From: Prosthecobacter sp.
GTDB lineage: Bacteria > Verrucomicrobiota > Verrucomicrobiia > Verrucomicrobiales > Verrucomicrobiaceae
Direction: 5' to 3'
Length of the DNA: 64,000 nt
Assembly (NCBI RefSeq): GCF_034366625.1
Contig: NZ_JAXMIH010000006.1
Span: forward strand, 434,001-498,000
Part shown: positions 1 through 64,000 of the stretch, one piece after another
Position numbering within the stretch: the stretch's first letter is position 1
How the letters are laid out: every line of letters begins with the position of its first letter
Notes under the pieces: generated by a model
The model's database searches: none
Told to the model about the DNA's origin: nothing
Seen by the model: only the letters and a program-made list of their open reading frames with translations
Program-made: the position numbers and the translations under genes

Positions 1-1391
1 CACACACAGAACGCTTGTGCATTGTCCCAACTCACCGCCACCATCGGATGCATTGGTCCCTGCTCAAATTTCACATTCACTCGTGCGAGCTTGGTCTCCT
101 GCATGAACACCTCGTAGTCCTGCACGCGAGTCTCCCACACGCTGAAAAGCACGCGTTGCTTATCCGTCGGCCCACCAGTGATCGGCACGGGCAAGAACTT
201 CATCCCGAGGCTGTTCAGGAAGGGCGGCTCCTTCGTGGCGGAGATAGTGCCGCTGCTTTGGGGAAGTGTGCTGGCAACCGCCGGACTGGAGCTGGCTACG
301 GGCGCGATTTCGGGCGATGGGACGCCGCTGCCGCCTGAATCCTTGAGGAACAGCCACCCTGCAACACCGCCTATCGCAATCAGCGCCGCCCACAACAATG
401 GGGAGCTGTTCTTTGCGGTGCGAACGACGATTTGAGGCTGCTGCGGACGATACGGCTGCCCGCCGGGATGTTGGGGGCGCGCTTGCGTGGGCAATGCGGC
501 AGGAGCTTGCTTGGCGTTTTCCTCCACTTTCACCACTGGCTGCGTCAGGATGCTGTCGAGATTCTGCCGCATCTCCAGCACACTCTGGTAGCGCATCTCA
601 CGGTCATCCCGCAGCGCTTTGGCAATGATCCCGTCGTAGCGCGGGTCGAGGCCCGGCACCTGCAGCGAGGGCAGCTCAAACATGCCCTGCGGCAGCTTGC
701 CAGTGAGCATTTGATACAGCATGACGCCCACCGCATAAATATCGGCGCGGTGATCCACGCCAGTGCCGAGCATGAGGGCTTCCGGAGCCATGTAGCACAA
801 CGTGCCCATTGCCATGCCGCTCTGGGTCAGGCCGCTTTCCCCGCTCTGGGTCATCTTCGCCAGACCGAAGTCCGCCACCTTCACCACGCCGTCATAGCCG
901 ACCATGATGTTCGCCGGTTTGATGTCGCGATGGATGATACCGCGTTCATGCGCGTAGGCCAGCGCGTCGCATACATGCGCGGTGATCGCCATGGCATGGT
1001 CCGTGTGCAGGCGCTTCTGCTGGGCGATCATGCGCGAGACATCCGTGCCCTCAACGAACTCCATCACGATGTAGAGCAGCCCGCTCGCCGTCTGGCCGAA
1101 ATCATATACCGCGACGATGCCGGGGTGGGTGAGCTTTGCCATGGCGCGCGCCTCGTTCTTGAAGCGCTCCGCAAAGCTGGTGTCGGCCTCATCGAGCGTG
1201 TTGGAAAGAATCTTAATGGCGACAGGACGGTCCAGCGAGATCTGGCGCCCCTTGTACACCGCCCCCATGCCGCCACGACCCAGCAACATCTCGATTTCAT
1301 ACTGCGGCAGCATCGCCGCAAGCTCCTGTGCCGTCGGCGGCTGCCAGGAGGCGGATGACCGCGTGGCAGGAGGATTCGAGTCGTGACTCAT
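1..1391 (-). CDS. Ser/Thr protein kinase fused to a formylglycine-generating-enzyme-like (SUMF1) domain, 3' end outside window
   Basis: Membrane-anchored Hanks-type kinase; 463 codons are visible and the C-terminus lies beyond the left edge. The kinase domain covers about residues 30-290: glycine loop GRGGMG (39-44), VAIK lysine K60, HRDIKPAN (HRD at 154-156) and DFG (174-176), so it should be active. A Pro/Gln-rich linker follows, then one membrane helix (SPLLWAALIAIGGVAGWLF). The outer part begins a FGE/SUMF1-type domain, seen as HPMVAVSWDNAQAFC at the edge. This kinase-SUMF1 architecture is known in Verrucomicrobia and Planctomycetes; its substrate cannot be inferred. The ATG at 1391 is chosen because the kinase fold starts about 30 residues later. 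It lies 69 bp downstream of the copper ATPase on the same strand. Confidence 0.9.
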   Translation of the reverse strand, partial: MSHDSNPPATRSSASWQPPTAQELAAMLPQYEIEMLLGRGGMGAVYKGRQISLDRPVAIKILSNTLDEADTSFAERFKNEARAMAKLTHPGIVAVYDFGQTASGLLYIVMEFVEGTDVSRMIAQQKRLHTDHAMAITAHVCDALAYAHERGIIHRDIKPANIMVGYDGVVKVADFGLAKMTQSGESGLTQSGMAMGTLCYMAPEALMLGTGVDHRADIYAVGVMLYQMLTGKLPQGMFELPSLQVPGLDPRYDGIIAKALRDDREMRYQSVLEMRQNLDSILTQPVVKVEENAKQAPAALPTQARPQHPGGQPYRPQQPQIVVRTAKNSSPLLWAALIAIGGVAGWLFLKDSGGSGVPSPEIAPVASSSPAVASTLPQSSGTISATKEPPFLNSLGMKFLPVPITGGPTDKQRVLFSVWETRVQDYEVFMQETKLARVNVKFEQGPMHPMVAVSWDNAQAFCV

Positions 1392-1460
1392 GGCAGCAAA
1401 ATGGACAGGAGACGTGCCCTGACGCAAGCCCGCATTTGCAACTCTCCGCATGCAGCCCGC

Positions 1461-3665
1461 TCACTTGAACCACCGCAGGCGCAGGCTGTTCAGGATCACG
1501 GAAACACTGCTCAGCGACATCGCCACGCTGGCGATCATGGGATTGAGCAGCCAGCCGGTGAGGGGATAGAGCAATCCGGCGGCCAACGGGATGCCGAGAC
1601 CATTGTAAAGGAAGGCAAACCACAGGTTCTGACGGATGATCTTCATCGTGGCACGGCTGAGCGCAAAGGCTTGATGCAAGGCGCGCAGATCGCCCTTCAC
1701 CAGCGTGACGGCGGCGCTTTGGATGGCGACCTCGGTGCCGGTGCCCATGGCGATGCCGACATCGGCGGCGGCGAGCGCGGGCGCGTCATTGATGCCGTCG
1801 CCAGCGAAGGCCACATACCGGTCTTTGCCCCGGGCCTGATAAACGTGCAGCAGTTTTTCCTTTGGCGAGACTTCGGCGGCGACTTCGTCGATGCCCAGAT
1901 CCTTCGCCACACGCTGCGCGGTGGGCAGCGCGTCGCCAGTGATCATCTGCAGCTTCAAACCGAGCGCATGGAGCGCTTGGATCGCCTGCGGTGCGCTCTC
2001 CTTGATCTTGTCCTTGATCGCAATGAGGCCGAGCGGTTTTTCATTGAGCACGACAACGACCACCGTGCAGCCATCCGCCTGCAACTGTGCCGAACGCGCG
2101 TGGCATTCGGCATCGATAAACACACCGTTCTTTTTCAGAAACGATGCCTGACCGACGAAGACTTCGCTCTCACCAATGTTGCCCAGCACGCCACCGCCGG
2201 TGATGACCTGGAAACCGGTGACGGTGGCCAGCGGGATGTTGCGCTCCTTCGCCGCGTTCACGATGGCCGTGGCGATCGGATGCTCGCTCAAGGCCTCGAC
2301 CGCGGCGGCGCAAGCGAGCAGATCACGCGCGGAAAGGCCGGGCAGAGGCACGATCTCCGTCACTGAGGGTTTGCCCTCTGTGAGCGTGCCGGTCTTGTCG
2401 AGCATCAGGATGTCGATGACCTGCAGCCGTTCGAGTGTCTCGGCGTTCTTGATCAAAACACCGAGCTGAGCGCCACGACCCAGGCCGACGGTGACGGCCA
2501 TCGGCGTTGCCAAACCGAGCGCGCAGGGGCAGGCGATGATCAAAACGGCCACCGCATTCACCACGGCGAATGCGAAAGACGGCTGCGGGCCAAACTTCCA
2601 CCACAGCAGGAACGTCAGCACCGCGACACCGACCACCGCTGGAACAAACCACGCCGAAACACGATCCGCGAGTCGTTGCACCGGTGCGCGACTGGCCTGC
2701 GCTTTGGCGGTCATTTCGACGATCTGGCTCAGCAGCGTATTCGCGCCCACGCGCTCGGCGCGCATGAGGAAGGTGCCATTGCCATTCACCGTGCCACCGG
2801 TCACAGCAGCCTTTGCCTCTTTCTTCTGCGGCATCGATTCGCCGGTCAGCATCGATTCATCCACAGCAGAGCTGCCTTCCGTCACGATTCCATCCACGGG
2901 AATGCGCGCACCCGGTTTGAGGCGCAGCACATCGCCGATTTGGATGTCATCCACGGGTGTTTCGATTTCCTGGCCATCGCGGACGAGCAGCGCTGTCTTC
3001 GGCGCGAGATTCATCAGCGCACGAATCGCCGATCCCGTCGCTTTGCGTGCGCGTAGTTCGAGAAGCTGCCCCAGCAGCACGAGCACGGTGATCACCGCCG
3101 CGCTTTCAAAGTACAACGCCATGCCACCATGCGTGGCCTCATGGGGCAGCCAGTTGGGAGCCACCAGTGCCACAACGCTGTAAAGCCATGCCGCCAGCAC
3201 ACCGAGGCCGATGAGCGTGAACATGTTGAAGCGCAGTGTGAGGATCGACTTCCAAAATCGCGCCAGCAACGGCCAGCCGACCCAAAAGACCACCGGTGTG
3301 GCCCACACCATCTGCATCCAGCCGGAGGCGTCGTGCGAAATGTCGCGGATCACCGGCAGATTCATGCCCATCGAGAGCAGCACGACCGGCACGGTCATGG
3401 CGGCGCTCCAGCGCACGCGCCACCACAGGTCACGCACCTCGTCATCACCGCCGTCGCCGCAGCATTCGGGCTCATTGCGCATGGCGAGCGGATTTTTCTC
3501 CAAGGCCATGCCGCATTGAGGACACGCGCCGGGTTTGTCAGATCGCACTCCTTCGCACATCGGGCAGATGTAGGGTGCGGGCGGCAGTTCCGTCTTTGAC
3601 ACAATCACCGTCCGCTCCTCATCCGAGGGGCAGTGCGGACAGGGTGTCGGCGCGTTGGGTTGCAT
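1461..3665 (-). CDS. copA: Copper-translocating P1B-type ATPase
   Basis: ATP-driven exporter of Cu(I)/Ag(I) across the inner membrane, 734 aa. There is no ferredoxin-like CxxC domain. Instead a short N-terminal heavy-metal-binding segment (residues 31-57, CPMCEGV...CPQCGM) resembles the HMBD of many environmental CopA/CopB proteins. The core is complete: TGES actuator loop, membrane CPC motif (IIACPCALGLATP, Cu+ type), DKTGTLTEG phosphorylation site, SEHP of the nucleotide domain and GDGINDAPAL hinge. The C-terminus MSLSSVSVILNSLRL is typical of CopA. An in-frame TTG at 3689 would add 8 residues; the ATG at 3665 is preferred. It begins 62 bp after the cytochrome gene. No CopZ or CueR regulator is visible nearby. 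Confidence 0.93.
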   Translation of the reverse strand: MQPNAPTPCPHCPSDEERTVIVSKTELPPAPYICPMCEGVRSDKPGACPQCGMALEKNPLAMRNEPECCGDGGDDEVRDLWWRVRWSAAMTVPVVLLSMGMNLPVIRDISHDASGWMQMVWATPVVFWVGWPLLARFWKSILTLRFNMFTLIGLGVLAAWLYSVVALVAPNWLPHEATHGGMALYFESAAVITVLVLLGQLLELRARKATGSAIRALMNLAPKTALLVRDGQEIETPVDDIQIGDVLRLKPGARIPVDGIVTEGSSAVDESMLTGESMPQKKEAKAAVTGGTVNGNGTFLMRAERVGANTLLSQIVEMTAKAQASRAPVQRLADRVSAWFVPAVVGVAVLTFLLWWKFGPQPSFAFAVVNAVAVLIIACPCALGLATPMAVTVGLGRGAQLGVLIKNAETLERLQVIDILMLDKTGTLTEGKPSVTEIVPLPGLSARDLLACAAAVEALSEHPIATAIVNAAKERNIPLATVTGFQVITGGGVLGNIGESEVFVGQASFLKKNGVFIDAECHARSAQLQADGCTVVVVVLNEKPLGLIAIKDKIKESAPQAIQALHALGLKLQMITGDALPTAQRVAKDLGIDEVAAEVSPKEKLLHVYQARGKDRYVAFAGDGINDAPALAAADVGIAMGTGTEVAIQSAAVTLVKGDLRALHQAFALSRATMKIIRQNLWFAFLYNGLGIPLAAGLLYPLTGWLLNPMIASVAMSLSSVSVILNSLRLRWFK

Positions 3666-3727
3666 TGCGGTGGCAAAATAGCCGCACAAACAACGCCATC
3701 ACCAGACTATTCTTGGCGAATGCTGGC

Positions 3728-6700
3728 TCAACCCTTCGTGATGCACTCGTCAAGATTGAGAATCGCGCTCGCCACGGCATACCAGGCAGCGAATTCGGCG
3801 GCGGGCAGATTTTTCGGGAGTTCGAGGCCGGTGACGAGTTCTTTCGTGGCCTGCGCGTCGGCTTTGGCGGATTCAAACTGGGCTTCCCAGAGAGATTTGA
3901 GCACGCCGAACTCTTTGGCTTGCGGCGTGCGTGCCAGGGCGATGCGGAAGGCATGTTGCAGCCGCGAATCGAGATCCTGGCTCGGCGATTCAGTGACGAT
4001 GCGTTTGGCGAAGGCCTTGGTGGCCTCGACATAAACGGGGTCGTTGAGCAACGTGAGCGCCTGGAGCGGTGTGTTGCTGCGCGAACGGCGCACCACACAG
4101 GCCATACGTGCGCTGGCATCGAAGTTCATGAAGCTCGGATAGGGCGAACCGCGTTTGAGCACAACGTAGAGGCCACGTCGGTATTGTTCGGCTCCGGGAC
4201 TGACGACGTAGTTGTAATCCTGTCCGCCCACTTTTTTCCAGAGTCCATCGGGCTGTGGCGGACGGATGGGAACACCGCCCTGCTTCAAATTGAGCAGACC
4301 AGCGATGGCGAGGGCGTTGTCGCGGATGGTTTCGGCATCGAGGCGAAAACGGGGGCCGTGCCAGAGCAAAGTGTTGGCGGGATCAAGCTGAGAGCCAAGG
4401 GCGTAGGGCATAGGGCCAGACGCTTCGCGCGATTCGGGACTGGATTGGAACTCTTCGCCCTTTGCTCTTTGCCCTGCACTTTGTCTGTAAGCCGCGCTCA
4501 TGACGATCTTCTTGAGCACATGCTTCATGTTCCAGCCGCTGTCGATGAACTCGACGGCGAGCCAGTCGAGAAGTTCGGGATGACTTGGGGCCGCGCCTTT
4601 GATGCCGAAGTCTTCGAGCGTCGCGACAATGCCCTGGCCGAAGAGCTCGGCCCACCAACGATTCACGGTGACGCGTGCGACGAGCGGATTGTCGCGGCTG
4701 GTGAGCCATTTCGCCAAGGTGATGCGATTGGACGGGCCTTGGGGCTTGGAATTGAAGATGGCGGGAACCGTTGGAGTGACGGGATCAGCCGGATCGGTGT
4801 AAACACCGCGTTTGAAGATGGCAGACATGCGCGGCTGCGGGAGTTCGCGCATGATTTCGGTGGTGGGGGCATCCAGCGCGGTGATCTGCTTTTGCAGCGC
4901 GGTTTTCTGGCGTTCGAATTTGGCGAGTTCGGGATCTTTGGATTTCGGCGTGGCGGCGGCTTTGCCTTTGCCACGTTTGGTGACGACGGGCGCGGGTTCT
5001 TCGACGGCAGGGAGGCATGCAACGACATCACCCGTGATGCTGGAGATGCGCAGGCAGCCCATGACGAGGCCGTTGCCGAAATTCTGCTCCATGCGAATGC
5101 TAAGCTTCGTTCCGGTGGGGATGGAAACGGGTTTGGCGAGTTCAAAGGCGGCCCAGTGAGGTTCACCGAAGCGCTGGCCGATGGCCCAGGCTTTTTTGCC
5201 GGTCTTGTCGATGAGAGTGGTGACAGCGTAGCCGTTTTGTGAGTAGTCGGCGTGGGCAGCACTGAATTTGAGGGGCTGCGTTTTGCCGTCGGGCGTGGTG
5301 AGAGCACAGTCGAAGGTGTGGAGGACGAAGTTGGGACGATTCGCGCCGCCGCGGCCGGGTCCATCGCCCGCGATGGAGGCATGGGTGAGGGCTTCGAGCA
5401 GCAATCCGCTGAGTTCGCCCCCCTTGAGCTCGGCTTCGAAGGTGTAGGTGTCTTTGTCGGGCACAGGGCCGGTTAGAAGGACGCTGCCGTCGCTTTGCAG
5501 TTCGGACTCGGCGTCGCTTTCGGTGATGAAGGCGGTGGGCTTGAGGGCTTGGACGGGTTTGGCGGAATCGATTTGGCCAGAACGTGAGGCGGCCGGGTTT
5601 CCGCGTTGGCCTCCGGAGCCGGTGAACTGCTGCTGACGTGCGGTGATCTGAGCGTCGAGCGTTTTCAATTGAGCGGCGAGCTGCTGGCGCTGCGTTTCAC
5701 GTCCAGGATCGCTAATTTTAAACGGGGTGCCGTTGAAGCGGATGGAGCCGGGTGTGCTGGGATTGGCGCGCTCGGCTTCTTTCTCGGTGTTGTTGTAGTA
5801 AGCGAGGAGGGAGTAGTAGTCGCGCTGGGTGATGGGGTCGTATTTGTGGTTGTGGCACTGGGCGCATTCGAGCGTGGTGCCGAGCCAGACAGCGCCGGTG
5901 GTGTTGACGCGGTCGATGACTTGATTGATGCGGCTTTCCTCGGGCTCGGTGCCAGCTTCGACATTCGTGGGCGTGCAGCGATGGAAACCGGTGGCGATGA
6001 TTTGATCGGGCGTGGCGTTGGGGAGCAGGTCGCCAGCGATTTGTTCGAGGGTGAACTGGTCGAAGGGCATGTTGGCATTCAGCGCGTTTACCACCCAGTC
6101 GCGCCAGGCCCAGACCTCGCGCAAATCATCGCGCTGAAAGCCGTGGGAGTCGGCGTAGCGGGCGAGATCGAGCCATGGGCGTGCCCAGCGGGGACCGAAT
6201 TGCGGTGAGTTTAAGAGGCGGTTGGTGAGGGATTCGTACGCGGTGAGGGGAGCGACGGTGGAAGTGCTCAGTGCCGAGTGCTCAGTGCTCAGTTTCGGAG
6301 TCTGCGGACTGAGCACTGAGGACTGAGGACTTTTTTCCTTCGCCACAGCAGCCACGAAATCGGCTACTTCTTGCGGAGTCGGAGGCAGGCCGGTCAAATC
6401 GAGCGACAGGCGGCGAATGAGAGTTTCGGGAGTGGCTTCGGGCGATGGGGCGAGTTTGTTGGCTTCGAGCTTGGCGAGGATGAAGTGGTCGAGGTCGGTT
6501 TTGGGCCAGGACTTGTTCTGGATGGCGGGAAGTGGCGGACGTGTGGGCGGGACGTAACTCCAGTGCTTGAGCGTTTCGATTTTGTCGGGCCATTGGGCAC
6601 CGGAGTTGATCCAATCGCGCAGATGATTGATCTCGGCGGCCGTGAGGCGGTCGCCGCGTTTGGGCATGGCTTCCTTGTCTTCCTTGGACAAGGCGACACG

Positions 6701-6895
6701 GCGAAGGAGGTCGGGACCGATTTCGAGATGCTTCGCAGAGGCGGTGTCGAGGCGGAGGTCGCCTTTTTGTTTTTCGCTGCCGTGGCATTCGAAGCAGGCA
6801 CGCTGGAGTACGGGGAAGACGTCTTTGGCGAAGTCCGTGGGCGCGGCGTGGACGGCCGTGGCGACGAGCAACGTGATGAATGCGAGACGGATCAT
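3728..6895 (-). CDS. PSCyt1-DUF1549-DUF1553 secreted cytochrome-like protein
   Basis: A 1055-aa exported protein of the planctomycete/verrucomicrobial cytochrome family. Residues 1-17 form a signal peptide. The PSCyt1 domain carries a CxxCH haem site (CFECH, 34-38). DUF1549 (about 130-370) has the family's second CxxCH in CAQCHNHKYDPI (344-348). An insert at about 450-640 looks like a carbohydrate-binding/concanavalin-like domain. DUF1553 occupies the C-terminal third and ends in LNLDECITKG as usual. Family members usually neighbour a DUF1501 gene and are linked to polysaccharide use; no DUF1501 gene is next to this one. Two low-complexity stretches (about 188-213 and 803-835) are encoded by palindromic repeat DNA and look like in-frame insertions. 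The exact reaction is unknown. Confidence 0.9.
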   Translation of the reverse strand: MIRLAFITLLVATAVHAAPTDFAKDVFPVLQRACFECHGSEKQKGDLRLDTASAKHLEIGPDLLRRVALSKEDKEAMPKRGDRLTAAEINHLRDWINSGAQWPDKIETLKHWSYVPPTRPPLPAIQNKSWPKTDLDHFILAKLEANKLAPSPEATPETLIRRLSLDLTGLPPTPQEVADFVAAVAKEKSPQSSVLSPQTPKLSTEHSALSTSTVAPLTAYESLTNRLLNSPQFGPRWARPWLDLARYADSHGFQRDDLREVWAWRDWVVNALNANMPFDQFTLEQIAGDLLPNATPDQIIATGFHRCTPTNVEAGTEPEESRINQVIDRVNTTGAVWLGTTLECAQCHNHKYDPITQRDYYSLLAYYNNTEKEAERANPSTPGSIRFNGTPFKISDPGRETQRQQLAAQLKTLDAQITARQQQFTGSGGQRGNPAASRSGQIDSAKPVQALKPTAFITESDAESELQSDGSVLLTGPVPDKDTYTFEAELKGGELSGLLLEALTHASIAGDGPGRGGANRPNFVLHTFDCALTTPDGKTQPLKFSAAHADYSQNGYAVTTLIDKTGKKAWAIGQRFGEPHWAAFELAKPVSIPTGTKLSIRMEQNFGNGLVMGCLRISSITGDVVACLPAVEEPAPVVTKRGKGKAAATPKSKDPELAKFERQKTALQKQITALDAPTTEIMRELPQPRMSAIFKRGVYTDPADPVTPTVPAIFNSKPQGPSNRITLAKWLTSRDNPLVARVTVNRWWAELFGQGIVATLEDFGIKGAAPSHPELLDWLAVEFIDSGWNMKHVLKKIVMSAAYRQSAGQRAKGEEFQSSPESREASGPMPYALGSQLDPANTLLWHGPRFRLDAETIRDNALAIAGLLNLKQGGVPIRPPQPDGLWKKVGGQDYNYVVSPGAEQYRRGLYVVLKRGSPYPSFMNFDASARMACVVRRSRSNTPLQALTLLNDPVYVEATKAFAKRIVTESPSQDLDSRLQHAFRIALARTPQAKEFGVLKSLWEAQFESAKADAQATKELVTGLELPKNLPAAEFAAWYAVASAILNLDECITKG
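4391..4480. repeat. AAGGGC-type repeat inside the cytochrome gene
   Basis: Clusters of the AGGGC(A/G)AAGGGC type lie head to head: AAGGGCGTAGGGCATAGGGC at 4397-4416 and, in the opposite sense, CGCCCTTTGCTCTTTGCCC at about 4457-4475. They encode roughly residues 805-835, a stretch with no counterpart expected in DUF1553 proteins. The same sequence family recurs at 37336-37472. Confidence 0.6.
6261..6334. repeat. CTCAGT-type inverted repeat inside the cytochrome gene
   Basis: GTGCTCAGTGCTCAG-like copies (6265-6293) face ACTGAGCACTGAGGACTGAG (6308-6327) around a short spacer. In the gene's frame this gives a Ser/Gln/Leu-rich insert (about residues 188-213, SVLSPQ...STEHSALST) between the DUF1549 start and its conserved LLNSPQFGPRWARPWLD segment. 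It is best explained as an in-frame repeat insertion in a surface loop. Confidence 0.65.
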
Positions 6896-6934
6896 GCGGT
6901 CGTTGTGAACGACGGGAAAAGGCGGGACTTGCCT

Positions 6935-6956
6935 GAACGAGTTGGAAAACTCGTTC
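6935..6956. repeat. Short palindrome at the stop codon of the HNH-like gene
   Basis: GAACGAGT (6935-6942) pairs with ACTCGTTC (6949-6956) around a 6-nt loop. The hairpin begins at the TAG stop of the upstream gene on the minus strand. There is no T-run, so it is more likely a dispersed palindrome or mRNA-stabilising hairpin than an intrinsic terminator. Confidence 0.5.
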
Positions 6957-7288
6957 TACAACAGCCGGCGTGCGTTGCGCAGGCCGTCGGCGGTGACGAC
7001 GGCTTGATTGCGGGCGGCGATCATGAAGTCGAGGTGGTTCTGCCACTGCATGGGGCGCAGCGAGGCGAGACCAGTGGCGCGGCGGCTGTAGCCGTAGTCG
7101 GCGATCTCCCAGCCGTAATCGGAATGGCGGTTGCGGTAGTCAGCACGGTGAATCCACGCGCCGAACTCGTCCTTGCGCCAGACCTCGGGGTCGTTGCCGG
7201 GAATGGTCTGCGCGAGCGCCCAGACGCGGCGGATGATCTCGGCGTCGTAGCCTTCGATGGAGTCGGAGACGGTGGGGAGTTCGGGCAT
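6956..7288 (-). CDS. Small HNH-nuclease-like protein, possibly catalytically degenerate
   Basis: A 110-aa soluble protein. The pattern GNDPEVWRKDEFGAWIHRADYRN...YGWEI followed by LRPMQWQNHLDF resembles short HNH-type proteins whose usual motif is WRKD..G..I.R..YG...GWEIDHI...NLQPLHW.N. Here the IDH and NLQPLHW histidines are absent (WEIADY, LRPMQWQN), so nuclease activity is doubtful. The start at 7288 leaves 28 bp to the panC stop; an earlier in-frame start would lie inside panC. The gene ends in a palindrome. The family assignment rests on pattern memory and is tentative. Confidence 0.6.
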   Translation of the reverse strand: MPELPTVSDSIEGYDAEIIRRVWALAQTIPGNDPEVWRKDEFGAWIHRADYRNRHSDYGWEIADYGYSRRATGLASLRPMQWQNHLDFMIAARNQAVVTADGLRNARRLL

Positions 7289-7316
7289 TGAGGGGACGTT
7301 GCGAGAGCGGCGTGCC

Positions 7317-8165
7317 TTATTTGAGCTCGATGTTGTCGATGAGACGGGCGGAACCGAAAAAGACGGCAACAGCGATGACAACGAGCTCTGTGGTGGAGGA
7401 CACAGGCTGAAGGGTCGTGGCATCGACGGCGGAGACGTAGTCGATGCGACCCAGCGGAGCGTGCTGCTGGATGTGATTCGTGATGAGCTTTTGCAGCGCG
7501 GCGGGTTCACGCTCGCCGTTTTTCCACGAGTCACGAGCAGCAACGAGCGCGGCACGGAGCGCGGGAGCCTGGGCACGTTCTTCGGGATTCAGATAACGAT
7601 TGCGGCTGCTCATGGCGAGGCCGTCGGCTTCGCGCACGGTGTCGATGGCGTGGAGGACGACATTGAAGTCGAGATCGCGCACGAGACGACGGATGATGGC
7701 GAACTGCTGGTAGTCCTTTTTACCAAACACGGCGTCATCACACTGGACGAGGTTGAAGAGCTTGGCCACCACGGTGCAGACGCCGTCGAAATGGCCGGGC
7801 CGACTGGTGCCACAAAGAGCCAATGAGAGGCTCGTCTCGTGAAGCACGATGCTGCGATCGGATGGGTAAATCTCGTCGGCTTTGGGAGCGAAGATCATGT
7901 CCGCCCCATTGTCACGGCAGAGGCCGAGATCCTCGATGAGGGTGCGCGGGTATTTGGCAAAGTCTTCGCCGGGGCCGAACTGGAGCGGGTTGACGAAAAG
8001 GCTAACGGCAACATTGCCATTCGGACCGGCGATCTCACGCGCGGCACGCACGAGCGCGGCGTGCCCCTCGTGCAAGGCGCCCATGGTGGGCACGAAGACG
8101 CAGCGCGTGCCTTTGTTGATCGTGCTCCAGGAGCGGAGCTGACGGACATTGTTGATGACATTCAT
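7317..8165 (-). CDS. panC: Pantothenate synthetase (pantoate--beta-alanine ligase)
   Basis: Cytoplasmic enzyme that condenses D-pantoate with beta-alanine using ATP, the last step of pantothenate (coenzyme A precursor) synthesis. At 282 aa it matches the usual length of about 280. The nucleotide-binding HxGH-type motif is in PTMGALHEGHAALVRAA near the N-terminus, the KMSKS-like region in FGKKDYQQFAIIRRLVRDL, and the conserved SSRNRYL follows. Its ATG overlaps the stop of the upstream ABC permease by 4 bp (8162-8165), so the two are translationally coupled. panB and panD are not in the window. Confidence 0.96.
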   Translation of the reverse strand: MNVINNVRQLRSWSTINKGTRCVFVPTMGALHEGHAALVRAAREIAGPNGNVAVSLFVNPLQFGPGEDFAKYPRTLIEDLGLCRDNGADMIFAPKADEIYPSDRSIVLHETSLSLALCGTSRPGHFDGVCTVVAKLFNLVQCDDAVFGKKDYQQFAIIRRLVRDLDFNVVLHAIDTVREADGLAMSSRNRYLNPEERAQAPALRAALVAARDSWKNGEREPAALQKLITNHIQQHAPLGRIDYVSAVDATTLQPVSSTTELVVIAVAVFFGSARLIDNIELK

Positions 8166-9004
8166 GATTTTAAGTCCCGGGATTCAAACACGGCATAGCC
8201 CAGGGTGAAAAGACTGATATTAACGGCAAGAACCACCGCGTATCCACGCCAGATAAGCGGCCAGTCGATGGTTTCCGCCAGGATGCGGCCCCAACTGGCC
8301 ATGTGTTTTGTGATGAGGAGGTGCTGATAGTTGTCCATGAAGCCGCTGGTACGCATGATGAAGTCCACCAAGATGTACGTCAGTGCTCCAATGGTGGCAG
8401 CGGCTGGTTTGATGCGGAAGCAGGAAAGAAAGAAGGCGATGCTGCTGATGGTGGTCATGCTGAGGCCGAGATAGAGCGAACTCAGGGCGTAGCGCTGCAA
8501 ACCAGGACCCCAGTCATAAAAGGCAACGACAGACACCTCTGGCACGAGGGCAAAAAAACCGCCACCCCAGCCATACAACGCCAGGCCGAGCACAAACGCC
8601 GTCCAGGCGAGAAACTGGATCATGAACACCGCGTAGCCGGTGCAGGTGAGGTATTTGAGCAACAGCAGACGAAATCGGCTGACCGGACGTGCCAGCAGCA
8701 GCCGCATGTGGCCATCCTCCCCCTCTTTGGCGACGATGTCGCCCGCCACCAGGCTGAGGAACAGCGCACCGAGCAAAAAAACCGAAACGCCCATGACGAA
8801 ACTGGCCAGGGTCAGCGCCGACAGGTAATAGCTCACGTTCTCGCCTGAGCCGGCAATCAGGCGCTGGGTGGGCAGGCCGAACTTTTTGATGAGCAGAAAC
8901 ACAAGGATCTGCAGCGCCACAAAAGCCCCGAAGCCGATGTAGGTGCGACGGCGGGCGAAGAGCTTCAACAGCTCGCCAGACCACTGCTGGAAGAAGAGGG
9001 TCAT
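8162..9004 (-). CDS. ABC-2-type transporter permease
   Basis: A 280-aa integral membrane protein with about six hydrophobic helices, including YIGFGAFVALQILVFLLI, LTLASFVMGVSVFLLGALFL and GYAVVLAVNISLFTLGYAVF. A loop carrying DIVAKEGEDGHMRLLLARPV between helices 2 and 3 is typical of the ABC-2 (NatB/YhaP-like) permease family. It overlaps the ATPase gene by 4 bp (9001-9004) and panC by 4 bp, so it is the second gene of a three-gene coupled unit. The substrate is unknown; no accessory protein gives a hint. Confidence 0.88.
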   Translation of the reverse strand: MTLFFQQWSGELLKLFARRRTYIGFGAFVALQILVFLLIKKFGLPTQRLIAGSGENVSYYLSALTLASFVMGVSVFLLGALFLSLVAGDIVAKEGEDGHMRLLLARPVSRFRLLLLKYLTCTGYAVFMIQFLAWTAFVLGLALYGWGGGFFALVPEVSVVAFYDWGPGLQRYALSSLYLGLSMTTISSIAFFLSCFRIKPAAATIGALTYILVDFIMRTSGFMDNYQHLLITKHMASWGRILAETIDWPLIWRGYAVVLAVNISLFTLGYAVFESRDLKS

Positions 9005-9894
9005 GATTTCGAGGACAGGCCCATGTAGAGTTCCTCCAGCGTGCGGCGGTGCGACTGCCAGGCGCTGACCTGGACCTTGCCATTCACAAGCGCGGTGACG
9101 AGTTCGTGCGGCTCCATGTTGAGCGGAACCTCGACGACGCCGTGTTTGTCCATCGTGGCACCAGAGCGGACGAGCACTTCGCGGGCGAGGCCGATGTCGC
9201 TGGTTTCGAGCTGGAACATGCGGCGGGTTTTTTCCTGCGAGGGCACGGGGCCTTCAAACACCTTTTTGCCGTCCTTCAAAATGACGCAGCGGTCACACAT
9301 CTGCTCGATTTCGGCGAGGAGGTGCGAGTTGAGCATGATGGTCATGCCCTGGTGCTTGCGCAGGTGCAGGATGAGTTCGCGGAATTCACGGATGCCCTCG
9401 GGGTCGAGACCGTCAGTCGGTTCGTCGAGCAGCAGAATCTTCGGCTGCGGCAGCAGTGCCTGGGCGAGGGCGAGTCGTTGCCGCATGCCGTGACTGTAGG
9501 TGGCGGTTTTTTGTGTGATGGCGCGGTTGAGATTGACCATCTGCACGACACGTTTGACCTCCGACTCGTCCCACCAGCCGGAAAGGGAGCAGAGCACGCG
9601 GAGATTCTGCCAGCCGCTGAGGTAATCGTAAAACACGGCCGCTTCATAAATCGCGCCGATCTGCTGAAGGGCGCCACCACGATCTTTTTGCACGCTGCGG
9701 CCACCGATGCGCACCTCGCCCTGATCCGGCCGCACCATGCCGAGTGTAATGCCCATGATGGTGCTCTTGCCAGCGCCGTTGTGGCCGAGCAGGCCAAGAA
9801 TTTCGCCTTCCTTCACCTCGAAGCTCACATCATCGAGCGCCAGCCGCCCGGTGGGCCAGCGCTTGGTGAGATGTCTGACTTCGAGGAGTGCCAT
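9001..9894 (-). CDS. ABC transporter ATP-binding protein
   Basis: A 297-aa ATPase partner of the adjacent ABC-2 permease. Walker A GHNGAGKST (residues 37-45), signature YSHGMRQRLALAQALL, Walker B ILLLDEPTDGLDPEG and an H-loop in LNSHLLAEIEQ are all intact. A C-terminal extension of about 80 residues (METSDIGLAREVLV-type region) is common in NatA/CcmA-like export ATPases. Its promoter must lie in the 133-bp divergent gap before the histidine-kinase-like gene. Likely export of a drug, lipid or ion; the direction is inferred from the subfamily only. Confidence 0.93.
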   Translation of the reverse strand: MALLEVRHLTKRWPTGRLALDDVSFEVKEGEILGLLGHNGAGKSTIMGITLGMVRPDQGEVRIGGRSVQKDRGGALQQIGAIYEAAVFYDYLSGWQNLRVLCSLSGWWDESEVKRVVQMVNLNRAITQKTATYSHGMRQRLALAQALLPQPKILLLDEPTDGLDPEGIREFRELILHLRKHQGMTIMLNSHLLAEIEQMCDRCVILKDGKKVFEGPVPSQEKTRRMFQLETSDIGLAREVLVRSGATMDKHGVVEVPLNMEPHELVTALVNGKVQVSAWQSHRRTLEELYMGLSSKS

Positions 9895-10027
9895 GGAGTG
9901 CGACAGTGGCGAGATGCCGGCGCGGATGCCAGTTTTTAGTCACGGAGCGTCAAACAAGTCGGCAAATTCGCGTTTGCCACCGTCGTCGCCCGACTGCATT
10001 ACTCCGGCCTGTCCAAGCCCCCATGCC

Positions 10028-10750
10028 ATGCAGTTTTATTTCCCCACAACCCTGAATCTCGGCCACGAACACAGCGAAGGCTTCCATCAGGAACTGCTGC
10101 GCGGACTGACCCACAAGCTGAACAACCTGCTGGCGGTGATCCAGGGCTTCAGCAGCCTGATTTTGATGCAGGAGGATCTCGATCCGGGCGTGAGCGAGAA
10201 CATGCAGCACATCCGTGAGGCCTCCGTGGGCGTGACGAATCTGAGCGAGCGCATCCGCTCTGCCGGTGGTTGCGCGAAGATCAGCCCGCAGTCGCTGGGC
10301 CTGAATGAATATCTTCCCGTCATTGAAGGCGCGGTGATGGAGCCGTTTCAAAAGGAAGGCGTGCAGCTTGAGGCGGATGTGCAGCCTGGCCTGCCGCCGA
10401 TCTTGGTGGACCCGACGAAGTTCAAGGACATCCTCACCGAGTTGCTGCGCAATGCCGCTGAAGCAGCCGCGAAGGGTGGCGGCCGTTGCGCGCTGAAAAT
10501 TTGCGGTCCCGGCACGATCACCCCGGCCGATCAGCGCCGCGTGGACATCCTGGTGAGCAACACCGGCTCCCAGATCCCGCCGGAGAAAATCCAAGAAGTG
10601 TTCCGTCCGTTCCATGGCACGAAGAACAGCAATCACCTCGGCCTCGGGCTGACGATTGCGGCCATGCTCAGCCATCAGATGAACATCCAGCTCGGCGTGG
10701 CCTCGGAGAACAACACGACGACGTTCTGGCTTAGCTGCCCGATGGCCTGA
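10028..10750 (+). CDS. Soluble histidine-kinase-like ATPase without sensor or membrane domain
   Basis: A 240-aa protein made almost entirely of a kinase core. The H-box is LTHKLNNLLAVIQGF (His29), the N-box ELLRNAAEAAA, G1 VSNTGSQIPPEKI, F-box VFRPFHGTKN and G2 LGLGLTIAAMLS. The N-terminal 20 residues hold no sensory domain and there is no membrane helix. No response regulator is adjacent, so it is an orphan that must receive its signal from a partner. The ATG at 10028 is preferred because upstream in-frame starts run into the divergent ABC gene's promoter region. Autophosphorylation is plausible but the HKxxN form of the H-box should be tested. Confidence 0.85.
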   Translation: MQFYFPTTLNLGHEHSEGFHQELLRGLTHKLNNLLAVIQGFSSLILMQEDLDPGVSENMQHIREASVGVTNLSERIRSAGGCAKISPQSLGLNEYLPVIEGAVMEPFQKEGVQLEADVQPGLPPILVDPTKFKDILTELLRNAAEAAAKGGGRCALKICGPGTITPADQRRVDILVSNTGSQIPPEKIQEVFRPFHGTKNSNHLGLGLTIAAMLSHQMNIQLGVASENNTTTFWLSCPMA

Positions 10751-10842
10751 GAACGGCCTCGGGGGTGGAATTTTCAGTTTTTTGTGCCAGTCCGAAGCAA
10801 CGTCAGCGTTGCTGAAGTTGTCATAGAACCTGTTCACCTATT

Positions 10843-10847
10843 GGAGG
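10843..10847 (+). promoter_or_regulatory. Ribosome binding site fixing the start of the 10854 gene
   Basis: GGAGG sits 6 nt before the ATG at 10854. It is one of the few strong Shine-Dalgarno sites in the window and supports this start, which also opens a clean signal peptide. Confidence 0.75.
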
Positions 10848-10853
10848 TCTCCC

Positions 10854-11579
10854 ATGAAACGATCCGCTCTGTTCCTCGCCCTGCTGCTGGCCGTGGCGCC
10901 GGCTGTGGCAGCCCCGAAAAACTACGGCACCATCACCACGCGCGATGGCAAGTCGTTTTACGAATGCAAAGTGCTGCGTGTGTATCCGGACGGTGTCGGC
11001 TTCACGCACCGGAATGGCGCGGCGAAAATCGCCTTCAAGGATCTGCCGGAAAATTTACGGCGCGAATTCCGCTATGATCCGCAGGCGGAGGCAAAGTACC
11101 AGCGTGAGCAGGCCGCGTTGCGTCAGGAGGAGCAGAAGCGCGAGAGACTGCGCGAGATCGCGATGCAGGAAAAACTGATGGAGGCACAGATGGCCGAGGC
11201 CAGCTACCTTGCGGCAGCACAGTCGGCGTATTATCGTGCACCAGCCAGCCCTTCGATGTCGCTGGCGCTGCCGGGAGAAACACTGCCGACGCTGACTTAC
11301 CAAACGCCCTCATGGGTTGGCACACCGATCACAGGCCAGGCCCTTGGGGGCAGCGATTATCGCCGCAGCGGCTATTCGTATTGGGGCGGGCAACCGTTCG
11401 GCTACGGCGGTGGCTATTACCCATGGGGAGGCTACAGCGGCTATCCTTATGGCGGATACGGCCATGGTTACGGTGCCTATGTGAGTCCCACGATTTATCG
11501 TTCTTGGAACGTGGGCAGCGGGTTCCGCATCGGTGTGGGCATCTCCCCTTTCGGCGGCGGAATCCGCTTGTTCCCCTGA
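10854..11579 (+). CDS. Secreted protein, Gly/Tyr-rich C-terminus (paralogue 1)
   Basis: A 241-aa exported protein of unknown function. Residues 1-19 are a signal peptide (ALLLAVAPAVAAP). A small N-terminal domain follows with the pattern TITTRDGK.Y.CKV..V.PDGV.FTH..GAAKIAF.DLPE..R, then a charged helical stretch (about 75-120) rich in Gln/Glu/Arg, and a low-complexity Gly/Tyr/Pro tail (YGGGYYPWGGYSGYPYGGYG). The next gene encodes a paralogue of the same layout, so the pair arose by tandem duplication. The domain resembles one seen in other verrucomicrobial secreted proteins, but no function is known. Confidence 0.82.
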   Translation: MKRSALFLALLLAVAPAVAAPKNYGTITTRDGKSFYECKVLRVYPDGVGFTHRNGAAKIAFKDLPENLRREFRYDPQAEAKYQREQAALRQEEQKRERLREIAMQEKLMEAQMAEASYLAAAQSAYYRAPASPSMSLALPGETLPTLTYQTPSWVGTPITGQALGGSDYRRSGYSYWGGQPFGYGGGYYPWGGYSGYPYGGYGHGYGAYVSPTIYRSWNVGSGFRIGVGISPFGGGIRLFP

Positions 11580-11654
11580 CGTGTTGCTTCGGATTTGCGA
11601 AGCATAAAAAACTGGCAATCCGGCCGTTCTCGCGGTCAACTGAAGACCAGCCCG

Positions 11655-12416
11655 ATGAAAACGATTCTTTCCGCCCTCATCACGCTTCCTCTTGGTTTTG
11701 CCTTCGCCGCACCGGCGCTCGAACTGGCCACGATCCACACCGTTCACGGCAAGACCTACCAGCAGTGCAAGATCGTGCAGCGCGATCCTGATGGCGTGGC
11801 CTTCACCCATCTCAAAGGCACTGCCCGCGTACTGTTCAACGACCTGCCCGAAACCACGCGGATCGAACTCGGCTACAACGCACAAGCGGCCGCAGAACTC
11901 GAAAGGAGCCGTGAACAGGACCGCCAGACAAAAATCAAAGAACGTCTCCAGCAGCAGGAGAGGATGGCAGAATTGAGACACGCGGCACGGCTGGCGGAGA
12001 TCAAACGGCTCTCCCAGCAGCCGATAATCCTTTTTCAGCAGCCTTCGCCCTTTGCCGGGCCGGTTCCTGCAGTTGGTTTCGCCACCTCGGGTTGGGGAGG
12101 TGGTTTCTCATGGCACGGCAGGCATCGTCATGCCGCCGCACAGCCTCGCGGCTGGGACAATGTGGGCATTGCCACGATCGGTTCCGGGAGCGGTGGCATT
12201 TACGTGCCGCAGAGCGGCGGCTTCTTCTTCACTGGTTTGCCGCAGGTGCATCAAAGCCCGACACTGGGCTGGTACAATCCCGGCTTCTACGGCAGTCCTG
12301 CCATGCCACGCTTGGGAACATTCGGTGTCGTACCCGGGCTGGCGGCACCCAACCCGCCTGCCGTCGTGCCCGGTGTGAGGATTCCGGGCCGGGCCTCGTT
12401 TCCCGTTCGGCGATAA
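11655..12416 (+). CDS. Secreted protein, Gly/Pro-rich C-terminus (paralogue 2)
   Basis: A 253-aa paralogue of the preceding gene. The signal peptide (LITLPLGFAFAAPALE) is followed by the shared domain (TIHTVHGKTYQQCKIVQRDPDGV then FTHLKGTARVLFNDLPE), a charged helix (ERSREQDRQTKIKERLQQQE) and a divergent Gly/Pro/His-rich tail ending GVRIPGRASFPVRR. The tails share little sequence while the first 75 residues align clearly, so selection acts on the N-terminal domain. ATG at 11655 is used because it opens the signal peptide; the upstream in-frame start adds non-signal residues. Followed by a hairpin shared with convergent rpmB. Confidence 0.8.
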   Translation: MKTILSALITLPLGFAFAAPALELATIHTVHGKTYQQCKIVQRDPDGVAFTHLKGTARVLFNDLPETTRIELGYNAQAAAELERSREQDRQTKIKERLQQQERMAELRHAARLAEIKRLSQQPIILFQQPSPFAGPVPAVGFATSGWGGGFSWHGRHRHAAAQPRGWDNVGIATIGSGSGGIYVPQSGGFFFTGLPQVHQSPTLGWYNPGFYGSPAMPRLGTFGVVPGLAAPNPPAVVPGVRIPGRASFPVRR

Positions 12417-12447
12417 AAAGACAGGCGGACCCGTTTCCAGGTCCGCC
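12416..12447 (-). terminator. Intrinsic terminator of rpmB
   Basis: GGCGGACC (12424-12431) pairs with GGTCCGCC (12440-12447). Read on the minus strand, the stem is followed by TGTCTTTTTATC, a short T-run at about 12416-12420. It lies between the convergent stops at 12416 and 12473. Confidence 0.7.
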
Positions 12448-12472
12448 CGTCGGTAAAGATGTGGGACTGCGG

Positions 12473-12736
12473 TTAGATCAGGCCGGCTTTTTTCAGCGTG
12501 GCGTAGGCACCGTTCTTGTCGAGCGTCTTGAGTGCACGCGCGGTGAGTTTCACCTCGATGTACTTGTTGAGTTCAGGAACGAAAATGCGCTTGCTGCGCA
12601 GGTTCGGAAAAATGACACGCTTCACACGCTTCGTGATGTGACGACCGATACCGCCTTCTTTCTTGGCTTTACCGCTGCGATGAATGTGGTGGCCGCGGGT
12701 GACGCCGACGCCGGTGATTTGACAGATAGTAGCCAT
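12473..12736 (-). CDS. rpmB: 50S ribosomal protein L28
   Basis: An 87-aa ribosomal protein of the large subunit. It begins MATICQITGVGVTRGHHI, and the family pattern RR.PNL..KR.FVPE is seen as RVIFPNLRSKRIFVPELN. The C-terminal KLTARALKTLDKNG is characteristic. The start at 12736 is chosen over an in-frame ATG at 12790 because it gives the standard L28 N-terminus. The zinc-binding cysteines of the C+ form are absent. It is monocistronic with a terminator hairpin just downstream. Confidence 0.96.
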   Translation of the reverse strand: MATICQITGVGVTRGHHIHRSGKAKKEGGIGRHITKRVKRVIFPNLRSKRIFVPELNKYIEVKLTARALKTLDKNGAYATLKKAGLI

Positions 12737-12811
12737 AAGAGTTTCGGGGGAAAGGGGCCGCGATACTAGCCGAGGACTTCGGGGCGTCAACCAAAAGTCC
12801 GGCTTTCAGCA

Positions 12812-14080
12812 TCAACGGCGCGGACGCCCCACCATCAAACTGGTCGTCTGCGGATTCATCAGGTAGCCAATGCCGAAATTCAACGGCTTCACGGCGTGCC
12901 GCCCGGAAGAGTAGGCTGAGACCAAATCCGGCTGCTGGCAGCCCGAAAAAATGTCCAAGGTGCTGCGATAGTTGCCGTAGAGCCACACATCCCATCCATG
13001 GCGGACGAATTCCCGGTAGGGCACGCCAGAAGGATCCTGGACGATGGCACTGCTGTGCCGCAGCAGAAAATCGCGGATGCTGGAGAAGCCGCCCTCATGC
13101 ATGAGGTAGGACGCGCTCTTGGTGAAGGCCGGAACCCGGCCCAGACGTGACACAAAAGTCAGGAACGGTCCTCCGGAACTCACGCCGCCGTTGGAGAGGT
13201 CTTGTTTGAAGTAGAACACCCGTTTCAAGCCGCCCAAACCGCTCCGACAACGGATCATGAGGCCCGTGTTCCCCGAAGAACCGGAAAGCGTGACATTTCC
13301 CGCACCATCCAGCCGCACCGTATCGACCGATTCGACCGTGTATCCAGTGCGTGCCATGAAGGCCATGATGACTGGCAGCACGCCGCGGAAACGTGTGGCC
13401 TGCAGATCGTTGCGCATGTCCGTCGTGATGAAATAGCTGTTCTGCATGATGGTCGAAACCGAGTTATGCAGGCCGTAGAGGCCACGATCGATCTCCCCCT
13501 GCGACAGATCGCCCAGGCGCGGCAGCGGCTCCGCCGGCTCCAAGCCACACATCACATAGGTCTCTGCGGAAGGGCAGATCACGCTCGCGAACAGGAAATC
13601 CGGCCCGCTGAACGGGTAAAACAAGGCGTTCGCGCCCTGTACGTCGCCAATCTCCCCATTCGCCCAGGCACGCAACGGTTCGCGGTGCAGGGACAGATGC
13701 GTGGCCCACAGGTTGTCCATGCGCTGCTTGTGGGCGGTCCAGGCGGAGGAGTTGCGCACGCTCGACGCCACATTCTGGCCAAACGAGGCGTCCATTCCGG
13801 CGAACAACCGTGCGATGTCGTTGATGGACTCCGACTGCGTCGGCACATTCATGGACGCCGCACCGTTGTAGAGAGGACGGTTGTCAGAACTCTGCGCACG
13901 GCGGACGCTGCTGCCACCGAGGGCTTCCAGAACGCTGTTCCACTGGCTGGCTTTATTTGCCGCAGTGTAGTTTTGGAAGGCGGCATCGGGCAGGGCACAG
14001 CCAGCGATCAATAGCAGCGTCAGCAATCCACCCACTGCTCGGCAATGAGTTGAGAGGTCACGATTTCGTAGAGCCATCAT
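12812..14080 (-). CDS. Predicted lipoprotein of unknown function
   Basis: A 422-aa protein with a lipoprotein signal: a basic N-terminus, the hydrophobic stretch GGLLTLLLIAGC and a lipobox LIAGC near residue 28, so it is probably anchored to a membrane. The mature part contains no domain I recognise; it has several aromatic/Gly segments (FYFKQDLSNGGVSSGGPFLTF, with WDVWLYGNYRSTLDIFSGCQ further on) and may have a beta-rich middle. An adjacent in-frame ATG at 14077 is equally possible as the start. It is separated from rpmB by 75 bp and lies downstream of the aguBA terminator, so it is likely its own transcription unit. Confidence 0.75.
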   Translation of the reverse strand: MMALRNRDLSTHCRAVGGLLTLLLIAGCALPDAAFQNYTAANKASQWNSVLEALGGSSVRRAQSSDNRPLYNGAASMNVPTQSESINDIARLFAGMDASFGQNVASSVRNSSAWTAHKQRMDNLWATHLSLHREPLRAWANGEIGDVQGANALFYPFSGPDFLFASVICPSAETYVMCGLEPAEPLPRLGDLSQGEIDRGLYGLHNSVSTIMQNSYFITTDMRNDLQATRFRGVLPVIMAFMARTGYTVESVDTVRLDGAGNVTLSGSSGNTGLMIRCRSGLGGLKRVFYFKQDLSNGGVSSGGPFLTFVSRLGRVPAFTKSASYLMHEGGFSSIRDFLLRHSSAIVQDPSGVPYREFVRHGWDVWLYGNYRSTLDIFSGCQQPDLVSAYSSGRHAVKPLNFGIGYLMNPQTTSLMVGRPRR

Positions 14081-14169
14081 AGAAGCACGAGCGTATCAGA
14101 CACAAAACAAGCTCCAAGAAACTCTTTATAGCTTCTGGCAGGTTTATTTCCGCTTCGATTTACTCGCTA

Positions 14170-14204
14170 TAAAAATTCAGCACTACTATTGCAGGGCGCT
14201 GAAT
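14170..14204 (-). terminator. Intrinsic terminator of the aguB-aguA operon
   Basis: On the minus strand ATTCAGC (complement of 14198-14204) pairs with GCTGAAT (complement of 14175-14181) and runs directly into TTTTTAT. It lies 28 bp after the aguA stop at 14232. Confidence 0.75.
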
Positions 14205-14231
14205 ATTTAAGCTTCACCCCCTCCTTCAGCC

Positions 14232-15287
14232 TCACTTCGGCTGGTGCATCGCAATGCAATGGAAGGCACCACCTTCGGTGACAAGATCCTTCGCCATCAT
14301 GGAGATGATTTCACGACCGGGGAAGCACTCGGAAATCTTGTCCTCGGCCATGGCGTCCTTCTTTTTGTGACCGAACAGCGGCATGAGCACGGCGTTGTTC
14401 AGGATCAGGAAGTTCGCGTAGCTCGCAGGCAGGCGGCTGAGACGCCAGTCCTTCATCTCGATGGCCTGGGGCATCTCGATTTCAATGATTTCGAGCTTGC
14501 CGCCATCGGGAGCTTTCACGTCGTTGAGTCGCTCGCGAATGTCTTTGAGAACCTTGTGATTGGGGTCGGTTTCACGCGGCTCGACCATGCAGATGACGGC
14601 GTCGTCGCGGATGAAGCGCACCACGTCGTCGATGTGGCCGTCGGTGTCATCGCCTTCGATGCCTTTCTTGAACCACACGATGTCCTTCACGCCGAGCATG
14701 GCTTTCAATTCCTTCTCGACCTCGGCCTTGTTGCCCGGCTTGCCACCGTGGCGGTTGGGATTGAGCAACACAGCCTCGGTGGTGAGCAGTGTACCTTTGC
14801 CATTCGTCTCGATGGCGCCGCCTTCGAGGATCATCTTTGAGGTGAAGCGCTCCATCTTCAGTGCGGCCGCAGCCTTCTCAGGAATGGCGTTGTCGAGATC
14901 CCACGGCGGAAACTTGCCGCCCCAGCCGTTGAATTCCCAGTCGGTGATCGCGACCTTGCCGGTCTCGTTGTGCTTGATGAAGATCGGCCCGTGGTCACGG
15001 CACCACACGTCGTTCGTGTTGTTTTCATAGATGTCCACCTGGCTCAGATCGCCTTCGTTGTCGGCGATGCTCAGGCGGATGTTCATGTGGCTGAGCATCG
15101 GCGCATTGATGCGCACGCGCTCGTAGCGGGAAATGGTGCTGGCGATCTCACCAAACTTGTCCTGCAGCTTGTGGTAGGTCTTCGGGCAGCTTTCTTTGTT
15201 GGAGGGCCAGGAAAGCCAGATTGCCTCCTGCGGTTCAAATTCGGCAGGCAGGCGGTAGTTCTGAGGGTAGGAAGCTTTACTCATCAA
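14232..15287 (-). CDS. aguA: Agmatine deiminase
   Basis: A 351-aa enzyme of the porphyromonas-type peptidylarginine deiminase fold that converts agmatine to N-carbamoylputrescine and ammonia. Seen in sequence: the substrate-binding WCRDHGPIF, catalytic-type DTDGHIDDVVRF with its histidine, and the C-terminal nucleophile cysteine in EGGAFHCIAMHQ. It overlaps the end of aguB by 11 bp, and the next enzyme of the pathway is encoded by that gene, which supports agmatine rather than protein-arginine as substrate. An internal ATG at 15284 is an alternative start. The pair would supply putrescine from arginine; no arginine decarboxylase gene is in the window. Confidence 0.93.
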   Translation of the reverse strand: MMSKASYPQNYRLPAEFEPQEAIWLSWPSNKESCPKTYHKLQDKFGEIASTISRYERVRINAPMLSHMNIRLSIADNEGDLSQVDIYENNTNDVWCRDHGPIFIKHNETGKVAITDWEFNGWGGKFPPWDLDNAIPEKAAAALKMERFTSKMILEGGAIETNGKGTLLTTEAVLLNPNRHGGKPGNKAEVEKELKAMLGVKDIVWFKKGIEGDDTDGHIDDVVRFIRDDAVICMVEPRETDPNHKVLKDIRERLNDVKAPDGGKLEIIEIEMPQAIEMKDWRLSRLPASYANFLILNNAVLMPLFGHKKKDAMAEDKISECFPGREIISMMAKDLVTEGGAFHCIAMHQPK

Positions 15288-16143
15288 GGTAGCGTTTGGT
15301 CAGGGGAGCGTAGGTGTCAATGCGGCGATCACGGAAAAACGGCCAGATGCGGCGGAAATCCTCCACCGCTGAAAGGTCACACGGCACGATCAAAATCTCT
15401 TCATCGCTCACGGAGGCCTTTGCAACGACTTCTCCATAAGGATTTGCCACGAAACTCTGGCCCCAGAATTCGCTCTGCTGCTCGGTGCCCACGCGGTTGA
15501 CCGCCGCCACGAAACAGCCGTTGGCCACTGCATGGCCACGTTGCACGGTCTCCCAGGCGCAGTGCTGGGCGGCTCCGAGGGCGGCTTTTTCGCTCGGCAG
15601 CCAGCCGATGGCCGTGGGGTAGAACAAAATCTCCGCGCCAGCCAGTGCCGTAAGCCGTGCGGCCTCCGGATACCACTGGTCCCAGCAGATCAGCACACCA
15701 ATGCGACCAAACTTGGTGTCCCACACGCGATAGCCAAGGTCTCCCGGCGTGAAATAAAACTTCTCCTCGAACCCCGGGTCCTGCGGGATGTGCATCTTGC
15801 GGTACTTGCCCAACACCGTGCCATCCGCGTCGATCACCGCTGCTGTGTTGTGATACAAACCCGGTCCACGCTTTTCAAACAACGGCACGATGATCACCAC
15901 GCCCAGTTCCTTCGCCAGCGGGGCCAAAGCCTCCGTCGTGGGGCCCGGAACGGCCTCGGCGAGGTTAAACAGCTCCGTGTCCTGCGTGATGCAGAAGTAC
16001 GGCGTGTTGAACAGCTCCTGCAGGCACACGATCTGCGCACCGCGAGACGCCGCCTCACGGATGAGGCGCACATGCTCGCGCAGGCTTTCGTCTTTGCTGG
16101 AAAAGGCCCGGCTTTGCACCAGACCGAGGATGACCTTCGACAT
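15277..16143 (-). CDS. aguB: N-carbamoylputrescine amidohydrolase
   Basis: A 288-aa nitrilase-superfamily enzyme that hydrolyses N-carbamoylputrescine to putrescine, CO2 and ammonia. The Glu-Lys-Cys triad is visible: E in CLQELFNTPYFC, K in GKYRKMHIPQDPGFEEKFYF and C in GVLICWDQWYPEAARL. The full motif set (also YPTAIGWLPSEK and RRIDTYAPLTKRYLDE) matches AguB. ATG 16143 (MSKVILGLVQ) is selected because upstream in-frame codons would add a non-conserved stretch. It is the first gene of the aguB-aguA operon, with the two reading frames overlapping. Confidence 0.95.
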   Translation of the reverse strand: MSKVILGLVQSRAFSSKDESLREHVRLIREAASRGAQIVCLQELFNTPYFCITQDTELFNLAEAVPGPTTEALAPLAKELGVVIIVPLFEKRGPGLYHNTAAVIDADGTVLGKYRKMHIPQDPGFEEKFYFTPGDLGYRVWDTKFGRIGVLICWDQWYPEAARLTALAGAEILFYPTAIGWLPSEKAALGAAQHCAWETVQRGHAVANGCFVAAVNRVGTEQQSEFWGQSFVANPYGEVVAKASVSDEEILIVPCDLSAVEDFRRIWPFFRDRRIDTYAPLTKRYLDE

Positions 16144-16255
16144 AGGGCGCGAAGTGTTGAGCGCGTGGCGGGGTAATGCAAGGAAAGCTATGCACACAAA
16201 CCAAGGCATGGCAGCACCGGCTTGCACGCGTGCGGACTGCTGCTACCCTCGACTC

Positions 16256-16468
16256 ATGAGCACCGCCGTCGATGCGATCTATGAAAAGGGGCTGTTGCAG
16301 CTCCTGGCTCCTCTGCCATTACCGGAACACAGTCGAGTTCGTGTCGCTGTAGAACTCATCAGTGACGACCCGGAGCGTTCCGAGTGGCTCTCCCAGTCGC
16401 AACGTCAGCTCGAAACGGTGTGGGACAACGATGCCGACGACGTTTTCAATGAATTGCTCGCGTCATGA
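16256..16468 (+). CDS. Antitoxin-like protein of a MazF-type pair
   Basis: A 70-aa protein. The start MSTAVDAIYEKGLLQLLAPLPLPEHSRVRV resembles the DUF104/AF2212-like antitoxin fold, a short beta-rich N-terminus with an acidic C-terminal tail (NDADDVFNELLAS) suited to toxin neutralisation. Its last 20 bp overlap the toxin gene, the usual layout of such pairs. It is divergent from aguB; the 112-bp gap must hold both promoters, and autoregulation is typical of the class but not demonstrated here. Confidence 0.75.
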   Translation: MSTAVDAIYEKGLLQLLAPLPLPEHSRVRVAVELISDDPERSEWLSQSQRQLETVWDNDADDVFNELLAS

Positions 16469-16766
16469 TGTCGTCCTGCTGCCGATCCCGTTCACGGATT
16501 TGAGCAGCCAGAAAGTCCGCCCAGCGGTGGTCCTCGGTCACGGCTCGTTTCCTGGCGACCTCTTTGTGGTTCCGATCACTTCACAGCTCGCGAACACGGA
16601 TTTCCCGCTGAACGCATGGCAGGCCGCCAGACTCAATGTGCCTTGCGGCATCAAATCGCAGATCTGCACCATTGAAGACCGGCTGGTGCGCAAAGTCGTT
16701 GGTCGATTGCACCCGACCGATGTGGCAACGCTTCAAACACATTTGCGCAACTGGCTGGGGCTTTGA
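16449..16766 (+). CDS. MazF/PemK-family endoribonuclease toxin
   Basis: A 105-aa toxin-like protein of the CcdB/MazF fold that usually cleaves mRNA at short sequences. It shows the family's N-terminal pattern DVVLLPIPFTDLSSQKVRPAVVL, the conserved FVVPITSQ strand and a C-terminal helix (HPTDVATLQTHLRNWL). ATG 16449 is used: it gives the canonical N-terminus and overlaps the antitoxin gene. The antitoxin class (AF2212-like) is paired with MazF-like toxins in other genomes, which supports the reading. Confidence 0.85.
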   Translation: MNCSRHDVVLLPIPFTDLSSQKVRPAVVLGHGSFPGDLFVVPITSQLANTDFPLNAWQAARLNVPCGIKSQICTIEDRLVRKVVGRLHPTDVATLQTHLRNWLGL

Positions 16767-16781
16767 AAGCCCACACGCCGC

Positions 16782-16814
16782 AAAAAAAGCCCGGTAGCTC
16801 TCGCCACCGGGCTT
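16782..16814. terminator. Hairpin terminator between mazF-like and doxX-like genes
   Basis: AAGCCCGGT (16787-16795) pairs with ACCGGGCTT (16806-16814). On the minus strand the stem runs into seven Ts (complement of 16782-16788), a good intrinsic terminator for the DoxX gene; it may also stop plus-strand transcripts from the toxin operon. Confidence 0.8.
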
Positions 16815-16832
16815 GGAGGATTCAAAAGCGGC

Positions 16833-17240
16833 TTACTCGCGGTCCACCGAGAACTTGCCCGCGCCGGTGAACAGCAGCGTCACATAGGCGATGAGGTACA
16901 CCATCGCCAGCTCGCCAGAATTCGCGCCGACCAAGGCGGACTTATGGACAAAGAAGAAGGCGGTTCCCATGGTCGCCGCCAGCATCAGGGCCGCGAAACG
17001 AGTGAACAGGCCGGCGATCAGCAGCGCGGAGCAGGCGACCTCGGCGAACACGGCCAGACCCGCGTTCACATTGGCCGGCAGGCCGAACAAGCTGGGGAAC
17101 TTCTCCACCGTGGCGGAGAAGTTCAGCAGTTTGCCGCGGCCGTGGAGCAGCAGCATGGAAAAACCGAGGGCAACGCGCAGGATGAGCAGACCGTAGTCGG
17201 GAGACTTCGGCAGGAACGACAGTTTCAGGAGCTTGAGCAT
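16833..17240 (-). CDS. DoxX-family membrane protein
   Basis: A 135-aa inner-membrane protein with four hydrophobic helices (YGLLILRVALGFSMLLLHG, AGLAVFAEVACSALLIAGLF, FAALMLAATMGTAFFFV, MVYLIAYVTLLFTGAGKFSV). The LRVALGFSMLLLHGRGKLLN start and GLFTRFAALMLA loop are DoxX hallmarks. Members take part in thiol/redox homeostasis in some bacteria, but the role here is unknown. ATG 17240 (MLKLLKLSF) is preferred to an in-frame start at 17282. Monocistronic, followed by the hairpin terminator. Confidence 0.85.
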   Translation of the reverse strand: MLKLLKLSFLPKSPDYGLLILRVALGFSMLLLHGRGKLLNFSATVEKFPSLFGLPANVNAGLAVFAEVACSALLIAGLFTRFAALMLAATMGTAFFFVHKSALVGANSGELAMVYLIAYVTLLFTGAGKFSVDRE

Positions 17241-17319
17241 GAGTGTGTTGGGTTCGGGTTGAGCGGGGATTAATCCAAGCATGATCCACCCCCGGCTCCG
17301 CCGACAAGCCTAAAATCCA

Positions 17320-17370
17320 AGGAGTGGGAGCTTCCAGCTCCCACAGTGGGGCCAGGATGGCCCCACTCCT
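17320..17370. repeat. Double palindrome downstream of valS
   Basis: Two hairpins in tandem: GTGGGAGCT/AGCTCCCAC (17324-17344) and AGTGGGGCCA/TGGCCCCACT (17345-17367), with an outer AGGAGTGGG/CCCACTCCT match at 17320-17328 and 17362-17370. It touches the valS stop codon. It may serve as a valS terminator, although there is no T-run; it resembles a dispersed palindromic element. Confidence 0.6.
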
Positions 17371-20234
17371 CATCCCAGTGCTTCCAGCATCGTCTTCAGC
17401 TTCGCAAGCTGCGCGGACCAGTCGGCCTCGCGTTGCGTGTGATCGTCGAGCACCTTCTGCGGCACTTTGGCGGTGAAATTCGTGTCTGCGAGCTTCGCGC
17501 GGACCTTTTCCAGCTCCGATTCGACTTTGGCGATCTCCTTGCCCACGCGGGCCGTTTCGGCCTCCACGTCGATCAGGCCGTCGAGAGGCAGGAAAAGCTC
17601 GCCGAGAGGCGTCAGGGCCGCTGGCGTGCCTTTTTTCGGCTGGTAGCTCGCATCGACATCGAGCGGCTCGGCGTTCAGGAGGATGCGCAGGACCTCGATC
17701 TCGTGGTCGGGTAGTTCCTGGCTTGGCTTGAGGACGAAACGGACGCGCTTGTTGATGTTGAAGGTGCTCTTCAGGCCACGGCCCAGATTGACGGCTTCGT
17801 ATTTGTCGTTCGCGGTCTTTTCGTCCTCGGGGAGGATGCCGAAGTGGGCGAGTTCGTCCGCATCGAGCGGTTTCGGCCACGGCGCGAACATGATGCTCTT
17901 GCCGCCTTGGTTCTCCGGTAGGTCGGTGTTGAAGCCCATGCCGTGCCACAGCTCTTCGGTGATGAAGGGCATGAAGGGATGGAAGAGACGCAGCGTGTGG
18001 CCGAGCACGAAGTCGATGACGGCGAGCGTGTTGGCTTTGCGCTTCTCATCGCTGCCTTGGAGCACGGCTTTGCTGGCCTCGATGTACCAGTCGCAGTACT
18101 CGCTCCAGAAGAAGCGGTAGAGCGTGGTGGTGGCGTCGCTGAAACGGTAGTCTTCCAGCGCGGTGCTGACTTCGGCGATGGCGGTGTTGAGGCGCAGGAG
18201 GATCCATTTGTCGTCGCTGCTGAGCAGGGCGGCGCTGATTTCGGTCTCGACCTCGCCACCTTGCATCTGGCGGAAGCGGGCGGCGTTCCAAAGCTTGGTG
18301 CAGAAGTTGCGGCCGAGTTCGACGTTCTTTTCGTCGAAGCAGATGTCCTGGCCCAGCGGGGCGCTACGCATGATGCCGAAGCGCAACGCGTCCGCGCTGT
18401 AGCTGGCGATCAGCTCCAGCGGATCGGGCGAATTGCCGAGCGATTTGGACATCTTGCGGCCCTGCTTGTCGCGGATGATGCCGGTGAAATAGACGTTCTT
18501 GAACGGCAGCTCGCCCATCCACTCGAAGCCGGCCATGATCATGCGGGCGACCCAGAAGAAGATGATGTCCGGCCCCGTGACGAGATCGGTCGTCGGGTAG
18601 AAAGCCTTCAACGTGGAGGTCTTCTCCGGCCATCCCATCGTCGCAAACGGCCACAGCCAGGAGCTGAACCAGGTGTCGAGGACATCGGGGTCTTGGGTGA
18701 AGCCGAGCATTTCGACTTTGTTGGACGCCATGGCTGAATCAGTCGTGATTTCGACTCGGTAAAGGTCATCGCCGATTTGCACGATACGCCCATGAACCTC
18801 TTCAAAATCGCGCCCATCTAGTTCAGCGCAGAATGAGGTCGATTTGGCAGTGGTGTCTGATGAGGGTGAAGCAACGCGTGCTTTTTCCCGCACGACTTCC
18901 ATGACTGAAGCCAGCGCTGGGAACAGCACGACGATCTGGTTGCCTTCAAGATTGCGGCTCCACACCGGAATCCGATGCCCCCACCAGACCTGGCGGCTGA
19001 TGCACCAGTCCTGCAGGCCGGTCATCCAGTGATCATAGACCTTCGCCCAGCGGTCGGGGTGGAATTTCATCTCGCCATTGGCCACGACGGCCTGGCTTTC
19101 CTTCACGCTCGGGTATTTGAGGAACCACTGCTCGCTCAAACGACTCTCGATGGGCACGTCGGCACGCTCGGAGTAGCCGAGGTTGTTCTGATACGGCTCC
19201 TCTTTGACGAGGCTGCCGATCTCCGCGAGCAGCTCGGCGGCGCGTTTGCGGGCGGCAAAGCGCTCCATGCCGGCGAGGTCTTTGCCAGCGAGTTCGTTGA
19301 GCACGCCGTTCGGATGCATTACATCGACGGCGGCCAGGTTGTGACGCTGCGCGATCTCAAAGTCGGCCTTGTCATGCGCGGGCGTCACTTTCAGCACACC
19401 AGTGCCGAAGGTGAAATCGACATGCTCATCGGCGATGATCGGCAGCAGCGCCTGGTCTTCGACCGGCAGCGGACGGCGGACGTGTTTGCCGATGAGATGA
19501 GCATAGCGCTCGTCCTTCGGATTCACGGCGATGGCCTGGTCGCCTGGGATCACTTCGGGACGCGTGGTGGCGATGGTGAGCCAGGTGCCGGGTTCCTCGA
19601 CGACCTCGACTTTGAAGTGATACATGATGGCGTTCTGCGCCTTCATGACGACCTCCTCATCGCTGAGCGCGGTGAGGGAGGACGGGCACCAGTTCACCAT
19701 GCGCTTGCCACGGTAGATGAGGCCCTTTTTGTAGAGATCCACGAACACGCGCATGACGCAGGCGTTGTAGTCGTCGTCAAAGGTGAAGCGCTCGCGGCTC
19801 CAGTCGCAGGAGGCACCGAGCTTCTTGAGCTGCTCGATGATGATGCCGCCGTGCTTCTCCTTCCACTCCCAGATCTTCGCCACGAGGCCCTCGCGGCCGA
19901 GATCGTCGCGGTGTTTGATGACGCCCTGCTTTTTCAGGGTCTTCTCGACGACGTTCTGCGTGGCGATGCCGGCGTGGTCGGTGCCGGGCAGCCAGAGCAC
20001 TTCCTTCCCGAGCATGCGGGCGCGGCGGGCGAGGATGTCCTGGATGGTGTTGTTCAGCACATGGCCGAGCGTGAGGATGCCCGTGACGTTCGGCGGCGGG
20101 ATGACGATGGAGTAAGCCGGGCGCTTCTCGCTCACACGGGCGGGATCGGCTTCAAAGCATTTGTCATCCAGCCAGCGCTGATACCAGCGGGCTTCGACGT
20201 CGGTTGGCGTGTAGGTCTTGTCGAGTTCGGGCAT
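17370..20234 (-). CDS. valS: Valyl-tRNA synthetase
   Basis: A 954-aa class I aminoacyl-tRNA synthetase that charges tRNA-Val. Motifs: HIGH-type site in PNVTGILTLGHVLNN, editing-domain region around TTRPEVIPGDQAIAVNP and KVTPAHDKADFEIA, and KMSKS in GRKMSKSLGNSPDPLELI. A C-terminal coiled-coil arm typical of ValRS is seen in LPLDGLIDVEAETARVGKE through VESELEKVRAKL. The start MPELDKTYTPTDVEARWY at 20234 is standard; the upstream in-frame start adds 13 non-conserved residues. The region around 18720-18900 encodes an extended loop with lower local GC and is probably a lineage insertion. Confidence 0.97.
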   Translation of the reverse strand: MPELDKTYTPTDVEARWYQRWLDDKCFEADPARVSEKRPAYSIVIPPPNVTGILTLGHVLNNTIQDILARRARMLGKEVLWLPGTDHAGIATQNVVEKTLKKQGVIKHRDDLGREGLVAKIWEWKEKHGGIIIEQLKKLGASCDWSRERFTFDDDYNACVMRVFVDLYKKGLIYRGKRMVNWCPSSLTALSDEEVVMKAQNAIMYHFKVEVVEEPGTWLTIATTRPEVIPGDQAIAVNPKDERYAHLIGKHVRRPLPVEDQALLPIIADEHVDFTFGTGVLKVTPAHDKADFEIAQRHNLAAVDVMHPNGVLNELAGKDLAGMERFAARKRAAELLAEIGSLVKEEPYQNNLGYSERADVPIESRLSEQWFLKYPSVKESQAVVANGEMKFHPDRWAKVYDHWMTGLQDWCISRQVWWGHRIPVWSRNLEGNQIVVLFPALASVMEVVREKARVASPSSDTTAKSTSFCAELDGRDFEEVHGRIVQIGDDLYRVEITTDSAMASNKVEMLGFTQDPDVLDTWFSSWLWPFATMGWPEKTSTLKAFYPTTDLVTGPDIIFFWVARMIMAGFEWMGELPFKNVYFTGIIRDKQGRKMSKSLGNSPDPLELIASYSADALRFGIMRSAPLGQDICFDEKNVELGRNFCTKLWNAARFRQMQGGEVETEISAALLSSDDKWILLRLNTAIAEVSTALEDYRFSDATTTLYRFFWSEYCDWYIEASKAVLQGSDEKRKANTLAVIDFVLGHTLRLFHPFMPFITEELWHGMGFNTDLPENQGGKSIMFAPWPKPLDADELAHFGILPEDEKTANDKYEAVNLGRGLKSTFNINKRVRFVLKPSQELPDHEIEVLRILLNAEPLDVDASYQPKKGTPAALTPLGELFLPLDGLIDVEAETARVGKEIAKVESELEKVRAKLADTNFTAKVPQKVLDDHTQREADWSAQLAKLKTMLEALG

Positions 20235-20302
20235 AAAGGGCGGCCAAGATGGGGGAAAGCCGCCGCTTTGCAAACGCCGAGGCGCATGTAAGCATGCGCC
20301 GC

Positions 20303-21244
20303 ATGAGCACCACGACCTCTCCCGGTCCCACCCCCAGCGGCGGCGGCCTTCGCCATGGCTTGATGCTCGTCGTCGCGCTCGCCTTTCTCACCGCCATCGG
20401 CCTCGTGCTGCCGCATGGTGACAGCGGCGAAACATTCCGCGACGCGCTGCTGGCGCATGCGCTGTTTCGTCAGATCGTCATCGCCTTGTGGGCCATCGTG
20501 ATCGTCGAAGGCCTGCTCGGTCTCTTTGTCTCCAAGGATGACTGGCCTGCACGCCTCAAACGTCTCCTGGTCACGTCGCTGCTGCCACCGCTGCGCATGG
20601 TCATCGCCACCAGCAAGCCCCATGGCTGGCTCTGGCTGCCCGGCGCAGGCTGGAAGCCCGCAGGCGAGGAAACCTCCGAAAAACTCGAGCAAAAACTCGC
20701 CCTGCCGATGGTCATCCTCACGCTGCTCGTGCTGCCCGTGCTAGGGGCCGAACTCACCGGTGGCGAGACTTTGGAAAATCATCCGCGCATGGCGCTGGCC
20801 ACGCACCTGACCACCTGCGTGATCTGGGTGGGCTTCACGGTCGAGTTTCTGTGGATGGTGGCCGCCGCACCCAGCAAGCTGACGTATTGCCTCAAGAACT
20901 GGATCAATCTCGTCATCATCCTGCTGCCGCTCGTGGCCTTCCTGCGGATCCTGAGCGCCTTCCGCTTCGCACGCATGTTCCGTGCCGGCAAACTACTGCG
21001 CGCCTACCGCCTCCGCGGTCTGTGGACGCGCCTCTGGCGGCTCGCGCTTCTCTTCAATCTCCTCGAACGCCTGCAAAAACGCGATCCCGCGAAGTACTGC
21101 GCTGTACTGGAAAAGAAGATCGCCGATCTGGAGGAAGATCTCGCCGAACTGCGCACCAAGCTGGCGGAACAGCGCGGCAAGACCTTGGCCGATGTTTCAA
21201 CTGATCCCGAAGGGATCAAAGAAGGTAGCCAGGGGCAAGGCTGA
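20303..21244 (+). CDS. Voltage-sensor-like membrane protein with coiled coil and no pore domain
   Basis: A 313-aa protein. Hydrophobic helices lie at about 20-36, 56-77, 133-149, 168-189 and 201-215. The last four-helix block looks like S1-S4 of a bacterial voltage-gated channel: S2 with VIWVGFTVEFLWMVAA (E181), S3 NWINLVIILLPL and S4 with basic residues every third position (R215, R221, R224, R227, K230, R233, R236). In a Kv channel S5, a TxGYG filter and S6 should follow. Here the chain goes into basic helices (WTRLWRLALLFNLLERLQKR) and a coiled coil (about 266-292), and no filter motif is present. The S3 acidic residue is Asn202. ATG 20294 is an alternative start. Its job is unknown; a proton- or voltage-sensing role is inference. 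Confidence 0.72.
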   Translation: MSTTTSPGPTPSGGGLRHGLMLVVALAFLTAIGLVLPHGDSGETFRDALLAHALFRQIVIALWAIVIVEGLLGLFVSKDDWPARLKRLLVTSLLPPLRMVIATSKPHGWLWLPGAGWKPAGEETSEKLEQKLALPMVILTLLVLPVLGAELTGGETLENHPRMALATHLTTCVIWVGFTVEFLWMVAAAPSKLTYCLKNWINLVIILLPLVAFLRILSAFRFARMFRAGKLLRAYRLRGLWTRLWRLALLFNLLERLQKRDPAKYCAVLEKKIADLEEDLAELRTKLAEQRGKTLADVSTDPEGIKEGSQGQG

Positions 21245-21474
21245 GGCACGAAGCCGCCGCCCCTGGAATGGAACCACGTCTTCTTTCTCCGAAGGGCGCA
21301 TGCCGGAGGTATGCGAGAAGCTTTCAATGGCTGTATGTCATCACTGGGCTGGCGAGGGTTTCTCGCATACCTCCGGCATGCGCTCTTGATAGACGATGTT
21401 TGTTTCGATGTTCCAGGGGTGGCGCTCGCTGCGCGAGCTTACCCCGGGCTAATTTCTTTGATCCCTTCGGGATC
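21203..21474. repeat. Three nested perfect inverted repeats
   Basis: Outer arms of 21 bp (21203-21223 with 21454-21474; core GATCCCGAAGGGATC), middle arms CCCCTGGAA (21260-21268) with TTCCAGGGG (21411-21419), and inner arms of 24 bp (21296-21319 with 21360-21383; core GCATGCCGGAGGTATGCGAG). The left outer arm lies inside the 3' end of the voltage-sensor-like gene. The rest fills the 249-bp gap to the next convergent gene, where I see no coding sequence. Confidence 0.85.
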
Positions 21475-21493
21475 GCCGGAGTGAGCCATACAT

Positions 21494-22210
21494 TCACTGC
21501 CCCAGGCTCAGATACTCACGCACCGTGTGATTCATCGCACGTCGTGCCGGAGGAAAGCAGTGCGCCACTTTCTCAAAGGTTTCCTCCATCGCGAACTCCT
21601 CCGCCAGGATGTGCTTCCGTGCCGCATCGAGATGGCTGACGACAACCTGCTCGTAGTAGTCCACATCCGGCGCTCCGCGACGCTCCGCCCGGCGGTGCAA
21701 AAAGTCGGGATACAGGCAGGTCAGCACGAGGAACTGGTTCGCGCACTGCACATGAAGGAAGAATTTGTGATGCCGGCTCGCGCTCTCGATCGCCTCCAGA
21801 TAATCCACGCTGTACAGGCTGTCGATGCTGTGATTGATGTCCTCCGGCCCCTTCGTCGGCGTGCAGCCGAAGTCCGCGCACACCACCGCCATGTAGTCCG
21901 CCACTGCGATCTCCGTGATGCCGAACTCCTTCAACGAATGCCGTACCACGATGAAGAAGAACAGTTCTGGAGACAGCATCGCCGCCTTCCGTGAGATCAG
22001 CGCCGCCTCGAACAGCTTGTCGTTGTCCAGGATGATCGGCACGGCATCCGGGTCATCCATCATCGCCTTGAATCCCTCCTTGCCGCGCTCGGTCAGGGCG
22101 AGTGTGTCGCGGATGAAATTCCAATCCGTCGGGGTAAAACGGAACCAGCAGCCAGGGCGAGGGAAGCGCGTCATGGAGATTAAGTGTGAACTGTCATCTA
22201 CCTTTAGCAT
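21494..22210 (-). CDS. Hypothetical cytoplasmic protein
   Basis: A 238-aa protein of unknown function with no signal peptide or membrane helix. The N-terminal WFRFTPTDWNFIRDTLALTERGK looks like a compact helical start, and the rest alternates helices with His/Phe-rich segments (ASRHHKFFLHVQCANQFLVL). The C-terminal HILAEEFAMEETFEKVAHCFPPARR suggests all-alpha structure. The start at 22210 (MLKVDD) or 22174 (MTRFPRPG) cannot be decided, because neither has a clear Shine-Dalgarno sequence. It is convergent with the voltage-sensor-like gene and divergent from rph. I know no named family for it. Confidence 0.7.
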   Translation of the reverse strand: MLKVDDSSHLISMTRFPRPGCWFRFTPTDWNFIRDTLALTERGKEGFKAMMDDPDAVPIILDNDKLFEAALISRKAAMLSPELFFFIVVRHSLKEFGITEIAVADYMAVVCADFGCTPTKGPEDINHSIDSLYSVDYLEAIESASRHHKFFLHVQCANQFLVLTCLYPDFLHRRAERRGAPDVDYYEQVVVSHLDAARKHILAEEFAMEETFEKVAHCFPPARRAMNHTVREYLSLGQ

Positions 22211-22340
22211 AACGAATGCCAGTTGAGTTTTTCAATTGGAAATGACTGCCATGCCGAATGTTCAATCACATTCGCCGGACCTTTGTAAGACCTCTTCACA
22301 AATCTCTTGGGCGCATCCATGCACCGTGCTAAGCAAGCTC

Positions 22341-23126
<786 letters not shown>

Positions 23127-23132
23127 GGAAGA

Positions 23133-23224
23133 GTTGACGGTAGTTTACAGTTGTTGACCGTGGTTGACGATGGTTTGGCCAAACCACCGTCAACAATCGT
23201 AAACAACAGCCAACCACCGTAAAC
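23133..23224. repeat. 92-bp imperfect palindrome built of GTTGAC/GTTTAC repeats
   Basis: Left arm 23133-23178 and right arm 23179-23224 meet at the exact centre TTTGGCCAAA. About 36 of 46 positions match. Each arm holds several copies of GTT(G/T)AC(G/C)GT. It fills the gap between the rph stop and the next ATG at 23227, so the message probably forms a long hairpin before the deacetylase start. Confidence 0.8.
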
Positions 23225-23226
23225 TC

Positions 23227-24165
23227 ATGCCAACGGCTCTGCTCCTCGATCCCATCTACCAACAGCATGACCCAGGCCCGGGGCATCCTGAGAGTGTTCA
23301 GCGTCATGTTGCGATCACGAAAGCGCTTACCGAGTCTGGAATCGTCGCCAAAACGCAGTCCATCGCTCCTCGCGTCGCCACCATCGACGAAATCGCGCTC
23401 TGCCATGATCGCGGATACATCGCCACCGCGAAGAAAGACGTCGAATCGGGCTTGGAAGACCTCAGCACCGGCGACACCTCGATTTGTCCGCGATCCTATG
23501 ACGTCGCGATTCAAGCCGTCGGTGGTGTGTTGAACGCCGTCGATGCCGTGTTCGCTGGTAAAGCGCAGAACGCCTTCTGCGCCGTGCGTCCGCCGGGACA
23601 TCATGCACGTCCGGCGCAAGGCATGGGCTTCTGCCTGTTCAACAACATCGCCATCGCCGCACGTCATGCGCAGAAGCAGCATGGCGCTCAGAAGATCGCT
23701 ATCGTGGATTGGGACGTGCATCACGGCAACGGCACGCAGGACATCTTCTATGAGGACGGCAGCGTCTTCTTCGCCAGCACGCATCAAAGTCCGCTCTATC
23801 CCTTCACCGGCCATGCGGATGAATCTGGCAGTGGAAAAGGCAAAGGCAGCACCTTGAACCTCCCCTTCCCCGCCCGCACCGGCATGTCAGACATCGGCGG
23901 CGCCTTCACGAACCGCCTCCTGCCCGCCATCGACAAGTTCAAACCCGATCTGATCCTCATCTCCGCCGGTTTCGACTCCCGCATCGACGATCCCCTCGGC
24001 CAGTTCCGTCTCACCGACGACGATTTCATCGCGTTGACCAAACTTCTGCTCGAATCCGCCGCCATACATTGCCAGAACCGCCTCATCTCCGTTTTGGAAG
24101 GCGGCTACAACCTCCGCGGCCTCGCCAGCGCCGTCACCGCGCACGTTCAGACGCTCATTGGATAA
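23227..24165 (+). CDS. Histone-deacetylase-family protein (AcuC/HDAC-like)
   Basis: A 312-aa zinc hydrolase of the arginase/deacetylase fold, likely removing acyl groups from lysines or polyamines. Motifs: charge-relay histidines in RPPGHHARP, metal-binding DVHHGNG in WDVHHGNGTQDIFY, FASTHQSPLYPFTG, second metal Asp in SAGFDSRIDDPLG, and the LEGGYN glycine/tyrosine loop. The N-terminal HPES.QR motif (GHPESVQRHVAITKAL) is typical of class II-like bacterial members. Whether it acts on protein or acetylpolyamine cannot be told; the aguBA pair is 7 kb away and not linked. Its start follows the palindrome by two bases. Confidence 0.92.
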   Translation: MPTALLLDPIYQQHDPGPGHPESVQRHVAITKALTESGIVAKTQSIAPRVATIDEIALCHDRGYIATAKKDVESGLEDLSTGDTSICPRSYDVAIQAVGGVLNAVDAVFAGKAQNAFCAVRPPGHHARPAQGMGFCLFNNIAIAARHAQKQHGAQKIAIVDWDVHHGNGTQDIFYEDGSVFFASTHQSPLYPFTGHADESGSGKGKGSTLNLPFPARTGMSDIGGAFTNRLLPAIDKFKPDLILISAGFDSRIDDPLGQFRLTDDDFIALTKLLLESAAIHCQNRLISVLEGGYNLRGLASAVTAHVQTLIG

Positions 24166-24267
24166 GAAATCCCAATTTTCAGCGGCGTTGACAGTTAATT
24201 TACACAGCATGCCCTTGTCAGAGCGCCGGTTTTCTGATGGCATGCGTGTGCATTCTAAAAAAACACC

Positions 24268-25272
<1,005 letters not shown>

Positions 25273-25286
25273 CCGCGCTCATCGCA

Positions 25287-25832
25287 AAATCCTCCTCCGC
25301 CTCCTACTCTTACTCCTCCTCCCTTTCCGCACATCCAAACCCACGCCGACTGCACGCCATGTCCACCGCACGCAAGTTCGACCACGAAAAGCTAGAGGTT
25401 TACCAACTCGAACTGCAGTTCATCGCCTGGCTCACCAATCTCTTTGCAGAAATCCAGTCCTCCAAAACACCCCGCCTCTCCGAAGTCATCGATCAACTCG
25501 ACCGCGCCAGCCTCTCTGCCCTCCTGAACACGGCTGAAGGTAACGGCCGCCGGGCCACTCAACAGCGCGTCCGCTTCTTCGACGACGCTCGCGGCTCAGC
25601 CACCGAATGCGCCGCATGCCTTGATGCGATCGTCGCCAAAATGGCGTGCAAGCAAGAGCGTGTTCTCGATGGCAAGGACATGCTGCTCAGTGTTGTCTCG
25701 ATCTTGAGTGCGCTGATCGCTCGTTTTGAAGGAGCTTCAACCAAGGTGCCTGTGCAAGCTGGCTCTTCGGTGCGAAGGCCGGGTATCCGCCGCTCGTTCA
25801 GGGAGGAGGAGACGGAGTAGGAGGAAGAGGCG
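25287..25832. mobile_element. Four-helix-bundle element with polypyrimidine/polypurine inverted ends
   Basis: The left end (25287-25324; motif CTCCTACTCTTACTCCTCCT) and right end (25799-25832; GGGAGGAGGAGACGGAGTAG) are imperfect inverted repeats enclosing the four-helix-bundle ORF. The left end is nearly identical to the reverse complement of the right end of a non-coding element at 29272-29393. There is no transposase inside. The element sits between moxR and DUF58, which are normally adjacent, so it is best read as an insertion. Confidence 0.65.
25359..25820 (+). CDS. Four-helix-bundle protein (S23/IVP family)
   Basis: A 153-aa helical protein of the family first seen as intervening-sequence protein in 23S rRNA genes; the Avd accessory protein of diversity-generating retroelements shares the fold. 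Family marks: KLEVYQLELQFIAWLTNLF in helix 1, IDQLDRASLSALLNTAEGNGR in helix 2 (the QL.RAS.S...N.AEG pattern) and FFDDARGSATECAACLDAI in helix 3. The last 25 residues are basic and partly encoded by the right terminal repeat. Function is unknown in free-standing members. It is carried in a repeat-bounded element and its stop codon lies inside the right-hand repeat. Confidence 0.88.
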   Translation: MSTARKFDHEKLEVYQLELQFIAWLTNLFAEIQSSKTPRLSEVIDQLDRASLSALLNTAEGNGRRATQQRVRFFDDARGSATECAACLDAIVAKMACKQERVLDGKDMLLSVVSILSALIARFEGASTKVPVQAGSSVRRPGIRRSFREEETE

Positions 25833-25850
25833 GGCTTTCATTTGACGAAC

Positions 25851-26753
25851 ATGGCTGAATCATCTCGATCATTCCTCGACCCAGCGGTCCTTTCGCGCCT
25901 CATCGCGCTGCCGCTGAACGCCCGCCAAGCCATGCTCGGCAACGTCTCCGGCAAGCATCGTAGCCCCGTGCGCGGTTCCTCGCTCGAATTCGCGCAATAC
26001 CGCAAATACGTCCCCGGCGATGACACACGACGCCTCGACTGGCGCACCTGGGGGCGCAGCGACCGCTTTTACATCAAGGAATTCGAGGCCGACACGAACC
26101 TGCGACTCTGCCTGCTCATCGACACCAGTGGCAGCATGAACTTCGGCCCTGCTGGTGCCACACGCTTCGACTACGCCAAAAAACTCGCCGGCACGCTCGC
26201 CTACATCGCCGCGCAGCAGGGCGACGCCGTCGGTCTGCATTCTCTCGCCGAAAAATCGGTCGAAATTCCCGCCAAGCGCGGTGCATCGCATCTCGGCGTC
26301 GTGCTCGATCAAATGGCCGGCCTCCAGCCCGTCGGCGATACCACGCTGCTCACCGCGCTGCACGACGCCGCCGAAAAAATCCGCCAACGCGCTCTCGTCG
26401 TCATCTTCAGCGACCTGTTCGTGCCGCCCGCCGAACTGAAGTCCGCCATTCAGCACCTGCGCTTCCGCAAGCACGACGTCACCGTGTTTCATCTGCTCGA
26501 TCAAAAGGAACTCGACTTCGATTTCGACCGCCCCGCCCGTTTCATCGACATGGAAGGCGGCGAAGCCGTCCTCGCCGACCCCAGCCTCATCGCCCGCAAC
26601 TACCGCGAGGCCGTGAAGCAATACATGATGGAAATCGACGACCTCGTCCGCACCACCGCCATCGACTACCACCGCGTGAAGCTGCACGAGAAATACGACG
26701 ACGTGCTCGTGAAGTTCTTGCTGGCACGGATTCAGAAGAAAGGAGGCCGGTGA
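25851..26753 (+). CDS. DUF58-domain protein with vWA-like fold
   Basis: A 300-aa cytoplasmic partner of MoxR. The DUF58 signature is clear: SSLEFAQYRKYVPGDDTRRLDWRTWGRS is split by the usual R..R-D-W core, followed by a MIDAS-like site in LIDTSGSMNFG. The C-terminal part (VIFSDLFVPPAELKSAIQHL...HLLDQKELDFDF) completes the vWA fold. ATG 25851 is preferred over an in-frame TTG at 25842. In the family, MoxR is thought to remodel or load vWA partners; the pair is expected to be co-transcribed despite the element between them. Confidence 0.93.
   Translation: MAESSRSFLDPAVLSRLIALPLNARQAMLGNVSGKHRSPVRGSSLEFAQYRKYVPGDDTRRLDWRTWGRSDRFYIKEFEADTNLRLCLLIDTSGSMNFGPAGATRFDYAKKLAGTLAYIAAQQGDAVGLHSLAEKSVEIPAKRGASHLGVVLDQMAGLQPVGDTTLLTALHDAAEKIRQRALVVIFSDLFVPPAELKSAIQHLRFRKHDVTVFHLLDQKELDFDFDRPARFIDMEGGEAVLADPSLIARNYREAVKQYMMEIDDLVRTTAIDYHRVKLHEKYDDVLVKFLLARIQKKGGR
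26739..26746 (+). promoter_or_regulatory. Strong ribosome binding site before the 26753 gene
   Basis: AAAGGAGG lies 6 nt before ATG 26753, which overlaps the DUF58 stop in TGATG. This decides the start and implies independent strong initiation within the operon. Confidence 0.75.
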
Positions 26754-27292
26754 TGCATTCAAAAATCGGAATTCTTCTTCTCACATGGGTGAGTCTAGCA
26801 TGGTGTGAAGACGCAAAATTCACCCCTCCGCCAGCGGGGATCAATGGCTGGCCGAACAAGCCTTATGACAAAGTCGTTGGCTATCAATTCGCCAATCCCG
26901 ATCACATCTCCTTTATCGAGGATGGCGTACTGGCGCTCGACAAGTTGAAGGAGCTGAAGCGCAAAGAGACTGTTTTGAATGCCGATCAAACAGCGGCCCT
27001 TCTCAAAGCGACCTTTGAGGAAGAGAAAACGCCAGGTGGCGCACTTTGCTACGACCCGCATCACATCATCGTCTTCTACTTCGACGACAAGCCGGTGGGA
27101 GCCATTGAAATCTGCTTCCATTGCACGGGTGCAAGGTGCTGGCCGCAGAACAAGGCGGTCTGGTGGCACACCAATTTCAACGAAATTGGAAAGCTGACCA
27201 TATCGTTGGGCCTTGGGGTTCGCGAGCCAGATCCGGGCAACGACTCGCCAAAGTCAGGACAGCAACGCTTTCCCACTTCGCCAAAACGATAA
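26753..27292 (+). CDS. Exported hypothetical protein in the MoxR operon
   Basis: A 179-aa protein with a signal peptide (MHSKIGILLLTWVSLAWC; cleavage near WCEDA is plausible). The mature part has a mixed alpha/beta character with a CFHCTGARCWP segment holding three cysteines and ends in a basic, disordered tail. No family recognised. It overlaps the DUF58 stop by one base and its stop codon abuts the next ATG, so it is a true operon member. Its lysine- and asparagine-richer composition differs from its neighbours, which hints at later arrival in the operon. Confidence 0.75.
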   Translation: MHSKIGILLLTWVSLAWCEDAKFTPPPAGINGWPNKPYDKVVGYQFANPDHISFIEDGVLALDKLKELKRKETVLNADQTAALLKATFEEEKTPGGALCYDPHHIIVFYFDDKPVGAIEICFHCTGARCWPQNKAVWWHTNFNEIGKLTISLGLGVREPDPGNDSPKSGQQRFPTSPKR

Positions 27293-29272
27293 ATGACCTT
27301 CCTCGTTCCAGCGTTGCTCCTCGCCCTGCCGCTCGCGGCGCTGCCGGTGATCATTCATTTGATCCACCTGTATCGGCGGCGGCAGGTGAAGTGGGCGGCG
27401 ATGATGTTTCTGCGCATGGCGCAGCGCATGAACAAGGGGCTGTCGCGGCTGCGGCAGATTCTCATTCTGGCGTTTCGCGTGCTGGCAGTGGCGGCGATCT
27501 TGTTTGTCATCACGCGGCCGATGGCGGGCGGCTTGCTCGGGCTCACCGGTGGCGTGCCGGACACGGTGATCGTGCTGCTCGACCGTTCGGCGAGCATGGA
27601 GCAGCAAAACCTCGCCACCGGCACCAGCAAGCGTGCGGCAGGCATCGCGAAGCTCTCGCAGGCCTTGCGCGACACCGTTGGCACGCGGTCGAAGCTCGTG
27701 CTGATCGAGAATGCGCATCTTCAGCCGCAGTTGCTCGAAAAACCGGAATCACTCGTTGATCTGCCGCTCACCGGCCCCACGGACACCACGGCGGATGTGC
27801 CTGCGCTGCTGCAAGGCGCGCTCGATTACATCACCACGAATCAAACCGGACGCACCGACGTGTGGGTGCTCAGCGATCTGCGCCAAAGCGACTGGGATGC
27901 GGCCAGCGGACGCTGGCAGGCGCTGCGCGGTGCTTTCACCAGCCTCAAAGGCCTGCGCTTTCATCTGCTGACCTACGCGCAGCCCGTGTCGCAAAATCTC
28001 GCCGTCTCCGTCGAGCGTGCCGTGCGCCGCGAAACCGCCGACAAAGCCGAACTGCTGCTCGATCTGCGCATCACACGCGACGCGGCCACCGCAACGCCCA
28101 CCGAGCTGCCGCTGCGATTTGTCATCAATGATGTGAGCACCACGATGAAGGTCGAGATGAAGGACTCGCAGCTCGTGCTGCAAGGCCACGCCATTCCCAT
28201 CGACAAAACGACGAAACGCGGCTCTGGCCGCGTGGAACTGCCCGCCGATGCTTCGCCCTCCGACAATGTCTTCCATTTTGTCTTCGATGAACCGGCCGTG
28301 CTGCGTTCCGTGATCATCACCGAGGACGAAACTGAGGCCGGACCACTGCAAGCCGCACTCGAAGCCGCCGCCGATCCCACGCGCAAGTATGCTGCCACCG
28401 TGCTGCCCGTCTCCCGCGCCGCCGAAATCGCGTGGGACGACACCGCGCTTATCATCTGGCACGCGGCATTGCCCAAGGCGGACGATTTGATCACCCAACA
28501 ACTCAGGAATCATCTCAACTCAGGACGCAGCATCCTGTTCCTACCCACGGAAGCACCTAACAACGAAACCTTCGGCGGCCTGCACTGGGGTGCGTGGAGC
28601 GGCGACAGCAAACCCGCCTCCGTCGAGTGGTGGCGCAACGACTCCGGCCTGCTCGCCAACACGCGCAGCGGCACCTCACTGCCCGTTGGCGAGCTCGAAG
28701 TGACTCGGCGTTGCGAAATCCTCGGCGAAGGCACACCGCTGGCACGACTCGCCGAAAACAAGCCGCTGCTCATGCGTGCGGACATTCCCGGTGATGGCAA
28801 CGCCTGGTTCCTCGGCACGCTGCCCGGTTCCGGAAGTTCCAGCCTCGCGCGTGATGGCGTAGTGATGTTCGCCATGCTGCATCGTGCCTTGAATGAAGGT
28901 GCCAGCACGCTCGGCAAAGCGCAGCAACGCGAAGCCGTCGCCACCGACACGCTGAATGACTGGAAACGAGCCGGAGAAGCGATGCTGAGTTCCGAACAAT
29001 CGCTGCGTGCTGGCATTCTCACCAAAGACGACAAACTCATCGCCCTGAACCGCCCGCTGCGCGAAGACCGGTCCGAAACGCTCGGCAAGACTGCTCTCGC
29101 CGAACTCTTTGCCGGACTCGATCATCACATCATTGAGGACCAGGTCGAAAACGAAACCAGTCTCGCCAGCGAAATCTGGAGAACGTTCTTGTTCTTTATG
29201 GCGCTCGCACTGCTCGGTGAGGCGCTGCTTTGCATGCCGGGGAAACGTGAAGTTCGACCCAGCGCTGCCTGA
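27293..29272 (+). CDS. BatA-type membrane protein with vWA domain
   Basis: A 659-aa inner-membrane protein. The N-terminal BatA domain begins MTFLVPALLLALPLAALPVI, followed by HLIHLYRRRQVKW and MFLRMAQ, then a second helix (LILAFRVLAVAAILFVITRPM). A vWA domain follows with a MIDAS motif in VIVLLDRSASMEQQN. The large middle part is extracytoplasmic and a final helix (TFLFFMALALLGEALL) returns to the membrane. This is the standard partner of MoxR/DUF58 in Bacteroidetes and Verrucomicrobia. A 120-bp non-coding repeat element separates it from the next gene. Confidence 0.9.
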   Translation: MTFLVPALLLALPLAALPVIIHLIHLYRRRQVKWAAMMFLRMAQRMNKGLSRLRQILILAFRVLAVAAILFVITRPMAGGLLGLTGGVPDTVIVLLDRSASMEQQNLATGTSKRAAGIAKLSQALRDTVGTRSKLVLIENAHLQPQLLEKPESLVDLPLTGPTDTTADVPALLQGALDYITTNQTGRTDVWVLSDLRQSDWDAASGRWQALRGAFTSLKGLRFHLLTYAQPVSQNLAVSVERAVRRETADKAELLLDLRITRDAATATPTELPLRFVINDVSTTMKVEMKDSQLVLQGHAIPIDKTTKRGSGRVELPADASPSDNVFHFVFDEPAVLRSVIITEDETEAGPLQAALEAAADPTRKYAATVLPVSRAAEIAWDDTALIIWHAALPKADDLITQQLRNHLNSGRSILFLPTEAPNNETFGGLHWGAWSGDSKPASVEWWRNDSGLLANTRSGTSLPVGELEVTRRCEILGEGTPLARLAENKPLLMRADIPGDGNAWFLGTLPGSGSSSLARDGVVMFAMLHRALNEGASTLGKAQQREAVATDTLNDWKRAGEAMLSSEQSLRAGILTKDDKLIALNRPLREDRSETLGKTALAELFAGLDHHIIEDQVENETSLASEIWRTFLFFMALALLGEALLCMPGKREVRPSAA

Positions 29273-29393
29273 ATCCTTCTCTTCCTCCTACTCCTCCTCT
29301 TACTCCCTGACCGTTATGCCCAGCGATTTCGAAAGCTATAGACCCGTCCCTTCAGGGAGGAGGAGTAAGAGTAGGAGGCGGAGTAGGATTTAA
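29272..29393. mobile_element. Non-coding 120-bp miniature relative of the four-helix-bundle element
   Basis: Left arm 29272-29310 (TCCTCCTACTCCTCCTCTTA) and right arm 29352-29393 (AGGAGGAGTAAGAGTAGGAG) are inverted repeats around a 41-bp core without an ORF. The reverse complement of the right arm matches the left end of the 25287-25832 element over about 36 bp with one clear mismatch. It lies between two operon genes and overlaps the last codon of the first. Consistent with a MITE-like deletion derivative. Confidence 0.75.
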
Positions 29394-29395
29394 AT

Positions 29396-31588
29396 ATGCA
29401 GCCCACCACGTCCCAACTCGTCTTCAATCCCACGCCCGTCGCGTTCGCTGTCGGCGTGGCGTTTGTGGTCGCGATTGCGGGGCTGGCGTTCATGGCGTGG
29501 CGTCGCAGTGGGTATCGCAAGCTCATGGGGTGGCTGGAGTTGCTGCGCGTGATCATCGCCCTCGGCATCGCGATCACACTACTGCAGCCGGAGTGGCTGG
29601 AGACGTTCAAACCGGAGACGAAGCCGGTGTTGGCGGTGCTGCATGATGTTTCAGGCAGCATGAGCACCAAGGATGTCACACGCGGCACACAGGTGATCTC
29701 GCGTGAAGAAACGGCGAAGCCCTTGATCGAGCCGAAGCTATGGGAGCCGCTCAAGCAGCGCATGGATGTCGTCATCGAGCCGTTTTCGTCGTCACAAACA
29801 CCAGCGGCGGAAGGTACGGACATTCATGCAGCACTCGCCAGCGTGCTCGAACAGCAGCCGAACCTCAAAGCGGTCGTGTTGATCAGCGATGGCGATTGGA
29901 ACACCGGCAGCGCACCCGCTCAGGCCGCCACACGGCTGCGCATGCGCGAGGTGCCCGTGTTTGCGGTGCCGACGGGAGCCGAGACGCGGCTGCCGGATGT
30001 GGAATTGACGAGTTTTGACGTGCCAACCTTCGCGGTGGCGGGCAAACCGCTGCGCATTCCGTTCGTCATCGACAGCTCGCTGCCGCGTGATGAAGTTGTG
30101 ATGCTGGAAATGAAAGCGTCGAGCGGTGAGATCATCACCAAAGAGGTCACGCTGCCTGCCATGGGTCGCTTACAGGATGCCATCGCGTGGAAGCCGGACA
30201 AACCGGGCGAGGTGAAGCTCACGCTGACGATTCCAAAGACACCAAACGAGCGCTATCCCGAAAACAACACGCAGGAAGCGCCGCTCTCGATCCGCAAGGA
30301 GCAGCTCCGTGTACTGGTGATCGAAACCTTCCCGCGCTGGGAGTATCGCTACCTGCGCAATGCGTTGGAGCGTGATCCCGGCGTCGAAGTGAACTGCCTG
30401 CTGCTGCATCCCGGCCTCGGCAAAGCTGGGGCAGGGCGAGGTTATCTCAAAGCCTTCCCCAAAGACGAAGAACTCACGAAATTCGATGTCGTCTTCCTCG
30501 GCGATGTGGGTTTGGAGAAAAGCCAGCTCACCGCAGCGCACTGCACCGCGCTGCAAAAGCTCGTGCGCGATCAAGCGGGTGGCCTCGTCTTCATGCCGGG
30601 CTTCCATGGTTTCCAAGCGACCTTGCAGGACACACTTCTGGCCGACCTGCTGCCCGTCGTGTGGGACGCTGCCCAGCCACGCGGCTGGGGATCGTCATCA
30701 CCGGGCAAGTTTGCGCTCACGGAAGCCGGAACGCGCAGTCTTTTGACGAAGCTCGAAGACAGTGATGAAGCAAGCGCCCGCGTGTGGGGCAATCTGCCGG
30801 GCTTTCAATGGTATGCACCCGCCCTGCGCGCCAAAGCAGGCACCGAAGTGCTCGCCACACATGGCAGCGAGTCGAATCAGTATGGCCGCGTGCCCTTGAT
30901 CGTAACGAAGACCTATGGCGCGGGCAAAATCCTCTTCATGGGCACGGACGGTGCGTGGCGCTGGCGCAAGGGCGTGGAGGACAAATACCACTACCGTTTC
31001 TGGGGCCAGGTGGTGCGCTGGATGGCCTACCAGCGCAACATGAGCAGCGGTGACAGCATGCGCCTGTTTTACTCGCCGGATCGTCCACGCACTGGCGATG
31101 TGCTGACGCTGAATGCGAACGTGATGAGTTTAACCGGTGAACCGTTGCGCGACGGAGCCGTGATCGCCCAAATCGCCGCACCGAGCGGCAAAGTATCGAG
31201 CGTGCGCCTCATCCCGGCTGGCGAAGAAGCCTGGGGTCTGTTCAACGGCACCTTCACACCGACTGAACCGGGCGACCATCGGGTGCAGCTCACCTGCGCG
31301 GAGGCAGGATCGTCGTTGGAGGCAAAAATTTCGATTCAGGGCGTCAGCCGTGAAAAACGCGGCCAGCCCGCGCGGCTGGAGGTGCTGCGCGAGATTGCGC
31401 AGTTCACCAAGGGCCAGATGCTGGATGCCAGCGATCCTGTGGCTGTCGTCGCGGCGATCGCGGGAATGCCTGAGCCTGCGATTCAGGAGCGCCGCCTGCC
31501 GTTGTGGGCGCATCCGGCCTGGGCGGGGCTGCTGGTCACGCTGATGGGCCTATTTTGGGTCGGAAGAAAGGCCGCCGGGACGTTCTAA
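29396..31588 (+). CDS. vWA / glutamine-amidotransferase-like membrane protein
   Basis: A 730-aa protein. Two N-terminal helices (VAFAVGVAFVVAIAGLAFMA; LLRVIIALGIAITLL) precede a vWA-like domain with MIDAS DVSGSMS in VLAVLHDVSGSMSTKD. A segment starting LRVLVIETFPRWEYRYLRNA resembles the class I glutamine-amidotransferase-like domain found in such proteins, with no catalytic cysteine evident. A beta-rich region (about 560-680) and one C-terminal helix (AGLLVTLMGLFWVGRKA) follow. Likely exposes its central domains to the periplasm and acts with the BatA-type protein. The exact task is unknown. Confidence 0.85.
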   Translation: MQPTTSQLVFNPTPVAFAVGVAFVVAIAGLAFMAWRRSGYRKLMGWLELLRVIIALGIAITLLQPEWLETFKPETKPVLAVLHDVSGSMSTKDVTRGTQVISREETAKPLIEPKLWEPLKQRMDVVIEPFSSSQTPAAEGTDIHAALASVLEQQPNLKAVVLISDGDWNTGSAPAQAATRLRMREVPVFAVPTGAETRLPDVELTSFDVPTFAVAGKPLRIPFVIDSSLPRDEVVMLEMKASSGEIITKEVTLPAMGRLQDAIAWKPDKPGEVKLTLTIPKTPNERYPENNTQEAPLSIRKEQLRVLVIETFPRWEYRYLRNALERDPGVEVNCLLLHPGLGKAGAGRGYLKAFPKDEELTKFDVVFLGDVGLEKSQLTAAHCTALQKLVRDQAGGLVFMPGFHGFQATLQDTLLADLLPVVWDAAQPRGWGSSSPGKFALTEAGTRSLLTKLEDSDEASARVWGNLPGFQWYAPALRAKAGTEVLATHGSESNQYGRVPLIVTKTYGAGKILFMGTDGAWRWRKGVEDKYHYRFWGQVVRWMAYQRNMSSGDSMRLFYSPDRPRTGDVLTLNANVMSLTGEPLRDGAVIAQIAAPSGKVSSVRLIPAGEEAWGLFNGTFTPTEPGDHRVQLTCAEAGSSLEAKISIQGVSREKRGQPARLEVLREIAQFTKGQMLDASDPVAVVAAIAGMPEPAIQERRLPLWAHPAWAGLLVTLMGLFWVGRKAAGTF

Positions 31589-31642
31589 ACCCCCAATCAA
31601 AAGCTCGTCACAGACGTTTCATCAGGATAACATCACCCTATT

Positions 31643-34600
31643 ATGAAAACAGAACTGCCGGTCATCCTCGAAACGAAGCTCGCGGATTTTCGCAAGCGAG
31701 TCTGGATTGTGAAGCTCACCGAGGGGCTGCTGGCGGCGGCGTTTGGGATTGTGTTGTCTTACATTCTCGTGTTCGCGCTGGATCGGGTGATGGAGACGCC
31801 AGTGTGGCTGCGGGCAACGTTGCTGATCGCGGGGGCGCTGACGTTGGGACTTGGAGTGCCGCTGAAGTGGCATCGCTGGGTGTGGCGTCAGCGGCGGCTG
31901 GAGGATGCGGCACGTCTGTTGAAGCGCACGTTTCCGCGTTTGGGTGATCAGTTGCTGGGCATCGTGGAACTGGCGCATGTCGAGGCGGGTTCGGCGGGTC
32001 GCAGCGAGCGACTGGTGCAGGCGGCGATGGAGCAGGCGGCGGAGGCGGTGAAGGACAAGGATTTCTCACATGCGGTGCCTGAGGCGAAACATTTCCAGTG
32101 GGGCTGGGCCGCAGGCGTGACGGCGATGCTGGCCGTGGCGGCGCTGACTTTGCTGCCGGACGCCGCCTGGAACGCAATGGCGCGCTGGGTCACGCCGTGG
32201 CGCGATGTGGAGCGTTTTACTTTTGCGAAGATCGAGAAGCTGCCGGAGCGTCTCGTGGTGCCGTATGCGGAGCCGTTTGATTTGAAGGTGCAACTCGACA
32301 AGGACACGCGCTGGTCGCCAGCGAGAGCGAAGGCGCAGATCAGTGATCAGCCGGCGGTCGTGAGCGGTTTGAAGGAAGGGGCGTATCCGCTGGCCTTTCC
32401 GCCGCAGAAGGAAGACGGGGCTCTTTCACTGTCGCTGGGTGATGTGCGCAAGACGCTGAGCGTTTTGCCACGCACGCGGCCGGAACTGACGGCATTGTCG
32501 GTGCGGACGCGGCTGCCGGAGTATTTGAAATACAAGACGGAGCCGGTGATCGAAGTGCGCGGCGGTTCGGTGAGTGTGTTGAAGGGTGCGAAGGCGTCTT
32601 TGGAGGCGACTGCGAGCCGTGAACTGGCTTCCGCCGAAGTGAATGGCGAAGCGGAGAAGGTGTCGGGCGCGAAAGTGACGACGCCCTTCCGTGCCATCGA
32701 CGCGGATGCGGAAAAGCATGTGATGTGGAAGGACCGCGATGGTTTGACGCCGCGTGAGCCGCTGGTTTTGAAGATCAACGCCATCGAAGACGAAGCGCCG
32801 AAGCTGGCGGCACGGCGTGAGACGCCGGAGCAGGTGGTGCTCGATTCGGAAGTGGTCGCGTTCGATGTGGATGTGCAGGATGACTTCGGGATTCAACGCA
32901 CGGGCCTGGAATGGCGCAGCGTAAACGACGACAAGACGAGGGGCGACCGCATCGCCGCCGCTGGAGCGCCGGAGAAGAAGGAGCTTTCGGCCAAGGCAAC
33001 GTTCAGTGCCACACGCGACGGCGTGGAGCCGCAGACGCTCGAAATCCGTGCTTGGGCGGAGGATTATCTGCCGAACCGGAAGCGGGCGTATTCAGCGGCG
33101 TTCGTGCTGCATGTGCTGAACAAAACGGATCACGCGCTGTGGTTGACGGAACAGTTCGGCAAATGGCTGGAGGCGGCACGTGAGAGTTATGAGCGCGAGC
33201 AGCAACTGCATGCGACGAACAAGGAGCTGCGCGCGATGGACGCGGCGGAACTGGATCGGCCGGAGAACCGTCGCAAAATCTCGCAGCAGGCGAGCGCGGA
33301 GAATGCGAACGCGGCTCGACTGAGCAGCCTGAATCAAAGCGGTCGCAGCCTGGTGGAGCAGGCGACGCGGAATGATGAGTTCGACGCGAAGCGGCTGGAG
33401 TCGTGGGCGACGATGCTCAAGTCGCTTCAGGACATTGCAGCGAAGCGGATGCCGAGCGTGGCGGATTTGCTGAAGGAGAGCTCGGGGTCGAAGGCTGGGA
33501 AGCCAAATCAGGCCACAGCGAACAATTCCCCTTCCAATCCATCGCAGCAGAATTCGAAAGAGGCGAAGCCGGGTGAAGCAAAGTCTTCTCCGAGCAAGCC
33601 GAGCGCGCCGCAGATTGCGAACGGGCCGGATTTGCCGAAGGGAGCGCAAGGCGGCAAGGCATCCACGGAAGAGCAGAAGAAGGAAAACATGCCGAGCATC
33701 GCGGACAAGGAAGGCTCGATGAGCAAGGCGGAGCAGCAGCCGGCTGATCCGAATGCGAAACCGTCTCCGCCAAAACCAAGCACGATGAAACTACCGACGA
33801 CGCAGATGGCGGCGGCTCCTTCGAAGAAGAAAGATGGCGAGCAGGAGCAACCCAAGGCGGAAACACCGGCGCAGCAGAAGATGGACGAGGCGATTGATGA
33901 GCAGAAGCTGCTGCTGGCGGAGTTTGCGCGAGTTTCCGACGAACTGGCAGCGGTGCTGGCGAGTCTGGAGGCGAGCACGTTTGTGAAGCGGCTGAAAAAA
34001 GCGTCACGCGATCAACTCGTGGCGGTGAAGGATTTGAACACGAAGACGCTGAGCGCGTTCGGCCTCGAAAGGAAACCGGTGAAGGACGCGGCGGTCATCG
34101 CAGAGCACGAGAAGAAACAGAGCGAGACGGTGCGGGTGATTCAGAGCGACCTGGAGGCGTATTATGCGCGCAAGCCGGAGATGCATTTCAAAAACGTCAT
34201 CGGCCAGATGAAGGAGACGCAGGTGGTGAAGATGCTGGCGTATCTCGGTGACCAGGCGGCGGTGAATCTGAGCGGCAACAGCATGGCGGGCGCGGAATTT
34301 TGGGCGGACACGCTGGACCGCTGGGCGGAGGAGATGGTGGCGGCCAGCGAGTGCAAATCGTGCAGCAGTTGCAGCGCGGACAGCCTGCCGCCGGAGATTG
34401 TGCTCAAAGTGATGAAGGCGCTGCGCGATGAGATGAAGCTGCGCGATGAGACGCGTGAGCTGGAAAGTGCGAAGGCGGCGCTGGCGACCGGCGAACACGC
34501 CAAAAAATCAGGCAACCTCGCCTCGAAGCAGTTTGGCATCCAGGCGAGCGTACGCGGTGCGTTTGATGACATTCTGCGTCTGCCACAGGGGAACGAGAAG

Positions 34601-34978
34601 TTTGGCAAGGAATTGAAGCTGCTGGACGCGGCGATGGGCGTGATGATGGAAGCGGCGGGCATTCTGGACAAAGCAGACACAGGTGCTCCGGCGATCGCGG
34701 CGGAGACGGAGGCGATTGAACTGCTGCTTCAAGCAAAACGGGCGGGCAAAGGCGGCGGCGGTGGTGGAGGCGGCAATCCGGGCGGCGGTGGCACGGCGGA
34801 CTCGGCCTCGGAGGCGGCTCTGGCAGATCTGGGCATTGGTTCGGACGCGAACGCGAATGTGGATGCACGTCCAGTGGGCCAATCGACCGGCAAGGCCGGC
34901 CGCGAGCTGCCGGAAGAGTTCAAGACGGGGTTGGACGCATATTTCAACAAGCTGGAGGCTGGAGGCACGGTGAAATGA
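31643..34978 (+). CDS. Large DUF4175-like membrane protein
   Basis: A 1111-aa protein. Helices near residues 30-50 and 55-75 (AAFGIVLSYILVFALDRVM) and a third near 150 (WAAGVTAMLAVAALTLLPDAA) anchor it, as in DUF4175-type proteins of MoxR clusters. A beta-rich extracytoplasmic section (about 190-480) is followed by a long helical, charged section with a Lys/Ser/Pro-rich disordered linker (about 610-740). A CKSCSSCSAD motif lies near residue 905 and the C-terminus has an eight-glycine run. The last five codons overlap nothing, but ATGA couples it to the next gene (34975-34978). Confidence 0.82.
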   Translation: MKTELPVILETKLADFRKRVWIVKLTEGLLAAAFGIVLSYILVFALDRVMETPVWLRATLLIAGALTLGLGVPLKWHRWVWRQRRLEDAARLLKRTFPRLGDQLLGIVELAHVEAGSAGRSERLVQAAMEQAAEAVKDKDFSHAVPEAKHFQWGWAAGVTAMLAVAALTLLPDAAWNAMARWVTPWRDVERFTFAKIEKLPERLVVPYAEPFDLKVQLDKDTRWSPARAKAQISDQPAVVSGLKEGAYPLAFPPQKEDGALSLSLGDVRKTLSVLPRTRPELTALSVRTRLPEYLKYKTEPVIEVRGGSVSVLKGAKASLEATASRELASAEVNGEAEKVSGAKVTTPFRAIDADAEKHVMWKDRDGLTPREPLVLKINAIEDEAPKLAARRETPEQVVLDSEVVAFDVDVQDDFGIQRTGLEWRSVNDDKTRGDRIAAAGAPEKKELSAKATFSATRDGVEPQTLEIRAWAEDYLPNRKRAYSAAFVLHVLNKTDHALWLTEQFGKWLEAARESYEREQQLHATNKELRAMDAAELDRPENRRKISQQASAENANAARLSSLNQSGRSLVEQATRNDEFDAKRLESWATMLKSLQDIAAKRMPSVADLLKESSGSKAGKPNQATANNSPSNPSQQNSKEAKPGEAKSSPSKPSAPQIANGPDLPKGAQGGKASTEEQKKENMPSIADKEGSMSKAEQQPADPNAKPSPPKPSTMKLPTTQMAAAPSKKKDGEQEQPKAETPAQQKMDEAIDEQKLLLAEFARVSDELAAVLASLEASTFVKRLKKASRDQLVAVKDLNTKTLSAFGLERKPVKDAAVIAEHEKKQSETVRVIQSDLEAYYARKPEMHFKNVIGQMKETQVVKMLAYLGDQAAVNLSGNSMAGAEFWADTLDRWAEEMVAASECKSCSSCSADSLPPEIVLKVMKALRDEMKLRDETRELESAKAALATGEHAKKSGNLASKQFGIQASVRGAFDDILRLPQGNEKFGKELKLLDAAMGVMMEAAGILDKADTGAPAIAAETEAIELLLQAKRAGKGGGGGGGGNPGGGGTADSASEAALADLGIGSDANANVDARPVGQSTGKAGRELPEEFKTGLDAYFNKLEAGGTVK

Positions 34979-37329
34979 CACGAGTTCTGCTGACGGTTCT
35001 GATGCTGGGTGTTGTCACCGCGAAGGCCCAGACGACCTATTACTCGCGCACGGAGTTGAAGAAGCCGCTTTCCGAGGCGGTGGAGAAGACGCTGGCTGAG
35101 CTGGTGGAGCGTTGTGTGCCGGAGAAGCACAAGCAAATGACGGCCCACATGGAGGAAGTGATCCAGGCCGTCGATGCGGTGGCGAAGCTCACGACGGAGG
35201 AGAAGAAGGCGTTGCAGGAGGAGTCAAAGAAGGCGGTGGATGCGACGGTGAAGGCGTGGCAGCCGCTGGCGGTGGTGATGATGCGCACTTATTTGTCACG
35301 CACGTCGGAGTCGGCGGCGATCCGGCACATCGGCATGTGGAAGCCGGATGTGGCGGGACCGAATGAACCGGTGGAAAACTGGACACCGCCGCAGGAGACC
35401 GCCAACTGGCTCGCCACACTGCGCCAGACACTCGGCGAAGAACGATTCAAAACGTGGCAGGCTGCGGATGCGAAGGTGAAGGAGCAAACGGCCAAGGAGA
35501 TCGCCGATCATCTCACGCGTTGGGGTGGTGAATCACGGGGGCCGATGAACGAGGACTTGCAGGCAAAGATCGGGCTGATGAAGACCAAATTGAATCTCCC
35601 CGAGGATCGCGTGAAAGCCTTGAACGATGCTGCGAACGCCCTGCTGAACCGACTGGTGGACACCGAACGCAAACGCGCGACGGACATGTTGCGCACCTTG
35701 CCGCCCACCGCGCGACAGAGCATCACGAAGCGCAGTTATTACTACATCCGCTTCGACCGGCCGCGTGGCGAGGCCTGGGACAAGCTGTGGGAAGATACCG
35801 CCGGGAAGGTGCTGCCTGCGGAATTGATCGCCCAGTGGAAGAAGACTGAGCAGGAGGAACGCGGCAAGGAGGGCGCCGAGCTGGCCGACATGATCAAACC
35901 CTCCGAACAGCAGGCGGAGCAGCAGATGGAACTGGCCCTGAGCGCGGAGATCGACAGCATCGTGGTGGCGCTGGATTTGAACAAGGAGCGGCAGCAGGCG
36001 CTGTCGAAGCTGTCGAAGGAGGCGATTCAAGAGTCGCTGAAGCTGGCGCGGAAGGGCTGGTTGCAGCAGGCAAAGAATTATTCGGCCACGGAGCGCAAGC
36101 GCATCCGTGGCAACGTTTATTTCGGCATCAACGAGGAGCAGCAGGCCATGGTGCTGCCGGTTTGGAAGGATGGCTTGAAGAAGATCCTCTCCGAGGAGGA
36201 GCGCACCCGCATGGCCGCCGAAAACAAGCAGCGCGAGGAGCGCACGAGCTCGGCCATCGCACGCGCCTGTCTGGCAGAGATGGACAAGACGCTGGTGCTG
36301 AATCAGACCCAGCGCACGAAACTGGAACCGCTGCTGCTGGAGCTGATGCAGCCGCTGCTGGAGCAGCGCCGCCAGCAGTACTGGAGCTACAACGCCAGCC
36401 AGCTCTTTCAAAACGCCGGCAAGGCCAAGGAGGAAACGGTGCGCGCGATCCTCGATGAGGTGCAGTGGCAACACTGGAAGGAGCTGATCGCGTCGAACAA
36501 CAGCTCATCACGCACCGCCACGCCGGACGTGAACGCCACCGGACCCGCCGTGATAGACATGGAGATCGCGATCTCGGCGCACCTGTACAAGATGTTTGTA
36601 ACGGAACGCAAGAAGGTGCTGGCGGTGATGATTCCGCAGGTTGAGGACGCCAAGCGTGTGCTCTCGCTGCCCGAACCGGCGGTCACACGGCTCACCACAG
36701 CGGCCAAGGGGACGGTGGAGAAGCATTTGGAACCCTGGCGGCAAAACACCGAGCGCTACGTGCGGCAGAGCGTGCAGAGCGCCACGCCGAAGAACATCTT
36801 GCAGGCGCTCGCAGGCACGGAACGCGTGAGCTTCAGCCGCAACGAGGGCGGACCACAGGATGCGGAGCTGTGGAAGACGGAGCTGAGCGCGACACTGAAC
36901 GAAGCTCAGCAAAAGCAGTTGCAGCAGGTGGTGGAAGCGCGGCGTGATTACCGCCTGAAGGCCATGGCGGCGATGAGCGTCTCGGAACTGGACCGCCGCC
37001 GCCGGCTCACGGCAGACCAATGCGCAAAGATCGAAACAGCCGTCCACAAGGTGCTGGTGGAGTACCTGCCGGACATCGAGCGCTACATGTCCTTCCAGTG
37101 GTTCCTGCAATACTACTACGCGCTGGTGCCGGTGGCCGGCGTGGCGGAGAAGGATTTGCAGGCGATCCTGACGCCGGAGCAGTGGAAGCTGTGCAAGGAA
37201 CGCGATCTGCCCGACGCGATGCAGTACTGGGAGGGCATCAAAAACAATCACGAGAACCGCATGAAGCAGGGCGCCAACGGCAATGCCAACCGGATCATCA
37301 TCAACGGAGGGCTCATCCTCGACCCATGA
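34975..37329 (+). CDS. Periplasmic helical protein with repeated LTxxQ-like units
   Basis: A 784-aa protein with signal peptide MTRVLLTVLMLGVVTAKAQ. The mature part is almost entirely alpha-helical and charged. Units of the type L(D/N)LxxxRxxxLxxLxxxAxxxxxK recur, for example LNLPEDRVKALNDAANALLN, LDLNKERQQALSKLSKEAIQ, LVLNQTQRTKLEPLLLELMQ and LSLPEPAVTRLTTAAKGTVE. The pattern recalls CpxP/Spy LTxxQ chaperones, repeated. No catalytic motif. It overlaps both neighbours by 4 bp. A chaperone or scaffold role is inference. Confidence 0.78.
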   Translation: MTRVLLTVLMLGVVTAKAQTTYYSRTELKKPLSEAVEKTLAELVERCVPEKHKQMTAHMEEVIQAVDAVAKLTTEEKKALQEESKKAVDATVKAWQPLAVVMMRTYLSRTSESAAIRHIGMWKPDVAGPNEPVENWTPPQETANWLATLRQTLGEERFKTWQAADAKVKEQTAKEIADHLTRWGGESRGPMNEDLQAKIGLMKTKLNLPEDRVKALNDAANALLNRLVDTERKRATDMLRTLPPTARQSITKRSYYYIRFDRPRGEAWDKLWEDTAGKVLPAELIAQWKKTEQEERGKEGAELADMIKPSEQQAEQQMELALSAEIDSIVVALDLNKERQQALSKLSKEAIQESLKLARKGWLQQAKNYSATERKRIRGNVYFGINEEQQAMVLPVWKDGLKKILSEEERTRMAAENKQREERTSSAIARACLAEMDKTLVLNQTQRTKLEPLLLELMQPLLEQRRQQYWSYNASQLFQNAGKAKEETVRAILDEVQWQHWKELIASNNSSSRTATPDVNATGPAVIDMEIAISAHLYKMFVTERKKVLAVMIPQVEDAKRVLSLPEPAVTRLTTAAKGTVEKHLEPWRQNTERYVRQSVQSATPKNILQALAGTERVSFSRNEGGPQDAELWKTELSATLNEAQQKQLQQVVEARRDYRLKAMAAMSVSELDRRRRLTADQCAKIETAVHKVLVEYLPDIERYMSFQWFLQYYYALVPVAGVAEKDLQAILTPEQWKLCKERDLPDAMQYWEGIKNNHENRMKQGANGNANRIIINGGLILDP

Positions 37330-38432
37330 ACATGCGCGAAGAGCGAAGGGCGAAGGGCAAAGGGTCCAGGCAAATGCAAAGCGAGCCTGGAGCCTGGCAC
37401 ATGCGGCGAAGCGTCCTCATAACGATCTTTGGCTTGTGCGTTGCTCTTTGCCCTTCGCCCTTTGCCCTTCACGCCCAAGATCCCGCGCTGCGTTTCGGCG
37501 GAGCGATTCCGCAGGAAGTTGAAACCGTGTACGAGCGCGGCCTTGCCTGGCTGGCATCGAAGCAGAGCGAGCAGGGCAACTGGCAGGGCGGCAACGATGG
37601 CGCCGGTGTGGATGGCATCTGCCTCATGGCCTTTCTGGCGAGCGGTGAGGATCCGAACTTCGGCCGTTACGCGGCGAACATCCGTCGTGCGCTGCGTGCC
37701 ATCATCCGCAGCCAGGATGCGAGCACCGGTTACCTGCCCAACAGCATGTACCATCACGGTTTTGCCATGCTCGCACTCTCCGAGGCCTACGGAGCGGTGG
37801 ATGAATCGCTGCTGTGGGAAGGCGGCAAGCCGGTCCGCACGATCGGGCAGGCGCTCGATCTCGCGGTCCGCTGTGCCGGCACCTCGCAGAAGGCGAACCG
37901 CTGGGGTGGCTGGCGTTACATGCCGAACTCGACGGACGCGGACACCTCGGTGACGGGCGCGGTGCTGATGGGGTTGCTGGCCGCGCGCAACGCGGGCATG
38001 GAGGTCTCTGATGAAGTCATCAATGCCGCGCTGGAGTACATGCGCCGCAGCACCGGCAAGGATGGCAGCGTGGCCTACGCCGGCGGCTTTGGCGGCTTCG
38101 GCGAGTCGATGAACCGCAGCGCCATCGCCACGCTCGTCTCCGCCGTGTCGAAGCACAAGGATTCCGAGGAGTTCAAGGCCACGCTGAAGCACATCACCGA
38201 GCGGCTGGAGCACACCGAGGGCAACTACAAGGAGTACTTCCGCTACTACATGGCGCAGGCCTTGTTCCAGGGCGACTACGCCTCGTGGCAGAAGTGGAAC
38301 GCCGCCACCGCCCGCGTGCTCAGTGAGAGCCAGGCGCCGGATGGCAGCTTCAACAACGAGGCCTACGCCACCGGCATGTCCCTGCTGGCCATGGCGCTGA
38401 ACTACCGCTTCCTGCCGATCTATGAACGCTAA
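37326..38432 (+). CDS. Prenyltransferase/squalene-oxidase-repeat secreted protein
   Basis: A protein of up to 368 aa with the alpha/alpha-toroid repeats of the terpenoid-cyclase/prenyltransferase superfamily: GLAWLASKQSEQGNWQGG, DGICLMAFLASG, AIIRSQDASTGYLPN, GFAMLALSEAYG, WGGWRYMPNSTDADTSVTGA and SQAPDGSFNNEAYATGMSLL. There is no DxDD cyclase motif, so it is probably a binding protein. ATG 37326 overlaps the upstream stop; ATG 37401 opens a clean signal peptide (MRRSVLITIFGLCVALCPSP). The DNA between 37336 and 37472 is a palindromic repeat, so the start region looks remodelled. Similar proteins close many MoxR clusters in this phylum. Confidence 0.85.
   Translation: MNMREERRAKGKGSRQMQSEPGAWHMRRSVLITIFGLCVALCPSPFALHAQDPALRFGGAIPQEVETVYERGLAWLASKQSEQGNWQGGNDGAGVDGICLMAFLASGEDPNFGRYAANIRRALRAIIRSQDASTGYLPNSMYHHGFAMLALSEAYGAVDESLLWEGGKPVRTIGQALDLAVRCAGTSQKANRWGGWRYMPNSTDADTSVTGAVLMGLLAARNAGMEVSDEVINAALEYMRRSTGKDGSVAYAGGFGGFGESMNRSAIATLVSAVSKHKDSEEFKATLKHITERLEHTEGNYKEYFRYYMAQALFQGDYASWQKWNAATARVLSESQAPDGSFNNEAYATGMSLLAMALNYRFLPIYER
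37336..37472. repeat. AAGGGC-type inverted repeat over the start and signal peptide of the 37326 gene
   Basis: GAGCGAAGGGCGAAGGGCAA (left arm, 37336-37366) faces TTTGCCCTTCGCCCTTTGCC (right arm, 37441-37472). The right arm encodes the C-terminal half of the signal peptide (LCPSPFAL). The same repeat family is found inside the cytochrome gene at 4391-4480. Confidence 0.75.
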
Positions 38433-41400
38433 ACGCATCCTCACCTTCCTGGCGCTGGCATGTGTGACCCGCGCCTCTGAACTGCATTGGCAGAATGGCG
38501 AATGGATCGGCGGCCATTTGATGGAGGTCGCGGACGATCATGTCGTCTGGCGCTCGGAAATATTCACCGAGCCGCTCAAGGTCAGCCTGAGCGTGCTGCG
38601 TCGTGTGGGCAAGCTGCCGGAAGACCGGCCGACGAAGGAGCCCTTCAGCATCCGCATGGCCGATGGCACGCGGCTCTATGGCAACGTCGTCGGCATAAGC
38701 GCGACGACGATCGCGTTGAAGTCCGCACGCTTTGGCACCATGCGGATCGAGCGCAGCGCCGTGGCGAGCATCAAGCGTCTCAGCGGCGCGGGCATTCTGT
38801 TTGCGGCACCCACGAGCACGAACGGGTGGATCGAAAGCGATGTTAAAAACAACAAGAAGCTCTGGCGGGTGATTCCCGGAGCCGCTTTGAGGCAGTACGG
38901 CTGGAATCGCAGCGCGACCCTGCCCTTGGAGCTGCCGGAGCAGGTGGAGATGCAGTTCAACCTCACGTCCACCGTGCGGCCGGAGTTCAAGCTCGACCTC
39001 AAAGTCTCCGCGCAGGAGAAGGTGACCATCGAAACCTGGGTGGATGATGTCGTGCTGCAAGGCCGCGTGTTTCAAAGCCTCAAGACGCTCAAGGATACCG
39101 ATCATCGCGTGGCGATGACGCTGTTTTGGAATCGCAAGACCGGCCTGTGCGCCATTTACAATGCGGACGGCAAAAAGCTGGCGGAAACGAGCAAGCCGCC
39201 GGTGGAAGATGAAAAAGAGAAGGCTGCGGAGAAAAAACCTGCGGACAAGGCGGGCGGCGGCCTGTTTGGCGCTTTGCTCGGCGTGGTTCAGGGCGTGGCC
39301 CAGGCCAAGGTCGATGCCGCTCGTGCGCAAGTCCGCGTGACCTCCAGCACAGCAGACAACACACCGGCGGGATTCACGCTGCTGAACAAAGGGCCTGATC
39401 TGAAGCTGGAAGGCCTGCGCATCCGCGCCTGGGACGGCACGCTGCCCACCGACATCACGGACGCGCGTCCACGCGTGGAACTGGCGGACGGTCATCATCT
39501 CAAGGCTTCCGTCGTGCGGGCCGATGCCGCTGGTTTGACCGTGCGCGCCAAAGACACCGGCAAGGAAACGACCCTGCCATGGGACAAGGTGCTCGGCGTC
39601 GAGATGGAGCCGCCCTCGCCCTTTTACAGCGCGCTTTCACCGGGCACGGAGTTGTGGTTTGCGGATGGCGAATGGATCTCCGGCCTGCTCCTGCACATGC
39701 GCAACGAGGTGGCGACGATGAAGACCGGCTGGTGCAAAGATCCCGTGTCCTTCAAATACGGCGAAGCCCGCCGCATGGACCTGCGCGAGAACAAACCCGG
39801 TCCCAAATCACCCGATCTCGCCACGTTGGACACGCTCATCATGGACAAGAAAAAGCCGCTGCACGGCACGCTCGATGCCGGGGGCGAGCCCCAGCCGCGC
39901 TGGCGTGTGGTTGGCGGCTTGAGCTCCGTCGCCATGATCAATCCCGCGAACTTCGAGATCACGCGGGCTGCCACGGCGCAGCCGGAGGGCATCCGCAGCG
40001 ACGCCCTGTTTTATCTGAACAATGGAGACGTGGTGCCAGGAACGCTGCGGGCGATTGATGCGAAGCTGGTCGATCTGGATTCCAGCCTCGCCGCAGTGAA
40101 GCAACTGCCGGCTGAAAAACTCCAGGCCATCCAGTTCGGCGGCGCTCCCTTGAATCTCGACGGTTTCGAAGACCCCGGCTGGCAGCGCGTGCGTGGCGAT
40201 GAGAAAGTGGTGAAGCGCAACGGCAAGGCGGCGATTGATTTCGAACCCGGCGGCTCCTGGGGGCATCCGTCCTTCATGCAGGTGAACGAACTCAGCTTCA
40301 CGCTGCTCAGCAACGGCTTCAGCGCTCTGCGCGTGCGGTTGTTCTGCGACGGCGTCAATCCCGCCGCGCCGAGCACGAACCTGCTCTTCGGCCACATGGG
40401 CAGCGAGGTGTGCTTCGGCCTCGAATCCAGCGGCGACCAGATGGACCGGCAGTTCCGCCTGCGCACCACCGGCCCCATGCCGGTGCGCATCACCATCAGC
40501 GAAAACAACATCGAGGTTTTCTTCAACGGCGTGTCCGCGCGCAAGATCGTGCTCACTCCGAAGATGCTCTCCGGCAGCGGCCTCATCATCGAGCCGTTCA
40601 GCCTGTGGGGGAATGGTGAGCGCGATGTGAAGATCAACTCATTCAGCGCACGCATCGCCCCGGGCCGTCTGGCCGTGCCGGTCGTCGATCTGCGGGCCAA
40701 GGAGCATGCGCTCACCGTGCCGCGCTTCCGCAAAGAAGATCCGCCGCGGCATGCGCTGCTCGCCGCGAACGGCGACCTGCTGCGTGGCGTGATCGAAGCC
40801 GCCACCGCGAAGCATTTTTCGATTCGCTCCGGTTTGGAGACCATCCAGGTGCCACGTGACCGCGTGAAGGCCGCCGTGTGGCTCGTCAAACCGGCGGATG
40901 CCGTCAGTGACGCCTTCGAAGCACGGGCGAAAGAGGGCGATCCGCCCGCCATCACACACTGGCTGCTGCTCAACAACGGCGGCCGGCTCGGCTTGAAGGT
41001 GGAACGCTTCGCCAACGATGCCGTGGTCGGCAAAAACGCCCTGCTCGGCGACTGCCGCGTGCCCTTGCCGCAGATCCACATCATCCGCACCGCCACGCCG
41101 CCGGACAGCGCCGCCATGCTGGCCCTGCGAGATTGGAAATTGAAGTTCGCGCCCGAACCCGTGCTGCCGGAGACCGGCGGGCAGAGTTCTCCGCTGCTCA
41201 ACAAGGATGCCAAGCCCTTCAAACTGCCGCTGCTCGCTGGTGGTGACTTCGATCTCGCGCAGGAGAAGGGCAAAGTCATCGTCCTCGACTTCTGGGCCAC
41301 TTGGTGCGGCCCCTGCATCAAATCCCTGCCCGACATGATCGATCAGATGTCCGCCTTCGATGCCAAAAAGGTCCGCTTCATCGGCGTCAATCAGGCCGAG

Positions 41401-41619
41401 GCCAAAGAAGCTGTGAAAACCTTCCTCGAAACCCGCGGCTGGAAGTTTGAAGTCGCCCTCGATGCCAACCAACGCGTCGGCCAGTCCTTCGGCGTCGAAG
41501 GCATCCCCCACACCGTCGTCATCGGCCCCGATGGCAAGGTGGCGTATGTGAAGACCGGCTATGAACCCGATGGCGCGAAGAAGATCGCGGAGATGGTGAA
41601 GAAGCTGTTGGAGAAATAG
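38422..41619 (+). CDS. Very large exported protein with C-terminal TlpA-like thioredoxin domain
   Basis: A 1065-aa protein, last of the MoxR operon, overlapping the previous gene by 11 bp. A short signal peptide (ILTFLALACVTRASE) precedes repeats of a small beta module: QNGEWIGGHLMEVADDHVVW near the start and FADGEWISGLLLHMRNEVAT near 410, with related segments near 515 and 770. A concanavalin-like region (about 600-760) precedes the redoxin domain (about 925-1065) with active site WATWCGPC and GVEGIPHTVVIGPDG. The thioredoxin part should reduce or isomerise disulfides in the periplasm. The fusion to the long beta-module region is not one I recognise as named. Confidence 0.85.
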   Translation: MNAKRILTFLALACVTRASELHWQNGEWIGGHLMEVADDHVVWRSEIFTEPLKVSLSVLRRVGKLPEDRPTKEPFSIRMADGTRLYGNVVGISATTIALKSARFGTMRIERSAVASIKRLSGAGILFAAPTSTNGWIESDVKNNKKLWRVIPGAALRQYGWNRSATLPLELPEQVEMQFNLTSTVRPEFKLDLKVSAQEKVTIETWVDDVVLQGRVFQSLKTLKDTDHRVAMTLFWNRKTGLCAIYNADGKKLAETSKPPVEDEKEKAAEKKPADKAGGGLFGALLGVVQGVAQAKVDAARAQVRVTSSTADNTPAGFTLLNKGPDLKLEGLRIRAWDGTLPTDITDARPRVELADGHHLKASVVRADAAGLTVRAKDTGKETTLPWDKVLGVEMEPPSPFYSALSPGTELWFADGEWISGLLLHMRNEVATMKTGWCKDPVSFKYGEARRMDLRENKPGPKSPDLATLDTLIMDKKKPLHGTLDAGGEPQPRWRVVGGLSSVAMINPANFEITRAATAQPEGIRSDALFYLNNGDVVPGTLRAIDAKLVDLDSSLAAVKQLPAEKLQAIQFGGAPLNLDGFEDPGWQRVRGDEKVVKRNGKAAIDFEPGGSWGHPSFMQVNELSFTLLSNGFSALRVRLFCDGVNPAAPSTNLLFGHMGSEVCFGLESSGDQMDRQFRLRTTGPMPVRITISENNIEVFFNGVSARKIVLTPKMLSGSGLIIEPFSLWGNGERDVKINSFSARIAPGRLAVPVVDLRAKEHALTVPRFRKEDPPRHALLAANGDLLRGVIEAATAKHFSIRSGLETIQVPRDRVKAAVWLVKPADAVSDAFEARAKEGDPPAITHWLLLNNGGRLGLKVERFANDAVVGKNALLGDCRVPLPQIHIIRTATPPDSAAMLALRDWKLKFAPEPVLPETGGQSSPLLNKDAKPFKLPLLAGGDFDLAQEKGKVIVLDFWATWCGPCIKSLPDMIDQMSAFDAKKVRFIGVNQAEAKEAVKTFLETRGWKFEVALDANQRVGQSFGVEGIPHTVVIGPDGKVAYVKTGYEPDGAKKIAEMVKKLLEK

Positions 41620-41626
41620 TTCACGG

Positions 41627-41810
41627 TTCGCAGTTTCTCTGTTCGCAGTTTGGTTCATTCGCATGTGAGGCGCACGAACTAGGTGTGGCATCCAAGGGCG
41701 CTTGCCGTTTTGGAGTGCTCCAGTCCTCTGGAGCTTTTCGCAGGCCATGGGACGCTCGAAAGCGCCAGAGGGCTGGCGCACTCCAGGACGCTGACGCGAC
41801 GTGCGAACCG
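41627..41810. repeat. Palindromic element with nested arms
   Basis: Outer CGGTTCGCA (41627-41635) pairs with TGCGAACCG (41802-41810). Inner arms TGGAGTGCTCCAGTCCTCTG (41711-41740) and its imperfect complement (41757-41785; AGAGGGCTGGCGCACTCCA) match at about 26 of 29 positions. It starts 8 bp after the operon's last stop codon and could act as a transcript end. Confidence 0.7.
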
Positions 41811-41874
41811 ATGATGAAATCATCGCCCTGAGTCATAAAACACTGATTTTCAGGGCGGAAGGTGGCTGCCGCAG

Positions 41875-42240
41875 CTCGATTGCGGAGTCTTCCGGCGTGT
41901 CAGGAGACTCCCGAGGCTCAATTACGGAGCCGTCCCGCTTGTCAGGAGTCTCCGGAAGCCCGATTGCGGAGTCGTCCTGCTTGTTGGAGCTCTCCTTCAT
42001 CTCGATTACGGAGTCCTCCGGCGTGTCGGCAGTCTCCCAAGCCCCAATTGCGGAGTCCTACGGCGTGTTGGGAGTCTCTTCCACCTCGATTGCGGAGTCT
42101 TCCTGCTTGTGGGAGCCTCGGTTACCCCGATTACGGAGCCCTCCCGCGTGTTGGGAGTCTCCTGAACCTCGATTGCGGAGTCCTCCAGCTTGTCAGGAGC
42201 CTGCTGGACCTTGATTGCGGAGCTGCGGGGCTTGTCAAAA
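41875..42240. repeat. 42-bp minisatellite, about 8.7 copies
   Basis: Diverged units of exactly 42 bp, each with the core ATTGCGGAGTC or ATTACGGAG and a GTCAGGAGNCTCC-like half. Translated on the minus strand the unit reads as a 14-residue period of the type DSAIEVxETPNTxE, but one copy carries a stop; on the plus strand two frames are open. The array ends about 25 bp before the ArsR-like start codon. Confidence 0.9.
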
Positions 42241-42265
42241 GGCTCGGCCCGGACACAATCACTCC

Positions 42266-42610
42266 ATGAGCCAGCCAGCCGCGCCTCCCACCCTGCCCGC
42301 GCCACCACCGCAGGTCATCCCGGCGGATACCGTCTATGCCGCGCTCGGCGATCCCACGCGGCGGAGGATTCTCCAAATCCTCGCCCACGGTCAATCTCAC
42401 ACCGCCACGACTCTGGCAGGCAACGTCGGCAAACGACTCGACGCCACGCTCAAACACCTCGTCGCGTTGCGCGGTGCTGGTCTGGTGGTGACGGCGGAGA
42501 ACCCGCAAGACGGCCGCCGTCTCCTCTACCGCCTCACTCCCGCCATCCCCGTGACCAAGACCACCACCGGCTGGGAGATGGACTTCGGGTATTGTATGGT
42601 GCGGTGCTGA
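42266..42610 (+). CDS. ArsR-type winged-helix transcriptional regulator
   Basis: A 114-aa DNA-binding protein. After a Pro/Ala-rich start (MSQPAAPPTLPAPPPQVIPA) it has an ArsR/GntR-like wHTH: VYAALGDPTRRRILQILAHG, recognition helix around TTLAGNVGKRLDATLKHLVA, wing ENPQDGRRLLYRL. The C-terminus WEMDFGYCMVRC is a tail seen on related verrucomicrobial regulators. It lacks the ELCVCDL metal site, so it is probably not an arsenic sensor. ATG 42266 is chosen because it lies just after the tandem repeat and gives the usual N-terminus. The target is unknown. Confidence 0.82.
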   Translation: MSQPAAPPTLPAPPPQVIPADTVYAALGDPTRRRILQILAHGQSHTATTLAGNVGKRLDATLKHLVALRGAGLVVTAENPQDGRRLLYRLTPAIPVTKTTTGWEMDFGYCMVRC

Positions 42611-42668
42611 ATGAAGGCGACCTCTCGGGATATTTTTCAGCTTCCAGTATCCGCCCACAGCGCACCCA

Positions 42669-42757
42669 CCGACAGGTTTGTTGCCTGAGTACGACATGGG
42701 AGGATAAAACGACACCCGTGAGCCCCGAAATCTGTACTCAGGCAACCAATCTGTCGG
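42669..42757. repeat. Inverted repeat pair downstream of the ArsR-like gene
   Basis: Arms of 23 bp (42669-42691 and 42735-42757; motif TTGCCTGAGTA / TACTCAGGCAA) match at 21 positions around a 43-bp core. The core holds no ORF. It fills the 226-bp gap before the DUF695-RraB gene and looks like a small insertion or terminator. Confidence 0.7.
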
Positions 42758-42836
42758 CTATAAAGCTGCTGACAAACACACGAATCTGTTAACCATCCAC
42801 ACTGTTCGGGCAACCAACAGCGCCACTCTCTACCAC

Positions 42837-43571
42837 ATGAGCGTTTGCCCTAACCACGACTGGGACTCTTATTCTTACAGCACCGACAGCGGCCCAGTTA
42901 TTGTGGGTTTCCACACGGAGGCGAACAAGATTGATCAGAGCAAGTATCCATATTGCGCCAGAGTTATTATCACGATCAAGGCCCCCAACCACAACGGAGG
43001 CCCTGCACAGGACGAGGCCCAGATTCTATGGGATATGGAGGATCGTTTGGTCGAAGCTCTTGATGCTGCTTCAGTCCCTTGCCTGCTCCTTGGTCGTCTT
43101 ACACACAGCGGCAGACGCGAGTTGGTGTTTCAGGTTGCTGATTACACCCCTTTTCGCCCACCAGTTGGGCGTTGGATTCGGGAGCACGCAGCTTATGAGA
43201 CCGATGTTTCTGAGCATGACGGATGGGACTTTTACTTTGAGTCTGTTTGGCCCTCAGAGACCTCATGGTTGCTGATCATGGATCGCCGTGTTGTAGATAA
43301 CCTCGTGAAGGCTGGCAGTGACGCATCGAAGCCACATTCGCTGGAGTTCGTCTTTCGGGGAGATCAAAGTGCTTTGCAGGAGATGCAGACGGCGCTCTCT
43401 TCCCGTGGATATACGCTTCTCGACTTCTCGCCCGATGAGTCTCGTTTGATCATGGCTCGCAGTATGACTCTGGACGTCGGCGAGATTTTCAGGGAGAGTG
43501 TAGCCCATCACGAACTATGTGGGAGTCTTGGAGTTGAGTATGACGGGTGGGGAGCGTTGACAGTCTCATGA
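42837..43571 (+). CDS. DUF695 - RraB-like two-domain protein
   Basis: A 244-aa soluble protein. The N-terminal part (about 5-135) matches the DUF695 type (PVIVGFHTEANKIDQSKYPY, RLVEALDAASVPCLLLGRLT, YETDVSEHDGWDFYFESVWP). The C-terminal part (about 160-244) resembles RraB, the inhibitor of ribonuclease E: SLEFVFRGDQSALQEMQTAL, followed by HELCGSLGVEYDGWGA, the RraB-type ending. Such fusions occur in other bacteria. It may modulate RNA turnover, but that is inference. Codon use is less GC-rich than the neighbours, suggesting recent acquisition in a repeat-rich region. Confidence 0.75.
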   Translation: MSVCPNHDWDSYSYSTDSGPVIVGFHTEANKIDQSKYPYCARVIITIKAPNHNGGPAQDEAQILWDMEDRLVEALDAASVPCLLLGRLTHSGRRELVFQVADYTPFRPPVGRWIREHAAYETDVSEHDGWDFYFESVWPSETSWLLIMDRRVVDNLVKAGSDASKPHSLEFVFRGDQSALQEMQTALSSRGYTLLDFSPDESRLIMARSMTLDVGEIFRESVAHHELCGSLGVEYDGWGALTVS

Positions 43572-43813
43572 AAGCGGTCACCTCCAAACCAAGGCCGAAC
43601 AAAACGGATGCAGGCAACGGCTCGAATGGCATCTGTCGTGTCATCGACGGTTGCCAGCGCCCCCCGGCGCTGCCCTTCGGGTTGCCTTCAGCAAGCTATG
43701 TCGCTCCGCTCCATTCCCGCTCGCCGTCGCCTGATCCGGGATGTTAAGCCAAGAAATAGAGCGCTTTTTCGTCGGAACCATCGAAGCACCCACCCTGAAA
43801 CAAGGAGAACACC
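43572..43813. other. 242-bp intergenic region with a GC hairpin
   Basis: CAGCGCC (43655-43661) pairs with GGCGCTG (43666-43672). No T-run follows. I see no coding sequence; short open frames here are not supported by composition or start signals. Confidence 0.4.
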
Positions 43814-44026
43814 ATGACCCAAGCCCAGGCCAAAAAAACCATCGTCGTGAACCTCGCGCTCTGGTTTGTCGCGATGCTGCTGCGTCCGCTGATTCAGATG
43901 CTTCCCACCGGATCGGGCGCTCCGCCGAAGATCTTTGAGCTGCTCGTGCCGATCTTCTTCATCATGCTCGCCGGTGCGTCCACGTATCTGCTCAAGTCTG
44001 CGATTGGAACGACGAAGGACGACTAG
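43814..44026 (+). CDS. Small two-helix membrane protein
   Basis: A 70-aa protein with two membrane helices (IVVNLALWFVAMLLRPLIQM and IFELLVPIFFIMLAGASTYL) joined by a short Pro/Gly loop and ending in a charged tail (GTTKDD). An AAGGAG Shine-Dalgarno at 43801-43806 supports the start. No family recognised. It stands alone, followed by a strong inverted repeat that probably ends its transcript. Confidence 0.72.
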   Translation: MTQAQAKKTIVVNLALWFVAMLLRPLIQMLPTGSGAPPKIFELLVPIFFIMLAGASTYLLKSAIGTTKDD

Positions 44027-44050
44027 GGCAGCATCATGACAACTGGGTGG

Positions 44051-44109
44051 TACGTTGTTCACGCTTTAGCGTGACGAGGGCTTTCCCACGCTGAAGCGTG
44101 AACAACGTA
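44051..44109. repeat. Inverted repeat TACGTTGTTCACGCTT
   Basis: Arms 44051-44073 and 44087-44109 match at 22 of 23 positions around a 13-bp loop. Each arm also contains its own small palindrome (CACGCT..AGCGTG). It lies between the small membrane protein and the autotransporter stop and may be a shared terminator or a dispersed element. Confidence 0.75.
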
Positions 44110-44133
44110 CTCCAAGCATGGCCTGTCAAAGAA

Positions 44134-44167
44134 GCAGGCGCGACCCCCATGAAAAGATCGCGCCTGC
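44134..44167 (-). terminator. Hairpin downstream of the autotransporter gene
   Basis: GCAGGCGCGA (44134-44143) pairs with TCGCGCCTGC (44158-44167). On the minus strand it is followed by TTCTTTGAC. It lies 94 bp beyond the autotransporter stop and is a likely terminator despite the weak T-run. Confidence 0.55.
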
Positions 44168-44260
44168 GTGGTTATGGCCAAGTGATCCGAAGCGCTCCCT
44201 GATGCGCTGTCCGGCGGTTGGCGTTGTGCCGGACCGCGACCAGGGAGAATTCGAGACCGC

Positions 44261-47200
44261 TTAGAAGTTGATGCGGAAGCCTGCCTTGAGGTGGTGGCTG
44301 GATTCACCGCCGAAGTGGCCTTCATAGCCGGCGTAGGCCGTGACGGCTTTCGCGATGGCGTAGCTGGCGTTCACCCGTGTGACGACCTGGGTGTCGTCGC
44401 TGCCGGCGAAGTTCACCGGGTAGCTGGCGGTGGGGACGTTGACGAGGTTCACCGCCATCTGGCTTTTGTCGTTTTGCAGCGCCTGCTGCACCGAGAGGCC
44501 GACTTCCAGATTGAACGGCCTGCCTGCCAGCTCCGTGCTCCACAGGGCGGAGAGACCGGCCTCGGCGATGAAGCGCGAGTCCGTGTAACCGCCGACGTTG
44601 AGCGCGTCGATGGTGCCAGTTTCGGTGAATCCGCCCACCTTGGTGTTCGAGTAGGTGAGCGACAAACGCGGGGCGATGGAGACATTGCCCACACGCCAGC
44701 CTTTGTACTGCACGCCGAGGAAACCGACGTAGCTGCTGGAGTCGGTGGAGCCGGTGGCCAGGCCGTTGACCGTCTGGCGGCGGAGATCAAAGTCCTGCTG
44801 CGTGTAGCCGAGGCTGCCGAAGAAGGTGAAGCTCTTCGCCACAGTGACGCGGCCGAAGATCATGGCACCAAAGCCCTCGGACTCCGCGCTGCCGAGCGGG
44901 GCGCTGATGCTGCCCTCGCTCATGCTGCCGGCGATGCCGACGGTGTAGTCCTCGGAAGCGAGCAGATTGAGGCCCGCATAGTAATCGTTGCGGCTGACGT
45001 CGGCGTTGTCGGCCGTGCTCATGCTGCTGTTGGTGTAGCCAAAGAACAGGGACATGTGCTCCGGCACGTCGGTGAAGCTGTCCTCACCGGGCTGGGCGGG
45101 CATGTAGTTCATCGGCGAAACACGATCCTGGATGGCCTGCGCGAGCACCTGATTGCCCATGAAGGCGTAATCGGCCATGGAGCCGTAGTAGTCCGGGACA
45201 TATTTGGCGAGATCAGCGCCGGAGCCGTTGGCGGCGTCGGTGATCTGCAAGGCAAGCGCTCCGGCGATGGTGGAGCTGTCGATCTGATTGGGGCCGACGA
45301 GCGCCGAGTTGAAGATCGCCGTGGCAGCGGCGCTCTGGTTCGCATTGGAACCGAGTTCAGCAAAGGTGCTGGTGGGACCGTTGAGACCGGTGGCGGTGAG
45401 CAGGCCGGTGTTCACGTCGAAGACGACGGCGGCATTCACGACCGCAGCCGCGCCAATGCCGACGCCATCAGCGTCGAAGTCCACGACCGCAAAAGTGCCA
45501 GTGAGGTGATTGATGGGCAGTGCGCCAGCCGCACCAGCGATAATCTGGAACGAGTTGCCTTGAACAGGGGTGAACCCACCAAAGCCAGCCACATTCAACG
45601 TGCCGCCCACGGCACTGGCCACTGCACCTGGGGTGGTGAGCCGGACCTGATCGAAGTCCGTGCCCGCAACGCCACCGAGTCCAGCCAGTTCGGCCTTGAC
45701 CACGCCAAGAACAGGCGCAGCACCGGCAAGGGTCACGATACCAGGGGAGAAGCCCGGAGTGATGGTGCCGAGGTTGATGACATTCCCGGTGCCGACGAAG
45801 GTGATGTTCCCGGAGATCGTCGAACCGAAGGGAATGATGAAGTCATTCGCGCCGATGTTGATGATCCCAGTTGTGCCCGGAGTGCTGGTCACGGTGGTGA
45901 AGATGATGGTGCCACCGCCGCTGAGGTCCAGCGTGCTACCGTTCGCAATGGTGATCGTGGTGCTGTTCAGTGTGGCACCGCTGCCGACGATCAGGCCGTT
46001 GGAGATGGTGGTGCTCTCAGTGGTGGTGGTGCCGCCGCCGAGATTCAAGGGGGTGCCGACGCCAGGAGTGCCGGTGATCAGATTGGAATTCGGGGCGTTG
46101 ATGATCCCAGTGAAGAGGCCACCGTCGCTGATGACGAACTGGTTGCCGTTGGTATTGACAGTGCCCGAACCGAGGAGCGTCGTGAAGGTCTCCATGCCGC
46201 CGGTGTAATCGAGGTTCAGGATGCCGTTCACCGTTACAGAAGCGGTGTTGAGGATCAATTCCGTCGCCTTCAGGTCGAGCACGCTCAAGGCATTGATGAC
46301 GACGATGGACGCCTGGCTGGTGCCGAAGAGATCCACAGCACCATTGGTGGTGATTGTGCCAGTGCCGAGGTTGGCATTGATGATCGAGCCGTCGTTGAGG
46401 TTGTAGTTCAGCGCCGTGAGGGTAGAGGGACCGTTGAGGGTGCCGGTGCTGGTGTAGGAATTGACCGTGTCATTGGTGGATCCCAGGTTCATGGTGCCGT
46501 TGTTGGACACATCAGCGGCCGAGGAGAGCCCGCCGGTCTTGCTGTCGAGCACGACGCCGGAGGCGACGTTGACGATCTTGCTGGCAAGGCTGCCGGTGAG
46601 ATCGGCGCTGCCACCATTGAAGTTGGCGGTGCCGGTGGAGGTGTTCGCGCCGGAGAGCGTGAGCTTGCCGGTGCCGGTTTTGGTCAGGACCGAGGAATCC
46701 GTGCCGCTGATCACGCCGGAGAAGGTGGTGTCCGCATTGGCATTGGAGACGAGCGTGTTGGACTGAAGCTCGATGGCCCCGGCACCTGCGATGGTGCTGA
46801 CGGACTCATTGCCGCCGAGGCGGAAGGTCGCACCAGAGGCCACGATGATGTCGGAGGCGTTGTCGATGCGCTCGTTGCCAGAGGTTTCGACGGTGCCTGC
46901 GTTCACGGTGGTGTCGCCGGTGTAGGTGTTGGCACCGGAGAGGGTGAGCTTGCCCGTGCCGGTTTTGGTCAGCGATCCATTCGTGCCGCTGATGACGCCT
47001 GCCACCGTGGTGTCGGTGCTGTCGCCTGCGGTGAGGTTTTTCGCGCCGAGGACGATGTTCGAACCCGCCACACCCGCGATGGAGGCGATGGTTTCGCTGC
47101 TGGCGTCAATGGCCGAGATGTCGAAGGTGCCGGTGGCACTGGTGATGCTCACTGCGGTGAGGTCGGAGAGCGAACCGCCCGCCGAGAGGGCGAAAATGCC

Positions 47201-50200
47201 GTCCGTGATGGTGGTGGCACCGGTGTAGGTGTTCGCCGCCGTGAAGGTCGTCTTGCCGCCGCCCGTTTTGGTGAAGGAACCGCCCGTGCCGCTGATGGTG
47301 CCTGCCACCGTGGTGTCATTGGCGTCGCCTGCGGTGAGATTTTTCGCGCCGAGAACCACGGATGATCCTGCTGCTGTGGCGATGGAAGCGATGGTCTCGC
47401 TGGCACCGGTTTTGGCCGAGATGTCGAAGACGCCAGTGGCGGCGGTGATGCTCAAAGCGGTGTTGTCAGACAAGGAACCGCCTGCCGAGAGGGCAACGGT
47501 GCCGTCATTGATGGTGGTGGCGCCTGAGTAGGTGTTCGCGCCAGTGAGGGTGAGCTTGCCCGTGCCATTTTTCGTTAGGCTGCCGCCGCTGCCGGAGATG
47601 ACGCCGGAAACGGTGGTGTCGGTGTCGGCATTGGTGGTGAGGGCATTGCCCTGGAGATCAAACGAACCTGCGCCAGCGATGGTGCCAAGAGCTTCCGTGC
47701 CGCCGAGGCGGAATGTGGCACCCGACTGCACGGTGAGGTTGGTGAAATCGGAGAGACGCTCATTGCCGGAGGTTTCCAACGTGCCGGCTTTCACCAGGGT
47801 GGCCCCGGTGTAGGTGTTGGCACCGGAGAGGGTGAGCTTGGAGGCTCCATCCTTGGTCAGGGCACCCGTCCCGGAGATGACACCGGAGAAAGTGGCGTCT
47901 GCGGCCATCACCGTGGTGAGGATATTGCTGTCCTGGATCTCGATGTCCCCAGCACCGGAGAGGGTGCCGAGCGTTTCATTGCCGCCCACGGTGAAGCTGG
48001 CCCCGCTCTGGACGTTCAGCGCGGTCGTGTCGGCGATGCGATTGTCGCCGGAGGTGGCCAGGGTGCCACCCGCCACGTCAATGGGCCCGGTGAAGGTGTT
48101 ATTGGCTGCCAGCACGACGGTGCCAGTGTGATTGGCATCGTTGACGGTCAACGAGCCGTTGGAGATGACGCCGTTGAACACGGCCCAATCGACGTTTTCG
48201 TCCACTCCTGCCTCGGTGTCGGCGTCATTGGCCGTCACCAGGATGGTGCGGTTGCCACCGCCGAGGTTGATGTTGTTCATAAAATTGACCTTGTCCGTCG
48301 CCGTCGCGGAGCCAAACACCAGCGCGCTGCCATCCTGCACAAAGCTGCCGCCGCCCCAGGTCTGGGTCTGGCCGTTGCTGAGCTTCACATTGAGCTCGCC
48401 ATCAATGGCCGCAAAACCGCCGCTGCCGGTCCACTGGACGCGATTGCTCTGGGTGCCGACGTAGCGGGTGAAATCACCGTTGCCCATCAACACCGCGTCC
48501 GAAGTCAGGGTGCCTTTGAACTCGATATTGCTGTCAAAGTAGATGCCGTCGCCGTCCTGGGCCTGAAGCGTGCCGCCTTCGATGATGGTCTGGCCGGTGT
48601 AGGTGTTGGTGCCGTTGAACTGCACCAAACCGCTTTGAATGGTGATGTCCGCGCCCTCGCCGGAACGGATGTTCGATGCCGTGCCCGAGGGGGCGCTGTC
48701 ATCTGCAATGGAAGTGCCGGAAGGATCGCCGTTGAAGGTGATCACGTTGCCTGCGCCGGGATTAAGGATCACCGTGGAGCCGGTCATCATGAACAAATCG
48801 GAACCAGCCGCACCGCCGGGTGCTCCTGCGATGGTATTCACGTCCCCAGCCTGGCCGTCGCCACCGCGCGTACCGTTGCCGTCGAACAAGGCATTGCCGG
48901 TGATGGTGAGCGTTGCTCCTGAACGCACAAAGATGGCACCGCCATACCCACTGCCGCCACTGCCGCCAACCACGAGCGCTCCGGGGGCAGCACCGCTGGC
49001 TCCCACGCCTGCGCCAAATCCGCCGTTGCCACCGCCGCCAGCCGCTCCATCCAGGCCGTCCGGGCGGGAACCGCCCTGGGTGGCCGCAATGGCCGGCGTG
49101 CCGGGAGTCTTGATGATCTCCACGCTCGTTGCAGGAGAGTCCTCCTGGCCCACCACGGTCACGGGGGCCGTCATGGGATTGCTGTCGTGATCAAAAGCGT
49201 AGGAAGCCGGCATACTGTCGAGATTGGCCTCGAGTTGCACCCGTTGGAGAGTAACAGGGTCGATGTAACCCTTGCTGTAAGAGGCCGGGATGACCACGGT
49301 CTCGGTCACATCCGCGACGGCGGGCGAGCCGCCGGAAGCTGTCCAGCCAGCACCACCGCCACCGATGCCACCGTTTCCGCCCCGGCCACCACCGGCACCA
49401 AAGCCGCCGATGCCGCCGTTGCCACCATCCCCGGCGTCACCGCCTGCGGCACCACCCTTGAAGGCAGAACCGCTCCAGTTGGCCCCGCCAATGCCGCCGT
49501 TGCCGCCGTTGCCGCCGGCTGCGCCGCCTAAACCAAAGCCGCTGTTGCCGCCATTGCCGCCTTTGCCAGCGCCTCCTCCCAAGCCGATCTGACCATCAGC
49601 CAGTGATTGGTCGAAATAGACCAGGGCTGCAACCGCATCGCCGAGACCGATGCCGGCGTTGATGACACTCGGTGCGAGGCCAATCGCGACATTGATCGTG
49701 AATGGATTGCCGGAGGCGGCGGCGAGCTCGATACCGACGGCCACCACATCAAGCGAAGCCATAGTGACACCGAGGATGAGCGACTCGTTGCGGTCGCCAC
49801 CATTGCCGCCATTGCCGCCGTTCCCACCAGCGCCGCCAAAACCAAGAATGCTGTTGCTGCCGTTGTAGCCCTTGGTGCCGGTCGTGCCGCCGATGTCTGT
49901 ATAGGTGGTCTGCGTCGGCGTATAGCCATTTGCTCCGCTGGCGGCGGTGGAACCTGTAATCAGGTTGTTCAGCGTTCCGCCGTTCAGCGTTCCACCCACC
50001 GCACCTACTCCGCCCTGACCACCAATCACGTTGTTGGAGAGAAAGTTCACGTTGTTGAGCGTGACTGACGCTCCAGAATTGATGAACAGAACGCCGCCTA
50101 AACCAGCGCCGCCGCCGCTGCCCTCACCGCCGACAGTTTGGAAGTTTTGCAGGGTGACATTGCTTAGATTGAGGCTGCCGGTGTTAACGAAGTAGCCGGT

Positions 50201-50368
50201 GTCACTGCCGCCATTGATGATGCCGCCAGCACCATCCAGGTTGTTGGCGCCTGTCAGCAAGGTGCCGGGATCCACCGCGTAGGCGGGTTTCAGAGCGAGA
50301 GACAGCGATAGAATCGCCGCGAATGCCGCATGGGGCAGTTTTCGGAGTATTGGATGTTGTGTTTTCAT
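44261..50368 (-). CDS. Giant autotransporter with beta-strand repeats and outer-membrane barrel
   Basis: A 2035-aa surface protein. A long signal peptide (LPHAAFAAILSLSLALKPAYA) starts at ATG 50368; upstream in-frame TTG 50470 would add 34 residues ahead of it and is rejected. Residues about 100-450 are very glycine-rich (GGNGGNGG-type) with interspersed NNVNFL.NN motifs. About seven autotransporter-associated beta-strand repeats follow (pattern LTKTGTGKLTLSGANTYTG, then GTLETSGNERL). The last 270 residues form an autotransporter beta-domain ending in the expected aromatic residue (HHLKAGFRINF). Likely a beta-helical passenger displayed on the cell surface, for adhesion or self-association. 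It lies downstream of the sigma factor-kinase pair. Confidence 0.92.
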   Translation of the reverse strand: MKTQHPILRKLPHAAFAAILSLSLALKPAYAVDPGTLLTGANNLDGAGGIINGGSDTGYFVNTGSLNLSNVTLQNFQTVGGEGSGGGAGLGGVLFINSGASVTLNNVNFLSNNVIGGQGGVGAVGGTLNGGTLNNLITGSTAASGANGYTPTQTTYTDIGGTTGTKGYNGSNSILGFGGAGGNGGNGGNGGDRNESLILGVTMASLDVVAVGIELAAASGNPFTINVAIGLAPSVINAGIGLGDAVAALVYFDQSLADGQIGLGGGAGKGGNGGNSGFGLGGAAGGNGGNGGIGGANWSGSAFKGGAAGGDAGDGGNGGIGGFGAGGGRGGNGGIGGGGAGWTASGGSPAVADVTETVVIPASYSKGYIDPVTLQRVQLEANLDSMPASYAFDHDSNPMTAPVTVVGQEDSPATSVEIIKTPGTPAIAATQGGSRPDGLDGAAGGGGNGGFGAGVGASGAAPGALVVGGSGGSGYGGAIFVRSGATLTITGNALFDGNGTRGGDGQAGDVNTIAGAPGGAAGSDLFMMTGSTVILNPGAGNVITFNGDPSGTSIADDSAPSGTASNIRSGEGADITIQSGLVQFNGTNTYTGQTIIEGGTLQAQDGDGIYFDSNIEFKGTLTSDAVLMGNGDFTRYVGTQSNRVQWTGSGGFAAIDGELNVKLSNGQTQTWGGGSFVQDGSALVFGSATATDKVNFMNNINLGGGNRTILVTANDADTEAGVDENVDWAVFNGVISNGSLTVNDANHTGTVVLAANNTFTGPIDVAGGTLATSGDNRIADTTALNVQSGASFTVGGNETLGTLSGAGDIEIQDSNILTTVMAADATFSGVISGTGALTKDGASKLTLSGANTYTGATLVKAGTLETSGNERLSDFTNLTVQSGATFRLGGTEALGTIAGAGSFDLQGNALTTNADTDTTVSGVISGSGGSLTKNGTGKLTLTGANTYSGATTINDGTVALSAGGSLSDNTALSITAATGVFDISAKTGASETIASIATAAGSSVVLGAKNLTAGDANDTTVAGTISGTGGSFTKTGGGKTTFTAANTYTGATTITDGIFALSAGGSLSDLTAVSITSATGTFDISAIDASSETIASIAGVAGSNIVLGAKNLTAGDSTDTTVAGVISGTNGSLTKTGTGKLTLSGANTYTGDTTVNAGTVETSGNERIDNASDIIVASGATFRLGGNESVSTIAGAGAIELQSNTLVSNANADTTFSGVISGTDSSVLTKTGTGKLTLSGANTSTGTANFNGGSADLTGSLASKIVNVASGVVLDSKTGGLSSAADVSNNGTMNLGSTNDTVNSYTSTGTLNGPSTLTALNYNLNDGSIINANLGTGTITTNGAVDLFGTSQASIVVINALSVLDLKATELILNTASVTVNGILNLDYTGGMETFTTLLGSGTVNTNGNQFVISDGGLFTGIINAPNSNLITGTPGVGTPLNLGGGTTTTESTTISNGLIVGSGATLNSTTITIANGSTLDLSGGGTIIFTTVTSTPGTTGIINIGANDFIIPFGSTISGNITFVGTGNVINLGTITPGFSPGIVTLAGAAPVLGVVKAELAGLGGVAGTDFDQVRLTTPGAVASAVGGTLNVAGFGGFTPVQGNSFQIIAGAAGALPINHLTGTFAVVDFDADGVGIGAAAVVNAAVVFDVNTGLLTATGLNGPTSTFAELGSNANQSAAATAIFNSALVGPNQIDSSTIAGALALQITDAANGSGADLAKYVPDYYGSMADYAFMGNQVLAQAIQDRVSPMNYMPAQPGEDSFTDVPEHMSLFFGYTNSSMSTADNADVSRNDYYAGLNLLASEDYTVGIAGSMSEGSISAPLGSAESEGFGAMIFGRVTVAKSFTFFGSLGYTQQDFDLRRQTVNGLATGSTDSSSYVGFLGVQYKGWRVGNVSIAPRLSLTYSNTKVGGFTETGTIDALNVGGYTDSRFIAEAGLSALWSTELAGRPFNLEVGLSVQQALQNDKSQMAVNLVNVPTASYPVNFAGSDDTQVVTRVNASYAIAKAVTAYAGYEGHFGGESSHHLKAGFRINF

Positions 50369-50466
50369 GGGATGCACGGGTTCGTGCATCCGGCATCCAC
50401 AACTTCCCGGCAGGCGTGTTACCTCACGGGTGAAATATATTTTGAGCGGACTGCGATTTTTCCGGC

Positions 50467-53100
50467 TCAAGCGCCTTTCCCAGCTGCGACAGCCGCTTTT
50501 TGCGCCGCCTCGGCCGCCTCGAGCAGTTCCTCAAACTCCGGCCGCAACCCTGTGGCTTTGCGCCCGCTGATGTCGTCTTTGTCCAGCGCCTGGATGAGGT
50601 GTTTGACAATCATGAGGCACTCCGAGGGCCGCCCGGCCTGGTTCAACCTCGCTGCGACAGCCTTCCAGCGCCTGAGCACGTAATAGGCGGATTCACCCCA
50701 CTGCTGGGCTTTAAGCAGTCCGGGGAGATGCTGCAGCAGGGCCTCGGCCTGCCCGTGACGGCCCAATTCCTGCAAGGTGAGGAAGTCGAACATCAACAAA
50801 GCCGCGGCACCGGGGGGCAGTCTGCCATCCACGCGCACGCGCTCCAGCCAGAGTTCCGCCAGGGCATGCGCCTCCTCCAGGCGGTGCAGGTCTTGCAACG
50901 CCTCGACCGCCCTGGCCGCCTGCCACTGGGTTTCGGGGGACATCGGGCCGAGTTGCTGGTCACACACCAGGAGGGAGTCCCGGCGCAGTTGCAGCGCGGC
51001 CTCGCGATCGCCCTTTTTTTCCAGCGTCCCTGCCAGCGCGTCCAAGGTCGCGTTCGCCTTCACGTAATCGGGACCGACGGTGTGCCAGTAAATGTCCAGC
51101 GCATGGCGGGCATGCGTGATGGACTCCTCGACCAGCCCGGCCTCGCGGCAATGCTTCGCGAGACGCCCCAAAGCACGTCCGGTGATCGCATGGCCCTCGC
51201 CCTCCTTCTTCATCGCCAGCTCACAGGTCTCGCGCCCCAGTTTCAGGGCCTCCTCCTGCCTGCCCTGGTTAAACACGACCGACATCAGCTCGATGTTGCC
51301 GGTGATGATGTCAAAGGTGTCACGCTTGCGCTCGTAGTGCGCCACACAGGACCGCAGCAGTTCCTCGGCCTCCCGCAGCGCCTCCGGCGTCCCTACCTCA
51401 TCCAGCAGCTCCTCCGCCAGCGCGTACTTGGTCCTGTAAGTTTGAGTGTCCCCCGCGTCCAGATGCGCTGTCTGCCAGGCCAAAATCCGGCGCAGTTCGT
51501 CGCGCGCCTCCCTCGACTCAGCACTCGCAGCATCCGAAGCATGCATCATCTTGAGCGCCACAAGGTAGCGTAGACTCCACAACAGCGGATCATCCGCCTT
51601 CAGACGGGACTCCAACTCCGCCAAAACCTGACGGAAGACTTGGATGTCCGCCGGTTTTCTCAGCATGGCAGACAGATCCATCAGCATGGCCGCCTTCCGC
51701 CCAGGGTCTCCTTGGAACGCTGCCACTCGCCGCAGCAACTCATCCCGCATTTGATCTGAATCCAGGTCTTTGCCAACCACATGCTCATCCGTGCTGCGTA
51801 CGGTCGCCATCACGATGCTGGCGATCTCGTCCGACTCCGCTTTTTGTTGGAGCGCCGTTTGTTCGGCCCGCTCCGCCTTCACCGCATGCCAGAGAGAAAT
51901 AACCATGCCCCCGATCAGTGCCGCCGAGGTGGCCAGAATCCCAAGGGTGGCCGCCTTGTTCCTCAAGGCGAGCTTCCACAACCGTTCAAACGACCCCACC
52001 GACCTGGATTGAATCGGTTTGCCCTGCAAAAAACGGTCCAGCTCGTCTGCCAGGAAGCCGGCGCTGGCAAGCCGCCGGGCGGGCTGCTTTTCCAAACAGC
52101 GCAGGATCAGGGTGGCTAGATCTCGTTGAATTTGAGAGATCTGGCTCATCGACGGTGCCACCGGCTTCGTCTCGACCGACTTCGCGCTCGAACGTGAAAT
52201 CAACTTCCCGGTGGAGCTGATCTCCGGCTCCTCCTGGGTGATGCGGCGCATCACCTCCACCGCGCTGCCGCCTTGGAACGGCAGCTTGTCCGTCACCATC
52301 TGGTAGAGCATGACCCCCAGCGCCCACACATCACTGGCGATGGTGACTTCCTTGGACCTCCCCGCCGCCTGCTCCGGGCTCATGTAATGCGGCGTACCCA
52401 CATAGGCGTTGCTCCGGGTGAGCTGGAACTCCGCATCCAGCAGCTTTGCCAGGCCAAAATCCGACAGCATCGGCTTGCCGGCCACATCCAGCAGGATGTT
52501 CGCCGGTTTCAGGTCACGGTGCAGCACCCCGTGGTCATGCGCATGCTGCACGGCCCGGGCGATCCGGCTCAGGAACGTGGCCGCCTCACGATCCGGCATC
52601 ACCCCGCGTTTTTTCAGGCGCTCGGCCAGTGATCCTCCTTCGGCAAGGCGCATGGTGTAGTAGGGCATGCCGTCATACTCGCCGCTTTCATAAATCGGGA
52701 CGATGTCCGGATGGTCGAGCTGCGCCACCGCCTGCGTTTCCGCCCGGAAACGGGCCGCTTCGTCCCGCGTGGCGAAGTGGGCGTTGCGGATCACCTTCAT
52801 CGCCACCACCCGCCGCAGCTTCACATCTTCCGCCTCGTACACGACCCCCATTCCGCCACAGGCAATCTCCCGCACCAGCCGGTAGCCGGCAAAATCGCAC
52901 GGCAGGGTCAGATGCCGTGCGGGCGGGGTGGGCGTCGAACCAGGCTGACCTGTGACGTGATCCGCCTCCAGACCTTCCTGTAGCAGACACACCAGGCAGA
53001 CACCATCCTGCTCCAGCCTGCTGGAGCAGACGGGGCAGACATTTGGCGGGGCGGCGGCACTCATGCGGGGCGATGAATACGCGTTTCCAGCAGGCTTCAT
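50467..53100 (-). CDS. Ser/Thr protein kinase with zinc-ribbon start and TPR-like C-terminus
   Basis: A kinase of up to 877 aa. A CPVC...CLVC zinc ribbon lies near the start. The kinase domain follows (G-loop ACGGMGVVYEAE, VAMKVI lysine, HRDLKPANILL, SDFGLAKLL, YMSPEQAAG), then a membrane helix (LGILATSAALIGGMVISLW) and a long helical region likely made of TPR-type repeats. ATG 53100 overlaps the sigma-factor stop (ATGA); ATG 53064 (MSAAAPPNVCPVC) is an internal alternative. An ECF sigma factor directly upstream and an autotransporter downstream suggest that the kinase relays a signal to the sigma factor. Confidence 0.92.
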   Translation of the reverse strand: MKPAGNAYSSPRMSAAAPPNVCPVCSSRLEQDGVCLVCLLQEGLEADHVTGQPGSTPTPPARHLTLPCDFAGYRLVREIACGGMGVVYEAEDVKLRRVVAMKVIRNAHFATRDEAARFRAETQAVAQLDHPDIVPIYESGEYDGMPYYTMRLAEGGSLAERLKKRGVMPDREAATFLSRIARAVQHAHDHGVLHRDLKPANILLDVAGKPMLSDFGLAKLLDAEFQLTRSNAYVGTPHYMSPEQAAGRSKEVTIASDVWALGVMLYQMVTDKLPFQGGSAVEVMRRITQEEPEISSTGKLISRSSAKSVETKPVAPSMSQISQIQRDLATLILRCLEKQPARRLASAGFLADELDRFLQGKPIQSRSVGSFERLWKLALRNKAATLGILATSAALIGGMVISLWHAVKAERAEQTALQQKAESDEIASIVMATVRSTDEHVVGKDLDSDQMRDELLRRVAAFQGDPGRKAAMLMDLSAMLRKPADIQVFRQVLAELESRLKADDPLLWSLRYLVALKMMHASDAASAESREARDELRRILAWQTAHLDAGDTQTYRTKYALAEELLDEVGTPEALREAEELLRSCVAHYERKRDTFDIITGNIELMSVVFNQGRQEEALKLGRETCELAMKKEGEGHAITGRALGRLAKHCREAGLVEESITHARHALDIYWHTVGPDYVKANATLDALAGTLEKKGDREAALQLRRDSLLVCDQQLGPMSPETQWQAARAVEALQDLHRLEEAHALAELWLERVRVDGRLPPGAAALLMFDFLTLQELGRHGQAEALLQHLPGLLKAQQWGESAYYVLRRWKAVAARLNQAGRPSECLMIVKHLIQALDKDDISGRKATGLRPEFEELLEAAEAAQKAAVAAGKGA

Positions 53101-53870
53101 GCCGCCATGGACAGCAGGCTCACGAGGTAGCGCAGTTCCCCGTCCACCTCCTCATCCTTCGAAACAATACTTCTCACCTCGGTGCGCAGCAGCACACCGA
53201 ACCGCCGCCGCAGGTCCGTGGCCGCCTTCCGCACCGCCCCATGGGACATGCCATGACGCTGGGCCATTTCCTCCCAGTCAGGACCCGCTCCGTTGCTGGC
53301 GAAGGTGCGCTCGCGCAATTCCATCAAAAACTCGCTGCGTTCACGCTGCTCGATCTCCACTTCCAGCCGCTTCATCGCATGATCCACCAAGGCACGCGCC
53401 CAGCCGTGGTCATAGGCCTTGTCGGGCGATTTCCCCTCGATCAAGGCCGGGTTCTCGATTTTGGAGTCCATTTCATCCATGCGCAGCAGTGCCGCGCCAC
53501 CGCCGCGCTTGGCCGCATGGTTCCGGTGATGCTCGTTGAGGAGCCAGTTCGTGAAGCAGCGCAGCAGGAAGCTGCGAAAGCGCACCTCGCCGCGCTTGAC
53601 GTTTTTGAGCATGTCCCGGGACAGCAGGTGCTCGAAAAAACCCTGCACCTCGTCCGCCGCCGCGTCGTGCGCAGATCCTCGCTGCCGCGCAAACACATAG
53701 AGCGGCCGCCAGTACGCCCGCGCCAGCCGTTCCAATCCTGCCAGGGCATCCTCCTCCCGCCCGGCCTCCTGAATCATCGACCACATCGTCACCGGGAACA
53801 GCGCGCTGTTTCCGGCAGGCTGGTTGGCGGTGTTGGAGAGTTGTGCAGCTGGCATGCGGGGCACGATCAT
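53097..53870 (-). CDS. ECF-type RNA polymerase sigma factor paired with a kinase
   Basis: A 257-aa sigma factor. Region 2 is seen as LARAYWRPLYVFARQRGSAH and DEVQGFFEHLLSRDMLKNV, then RFRSFLLRCFTNWLLNEH; region 4 as WEEMAQRHGMSHGAVRKAAT with FGVLLRTEV. There is an extra linker of about 60 residues between them. No anti-sigma factor follows; the partner is a Ser/Thr kinase gene overlapping by 4 bp, as known in some Planctomycetes/Verrucomicrobia ECF groups where phosphorylation is thought to control the sigma factor. The AT-rich gap 53871-53960 must contain its promoter and that of divergent bioA. Confidence 0.87.
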   Translation of the reverse strand: MIVPRMPAAQLSNTANQPAGNSALFPVTMWSMIQEAGREEDALAGLERLARAYWRPLYVFARQRGSAHDAAADEVQGFFEHLLSRDMLKNVKRGEVRFRSFLLRCFTNWLLNEHHRNHAAKRGGGAALLRMDEMDSKIENPALIEGKSPDKAYDHGWARALVDHAMKRLEVEIEQRERSEFLMELRERTFASNGAGPDWEEMAQRHGMSHGAVRKAATDLRRRFGVLLRTEVRSIVSKDEEVDGELRYLVSLLSMAA

Positions 53871-53960
53871 CTTTTAAAAATATGAAACGGCATATATGAG
53901 AAAATTTAAACAATCGCGGCTCATTATGAAAGGATGCTAGTGTAAAAAGAACGCAAGCCC

Positions 53961-55223
53961 ATGTTCCCCGTCACGGACCTGACCACCCTCGACAAACGCC
54001 ACCTCTGGCACCCTTTCACGCCGATGCAGCCATGGTGTGCGGCGGATCACGTCCCGTTGATGCTGGTGGAGGGGTCCGCTTGCGCACTCAAAGACCAGTT
54101 CGGCAACGAGTACCTCGACGGCAACGCCTCCATCTGGACGAACATCCACGGTCACAACCATCCGGTGATCAACGCGGCGATCACGGAACAGCTCGGCAAA
54201 GTCGCGCACACCTCGTTTCTCGGTTTCACGCATGAACCGGCGATCCGGCTGGCGAAGGAACTCGTGGATCTGGTGCCGGGCGACAAACTGACACGCGCTT
54301 TTTTCACCGACAACGGTTCCACGGCGATCGAATCGGCGGTGCGGATGGCCTTGCAGTATTGGAAGCAGAACGGCAGGCCGCAACGCGACACGCTGGTCGC
54401 GTTTGATCGTGCCTATCATGGCGATACGCTGGGCGCGGCCAGCCTCGGCGGCATTCCGCTGTTCAAAGGCAGCGGCAACGATTTCGGCTACCGCGTCATC
54501 ACCGTCCCAAGTCTTGACGCCCTTGACCTCTTGACCGTTGACGACCGTTCCCGCATCGCCGCCGTCGTCATCGAACCGCTGATCCAAGGTGCCGCCGGGA
54601 TGCGTCTGTGGCCGCAAGGGATGCTGAAGGCGCTGGATGCATGGTGCGCAACGCAGGACGTGTTTTTGATCCTCGACGAGGTCATGACGGGTTTTGGCCG
54701 CACGGGCAGGATGTTCGCCTGCGAGCATGAGAGCGTCGTTCCCGATTTCCTCTGCCTCGCGAAGGGCCTGACGGGCGGTTATCTGCCTTTGGCGGTCACG
54801 TTGACCAGCGAACGTGTGTTTGAAGGCTTTCTCGGCGAGCCGCACGAGGGCCGCACGTTTTTCTACGGCCACAGCTACGCGGGCAGTCAGCTCGGTTGTG
54901 CAGCGGCGCTGGCAAGTCTGCGCATTTTCCGCGAGGAACGCGTGCTGGAACAGCTTTCGGCCAAAATCGCACGCTTGGGCGAGCTGATGGCCGATCTGCC
55001 TGCCTTCCGCCAGTGCGGCATGATCGCGGCGATGACGGTGGATTCACCGGATCTGAGCCTGGGGGCCAAAGTTTGCCTCGCCGCACGCAACCACGGCCTG
55101 CTCACACGTCCCATCGGCAACACGCTCGTGCTGATGCCGCCGTTGTGCGTCACGCTGGAGGAAATCGAGCGCATGGTGGCCGCGCTGCGGGCCGCACTGA
55201 ATGAAGTTACTGCACCGCAGTGA
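53961..55223 (+). CDS. bioA: Adenosylmethionine-8-amino-7-oxononanoate aminotransferase
   Basis: A 420-aa PLP enzyme of biotin synthesis that aminates 8-amino-7-oxononanoate (KAPA) to 7,8-diaminopelargonate using S-adenosylmethionine. The start LDKRHLWHPFTPMQPW is the BioA hallmark. The PLP site is seen as LILDEVMTGFGRTG and CLAKGLTGGYLPLAVT (Lys), and HSYAGSQLGCAAALASL follows. No other bio gene is in the window. A stretch at 54513-54548 built of TTGACC-like units encodes VPSLDALDLLTVDDRS, an apparent in-frame low-complexity insert. Its 3' end overlaps the convergent pit gene by 17 bp. Confidence 0.94.
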   Translation: MFPVTDLTTLDKRHLWHPFTPMQPWCAADHVPLMLVEGSACALKDQFGNEYLDGNASIWTNIHGHNHPVINAAITEQLGKVAHTSFLGFTHEPAIRLAKELVDLVPGDKLTRAFFTDNGSTAIESAVRMALQYWKQNGRPQRDTLVAFDRAYHGDTLGAASLGGIPLFKGSGNDFGYRVITVPSLDALDLLTVDDRSRIAAVVIEPLIQGAAGMRLWPQGMLKALDAWCATQDVFLILDEVMTGFGRTGRMFACEHESVVPDFLCLAKGLTGGYLPLAVTLTSERVFEGFLGEPHEGRTFFYGHSYAGSQLGCAAALASLRIFREERVLEQLSAKIARLGELMADLPAFRQCGMIAAMTVDSPDLSLGAKVCLAARNHGLLTRPIGNTLVLMPPLCVTLEEIERMVAALRAALNEVTAPQ

Positions 55224-56307
55224 TGAGCCGGTGCAAACCGTAGCCGAGCAGGGCGGTGGCGGGAATGGTCATCACCCAGGCCCAGACAATGCTTTCGATG
55301 AGCGGCCAGCGCATGGAGCCCCAGCGTTTTGCGGCACCCACGCCCATGATGCTGGTGGTGATCGTGTGCGTGGTGCTCACCGGCATGCCCAGATAGCCGG
55401 TTGCAACAAGAATCGTCGCGGCGGTCGTTTCGGCCGCAAACCCATGCACGGGCTTCATTTTGACCATCTTGTGGCCCAGGGTTTTGATGATGCGCCAGCC
55501 GCCAGCGTAGGTGCCGGCGGCCATCGTGAGAGCGCAGGTCAGAACGATCCAAATCGGGATCGCGGTCGATTTGTCCACGATTCTCAGGAAACCCAGCCAC
55601 TCCGGCAGGGCATTGAGCTCACCCGCCTGCGTGGCGGCAAACAACGTGAGCATGATCACGCCCATCGTCTTCTGCGCATCCGCCAGGCCGTGGCCAAAGC
55701 CCATGCCCGCCGCGCTGACGATTTGCAGCCGGCCAAACACCCTGTTCACCGTGTGCGGCCGCCAGTTGCGAAGCAGCCAGAACAGGAAGCCCATGAGCAG
55801 GAAGCCCACCACCAGCCCCAGCAGCGGCGAGGTGATCATCGGCACCACGACTTTGTGATAAATGCCCTCCATGCTCTCCTTGCCCGTCACTTTGTCGATC
55901 TTCACGCGCGACCAGATCAGCACATTCCAGTTGCCGCCCGCCGCACCCAGACTCGCGCCGATCAATCCGCCCACCAGCGCATGGGTGGAACTCGAAGGCA
56001 TGCCAAACCACCAGGTGATCAGATTCCAAATGATACCGGCCAGCATGGCGCAAAACACCGTCAGCGTCGTCACCGCCACCACTTTGTCATCCACGATGCC
56101 ACTGTGGATGGTCTTGGCCACGGCCTGGCCGAAGAAGGCCCCGACGAGGTTCATGCTGGCCGCCAACAGCAGCGCCTGCCGCGGCGTGAGCACCTTGGTG
56201 GAGACGACGGTGGCGATGGCGTTGGCCGTGTCGTGAAAGCCGTTGATGTACTCAAAGGCATACACCACGAGCAGAACGACAAGGAGCAGGAGCAGCGCGG
56301 TAGTCAT
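55207..56307 (-). CDS. pit: Low-affinity inorganic phosphate transporter (PiT family)
   Basis: A 366-aa inner-membrane carrier with about ten helices. Signature repeats are FEYINGFHDTANAIATVVST near the N-terminus and GFAAETTAATILVATGYLGMPVSTTHTITT near the C-terminus (shortened here as PVSTTHTI), plus MPSSSTHALVGGLIG. Family members import phosphate with H+ or Na+. DUF47 lies 19 bp upstream on the same strand, the usual companion. The 3' end overlaps bioA tail to tail. Confidence 0.94.
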   Translation of the reverse strand: MTTALLLLLVVLLVVYAFEYINGFHDTANAIATVVSTKVLTPRQALLLAASMNLVGAFFGQAVAKTIHSGIVDDKVVAVTTLTVFCAMLAGIIWNLITWWFGMPSSSTHALVGGLIGASLGAAGGNWNVLIWSRVKIDKVTGKESMEGIYHKVVVPMITSPLLGLVVGFLLMGFLFWLLRNWRPHTVNRVFGRLQIVSAAGMGFGHGLADAQKTMGVIMLTLFAATQAGELNALPEWLGFLRIVDKSTAIPIWIVLTCALTMAAGTYAGGWRIIKTLGHKMVKMKPVHGFAAETTAATILVATGYLGMPVSTTHTITTSIMGVGAAKRWGSMRWPLIESIVWAWVMTIPATALLGYGLHRLITAVQ

Positions 56308-56326
56308 GGATCGCGGCGGCGGCGGC

Positions 56327-56959
56327 TCAGGAGTTTTTCAGCACGATGTGAGCGACGACGTTCCCAGCGTCACGGCAGCGGTCCACGACCTTTTCCATCA
56401 AATCGTAGAGGTCTTTCAGGATGATGACCACCACCGCATCCTTCTCGGTGGTGTAAAGAACGCGCAGACACTCCAGCATCAGCTTGTCAGCATCTCCCTC
56501 GACCTTCTGGAGCCTGGCGTTGAGCTCCTTGATGCGTTCCAGGTGCAGCTTCTTGCGCAGTTCGCCGACCATGGTCACCACGATCTCGATGGCCTCTTGC
56601 TTCATCTGCATCTGTTTGGAGAAATCCACCTGCCCCAGGCGCTCGCGGCAGATCAGCACACGCTCAGCGATCTTTTCGACGGTTTTGGGAATCTTGTAGA
56701 GCACGTTGGCCAGCGCCTCGATGTCCTCACGCTCCAGTTCCGTGACAAAGGTGCGGCACAACGCCTCGTCGATCTGCTGCGTGATTTTTTTATCCTCGCG
56801 GCGGGAGGCGATGAGAGCGTCGAGATTCTGCGAGGGATCAATGGGCAGGCTCAGCAATTTGTTGAGAGCCTGGATGCTCTGCTTGGCCTGGGCCGCGCTG
56901 GCTTCGAGCAGGTCGTAGAAGATGTCGGTTTTGCCGAAGATTTTTTGGAAGGAGATCAT
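56327..56959 (-). CDS. DUF47 family phosphate-transport accessory protein (PhoU-like)
   Basis: A 210-aa all-helical cytoplasmic protein of the DUF47/YkaA family. N-terminus FQKIFGKTDIFYDLLEASAA and the pattern LICRERLGQVDFSKQMQMKQEA are typical. Members are distant relatives of PhoU and are nearly always coupled to Pit carriers, here 19 bp downstream. ATG 56959 (MISFQKIFG) is preferred to the upstream in-frame ATG at 57007, which has no family match. A PhoB-box-like pair lies about 70 bp before the start. Confidence 0.92.
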   Translation of the reverse strand: MISFQKIFGKTDIFYDLLEASAAQAKQSIQALNKLLSLPIDPSQNLDALIASRREDKKITQQIDEALCRTFVTELEREDIEALANVLYKIPKTVEKIAERVLICRERLGQVDFSKQMQMKQEAIEIVVTMVGELRKKLHLERIKELNARLQKVEGDADKLMLECLRVLYTTEKDAVVVIILKDLYDLMEKVVDRCRDAGNVVAHIVLKNS

Positions 56960-57027
56960 GGGAATGACGTGCGTGGCAGATAGAGCGAAGGGGCTGCGGG
57001 CTGTCAAGACAGGTCCCGGATGGTTTT

Positions 57028-57045
57028 GTGACGGATTCGTTTCAG
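57028..57045 (-). promoter_or_regulatory. PhoB-box-like repeat upstream of the DUF47-pit operon
   Basis: On the minus strand CTGAAAC (complement of 57039-57045), 4 nt, then CCGTCAC (complement of 57028-57034): two 7-mers in the 11-bp spacing of Pho boxes. It ends 69 bp upstream of the DUF47 ATG. The match to the CTGTCAT/CTGTCAC consensus is partial. Confidence 0.5.
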
Positions 57046-57070
57046 AGCGGCATACAGGAGTTTTTTGTGC

Positions 57071-58276
57071 TCACCAGACACCGTCAAGCGTCTGTGCCAT
57101 GGGGAACGGGCCTTTGGAGTGCGGGCCGAAGAAGAAACGGAAGGCCACCATGCCCATCCAACTGTCCTGGCCGTTCATTTTGGCGTATTCGGCGCCGGTC
57201 ATGATCTTGAGGCGATGGCGGGCGATGTGGTAATTGAGACCTAGATAGCCGGCATGGTAGCGGTCGCCGGTATTGAGCCCGACATTGCGTTCGTAACGGC
57301 GCTGGGCGCTCAGGCCGGTTTCTCGCTCAGAAAAGGCGAACTGATAGCGGCCAACGAGCTGGAGCTTGTCGGTGAGGAAGATACCGGGCTGGAAATTGAT
57401 GCCATGCGCCGCGCCGCGGGTGCCGCCCAATCCAGAGGTGATCTCAGTGACGAGGGACATGGGGCCTTCCGCGAGGATGAGCGCGGTCGAAAAACCGTTG
57501 TAGAAGCGGTTGAGGTTCGTGGCGCGGGCATTGAAGTCACTGTAGAGATAGCTCACGTTCAAGTGCGCAGCATCGAGGCCAGCAGGGTGCCCGAGATCAT
57601 AGGTGAGCGAGGCGAGGTAGCTCCAGCCAGAATTGAGCTTCGTGAATGAATTGCCCATGCTCGGGCCGGTCGCGTTGGAGAACAGGCCTGTGTAGTAGCT
57701 AAAACGTCCGCCTTTGCCGCTGAGGGTGACCGCAGGTGTGTAGTCCAGCCCAAACATGTTCGTGAGCATGCCGCGCTCTAGATAGTTGATATAGCGGCTG
57801 GAGATGTTGCGGTCATGGGTGAAGCGGTGCTTTTGCTGACCGATGGTCAGGTTCAGCGCATCGTTGAAGGACCATTGCGCCCACAACTCGGTGAAGCCGT
57901 TGTAAAAGGGCTCAAGGTCGGTGCCGCTGACCATCTGGGCGTGCAGCGTCAACTTGTTGAAGAATTTGCCCTGGAACCCCATGCGCAGGCGCCGGTTTTC
58001 GAGGCTCTCCTCATACCGGCCGTTACTGCCATCGATCCAGTGCTGCTGGGCGTGATAGCGGCCCAGAAGCCAGAATTCCTGCACGACAGGGTTGTTCTTA
58101 TCCTGATAGACGCGCCCGAGGTTCTCTAGTTGCTCACCTAGCGTGGCAGTCGGGGTCGGTGCGATTGCGGTGCTGACGGTCCGCGTATCAAGGGTGGCGG
58201 CCTCGCATGGCAGCGAGAGGGCTGCAAGAGCCACCAGGACGGTAATGCAAGTGACGGAAGGACAAGGAAACGACAT
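57071..58276 (-). CDS. Phosphate-selective porin (OprO/OprP-like)
   Basis: A 401-aa outer-membrane porin. Signal peptide (VTCITVLVALAALSLPCEA), then a beta-barrel with alternating strands and an aromatic C-terminus (MVAFRFFFGPH near the end). The LRMGFQGKFFNKLTLHAQM and FTELWAQWSFNDALNLTIGQ segments match OprO/OprP-type porins, for phosphate or polyphosphate uptake. ATG 58276 is chosen because it opens the signal peptide; the upstream start at 58351 does not. Two PhoB-box-like pairs stand upstream, and the DUF47/pit genes follow on the same strand, so this is a phosphate-acquisition locus. Confidence 0.87.
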   Translation of the reverse strand: MSFPCPSVTCITVLVALAALSLPCEAATLDTRTVSTAIAPTPTATLGEQLENLGRVYQDKNNPVVQEFWLLGRYHAQQHWIDGSNGRYEESLENRRLRMGFQGKFFNKLTLHAQMVSGTDLEPFYNGFTELWAQWSFNDALNLTIGQQKHRFTHDRNISSRYINYLERGMLTNMFGLDYTPAVTLSGKGGRFSYYTGLFSNATGPSMGNSFTKLNSGWSYLASLTYDLGHPAGLDAAHLNVSYLYSDFNARATNLNRFYNGFSTALILAEGPMSLVTEITSGLGGTRGAAHGINFQPGIFLTDKLQLVGRYQFAFSERETGLSAQRRYERNVGLNTGDRYHAGYLGLNYHIARHRLKIMTGAEYAKMNGQDSWMGMVAFRFFFGPHSKGPFPMAQTLDGVW

Positions 58277-58333
58277 GCTGATGAGAAGGAACAGAGATCG
58301 GAAGGGCTTCCATTCTGCTCGCGGCCACCTTTT

Positions 58334-58384
58334 GTGACAAAACCGTAACACTACCAGATTATGATTGTGACGAAATCGTCACAA
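58334..58384 (-). promoter_or_regulatory. Tandem PhoB-box-like repeats upstream of the porin
   Basis: On the minus strand four 7-mers fall on an 11-bp register: TTGTGAC (complement 58378-58384), TCGTCAC (58367-58373), [weak at 58356-58362], GTGTTAC (58345-58351) and TTGTCAC (58334-58340). The pairs resemble CTGTCAT/CTGTCAC. The proximal box ends 57 bp before ATG 58276. The first pair also forms the palindrome TTGTGACGA/TCGTCACAA. Confidence 0.65.
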
Positions 58385-58396
58385 AGCCCCCCTCTA

Positions 58397-58437
58397 AAAA
58401 AAAATGCCCGCCCCAAGCAAAGCAAGGGGGCGGGCAT
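58397..58437 (-). terminator. Intrinsic terminator of glnB
   Basis: ATGCCCGCCCC (58403-58413) pairs with GGGGCGGGCAT (58427-58437). On the minus strand the stem is followed by a T-run (complement of about 58397-58403). It lies 30 bp after the glnB stop. Confidence 0.9.
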
Positions 58438-58466
58438 CAAAGAACGGGAAGGTTCTGGGGGAGAAA

Positions 58467-58826
<360 letters not shown>

Positions 58827-59016
58827 TTAGTAGTGTGGTTCACGAATTGCAACGATCAGAACCGTGGGAAGTCATTTTCCTGGCCCAACCTTTTGCAAAA
58901 AGGAAATAGAGCCGGAAGCGTGCCAACTCTCCTCTCGATTTCCGTTGAGGAACAAAAACCCTGCCCGACGGGGAGAGCCGCGTTGCAAACCACCGCCCAG
59001 TGGCTTACCTCGGCCC

Positions 59017-59931
59017 ATGCTCCGCCCCGCCGCGCTCCTGGCCTCAACATTTCTCTGCCTTTTTTCCTCCGCCCCGGCCCAAGACGCCCCGGTGGAACTG
59101 AAGTTGCACTGGGAACCGGGCCAGACCTATGTGCAGGAATCGGACACCGACACGACGAATTTCCTGACCGCTCTCGGCAAAACCAGCGACCAGAAGCTGC
59201 GCATGCACCAGACCACCAGCATCGCGGTGCAAAAGACACCCCAAGGCCAGACCGAGGCCAAGGTGATGATCGAATCCTTGCTCGGTGAAATGACCTATGA
59301 GGGCAAAAGCCACATGTTCGACTCGAAGAATCCTGGGGCGTCCCATCCGGCGCTCCAGCAGATCCTCGGCGGCTCTGCAGGAAAAAGCTTCACCCTCGTC
59401 TATGATGAGAAAGGGGCTTTCCTTGATGCGAAAGACACCGCCTCCATGGTCACCGGCGGTGTGGAGCCTGATCTGACCTCCATCGCCAACGCCCGCCAGC
59501 TTGCCACGCTTTACCGCCGTTCTCTCGAGATGGGACTGCCAAAAATCCCTGTGCGCCCCGGTGACAAGTGGATCTCCGACGAAATCGTCCCCTTCCCCCA
59601 GGCCGGTACCGTCCAGGTGAAGCTGAACGCCAAATTCGACGGCGTCGTCGATCGCGAAGGCCGCCGTCAGGCGCAGATCGCCTTTGAAGGCACCATGAAA
59701 TCCCAACGCGACAAGGACAGCACTGGCCGCGAACTCCGCACCGAGCGCCCGGTGACCCTCGGCGACGATTCCAAGGTCAACGGCCATGTCTTTTTCGATC
59801 TCGAACGCAAAACCATCTCCCTGGCCGTCTTCTCCGCCACCATCCAGCTCAAGGTGGAGGGCAAACCGATGCCCGTGCGCCAGCAGGTCACGACGCGTCT
59901 CATGTCAATGAAGCCGACTGGCGCTCAGTAA
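59017..59931 (+). CDS. DUF6263-like exported protein
   Basis: A 304-aa protein with signal peptide MLRPAALLASTFLCLFSSAP. The mature part has repeated beta strands: LKLHWEPGQTYVQESDTDTT, MHQTTSIAVQKTPQGQTEAK, SFTLVYDEKGAFLDAKDTAS and KVNGHVFFDLERKTISLAVF. This resembles DUF6263-type proteins of Bacteroidetes and Verrucomicrobia, with a lipid-binding-like fold suggested by the W...Y start. ATG 59017 is used because it opens the signal peptide; an upstream in-frame start at 58864 would precede it by 51 residues of low quality. Its stop is 6 bp from convergent arsC. Confidence 0.75.
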   Translation: MLRPAALLASTFLCLFSSAPAQDAPVELKLHWEPGQTYVQESDTDTTNFLTALGKTSDQKLRMHQTTSIAVQKTPQGQTEAKVMIESLLGEMTYEGKSHMFDSKNPGASHPALQQILGGSAGKSFTLVYDEKGAFLDAKDTASMVTGGVEPDLTSIANARQLATLYRRSLEMGLPKIPVRPGDKWISDEIVPFPQAGTVQVKLNAKFDGVVDREGRRQAQIAFEGTMKSQRDKDSTGRELRTERPVTLGDDSKVNGHVFFDLERKTISLAVFSATIQLKVEGKPMPVRQQVTTRLMSMKPTGAQ

Positions 59932-59937
59932 GCCTTA

Positions 59938-60378
59938 TCACTGCCGGCGCTTCATCTCATCGCGCCTTCCGTCCGCATACGCGGTGAAGACCGCTTTGAT
60001 CTCATCCCGCACGCGGCGGAAGACGGCCAGGATTTCTTCCTCGCTGCCGGTGGCGTGTGCGGGATCGTCAAAAGGCCAGTGGTGGCGGTTGAGCTGACCG
60101 GGAAACATCGGGCAGGCCTGATCCGCGTTGCCGCAGACGGTGATGACCGTTTCCACATCGCGGGTGAGGAAGTCGTTCATGTGCTTGCTCGTGTGCGCAC
60201 TGATGTCGATGCCGATCTCCGCCATCGCCTTGATGCCGAGCGGATGCACATAGCCCGCAGGCTTCGACCCGGCGCTGGCGACTTCGAGAATATCACCAGC
60301 TACCGAACGCAGGATGCCTTCGGCGAGGTGGGAGCGGCAGGAATTGCCGGTGCAGAGAATAAGAACCAGGGGTTTCAT
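59938..60378 (-). CDS. arsC: Arsenate reductase (thioredoxin-type, LMW-PTPase fold)
   Basis: A 146-aa enzyme reducing As(V) to As(III). The P-loop LCTGNSCRS (C9-x5-R15) and the C-terminal Asp loop [11 protein letters not shown] are intact. The additional resolving cysteines in [14 protein letters not shown] suit the thioredoxin-coupled ArsC of Bacillus/Staphylococcus type. ATG 60378 (MKPLVLIL) is chosen, overlapping the upstream aquaporin stop by 4 bp; the longer in-frame start adds 12 unrelated residues. It is the last gene of the ars operon. Confidence 0.95.
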
Positions 60379-61070
60379 GAGGATTGGGAGTTTGAATCGG
60401 CCGCAGACTGGCATTGGCCTCCGCAGCAGCCGGGATCACGCACGCCGAGGCATAAAGGCACGGCAAGCAAGGCACCGAGCGTGGGAGCGGCGAGATAGAT
60501 CCAGAGATGCTCGAAATGACCGGAAATGAGCGCTGGAGCCAGCGAACGGGCCGGATTCATCGACGCGCCGGAGATCGGGCCGGCAAACATCGCTTCCATC
60601 GCGATCACACCACCAATAGCGATGCCAGCCGTGATGCCCTTCTCCTTCGCGCCGGTAGAAACGCGCAGGATGGTCAGCATGAGGATGGCAGTCAGAATGA
60701 CTTCAAGGACAAAACTCTGCATCGCGCCTCCCGCAGGCAGGGTGGCGCCGAGTTTTGTGTGAGTTGGAAACAGCAGCCGCAAAACGCCGCTGGCGAGACA
60801 TGCGCCGACGATTTGGGCGGCAACGAAGCCTGGAACTTCTTTCCACGCGAAGCGACGCGCTGCCGCGAACGCGAGAGTGACGGCCGGATTGAGGTGTGCG
60901 CCGCCGACATCGCCATAGGTGTAGATCATCGCCATGACAACCAGTCCAAAGGTCAGCGCGATGCCCGCGTGACCAATCACGCCTCCGCTCACGTCGTTGA
61001 TGACGATGGCTCCGGTGCCCGCAAAGACGAGCGTGAAGGTGCCGAGCAGTTCTGAGAATAGCTTGTTCAT
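60375..61070 (-). CDS. aqpS: Aquaglyceroporin of the ars operon (AqpS-like)
   Basis: A 231-aa MIP channel with six helices and both NPA loops: [11 protein letters not shown] and [12 protein letters not shown]. In ars operons such channels (AqpS of rhizobia) let As(III) flow out after ArsC reduces arsenate, replacing ArsB/Acr3, neither of which is in this operon. The C-terminal tail holds GCCGGQC, a cysteine cluster that might bind As(III); I have not seen this described. ATG 61070 is chosen ([12 protein letters not shown]). It starts 1 bp after the DUF6428 stop. Confidence 0.9.
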
Positions 61071-61071
61071 G

Positions 61072-61563
61072 TCAGCAGCATTTCGAGCCGGGTGTGCAGC
61101 AGGTCGCGGGAACGGCTTTCGCAGCGGGTTCTGGAGTCGTGCAGCACTCGCCGGGCAGGCAAATACCACGAGCGAGGCAGTCGGTGTGCTTCCAGCCGCA
61201 GCGGAAGACGAGCATGCCGTCGATGATCTCCGCGCTTTCGACCGGGAACTGCGCCACAACGCCGTCCTCGTATTCGATTTCGACGGGAAGGTCGTGATGC
61301 GGCAGCACATCGCCCGCTTTGTCAAAAATCATGGCCAGCTTGTCCGCCATGAGCCGATGATCGAGATCGTCATGCACCCAGGTTTGCAGCAGGCAGGTCT
61401 CCAGCGTGCGCCGCGTGCCGCCGCAGTCGATGAAGCGCTTCAAAACGTGCCCCACCTCGGTGATATGGAAGTGCGCCGGGATCAGGCCGCCATCCGGCAG
61501 CAGGAATCGCACGGGCTTGTCAGCATGGGAGCGAAGTTGAGAAAGGAAGTCGGTGATGGTCAT
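61072..61563 (-). CDS. DUF6428-like protein with cysteine-rich tail
   Basis: A 163-aa cytoplasmic protein typical of ars operons. The N-terminal 125 residues are compact (LRSHADKPVRFLLPDGGLIP, HFHITEVGHVLKRFIDCGGT, LADKLAMIFDKAG-like helix). The tail is very rich in cysteine (CGWKHTDCLARGICLPGECC, then TCCTPGSKCC), so it may bind arsenite or act as a metallothionein-like chaperone; that is inference. It sits between arsR (6 bp gap) and aqpS (1 bp gap). Confidence 0.82.
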   Translation of the reverse strand: MTITDFLSQLRSHADKPVRFLLPDGGLIPAHFHITEVGHVLKRFIDCGGTRRTLETCLLQTWVHDDLDHRLMADKLAMIFDKAGDVLPHHDLPVEIEYEDGVVAQFPVESAEIIDGMLVFRCGWKHTDCLARGICLPGECCTTPEPAAKAVPATCCTPGSKCC

Positions 61564-61569
61564 GAGGAA

Positions 61570-61881
61570 TCAGCAACAGGTGGTTTTCTTGCCGCCGCAG
61601 GCGAGCTTGTCCACGCAGCGGAGGAAGTCGCCGAGGCAGTCGCAGGCGAGCGAGTAGTAGATGTTCAGCCCGCGCTTCTCGCAGTTCAGCACGCCAGCCT
61701 CGCGCATGAGCGTGAGGTGCTTCGAAACGGTGGACATGTCCGCGCCGACAAGCTCTTTCAGGTCGCACACGCACATCTCCCCGGCCATCAACTTCTCTGC
61801 AATGAGCATCCGCGACGGATGCGCCAGCGCCTTGATCACAGTGGCGCGGCGTTCGGAGGTCTTGGCGGAGGCTTTGGGCAT
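61570..61881 (-). CDS. arsR: ArsR-family arsenic-responsive repressor
   Basis: A 103-aa winged-helix repressor. The helix-turn-helix is MSTVSKHLTLMREAGVL; the metal site ELCVCDL-like motif is seen as GEMCVCDLKELV (Cys pair) in helix alpha3, as in classical As(III) sensors. Extra cysteines lie at the tail (ACDCLGDFLRCVDKLACGG then TTCC). It should repress the operon until arsenite binds. A palindrome TTGGC...GCCAA lies 5 bp upstream of its ATG. Confidence 0.93.
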   Translation of the reverse strand: MPKASAKTSERRATVIKALAHPSRMLIAEKLMAGEMCVCDLKELVGADMSTVSKHLTLMREAGVLNCEKRGLNIYYSLACDCLGDFLRCVDKLACGGKKTTCC

Positions 61882-61884
61882 CTT

Positions 61885-61903
61885 GTTGGCTATTTCGCCA
61901 AAT
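61885..61903 (-). promoter_or_regulatory. Putative ArsR operator
   Basis: TTGGC (61886-61890) and GCCAA (61897-61901) form a dyad with a 6-bp AT-rich centre, 5 bp before the arsR start. The shape fits ArsR-family operators. It lies in the 54-bp gap between sigZ and arsR, so it may drive an internal promoter. Confidence 0.55.
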
Positions 61904-61935
61904 AAATGCCTATGGCAAGAACTTTGTCAGCCCTT

Positions 61936-62499
61936 TCAAGAAGCGCACTCCACACACCCTGCTTTCTCCCGTGGCTCACATTCCACCACGCCGCCGCGAC
62001 GATCGAACTCAAAGCGGCAGCATTCCAGCAGCATGTCCTTCAGCATCGCTCGGCCGCGCTGCACACGCGATTTCGCGCCGGAGAGGCTGATGCCGAGACG
62101 GGTGGCGAGTTCCTGCTGCGTGAGGCCCTCCAGCTCGGTGAGCTGGACTGCCTCGCGATACGGTTCCGGCAGCTCGGTGATCATGCGACGGAAGGCGGCG
62201 AGCAGTCCGGCCTTCTCCGCCTCGTCGGTGCTGTCTTGAAGCGGCTGCGCAAGGTCGTCCGGCAGCTCATCGGTGGGGCGCTGGGCGCGGAAGTGATCGA
62301 CGATGGCATTGCGGGCGATCTGATGCACCCATGCCTCGATCTTCTCCACACCGCGCAGGGTGCCGAGGCGCTGCTGGATTTTTACGAACACGTTTTGCAG
62401 GATGTCCTCCGCGCTTGCATCATCAGCCACCCGCCCGCGGATGAAAAAGCGCAGGCGCGCGGCGAAACGGGTCCAGATGTCTTCGAGCGTGAGGGTCAT
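61936..62499 (-). CDS. sigZ: SigZ-type RNA polymerase sigma factor with cysteine-rich C-terminus
   Basis: A 187-aa ECF-like sigma factor. Region 2: IWTRFAARLRFFIRGRVADD and DILQNVFVKIQQRL; region 4: LPEPYREAVQLTELEGLTQQ and ELATRLGISLSGAKSRVQRG. The last 30 residues carry CC, then C, then CxxC (LECCRFEF, VVECEP, GCVECAS), a tail I recall from other SigZ proteins. It overlaps arsM by 4 bp. ATG 62499 is preferred (MTLTLEDIW). It may sense arsenic through the tail, which is inference; no anti-sigma gene is present. Confidence 0.88.
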   Translation of the reverse strand: MTLTLEDIWTRFAARLRFFIRGRVADDASAEDILQNVFVKIQQRLGTLRGVEKIEAWVHQIARNAIVDHFRAQRPTDELPDDLAQPLQDSTDEAEKAGLLAAFRRMITELPEPYREAVQLTELEGLTQQELATRLGISLSGAKSRVQRGRAMLKDMLLECCRFEFDRRGGVVECEPREKAGCVECAS

Positions 62500-63314
62500 G
62501 CGCGGAGCGGTTTGACGGCTTCGATGGTGGCGGAGGCAAACAGATCCTCCAAGCCTTTTCCAGGGAAGCATTGCTGGATCACCGCGCTGCTTTCCGGCTT
62601 CGGCGTGACGCGGATGTCGGAGAAACCGGCCTCACGCAGCATCGTCTCGACCTCGCTGACAAGCGCGGAACCAGAGGCGCAGGAGGCGTGGAGTTGCACG
62701 TCCTCCCGTAGCGCCTTCGGCACGGGTTGCAGCGCCACGACATCGGAGATGGCGAGCCTGCCGCCGGGCTTCAACACGCGGAAGGACTCGGCGAAGACAC
62801 GCGCCTTGTCGGGCGAGAGGTTGATGACGCAGTTGGAAAGGATCACATCCACGCTGGCATCGGCCACGGGCAGGTTTTCGATCTCGCCGAGACGGAACTC
62901 GACATTCGCGAGACCGGTCTTGGCCGCGTTCGCACGTGCTCTGGAGATCATCTCCGGCGTCATGTCCACGCCAATGACTTTTCCTTCCGCGCCCACGGCA
63001 CGGGCGGCGAGGAAAGCGTCAAAGCCCGCACCGCTGCCGAGATCGAGCACGGTCTGGCCCGGCTTCAACGCGGCGATGGCATGCGGATTGCCGCAGCCGA
63101 GGCCGAGGTTCGCGCCCTCAGGCACGTCGGTGGTCTGCGTGGTGTCATAGCCGATTTTGCGGGCAAAATCGTCCGCACTGCCAGCACCGGGCGTGCAGCA
63201 TGTCGGCGAGCAGCCGCAGCCGCTTTCACCGGCGATACGGCCATAATGTTCGCGCACATTCTGGCGCACACGGTCCTGATTGATGATGGTTTCGTTGGGT
63301 TGGAGGTTTTTCAT
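62496..63314 (-). CDS. arsM: Arsenite S-adenosylmethionine methyltransferase
   Basis: A 272-aa enzyme methylating As(III) to methylarsenicals. The SAM-binding site is seen as VLDLGSGAGFDAFLAARAVG, followed by EMISRARANAAKTG and the ILSNCVINLSPDKARVF motif of ArsM with its conserved Cys. Further arsenic-binding cysteines lie in GCGCSPTCCTPG near residue 35 and HASCASGS. ATG 63314 (MKNLQPNETI) is chosen; an upstream in-frame start at 63533 is not supported. It is the first gene of the arsM-sigZ-arsR-DUF6428-aqpS-arsC operon. Confidence 0.95.
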   Translation of the reverse strand: MKNLQPNETIINQDRVRQNVREHYGRIAGESGCGCSPTCCTPGAGSADDFARKIGYDTTQTTDVPEGANLGLGCGNPHAIAALKPGQTVLDLGSGAGFDAFLAARAVGAEGKVIGVDMTPEMISRARANAAKTGLANVEFRLGEIENLPVADASVDVILSNCVINLSPDKARVFAESFRVLKPGGRLAISDVVALQPVPKALREDVQLHASCASGSALVSEVETMLREAGFSDIRVTPKPESSAVIQQCFPGKGLEDLFASATIEAVKPLRA

Positions 63315-63570
63315 GGGTGGATGGATGTGGGTTTGAGTTTCACCGTCAGCGTGATGCCACGCGGTTTCAGCGAGGGAGACGGACGGATGTGAAAATGGAC
63401 GCAGGTTTTTTGTGCCGCACCTCGCCAGGGGACGATCTCGCCGCAGAAAAACGGTTGCGCGTCTCTGTGCGAACCTGAATGAGAGAATCGTCACCCGACA
63501 TCTTCTGCGGTCTGGCCTCGCCGTGATTGTCACGAGTCCAACATTCAGTTAAGCGGCCAAAGGCCGACCA
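63315..63570. other. 256-bp gap containing the ars operon promoter
   Basis: I see no gene. The promoter of arsM is expected here on the minus strand; no palindrome comparable to the arsR-proximal operator is evident. Confidence 0.4.
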
Positions 63571-63945
63571 TTGCGGGGAGACATCGCATGGGATGACCGC
63601 CCGTGGATGCTGATGGACCTCACCGCTTCATTCTTGAAGCTCGCAGGCACCAAAGCGCCCGATGGTCATCCGGTGCTCGTGGATGTGATCGAAGGCCGCG
63701 AGACTCCGCCGCGTGACCTCTTCTGGCGTGCCCGGCGTGGCGACCGCACCTGGCGTGCGGTGCGCTCAGCAAATCTGAAATGGATCGCCAAAGAAGACAG
63801 CGGCAGCCCGGCGGAAGAGTGGCTCTTCGACCTCGCCAACGATCCCACCGAGACGACGGATGTGAAAACGACGAGGATAGATGAGGTGAAGCGTCTGAGA
63901 GCGCTGGGGAAACAATGGGAGCAGGACGTGCTTGCGGAGCGGTGA
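63571..63945 (+). pseudogene. C-terminal remnant of a sulfatase
   Basis: About 124 codons homologous to the end of arylsulfatase-family proteins: WMLMDLTASFLKLAGTKAPD, then RDLFWRARRGDRTWRAVRSA, LKWIAKED and WLFDLANDPTETTDVK. The N-terminal domain with the CxPSR formylglycine site is absent; upstream there is only the ars promoter region and the frame opens with TTG at 63571. It is a truncated fragment, perhaps left after the ars operon was inserted. No product is likely. Confidence 0.8.
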
Positions 63946-64000
63946 GGCTGGGATGAAGACAGCAGAATGGAAAACAGACCCATCAGAGAATCAATCTGCT

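Follow-up and report, generated by a model that had tools for sequence, protein, structure and literature searches.

The closest described relatives of the element reported here are the IVSs of 23S rRNA, for which the available portion of one account (PMC4990558) describes a terminal stem, heptameric repeats and excision by RNase III; in Coxiella the terminal stem of the IVS is 28 bp long and tandem heptamers precede the ORF, and the function of S23 proteins is given there as not known. According to excerpts of a second paper (PMC10053308), S23 proteins are akin to the DGR protein Avd, a homologous four-helix bundle. Short repeats with comparable sequence organisation are also on record: in the parts of the papers accessible to us, the GGGAATC repeats of Xanthomonas are tandem degenerate heptamers between genes, often in inverted pairs (PMC4692102), and the cyanobacterial STRR are said to form hairpins and to have no known function (PMC2670836). 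The portions of the literature found on GxxExxY proteins give no function for them.

We analysed a 64,000-nucleotide window of a Prosthecobacter genome, in which two elements, E1 and E2, lie between genes of a MoxR operon. E1 resembles a 23S rRNA IVS in its S23 ORF and in its complementary ends, which can pair as a closing stem; it differs from an IVS in lying between MoxR and DUF58 genes, outside an rRNA gene, and the elements described here also occur without an ORF or with GxxExxY. E2 and eight other ORF-less places with paired arms resemble MITEs in being short and in having inverted ends common with a coding relative, but that relative, E1, carries S23 and no transposase, and a general target duplication is not detectable in 59 elements; on these grounds we rejected a classical MITE of a transposon. 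As in REP/RAYT systems, dispersed intergenic hairpins flank a small gene, yet the gene is S23 or GxxExxY rather than Y1 and the ends are degenerate word arrays. The STRR and Xanthomonas repeats share the tandem degenerate heptamers between genes, whereas the excerpts seen mention no link to S23, and these repeats were compared by description rather than by sequence type. The excerpted account of Avd makes its four-helix bundle homologous to that of S23; unlike a DGR, the host genome has no RVT_1 match. Taken together, our results suggest a type of mobile element that is widespread and has for the most part gone unnoticed.

Two related elements in one operon

The features of the window discussed here are as follows.

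23131..23226, no strand assigned: third short-word palindrome of the window, with GTTGACGGT / GTTTACAG words (palindrome and word comparison)
24268..25272, + strand: MoxR-type AAA ATPase gene, upstream of E1 (PF07726, E 1.2e-62)
25286-25838, + strand: E1, S23/IVP ORF between inverted arms (inverted-repeat pair and profile match)
25286..25324, + strand: E1 left arm, polypyrimidine words of about CTCYTM (inverted-repeat pair)
25359..25820, + strand: S23/IVP four-helix-bundle ORF, 153 aa (PF05635, TIGR02436)
25800..25838, + strand: E1 right arm (inverted-repeat pair)
25869..26753, + strand: DUF58 gene, downstream of E1 (PF01882, E 1.9e-44)
27293..29272, + strand: BatA-like gene, upstream of E2 (PF07584, E 5.4e-12)
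29272..29390, + strand: E2, ORF-less hairpin with arms 29272-29310 and 29352-29390 (inverted repeat, RNA fold)
29396..31588, + strand: 730-aa gene, downstream of E2 (ORF list; neither Pfam nor NCBIfam match)

The first-pass annotation had described E1 as an S23/IVP-type four-helix-bundle gene with inverted polypyrimidine/polypurine ends, and both parts of this description hold. The ORF matches Pfam 23S_rRNA_IVP (PF05635, E 4.1e-14) as well as TIGR02436 ('four helix bundle protein'), and the arms, 39 nt each and 79% complementary, agree at 28 of 34 positions, with the right arm sharing 21 nt with the 3' end of the ORF. S23 is the sole gene of E1, the ORF list and Pfam revealing no transposase there, and no transposase with such ends came to light among the loci analysed. 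Relatives of S23 with solved structures are made up of five chains, and the solved chain closest to the E1 protein is 2gsc (E 3.4e-4). The minimum-energy fold of E1 RNA brings both arms into pairing, at an energy that is weakly unusual (z -1.91; equalled by 3 of 100 shuffles). A known RNA family can be ruled out for the elements, as the whole window contains no Rfam match at gathering score.

E2 had been proposed to be a non-coding piece with almost the same ends as E1, about 36 bp with one mismatch. The likeness is borne out, the E1 left arm being identical to the reverse complement of the E2 right arm at 37 of 38 positions (28 of 32 for the E2 left arm against the reverse complement of the E1 right arm); E2 is indeed non-coding, and its size is corrected to 119 nt, ending at 29390, from 120 bp ending at 29393. 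Its arms are 39 nt each and 82% complementary, and its RNA fold is strong (-53.0 kcal/mol, z -4.99, with none of 200 shuffles as good). E2 starts at the final base of the BatA stop codon and ends 5 nt short of the next ATG, and an ortholog occupies the same junction in another genome (G040, L076). Comparison of the E2 loop with S23 5' ends (p 0.028 for the window, p 0.118 for G040) weakly suggests that E2 is an S23 element shortened by internal deletion. The third palindrome begins 4 nt past a stop codon and abuts the ATG at 23227; its words resemble those found with a 125-aa S23 type of other species.

An old S23 copy and dispersed arms

We compared 21 MoxR operons (20 regions plus the window), in 17 of which the E1 junction was resolved. 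Not all of these orthologous operons carry the ORF: S23 is present in nine, an ORF-deleted remnant in one and an unrelated ORF-less hairpin in two (the last two classes judged by eye), and five junctions are empty. A further genome, G010, has the window-type S23 at the E1 junction with an internal stop. Since this S23 type occupies the same junction in the nine operons and in G010, the window copy is of long standing and has been passed down vertically; as about ten species share the site, a recent jump of this copy is ruled out. NG86 estimates of dN/dS for the E1 S23 are 0.025 against L085, 0.063 against L081 and 0.22 against L079, all with saturated dS (>1), and the ratio was not computable for L077.

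The ends recur well beyond this operon. An arm 19-mer with up to 2 mismatches gave 12 matches in the host genome against 2 for the reversed pattern, and a 20-mer for two arm types with up to 1 mismatch gave 19 against 0 in the control, ruling out chance polypurine likeness. The 12 matches represent 11 places, nine of them beyond E1 and E2; arms are paired at 10 of the 11, and nine of these (E2 and eight others) are ORF-less, the host genome having a single S23 of the window type. Within the genus, arm matches are present in 26 of 47 genomes, with a maximum of 43 in G027; they occur in all 11 genomes with a window-type S23 and in 15 of 36 without one (not corrected for phylogeny). Solo arms appear numerous by eye, solo and paired arms having been read in this way because the hairpin script left some loci unpaired. 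S23 genes as such occur in 47 of 48 genomes of the genus and GxxExxY genes in 45 of 47. Given that the ends occur elsewhere and the MoxR junctions are variably filled, the earlier proposal of a mobile element with MITE-like derivatives fits these observations; its dispersed ends and empty junctions are found, while a general target duplication and a recent jump are not.

The same architecture in two protein families and many phyla

Inverted arms exceeded the 99% control level at 24 of 33 S23 loci and 22 of 30 GxxExxY loci of the genus, a control whose random intervals came from the window and operon regions, themselves element-bearing (control maximum 74); under a stricter mispaired control, 13 of the 33 S23 loci exceeded its 95% level. 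The window element, which scored 25, is among the nine of 33 under the 99% level, because the script tolerated an arm-ORF overlap of just 10 nt; when the entire region is scored, its arms reach 38. Arms were also above same-locus controls at 53 of 78 named S23 loci from many phyla (of 80 loci, 78 were used) and at 18 of 26 in a further GxxExxY set (26 of 30 loci used), and above control at 20 of 30 S23 loci scored in the class of G058 (77 genomes with a match) and at 14 of 15 on cyanobacterial plasmids (15 of 25 records used, L281 and L283 being a single insertion). The first-pass annotation, framed around the four-helix bundle, rightly placed S23 between such ends; the frame is too narrow, since the architecture extends to GxxExxY and to many phyla.

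The arms are inverted periodic arrays of 7-10-nt words. Eleven of 12 arms from cyanobacterial plasmid S23 loci are periodic, 10 with period 7, and the window arms have a period of about 6 by eye. Word likeness tracks S23 likeness, between phyla too, and an ORF-less hairpin and an S23 element of one strain have identical words. In a co-change test, the two arms of an element (mean similarity 0.59) resembled each other only modestly more than did left arms across elements (0.55), and by a wider margin than did right arms (0.43).

Insertion events

A Trichormus plasmid carries a 423-bp S23 element that is absent from plasmids 96-98% identical to it; the insertion is clean, with a 5-bp target duplication (GTAAT), whereas four of the five filled sites in the same comparison lack a clean junction. 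Nostoc plasmids show reciprocal filled and empty sites, and the DNA around these reciprocal and clean insertions is otherwise 89-99% identical. This 5-bp case apart, no target duplication is detectable: 59 other elements gave no excess over mispaired flanks. Two S23 elements of G012 are 93% identical over 738 nt, with higher identity inside the element by eye; as the flanks are themselves paralogous (87-91%), gene conversion may account for the likeness. In G410, ten full S23-like copies and one fragment have near-identical surroundings that contain repeated coding sequence, which we take to be DGR-like, the genes presumably being DGR Avd genes; the one copy scored has no inverted arms, and we dropped these copies as a case of recent element expansion.

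Discussion

On balance, we judge it probable that E1 is related to the 23S-rRNA IVS but resides between genes, and that its S23 protein reads the terminal words and joins the ends, allowing movement by an enzyme supplied in trans. Such an element would be about 0.4-0.6 kb long, with S23 as its sole gene and, as its ends, inverted arrays of degenerate short words able to pair into a closing stem; E2, the other hairpins and the solo arms would belong to the same arm family without an ORF. S23 would bind its own word array, as single- or double-stranded DNA or as RNA, and draw the element ends together, upon which an enzyme acting in trans could move or copy any element with such ends, ORF-less ones included. 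On this reading S23 could be the agent of movement. Elements would survive between genes, often by stop codons, because both neighbours remain intact there, and GxxExxY (PD-(D/E)XK-like) may be a second passenger or agent within the same architecture.

It is conceivable, though in our view unlikely, that the arms are repeats of a REP-like kind and owe their spread to resident Y1 (RAYT-type) transposases, with S23 and GxxExxY as accidental passengers. Y1_Tnp genes are present in 46 of 47 genomes of the genus, with 11 in the host genome, and G033, which has no Y1, also has neither S23 nor GxxExxY. However, G027, the genome richest in arms, shows a single Y1 match, a weak one (E 6.3e-5), the words track S23 sequence, and a 5-bp target duplication, such as the one at the clean insertion, is not known for Y1 enzymes. 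Action through RNA on the model of rRNA IVSs, with a stem cut by RNase III, reverse transcription and S23 as an Avd-like partner, strikes us as similarly improbable. It would accord with the strong E2 RNA hairpin, with the stem, heptamers and RNase III excision in the excerpted description of IVSs (PMC4990558), and with S23 being the IVS protein family and resembling Avd, as the seen part of PMC10053308 states and as the Trichormus L283 protein does when compared with the Avd model PF22296 (E 6.6e-6, under the model cut-off). Yet the RVT_1 profile has no match in the host genome (96.67% complete) or in the arm-rich G027, G041, G035 and G015, which rules out an obligatory RVT_1 partner, and some insertions are antisense to neighbouring genes. 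The enrichment of G:U among arm mismatches that would have supported an RNA stem was not found; on the S23-sense strand A:C outnumbers G:U (100 vs 70), an excess that speaks against an RNA stem under selection on that strand.

The window copy itself, with orthologs that occupy the same site across about ten species and with low dN/dS, would be expected if S23 were an ordinary vertical host gene and the arms were slippage-born repeats or host regulatory hairpins homogenised by template switching, and the many solo arms (by eye) point the same way. We nevertheless regard this explanation as very improbable: in many phyla genes of two unrelated protein families lie between such arms, in excess of same-locus controls, reciprocal and clean insertions occur in otherwise closely similar DNA, and the clean 423-bp insertion already weakens it.

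Returning to word-reading S23 proteins, a broader proposal, possible and offered tentatively, is that S23 and GxxExxY are both word readers of a widespread class of transposase-less elements ending in inverted arrays of 7-10-nt words, that solo and ORF-less forms are the heptanucleotide repeats of cyanobacteria, xanthomonads and others, and that rRNA IVSs are those elements that came to rest in 23S rRNA. If these proteins read their own terminal words, S23 and GxxExxY would each gain a testable job, 23S-rRNA IVSs would be tied to protein operons, and the cyanobacterial and Xanthomonas heptanucleotide repeats would gain a possible origin. The proposal would predict that Xanthomonas XCC0516 (PDB 2gsc) sits between GGGAATC arrays; among the 30 S23 loci of the G058 class, three have a single GGGAATC-like match. 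S23 genes are also found inside CRISPR-cas, ribonucleotide-reductase and conjugation-gene clusters, where, if the proposal holds, they would probably be passengers rather than parts.

Two inserts of one arm family in the MoxR operon

Two inserts lie in one MoxR-DUF58-BatA operon of the window (G000:C6:434001-498000; genome of 6.6 Mb), E1 between the MoxR and DUF58 genes and E2 after the BatA gene:

25286-25838: E1, S23/IVP (23S_rRNA_IVP, PF05635) ORF of 153 aa between inverted arms
29272-29390: E2, ORF-less hairpin of 119 nt, arms 82% complementary

The arms of E1 are 39 nt each and 79% complementary, and the last 21 nt of its ORF lie inside the right arm. The first base of E2 is the last one of the BatA stop codon, and 5 nt separate its other end from the next ATG. 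The first-pass annotation was right that the S23 element and an ORF-less piece in this operon share their ends: the left arm of E1 and the reverse complement of the right arm of E2 are identical at 37/38 positions. The RNA fold of E2 beats shuffles by far (z -4.99), and the minimum-energy RNA fold of E1 pairs the arms with each other, with a weak z of -1.91. In this pair the S23 element is old, and the hairpin without an ORF belongs to its arm family.

That such ends would recur elsewhere was borne out in the own genome and the genus. The arm 19-mer has 12 matches at 11 places in the own genome, against 2 for the backwards pattern used as control. Arms are paired at ten of these places: one is E1, and the other nine (E2 plus eight more) lack an ORF; by longest-ORF calls, six of the ten lie at most 20 nt past a stop codon. 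Matches to two arm types, CTCCTACTCTTACTCCTCC and CTCCTACTCGAACTCGTCC, occur in 26/47 genus genomes, with a maximum of 43 (G027), against 0-2 per genome and strand for the backwards control in the 47 genomes; by eye, many occurrences of the second type resemble solo arms. Arm matches are present in each of the 11 genomes that have a window-type S23 gene (E < 1e-48) and in 15 of the 36 without one (Fisher p 4.6e-4, kinship of genomes ignored). Of the four PF05635 genes in the own genome, one is window-type. Genus S23 genes have their closest named relatives in Verrucomicrobiaceae (L190, L193), and 19 of the 26 loci with both neighbours called are co-directional with both.

Inverted word arrays flank S23 and GxxExxY genes across bacteria

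Arms were scored by aligning the two 300-nt flanks of a gene, the upstream one as it stands and the downstream one reverse-complemented. Compared with 2000 random intervals, 24/33 genus S23 loci exceed the 99% level and 31/33 the 95% level; 13/33 pass the 95% level of a stricter control made of mispaired flanks, where related loci have words in common, and many of these loci are orthologous sites and thus non-independent. GxxExxY (PDDEXK_3, PF13366 by profile match) is a second family found between such arms, with 22/30 genus genes over the 99% level of random intervals. Named S23 loci were compared with 1440 intervals from the same loci (maximum 36): 53/78 exceed their 99% level and 61/78 their 95% level, and the median of the real loci is 37. 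Those over 99% include Verrucomicrobiota with Lentisphaerae, Planctomycetota, Bacteroidota, Acidobacteriota, Chloroflexi, Elusimicrobia, deltaproteobacteria, Hydrogenedentes, Sumerlaeota and other Proteobacteria; neither of the two CPR loci scored (L249, L256) reaches that level, and some named loci (for example L200, L231 and L237) give no arm signal. The 99% level is also exceeded by 14/15 S23 loci on cyanobacterial plasmids, by 20 of the 30 scored in the class of a Methyloversatilis genome (G058, source of L206), where S23 is present in 77/369 genomes, and by 18/26 GxxExxY loci outside the genus, where that family is present in 29/38 genomes. Among arms scoring >28 and reaching 20 nt, those of S23 are periodic in 48/51 cases in the phyla set, 24/25 in the genus and 11/12 in cyanobacteria, most commonly with periods of 7, 8 or 10 nt; GxxExxY arms are periodic in 11/22, most commonly at 9 nt. 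The arms are word arrays, and the architecture is general.

Open frames of about 271-272 aa, flanked by inverted arms, surround the GxxExxY matches at L115, L118 and L108, and several genomes have two adjacent matches per such frame (e.g. G010:C420 and G000:C6:523829-524566). A distant S23-like gene is present in ten near-identical copies in a 1.5-Mb genome (G410, L380-L390); the one copy scored has no arms. Beside these copies is a repeated coding sequence, which we take to be DGR-like from its appearance.

Turnover at orthologous and paralogous junctions

We compared the window with 20 orthologous regions, judging remnants, hairpins and arms by eye from printed junctions. Between MoxR and DUF58, 17 junctions could be resolved, the other four being contig ends or lacking a MoxR match. 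S23 is present in nine, an ORF-deleted S23 remnant in one and an unrelated ORF-less hairpin, with words GCCGAAAAA ... TTTCGGC, in two; five are empty. G010 has a window-type S23 gene at this junction, interrupted by an internal stop. The dN/dS of window-type S23 is low (0.025-0.22), with dS saturated. The empty sites agree with the mobile-element proposal; the window copy itself is old, because window-type S23 occupies the same junction in those nine operons and G010 and dN/dS is low.

At the BatA junction (15 resolved), we found an E2-type hairpin in two (the window and G040), the second arm type in two, a GxxExxY gene between GCCGAAAAAG-like arms in four (all four also in the genus-wide GxxExxY list), a partial hairpin in one, short spacers in three and almost no gap in three. 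The paralogous operon junction (20 regions) has paired hairpins in the own genome, G019, G039 and G041 and single arms in others, and its gap is zero or negative in five. Arms also differ between elements at the S23 site: those of L077 are nearly identical to each other and unlike those of orthologs, and L081 has one arm of either type. Mean arm likeness is 0.59 within an element, 0.55 between left arms of different elements and 0.43 between right arms.

At a junction common to L341 (G041) and L347 (G028), the flanks are 83-85% identical and the S23 surroundings mutually unalignable. Between the DUF58 and BatA genes, the window has a 180-aa ORF (26750-27292) without a Pfam or NCBIfam match, a relative of which occurs in only 3/20 orthologous regions (L076, L085, L087).

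Filled and empty sites

An S23 element of 423 bp on Trichormus plasmid C has a 409-bp counterpart at the corresponding position of a Scytonema plasmid. In plasmids of Aulosira and Microchaete, whose flanks are 96-98% identical, the site is uninterrupted; six records lack the element part at about 97% identity, two of which were aligned. Five sites were compared through 12 filled/empty pairs: this site is the clean one, three have altered junctions (L282, L276, L275), and at L270 the spacers are unrelated to each other; a remnant is visible in L283 versus L288. On Nostoc plasmids pC052_D and pNsp_c (flanks 89-99% identical), two neighbouring junctions are filled reciprocally by S23 elements that differ in their words. 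By eye, one site fits insertion without duplication and the other repeats ATG; another plasmid of the same strain has a solo arm and an ORF-less hairpin, the latter built of the same AGGAGTC words, a third carries a solo arm, and two plasmids of another strain have neither at the corresponding place. S23 insertion sites include cas6-cas4, cas10-cmr3 and, antisense, a ribonucleotide-reductase gene pair.

Target duplications, which the first-pass annotation had proposed to look for, were not generally seen: GTAAT stands on either side of the Trichormus element, and across 59 elements flank sharing is no greater than in mispaired flanks. From the filled/empty sites and this flank test, therefore, insertion is real and no standard duplication is evident. 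The idea of a mobile element with ORF-less derivatives holds for the most part, and more broadly than first suggested.

Candidate roles of S23 and enzymes in trans

Word similarity tracks S23 similarity in 53 elements (Mantel rho 0.184, p 0.001, closely related loci included) and in different-phylum pairs only (rho 0.103, p 0.0145); there, the most similar 5% of protein pairs have a word similarity of 0.176, versus 0.057. This correlation fits a protein that would read its own word, or a protein and word that may travel together. Each of the solved S23 relatives 2gsc and 2rld comprises five chains, and the Xanthomonas protein is a homopentameric ring (PMC4990558). A sense-strand RNA stem is not favoured by the arm mismatches, which on the S23-sense strand comprise 70 G:U versus 100 A:C (p 0.026). 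As for enzymes in trans, RVT_1 has no match in the own genome and 22 others of 47, and Y1 transposases occur in 46/47; G027, with the most arm matches, has a single weak Y1 match.

The Coxiella IVS (23S-rRNA intervening sequence) has an S23 ORF, a 28-bp terminal stem, RNase III excision and heptameric repeats upstream of the ORF in strain-variable number, and IVS mobility was proposed in 1993 (PMC4990558). Xanthomonas has GGGAATC arrays (70 inverted pairs in X. campestris), and Nostoc has GGGGA(C/T)T repeats (PMC4692102); since few of the latter are described there as inverted pairs and none on that strain's plasmids, a simple identification of S23 arms with them is disfavoured. Cyanobacterial STRRs are described as intergenic hairpins of unknown function (PMC2670836), PF05635 is similar to Avd (PMC10053308), and 23S rRNA IVP is listed as a CRISPR-associated domain (PMC10910872). 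The main text on TAACTGA repeats (PMC4679880) contains neither 'S23' nor 'four helix', and the available parts of PMC8934634, PMC8700078 and PMC7150779 hold nothing decisive for S23/GxxExxY elements. Among the open-access matches listed, we found no account of free-standing S23 or GxxExxY genes as word-array-ended elements.

Other palindromes in the window

6262-6332: hairpin, AGTGCTC-like heptamers, in frame inside a 1055-aa ORF (3728-6895, minus strand)
21203-21474: nested inverted structure, 272 nt, -184.6 kcal/mol as RNA, second arm pair inside
23131-23226: palindrome, 96 nt, GTTGACGGT/GTTTACAG words, filling the gap from a stop codon (23126) to an ATG (23227)
37334-37474: hairpin, GAAGGGCAAAG words, beginning 4 nt past a stop at 37329

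Words of the GTTGACGGT/GTTTACAG type flank a 125-aa S23 type in other species, which none of the four own-genome S23 genes resembles by eye. The right arm of the 37334-37474 hairpin is in frame with the ORF at 37020-38432, in a signal-peptide-like stretch, and the ORF at 21494 is 19 nt away from the nested structure.
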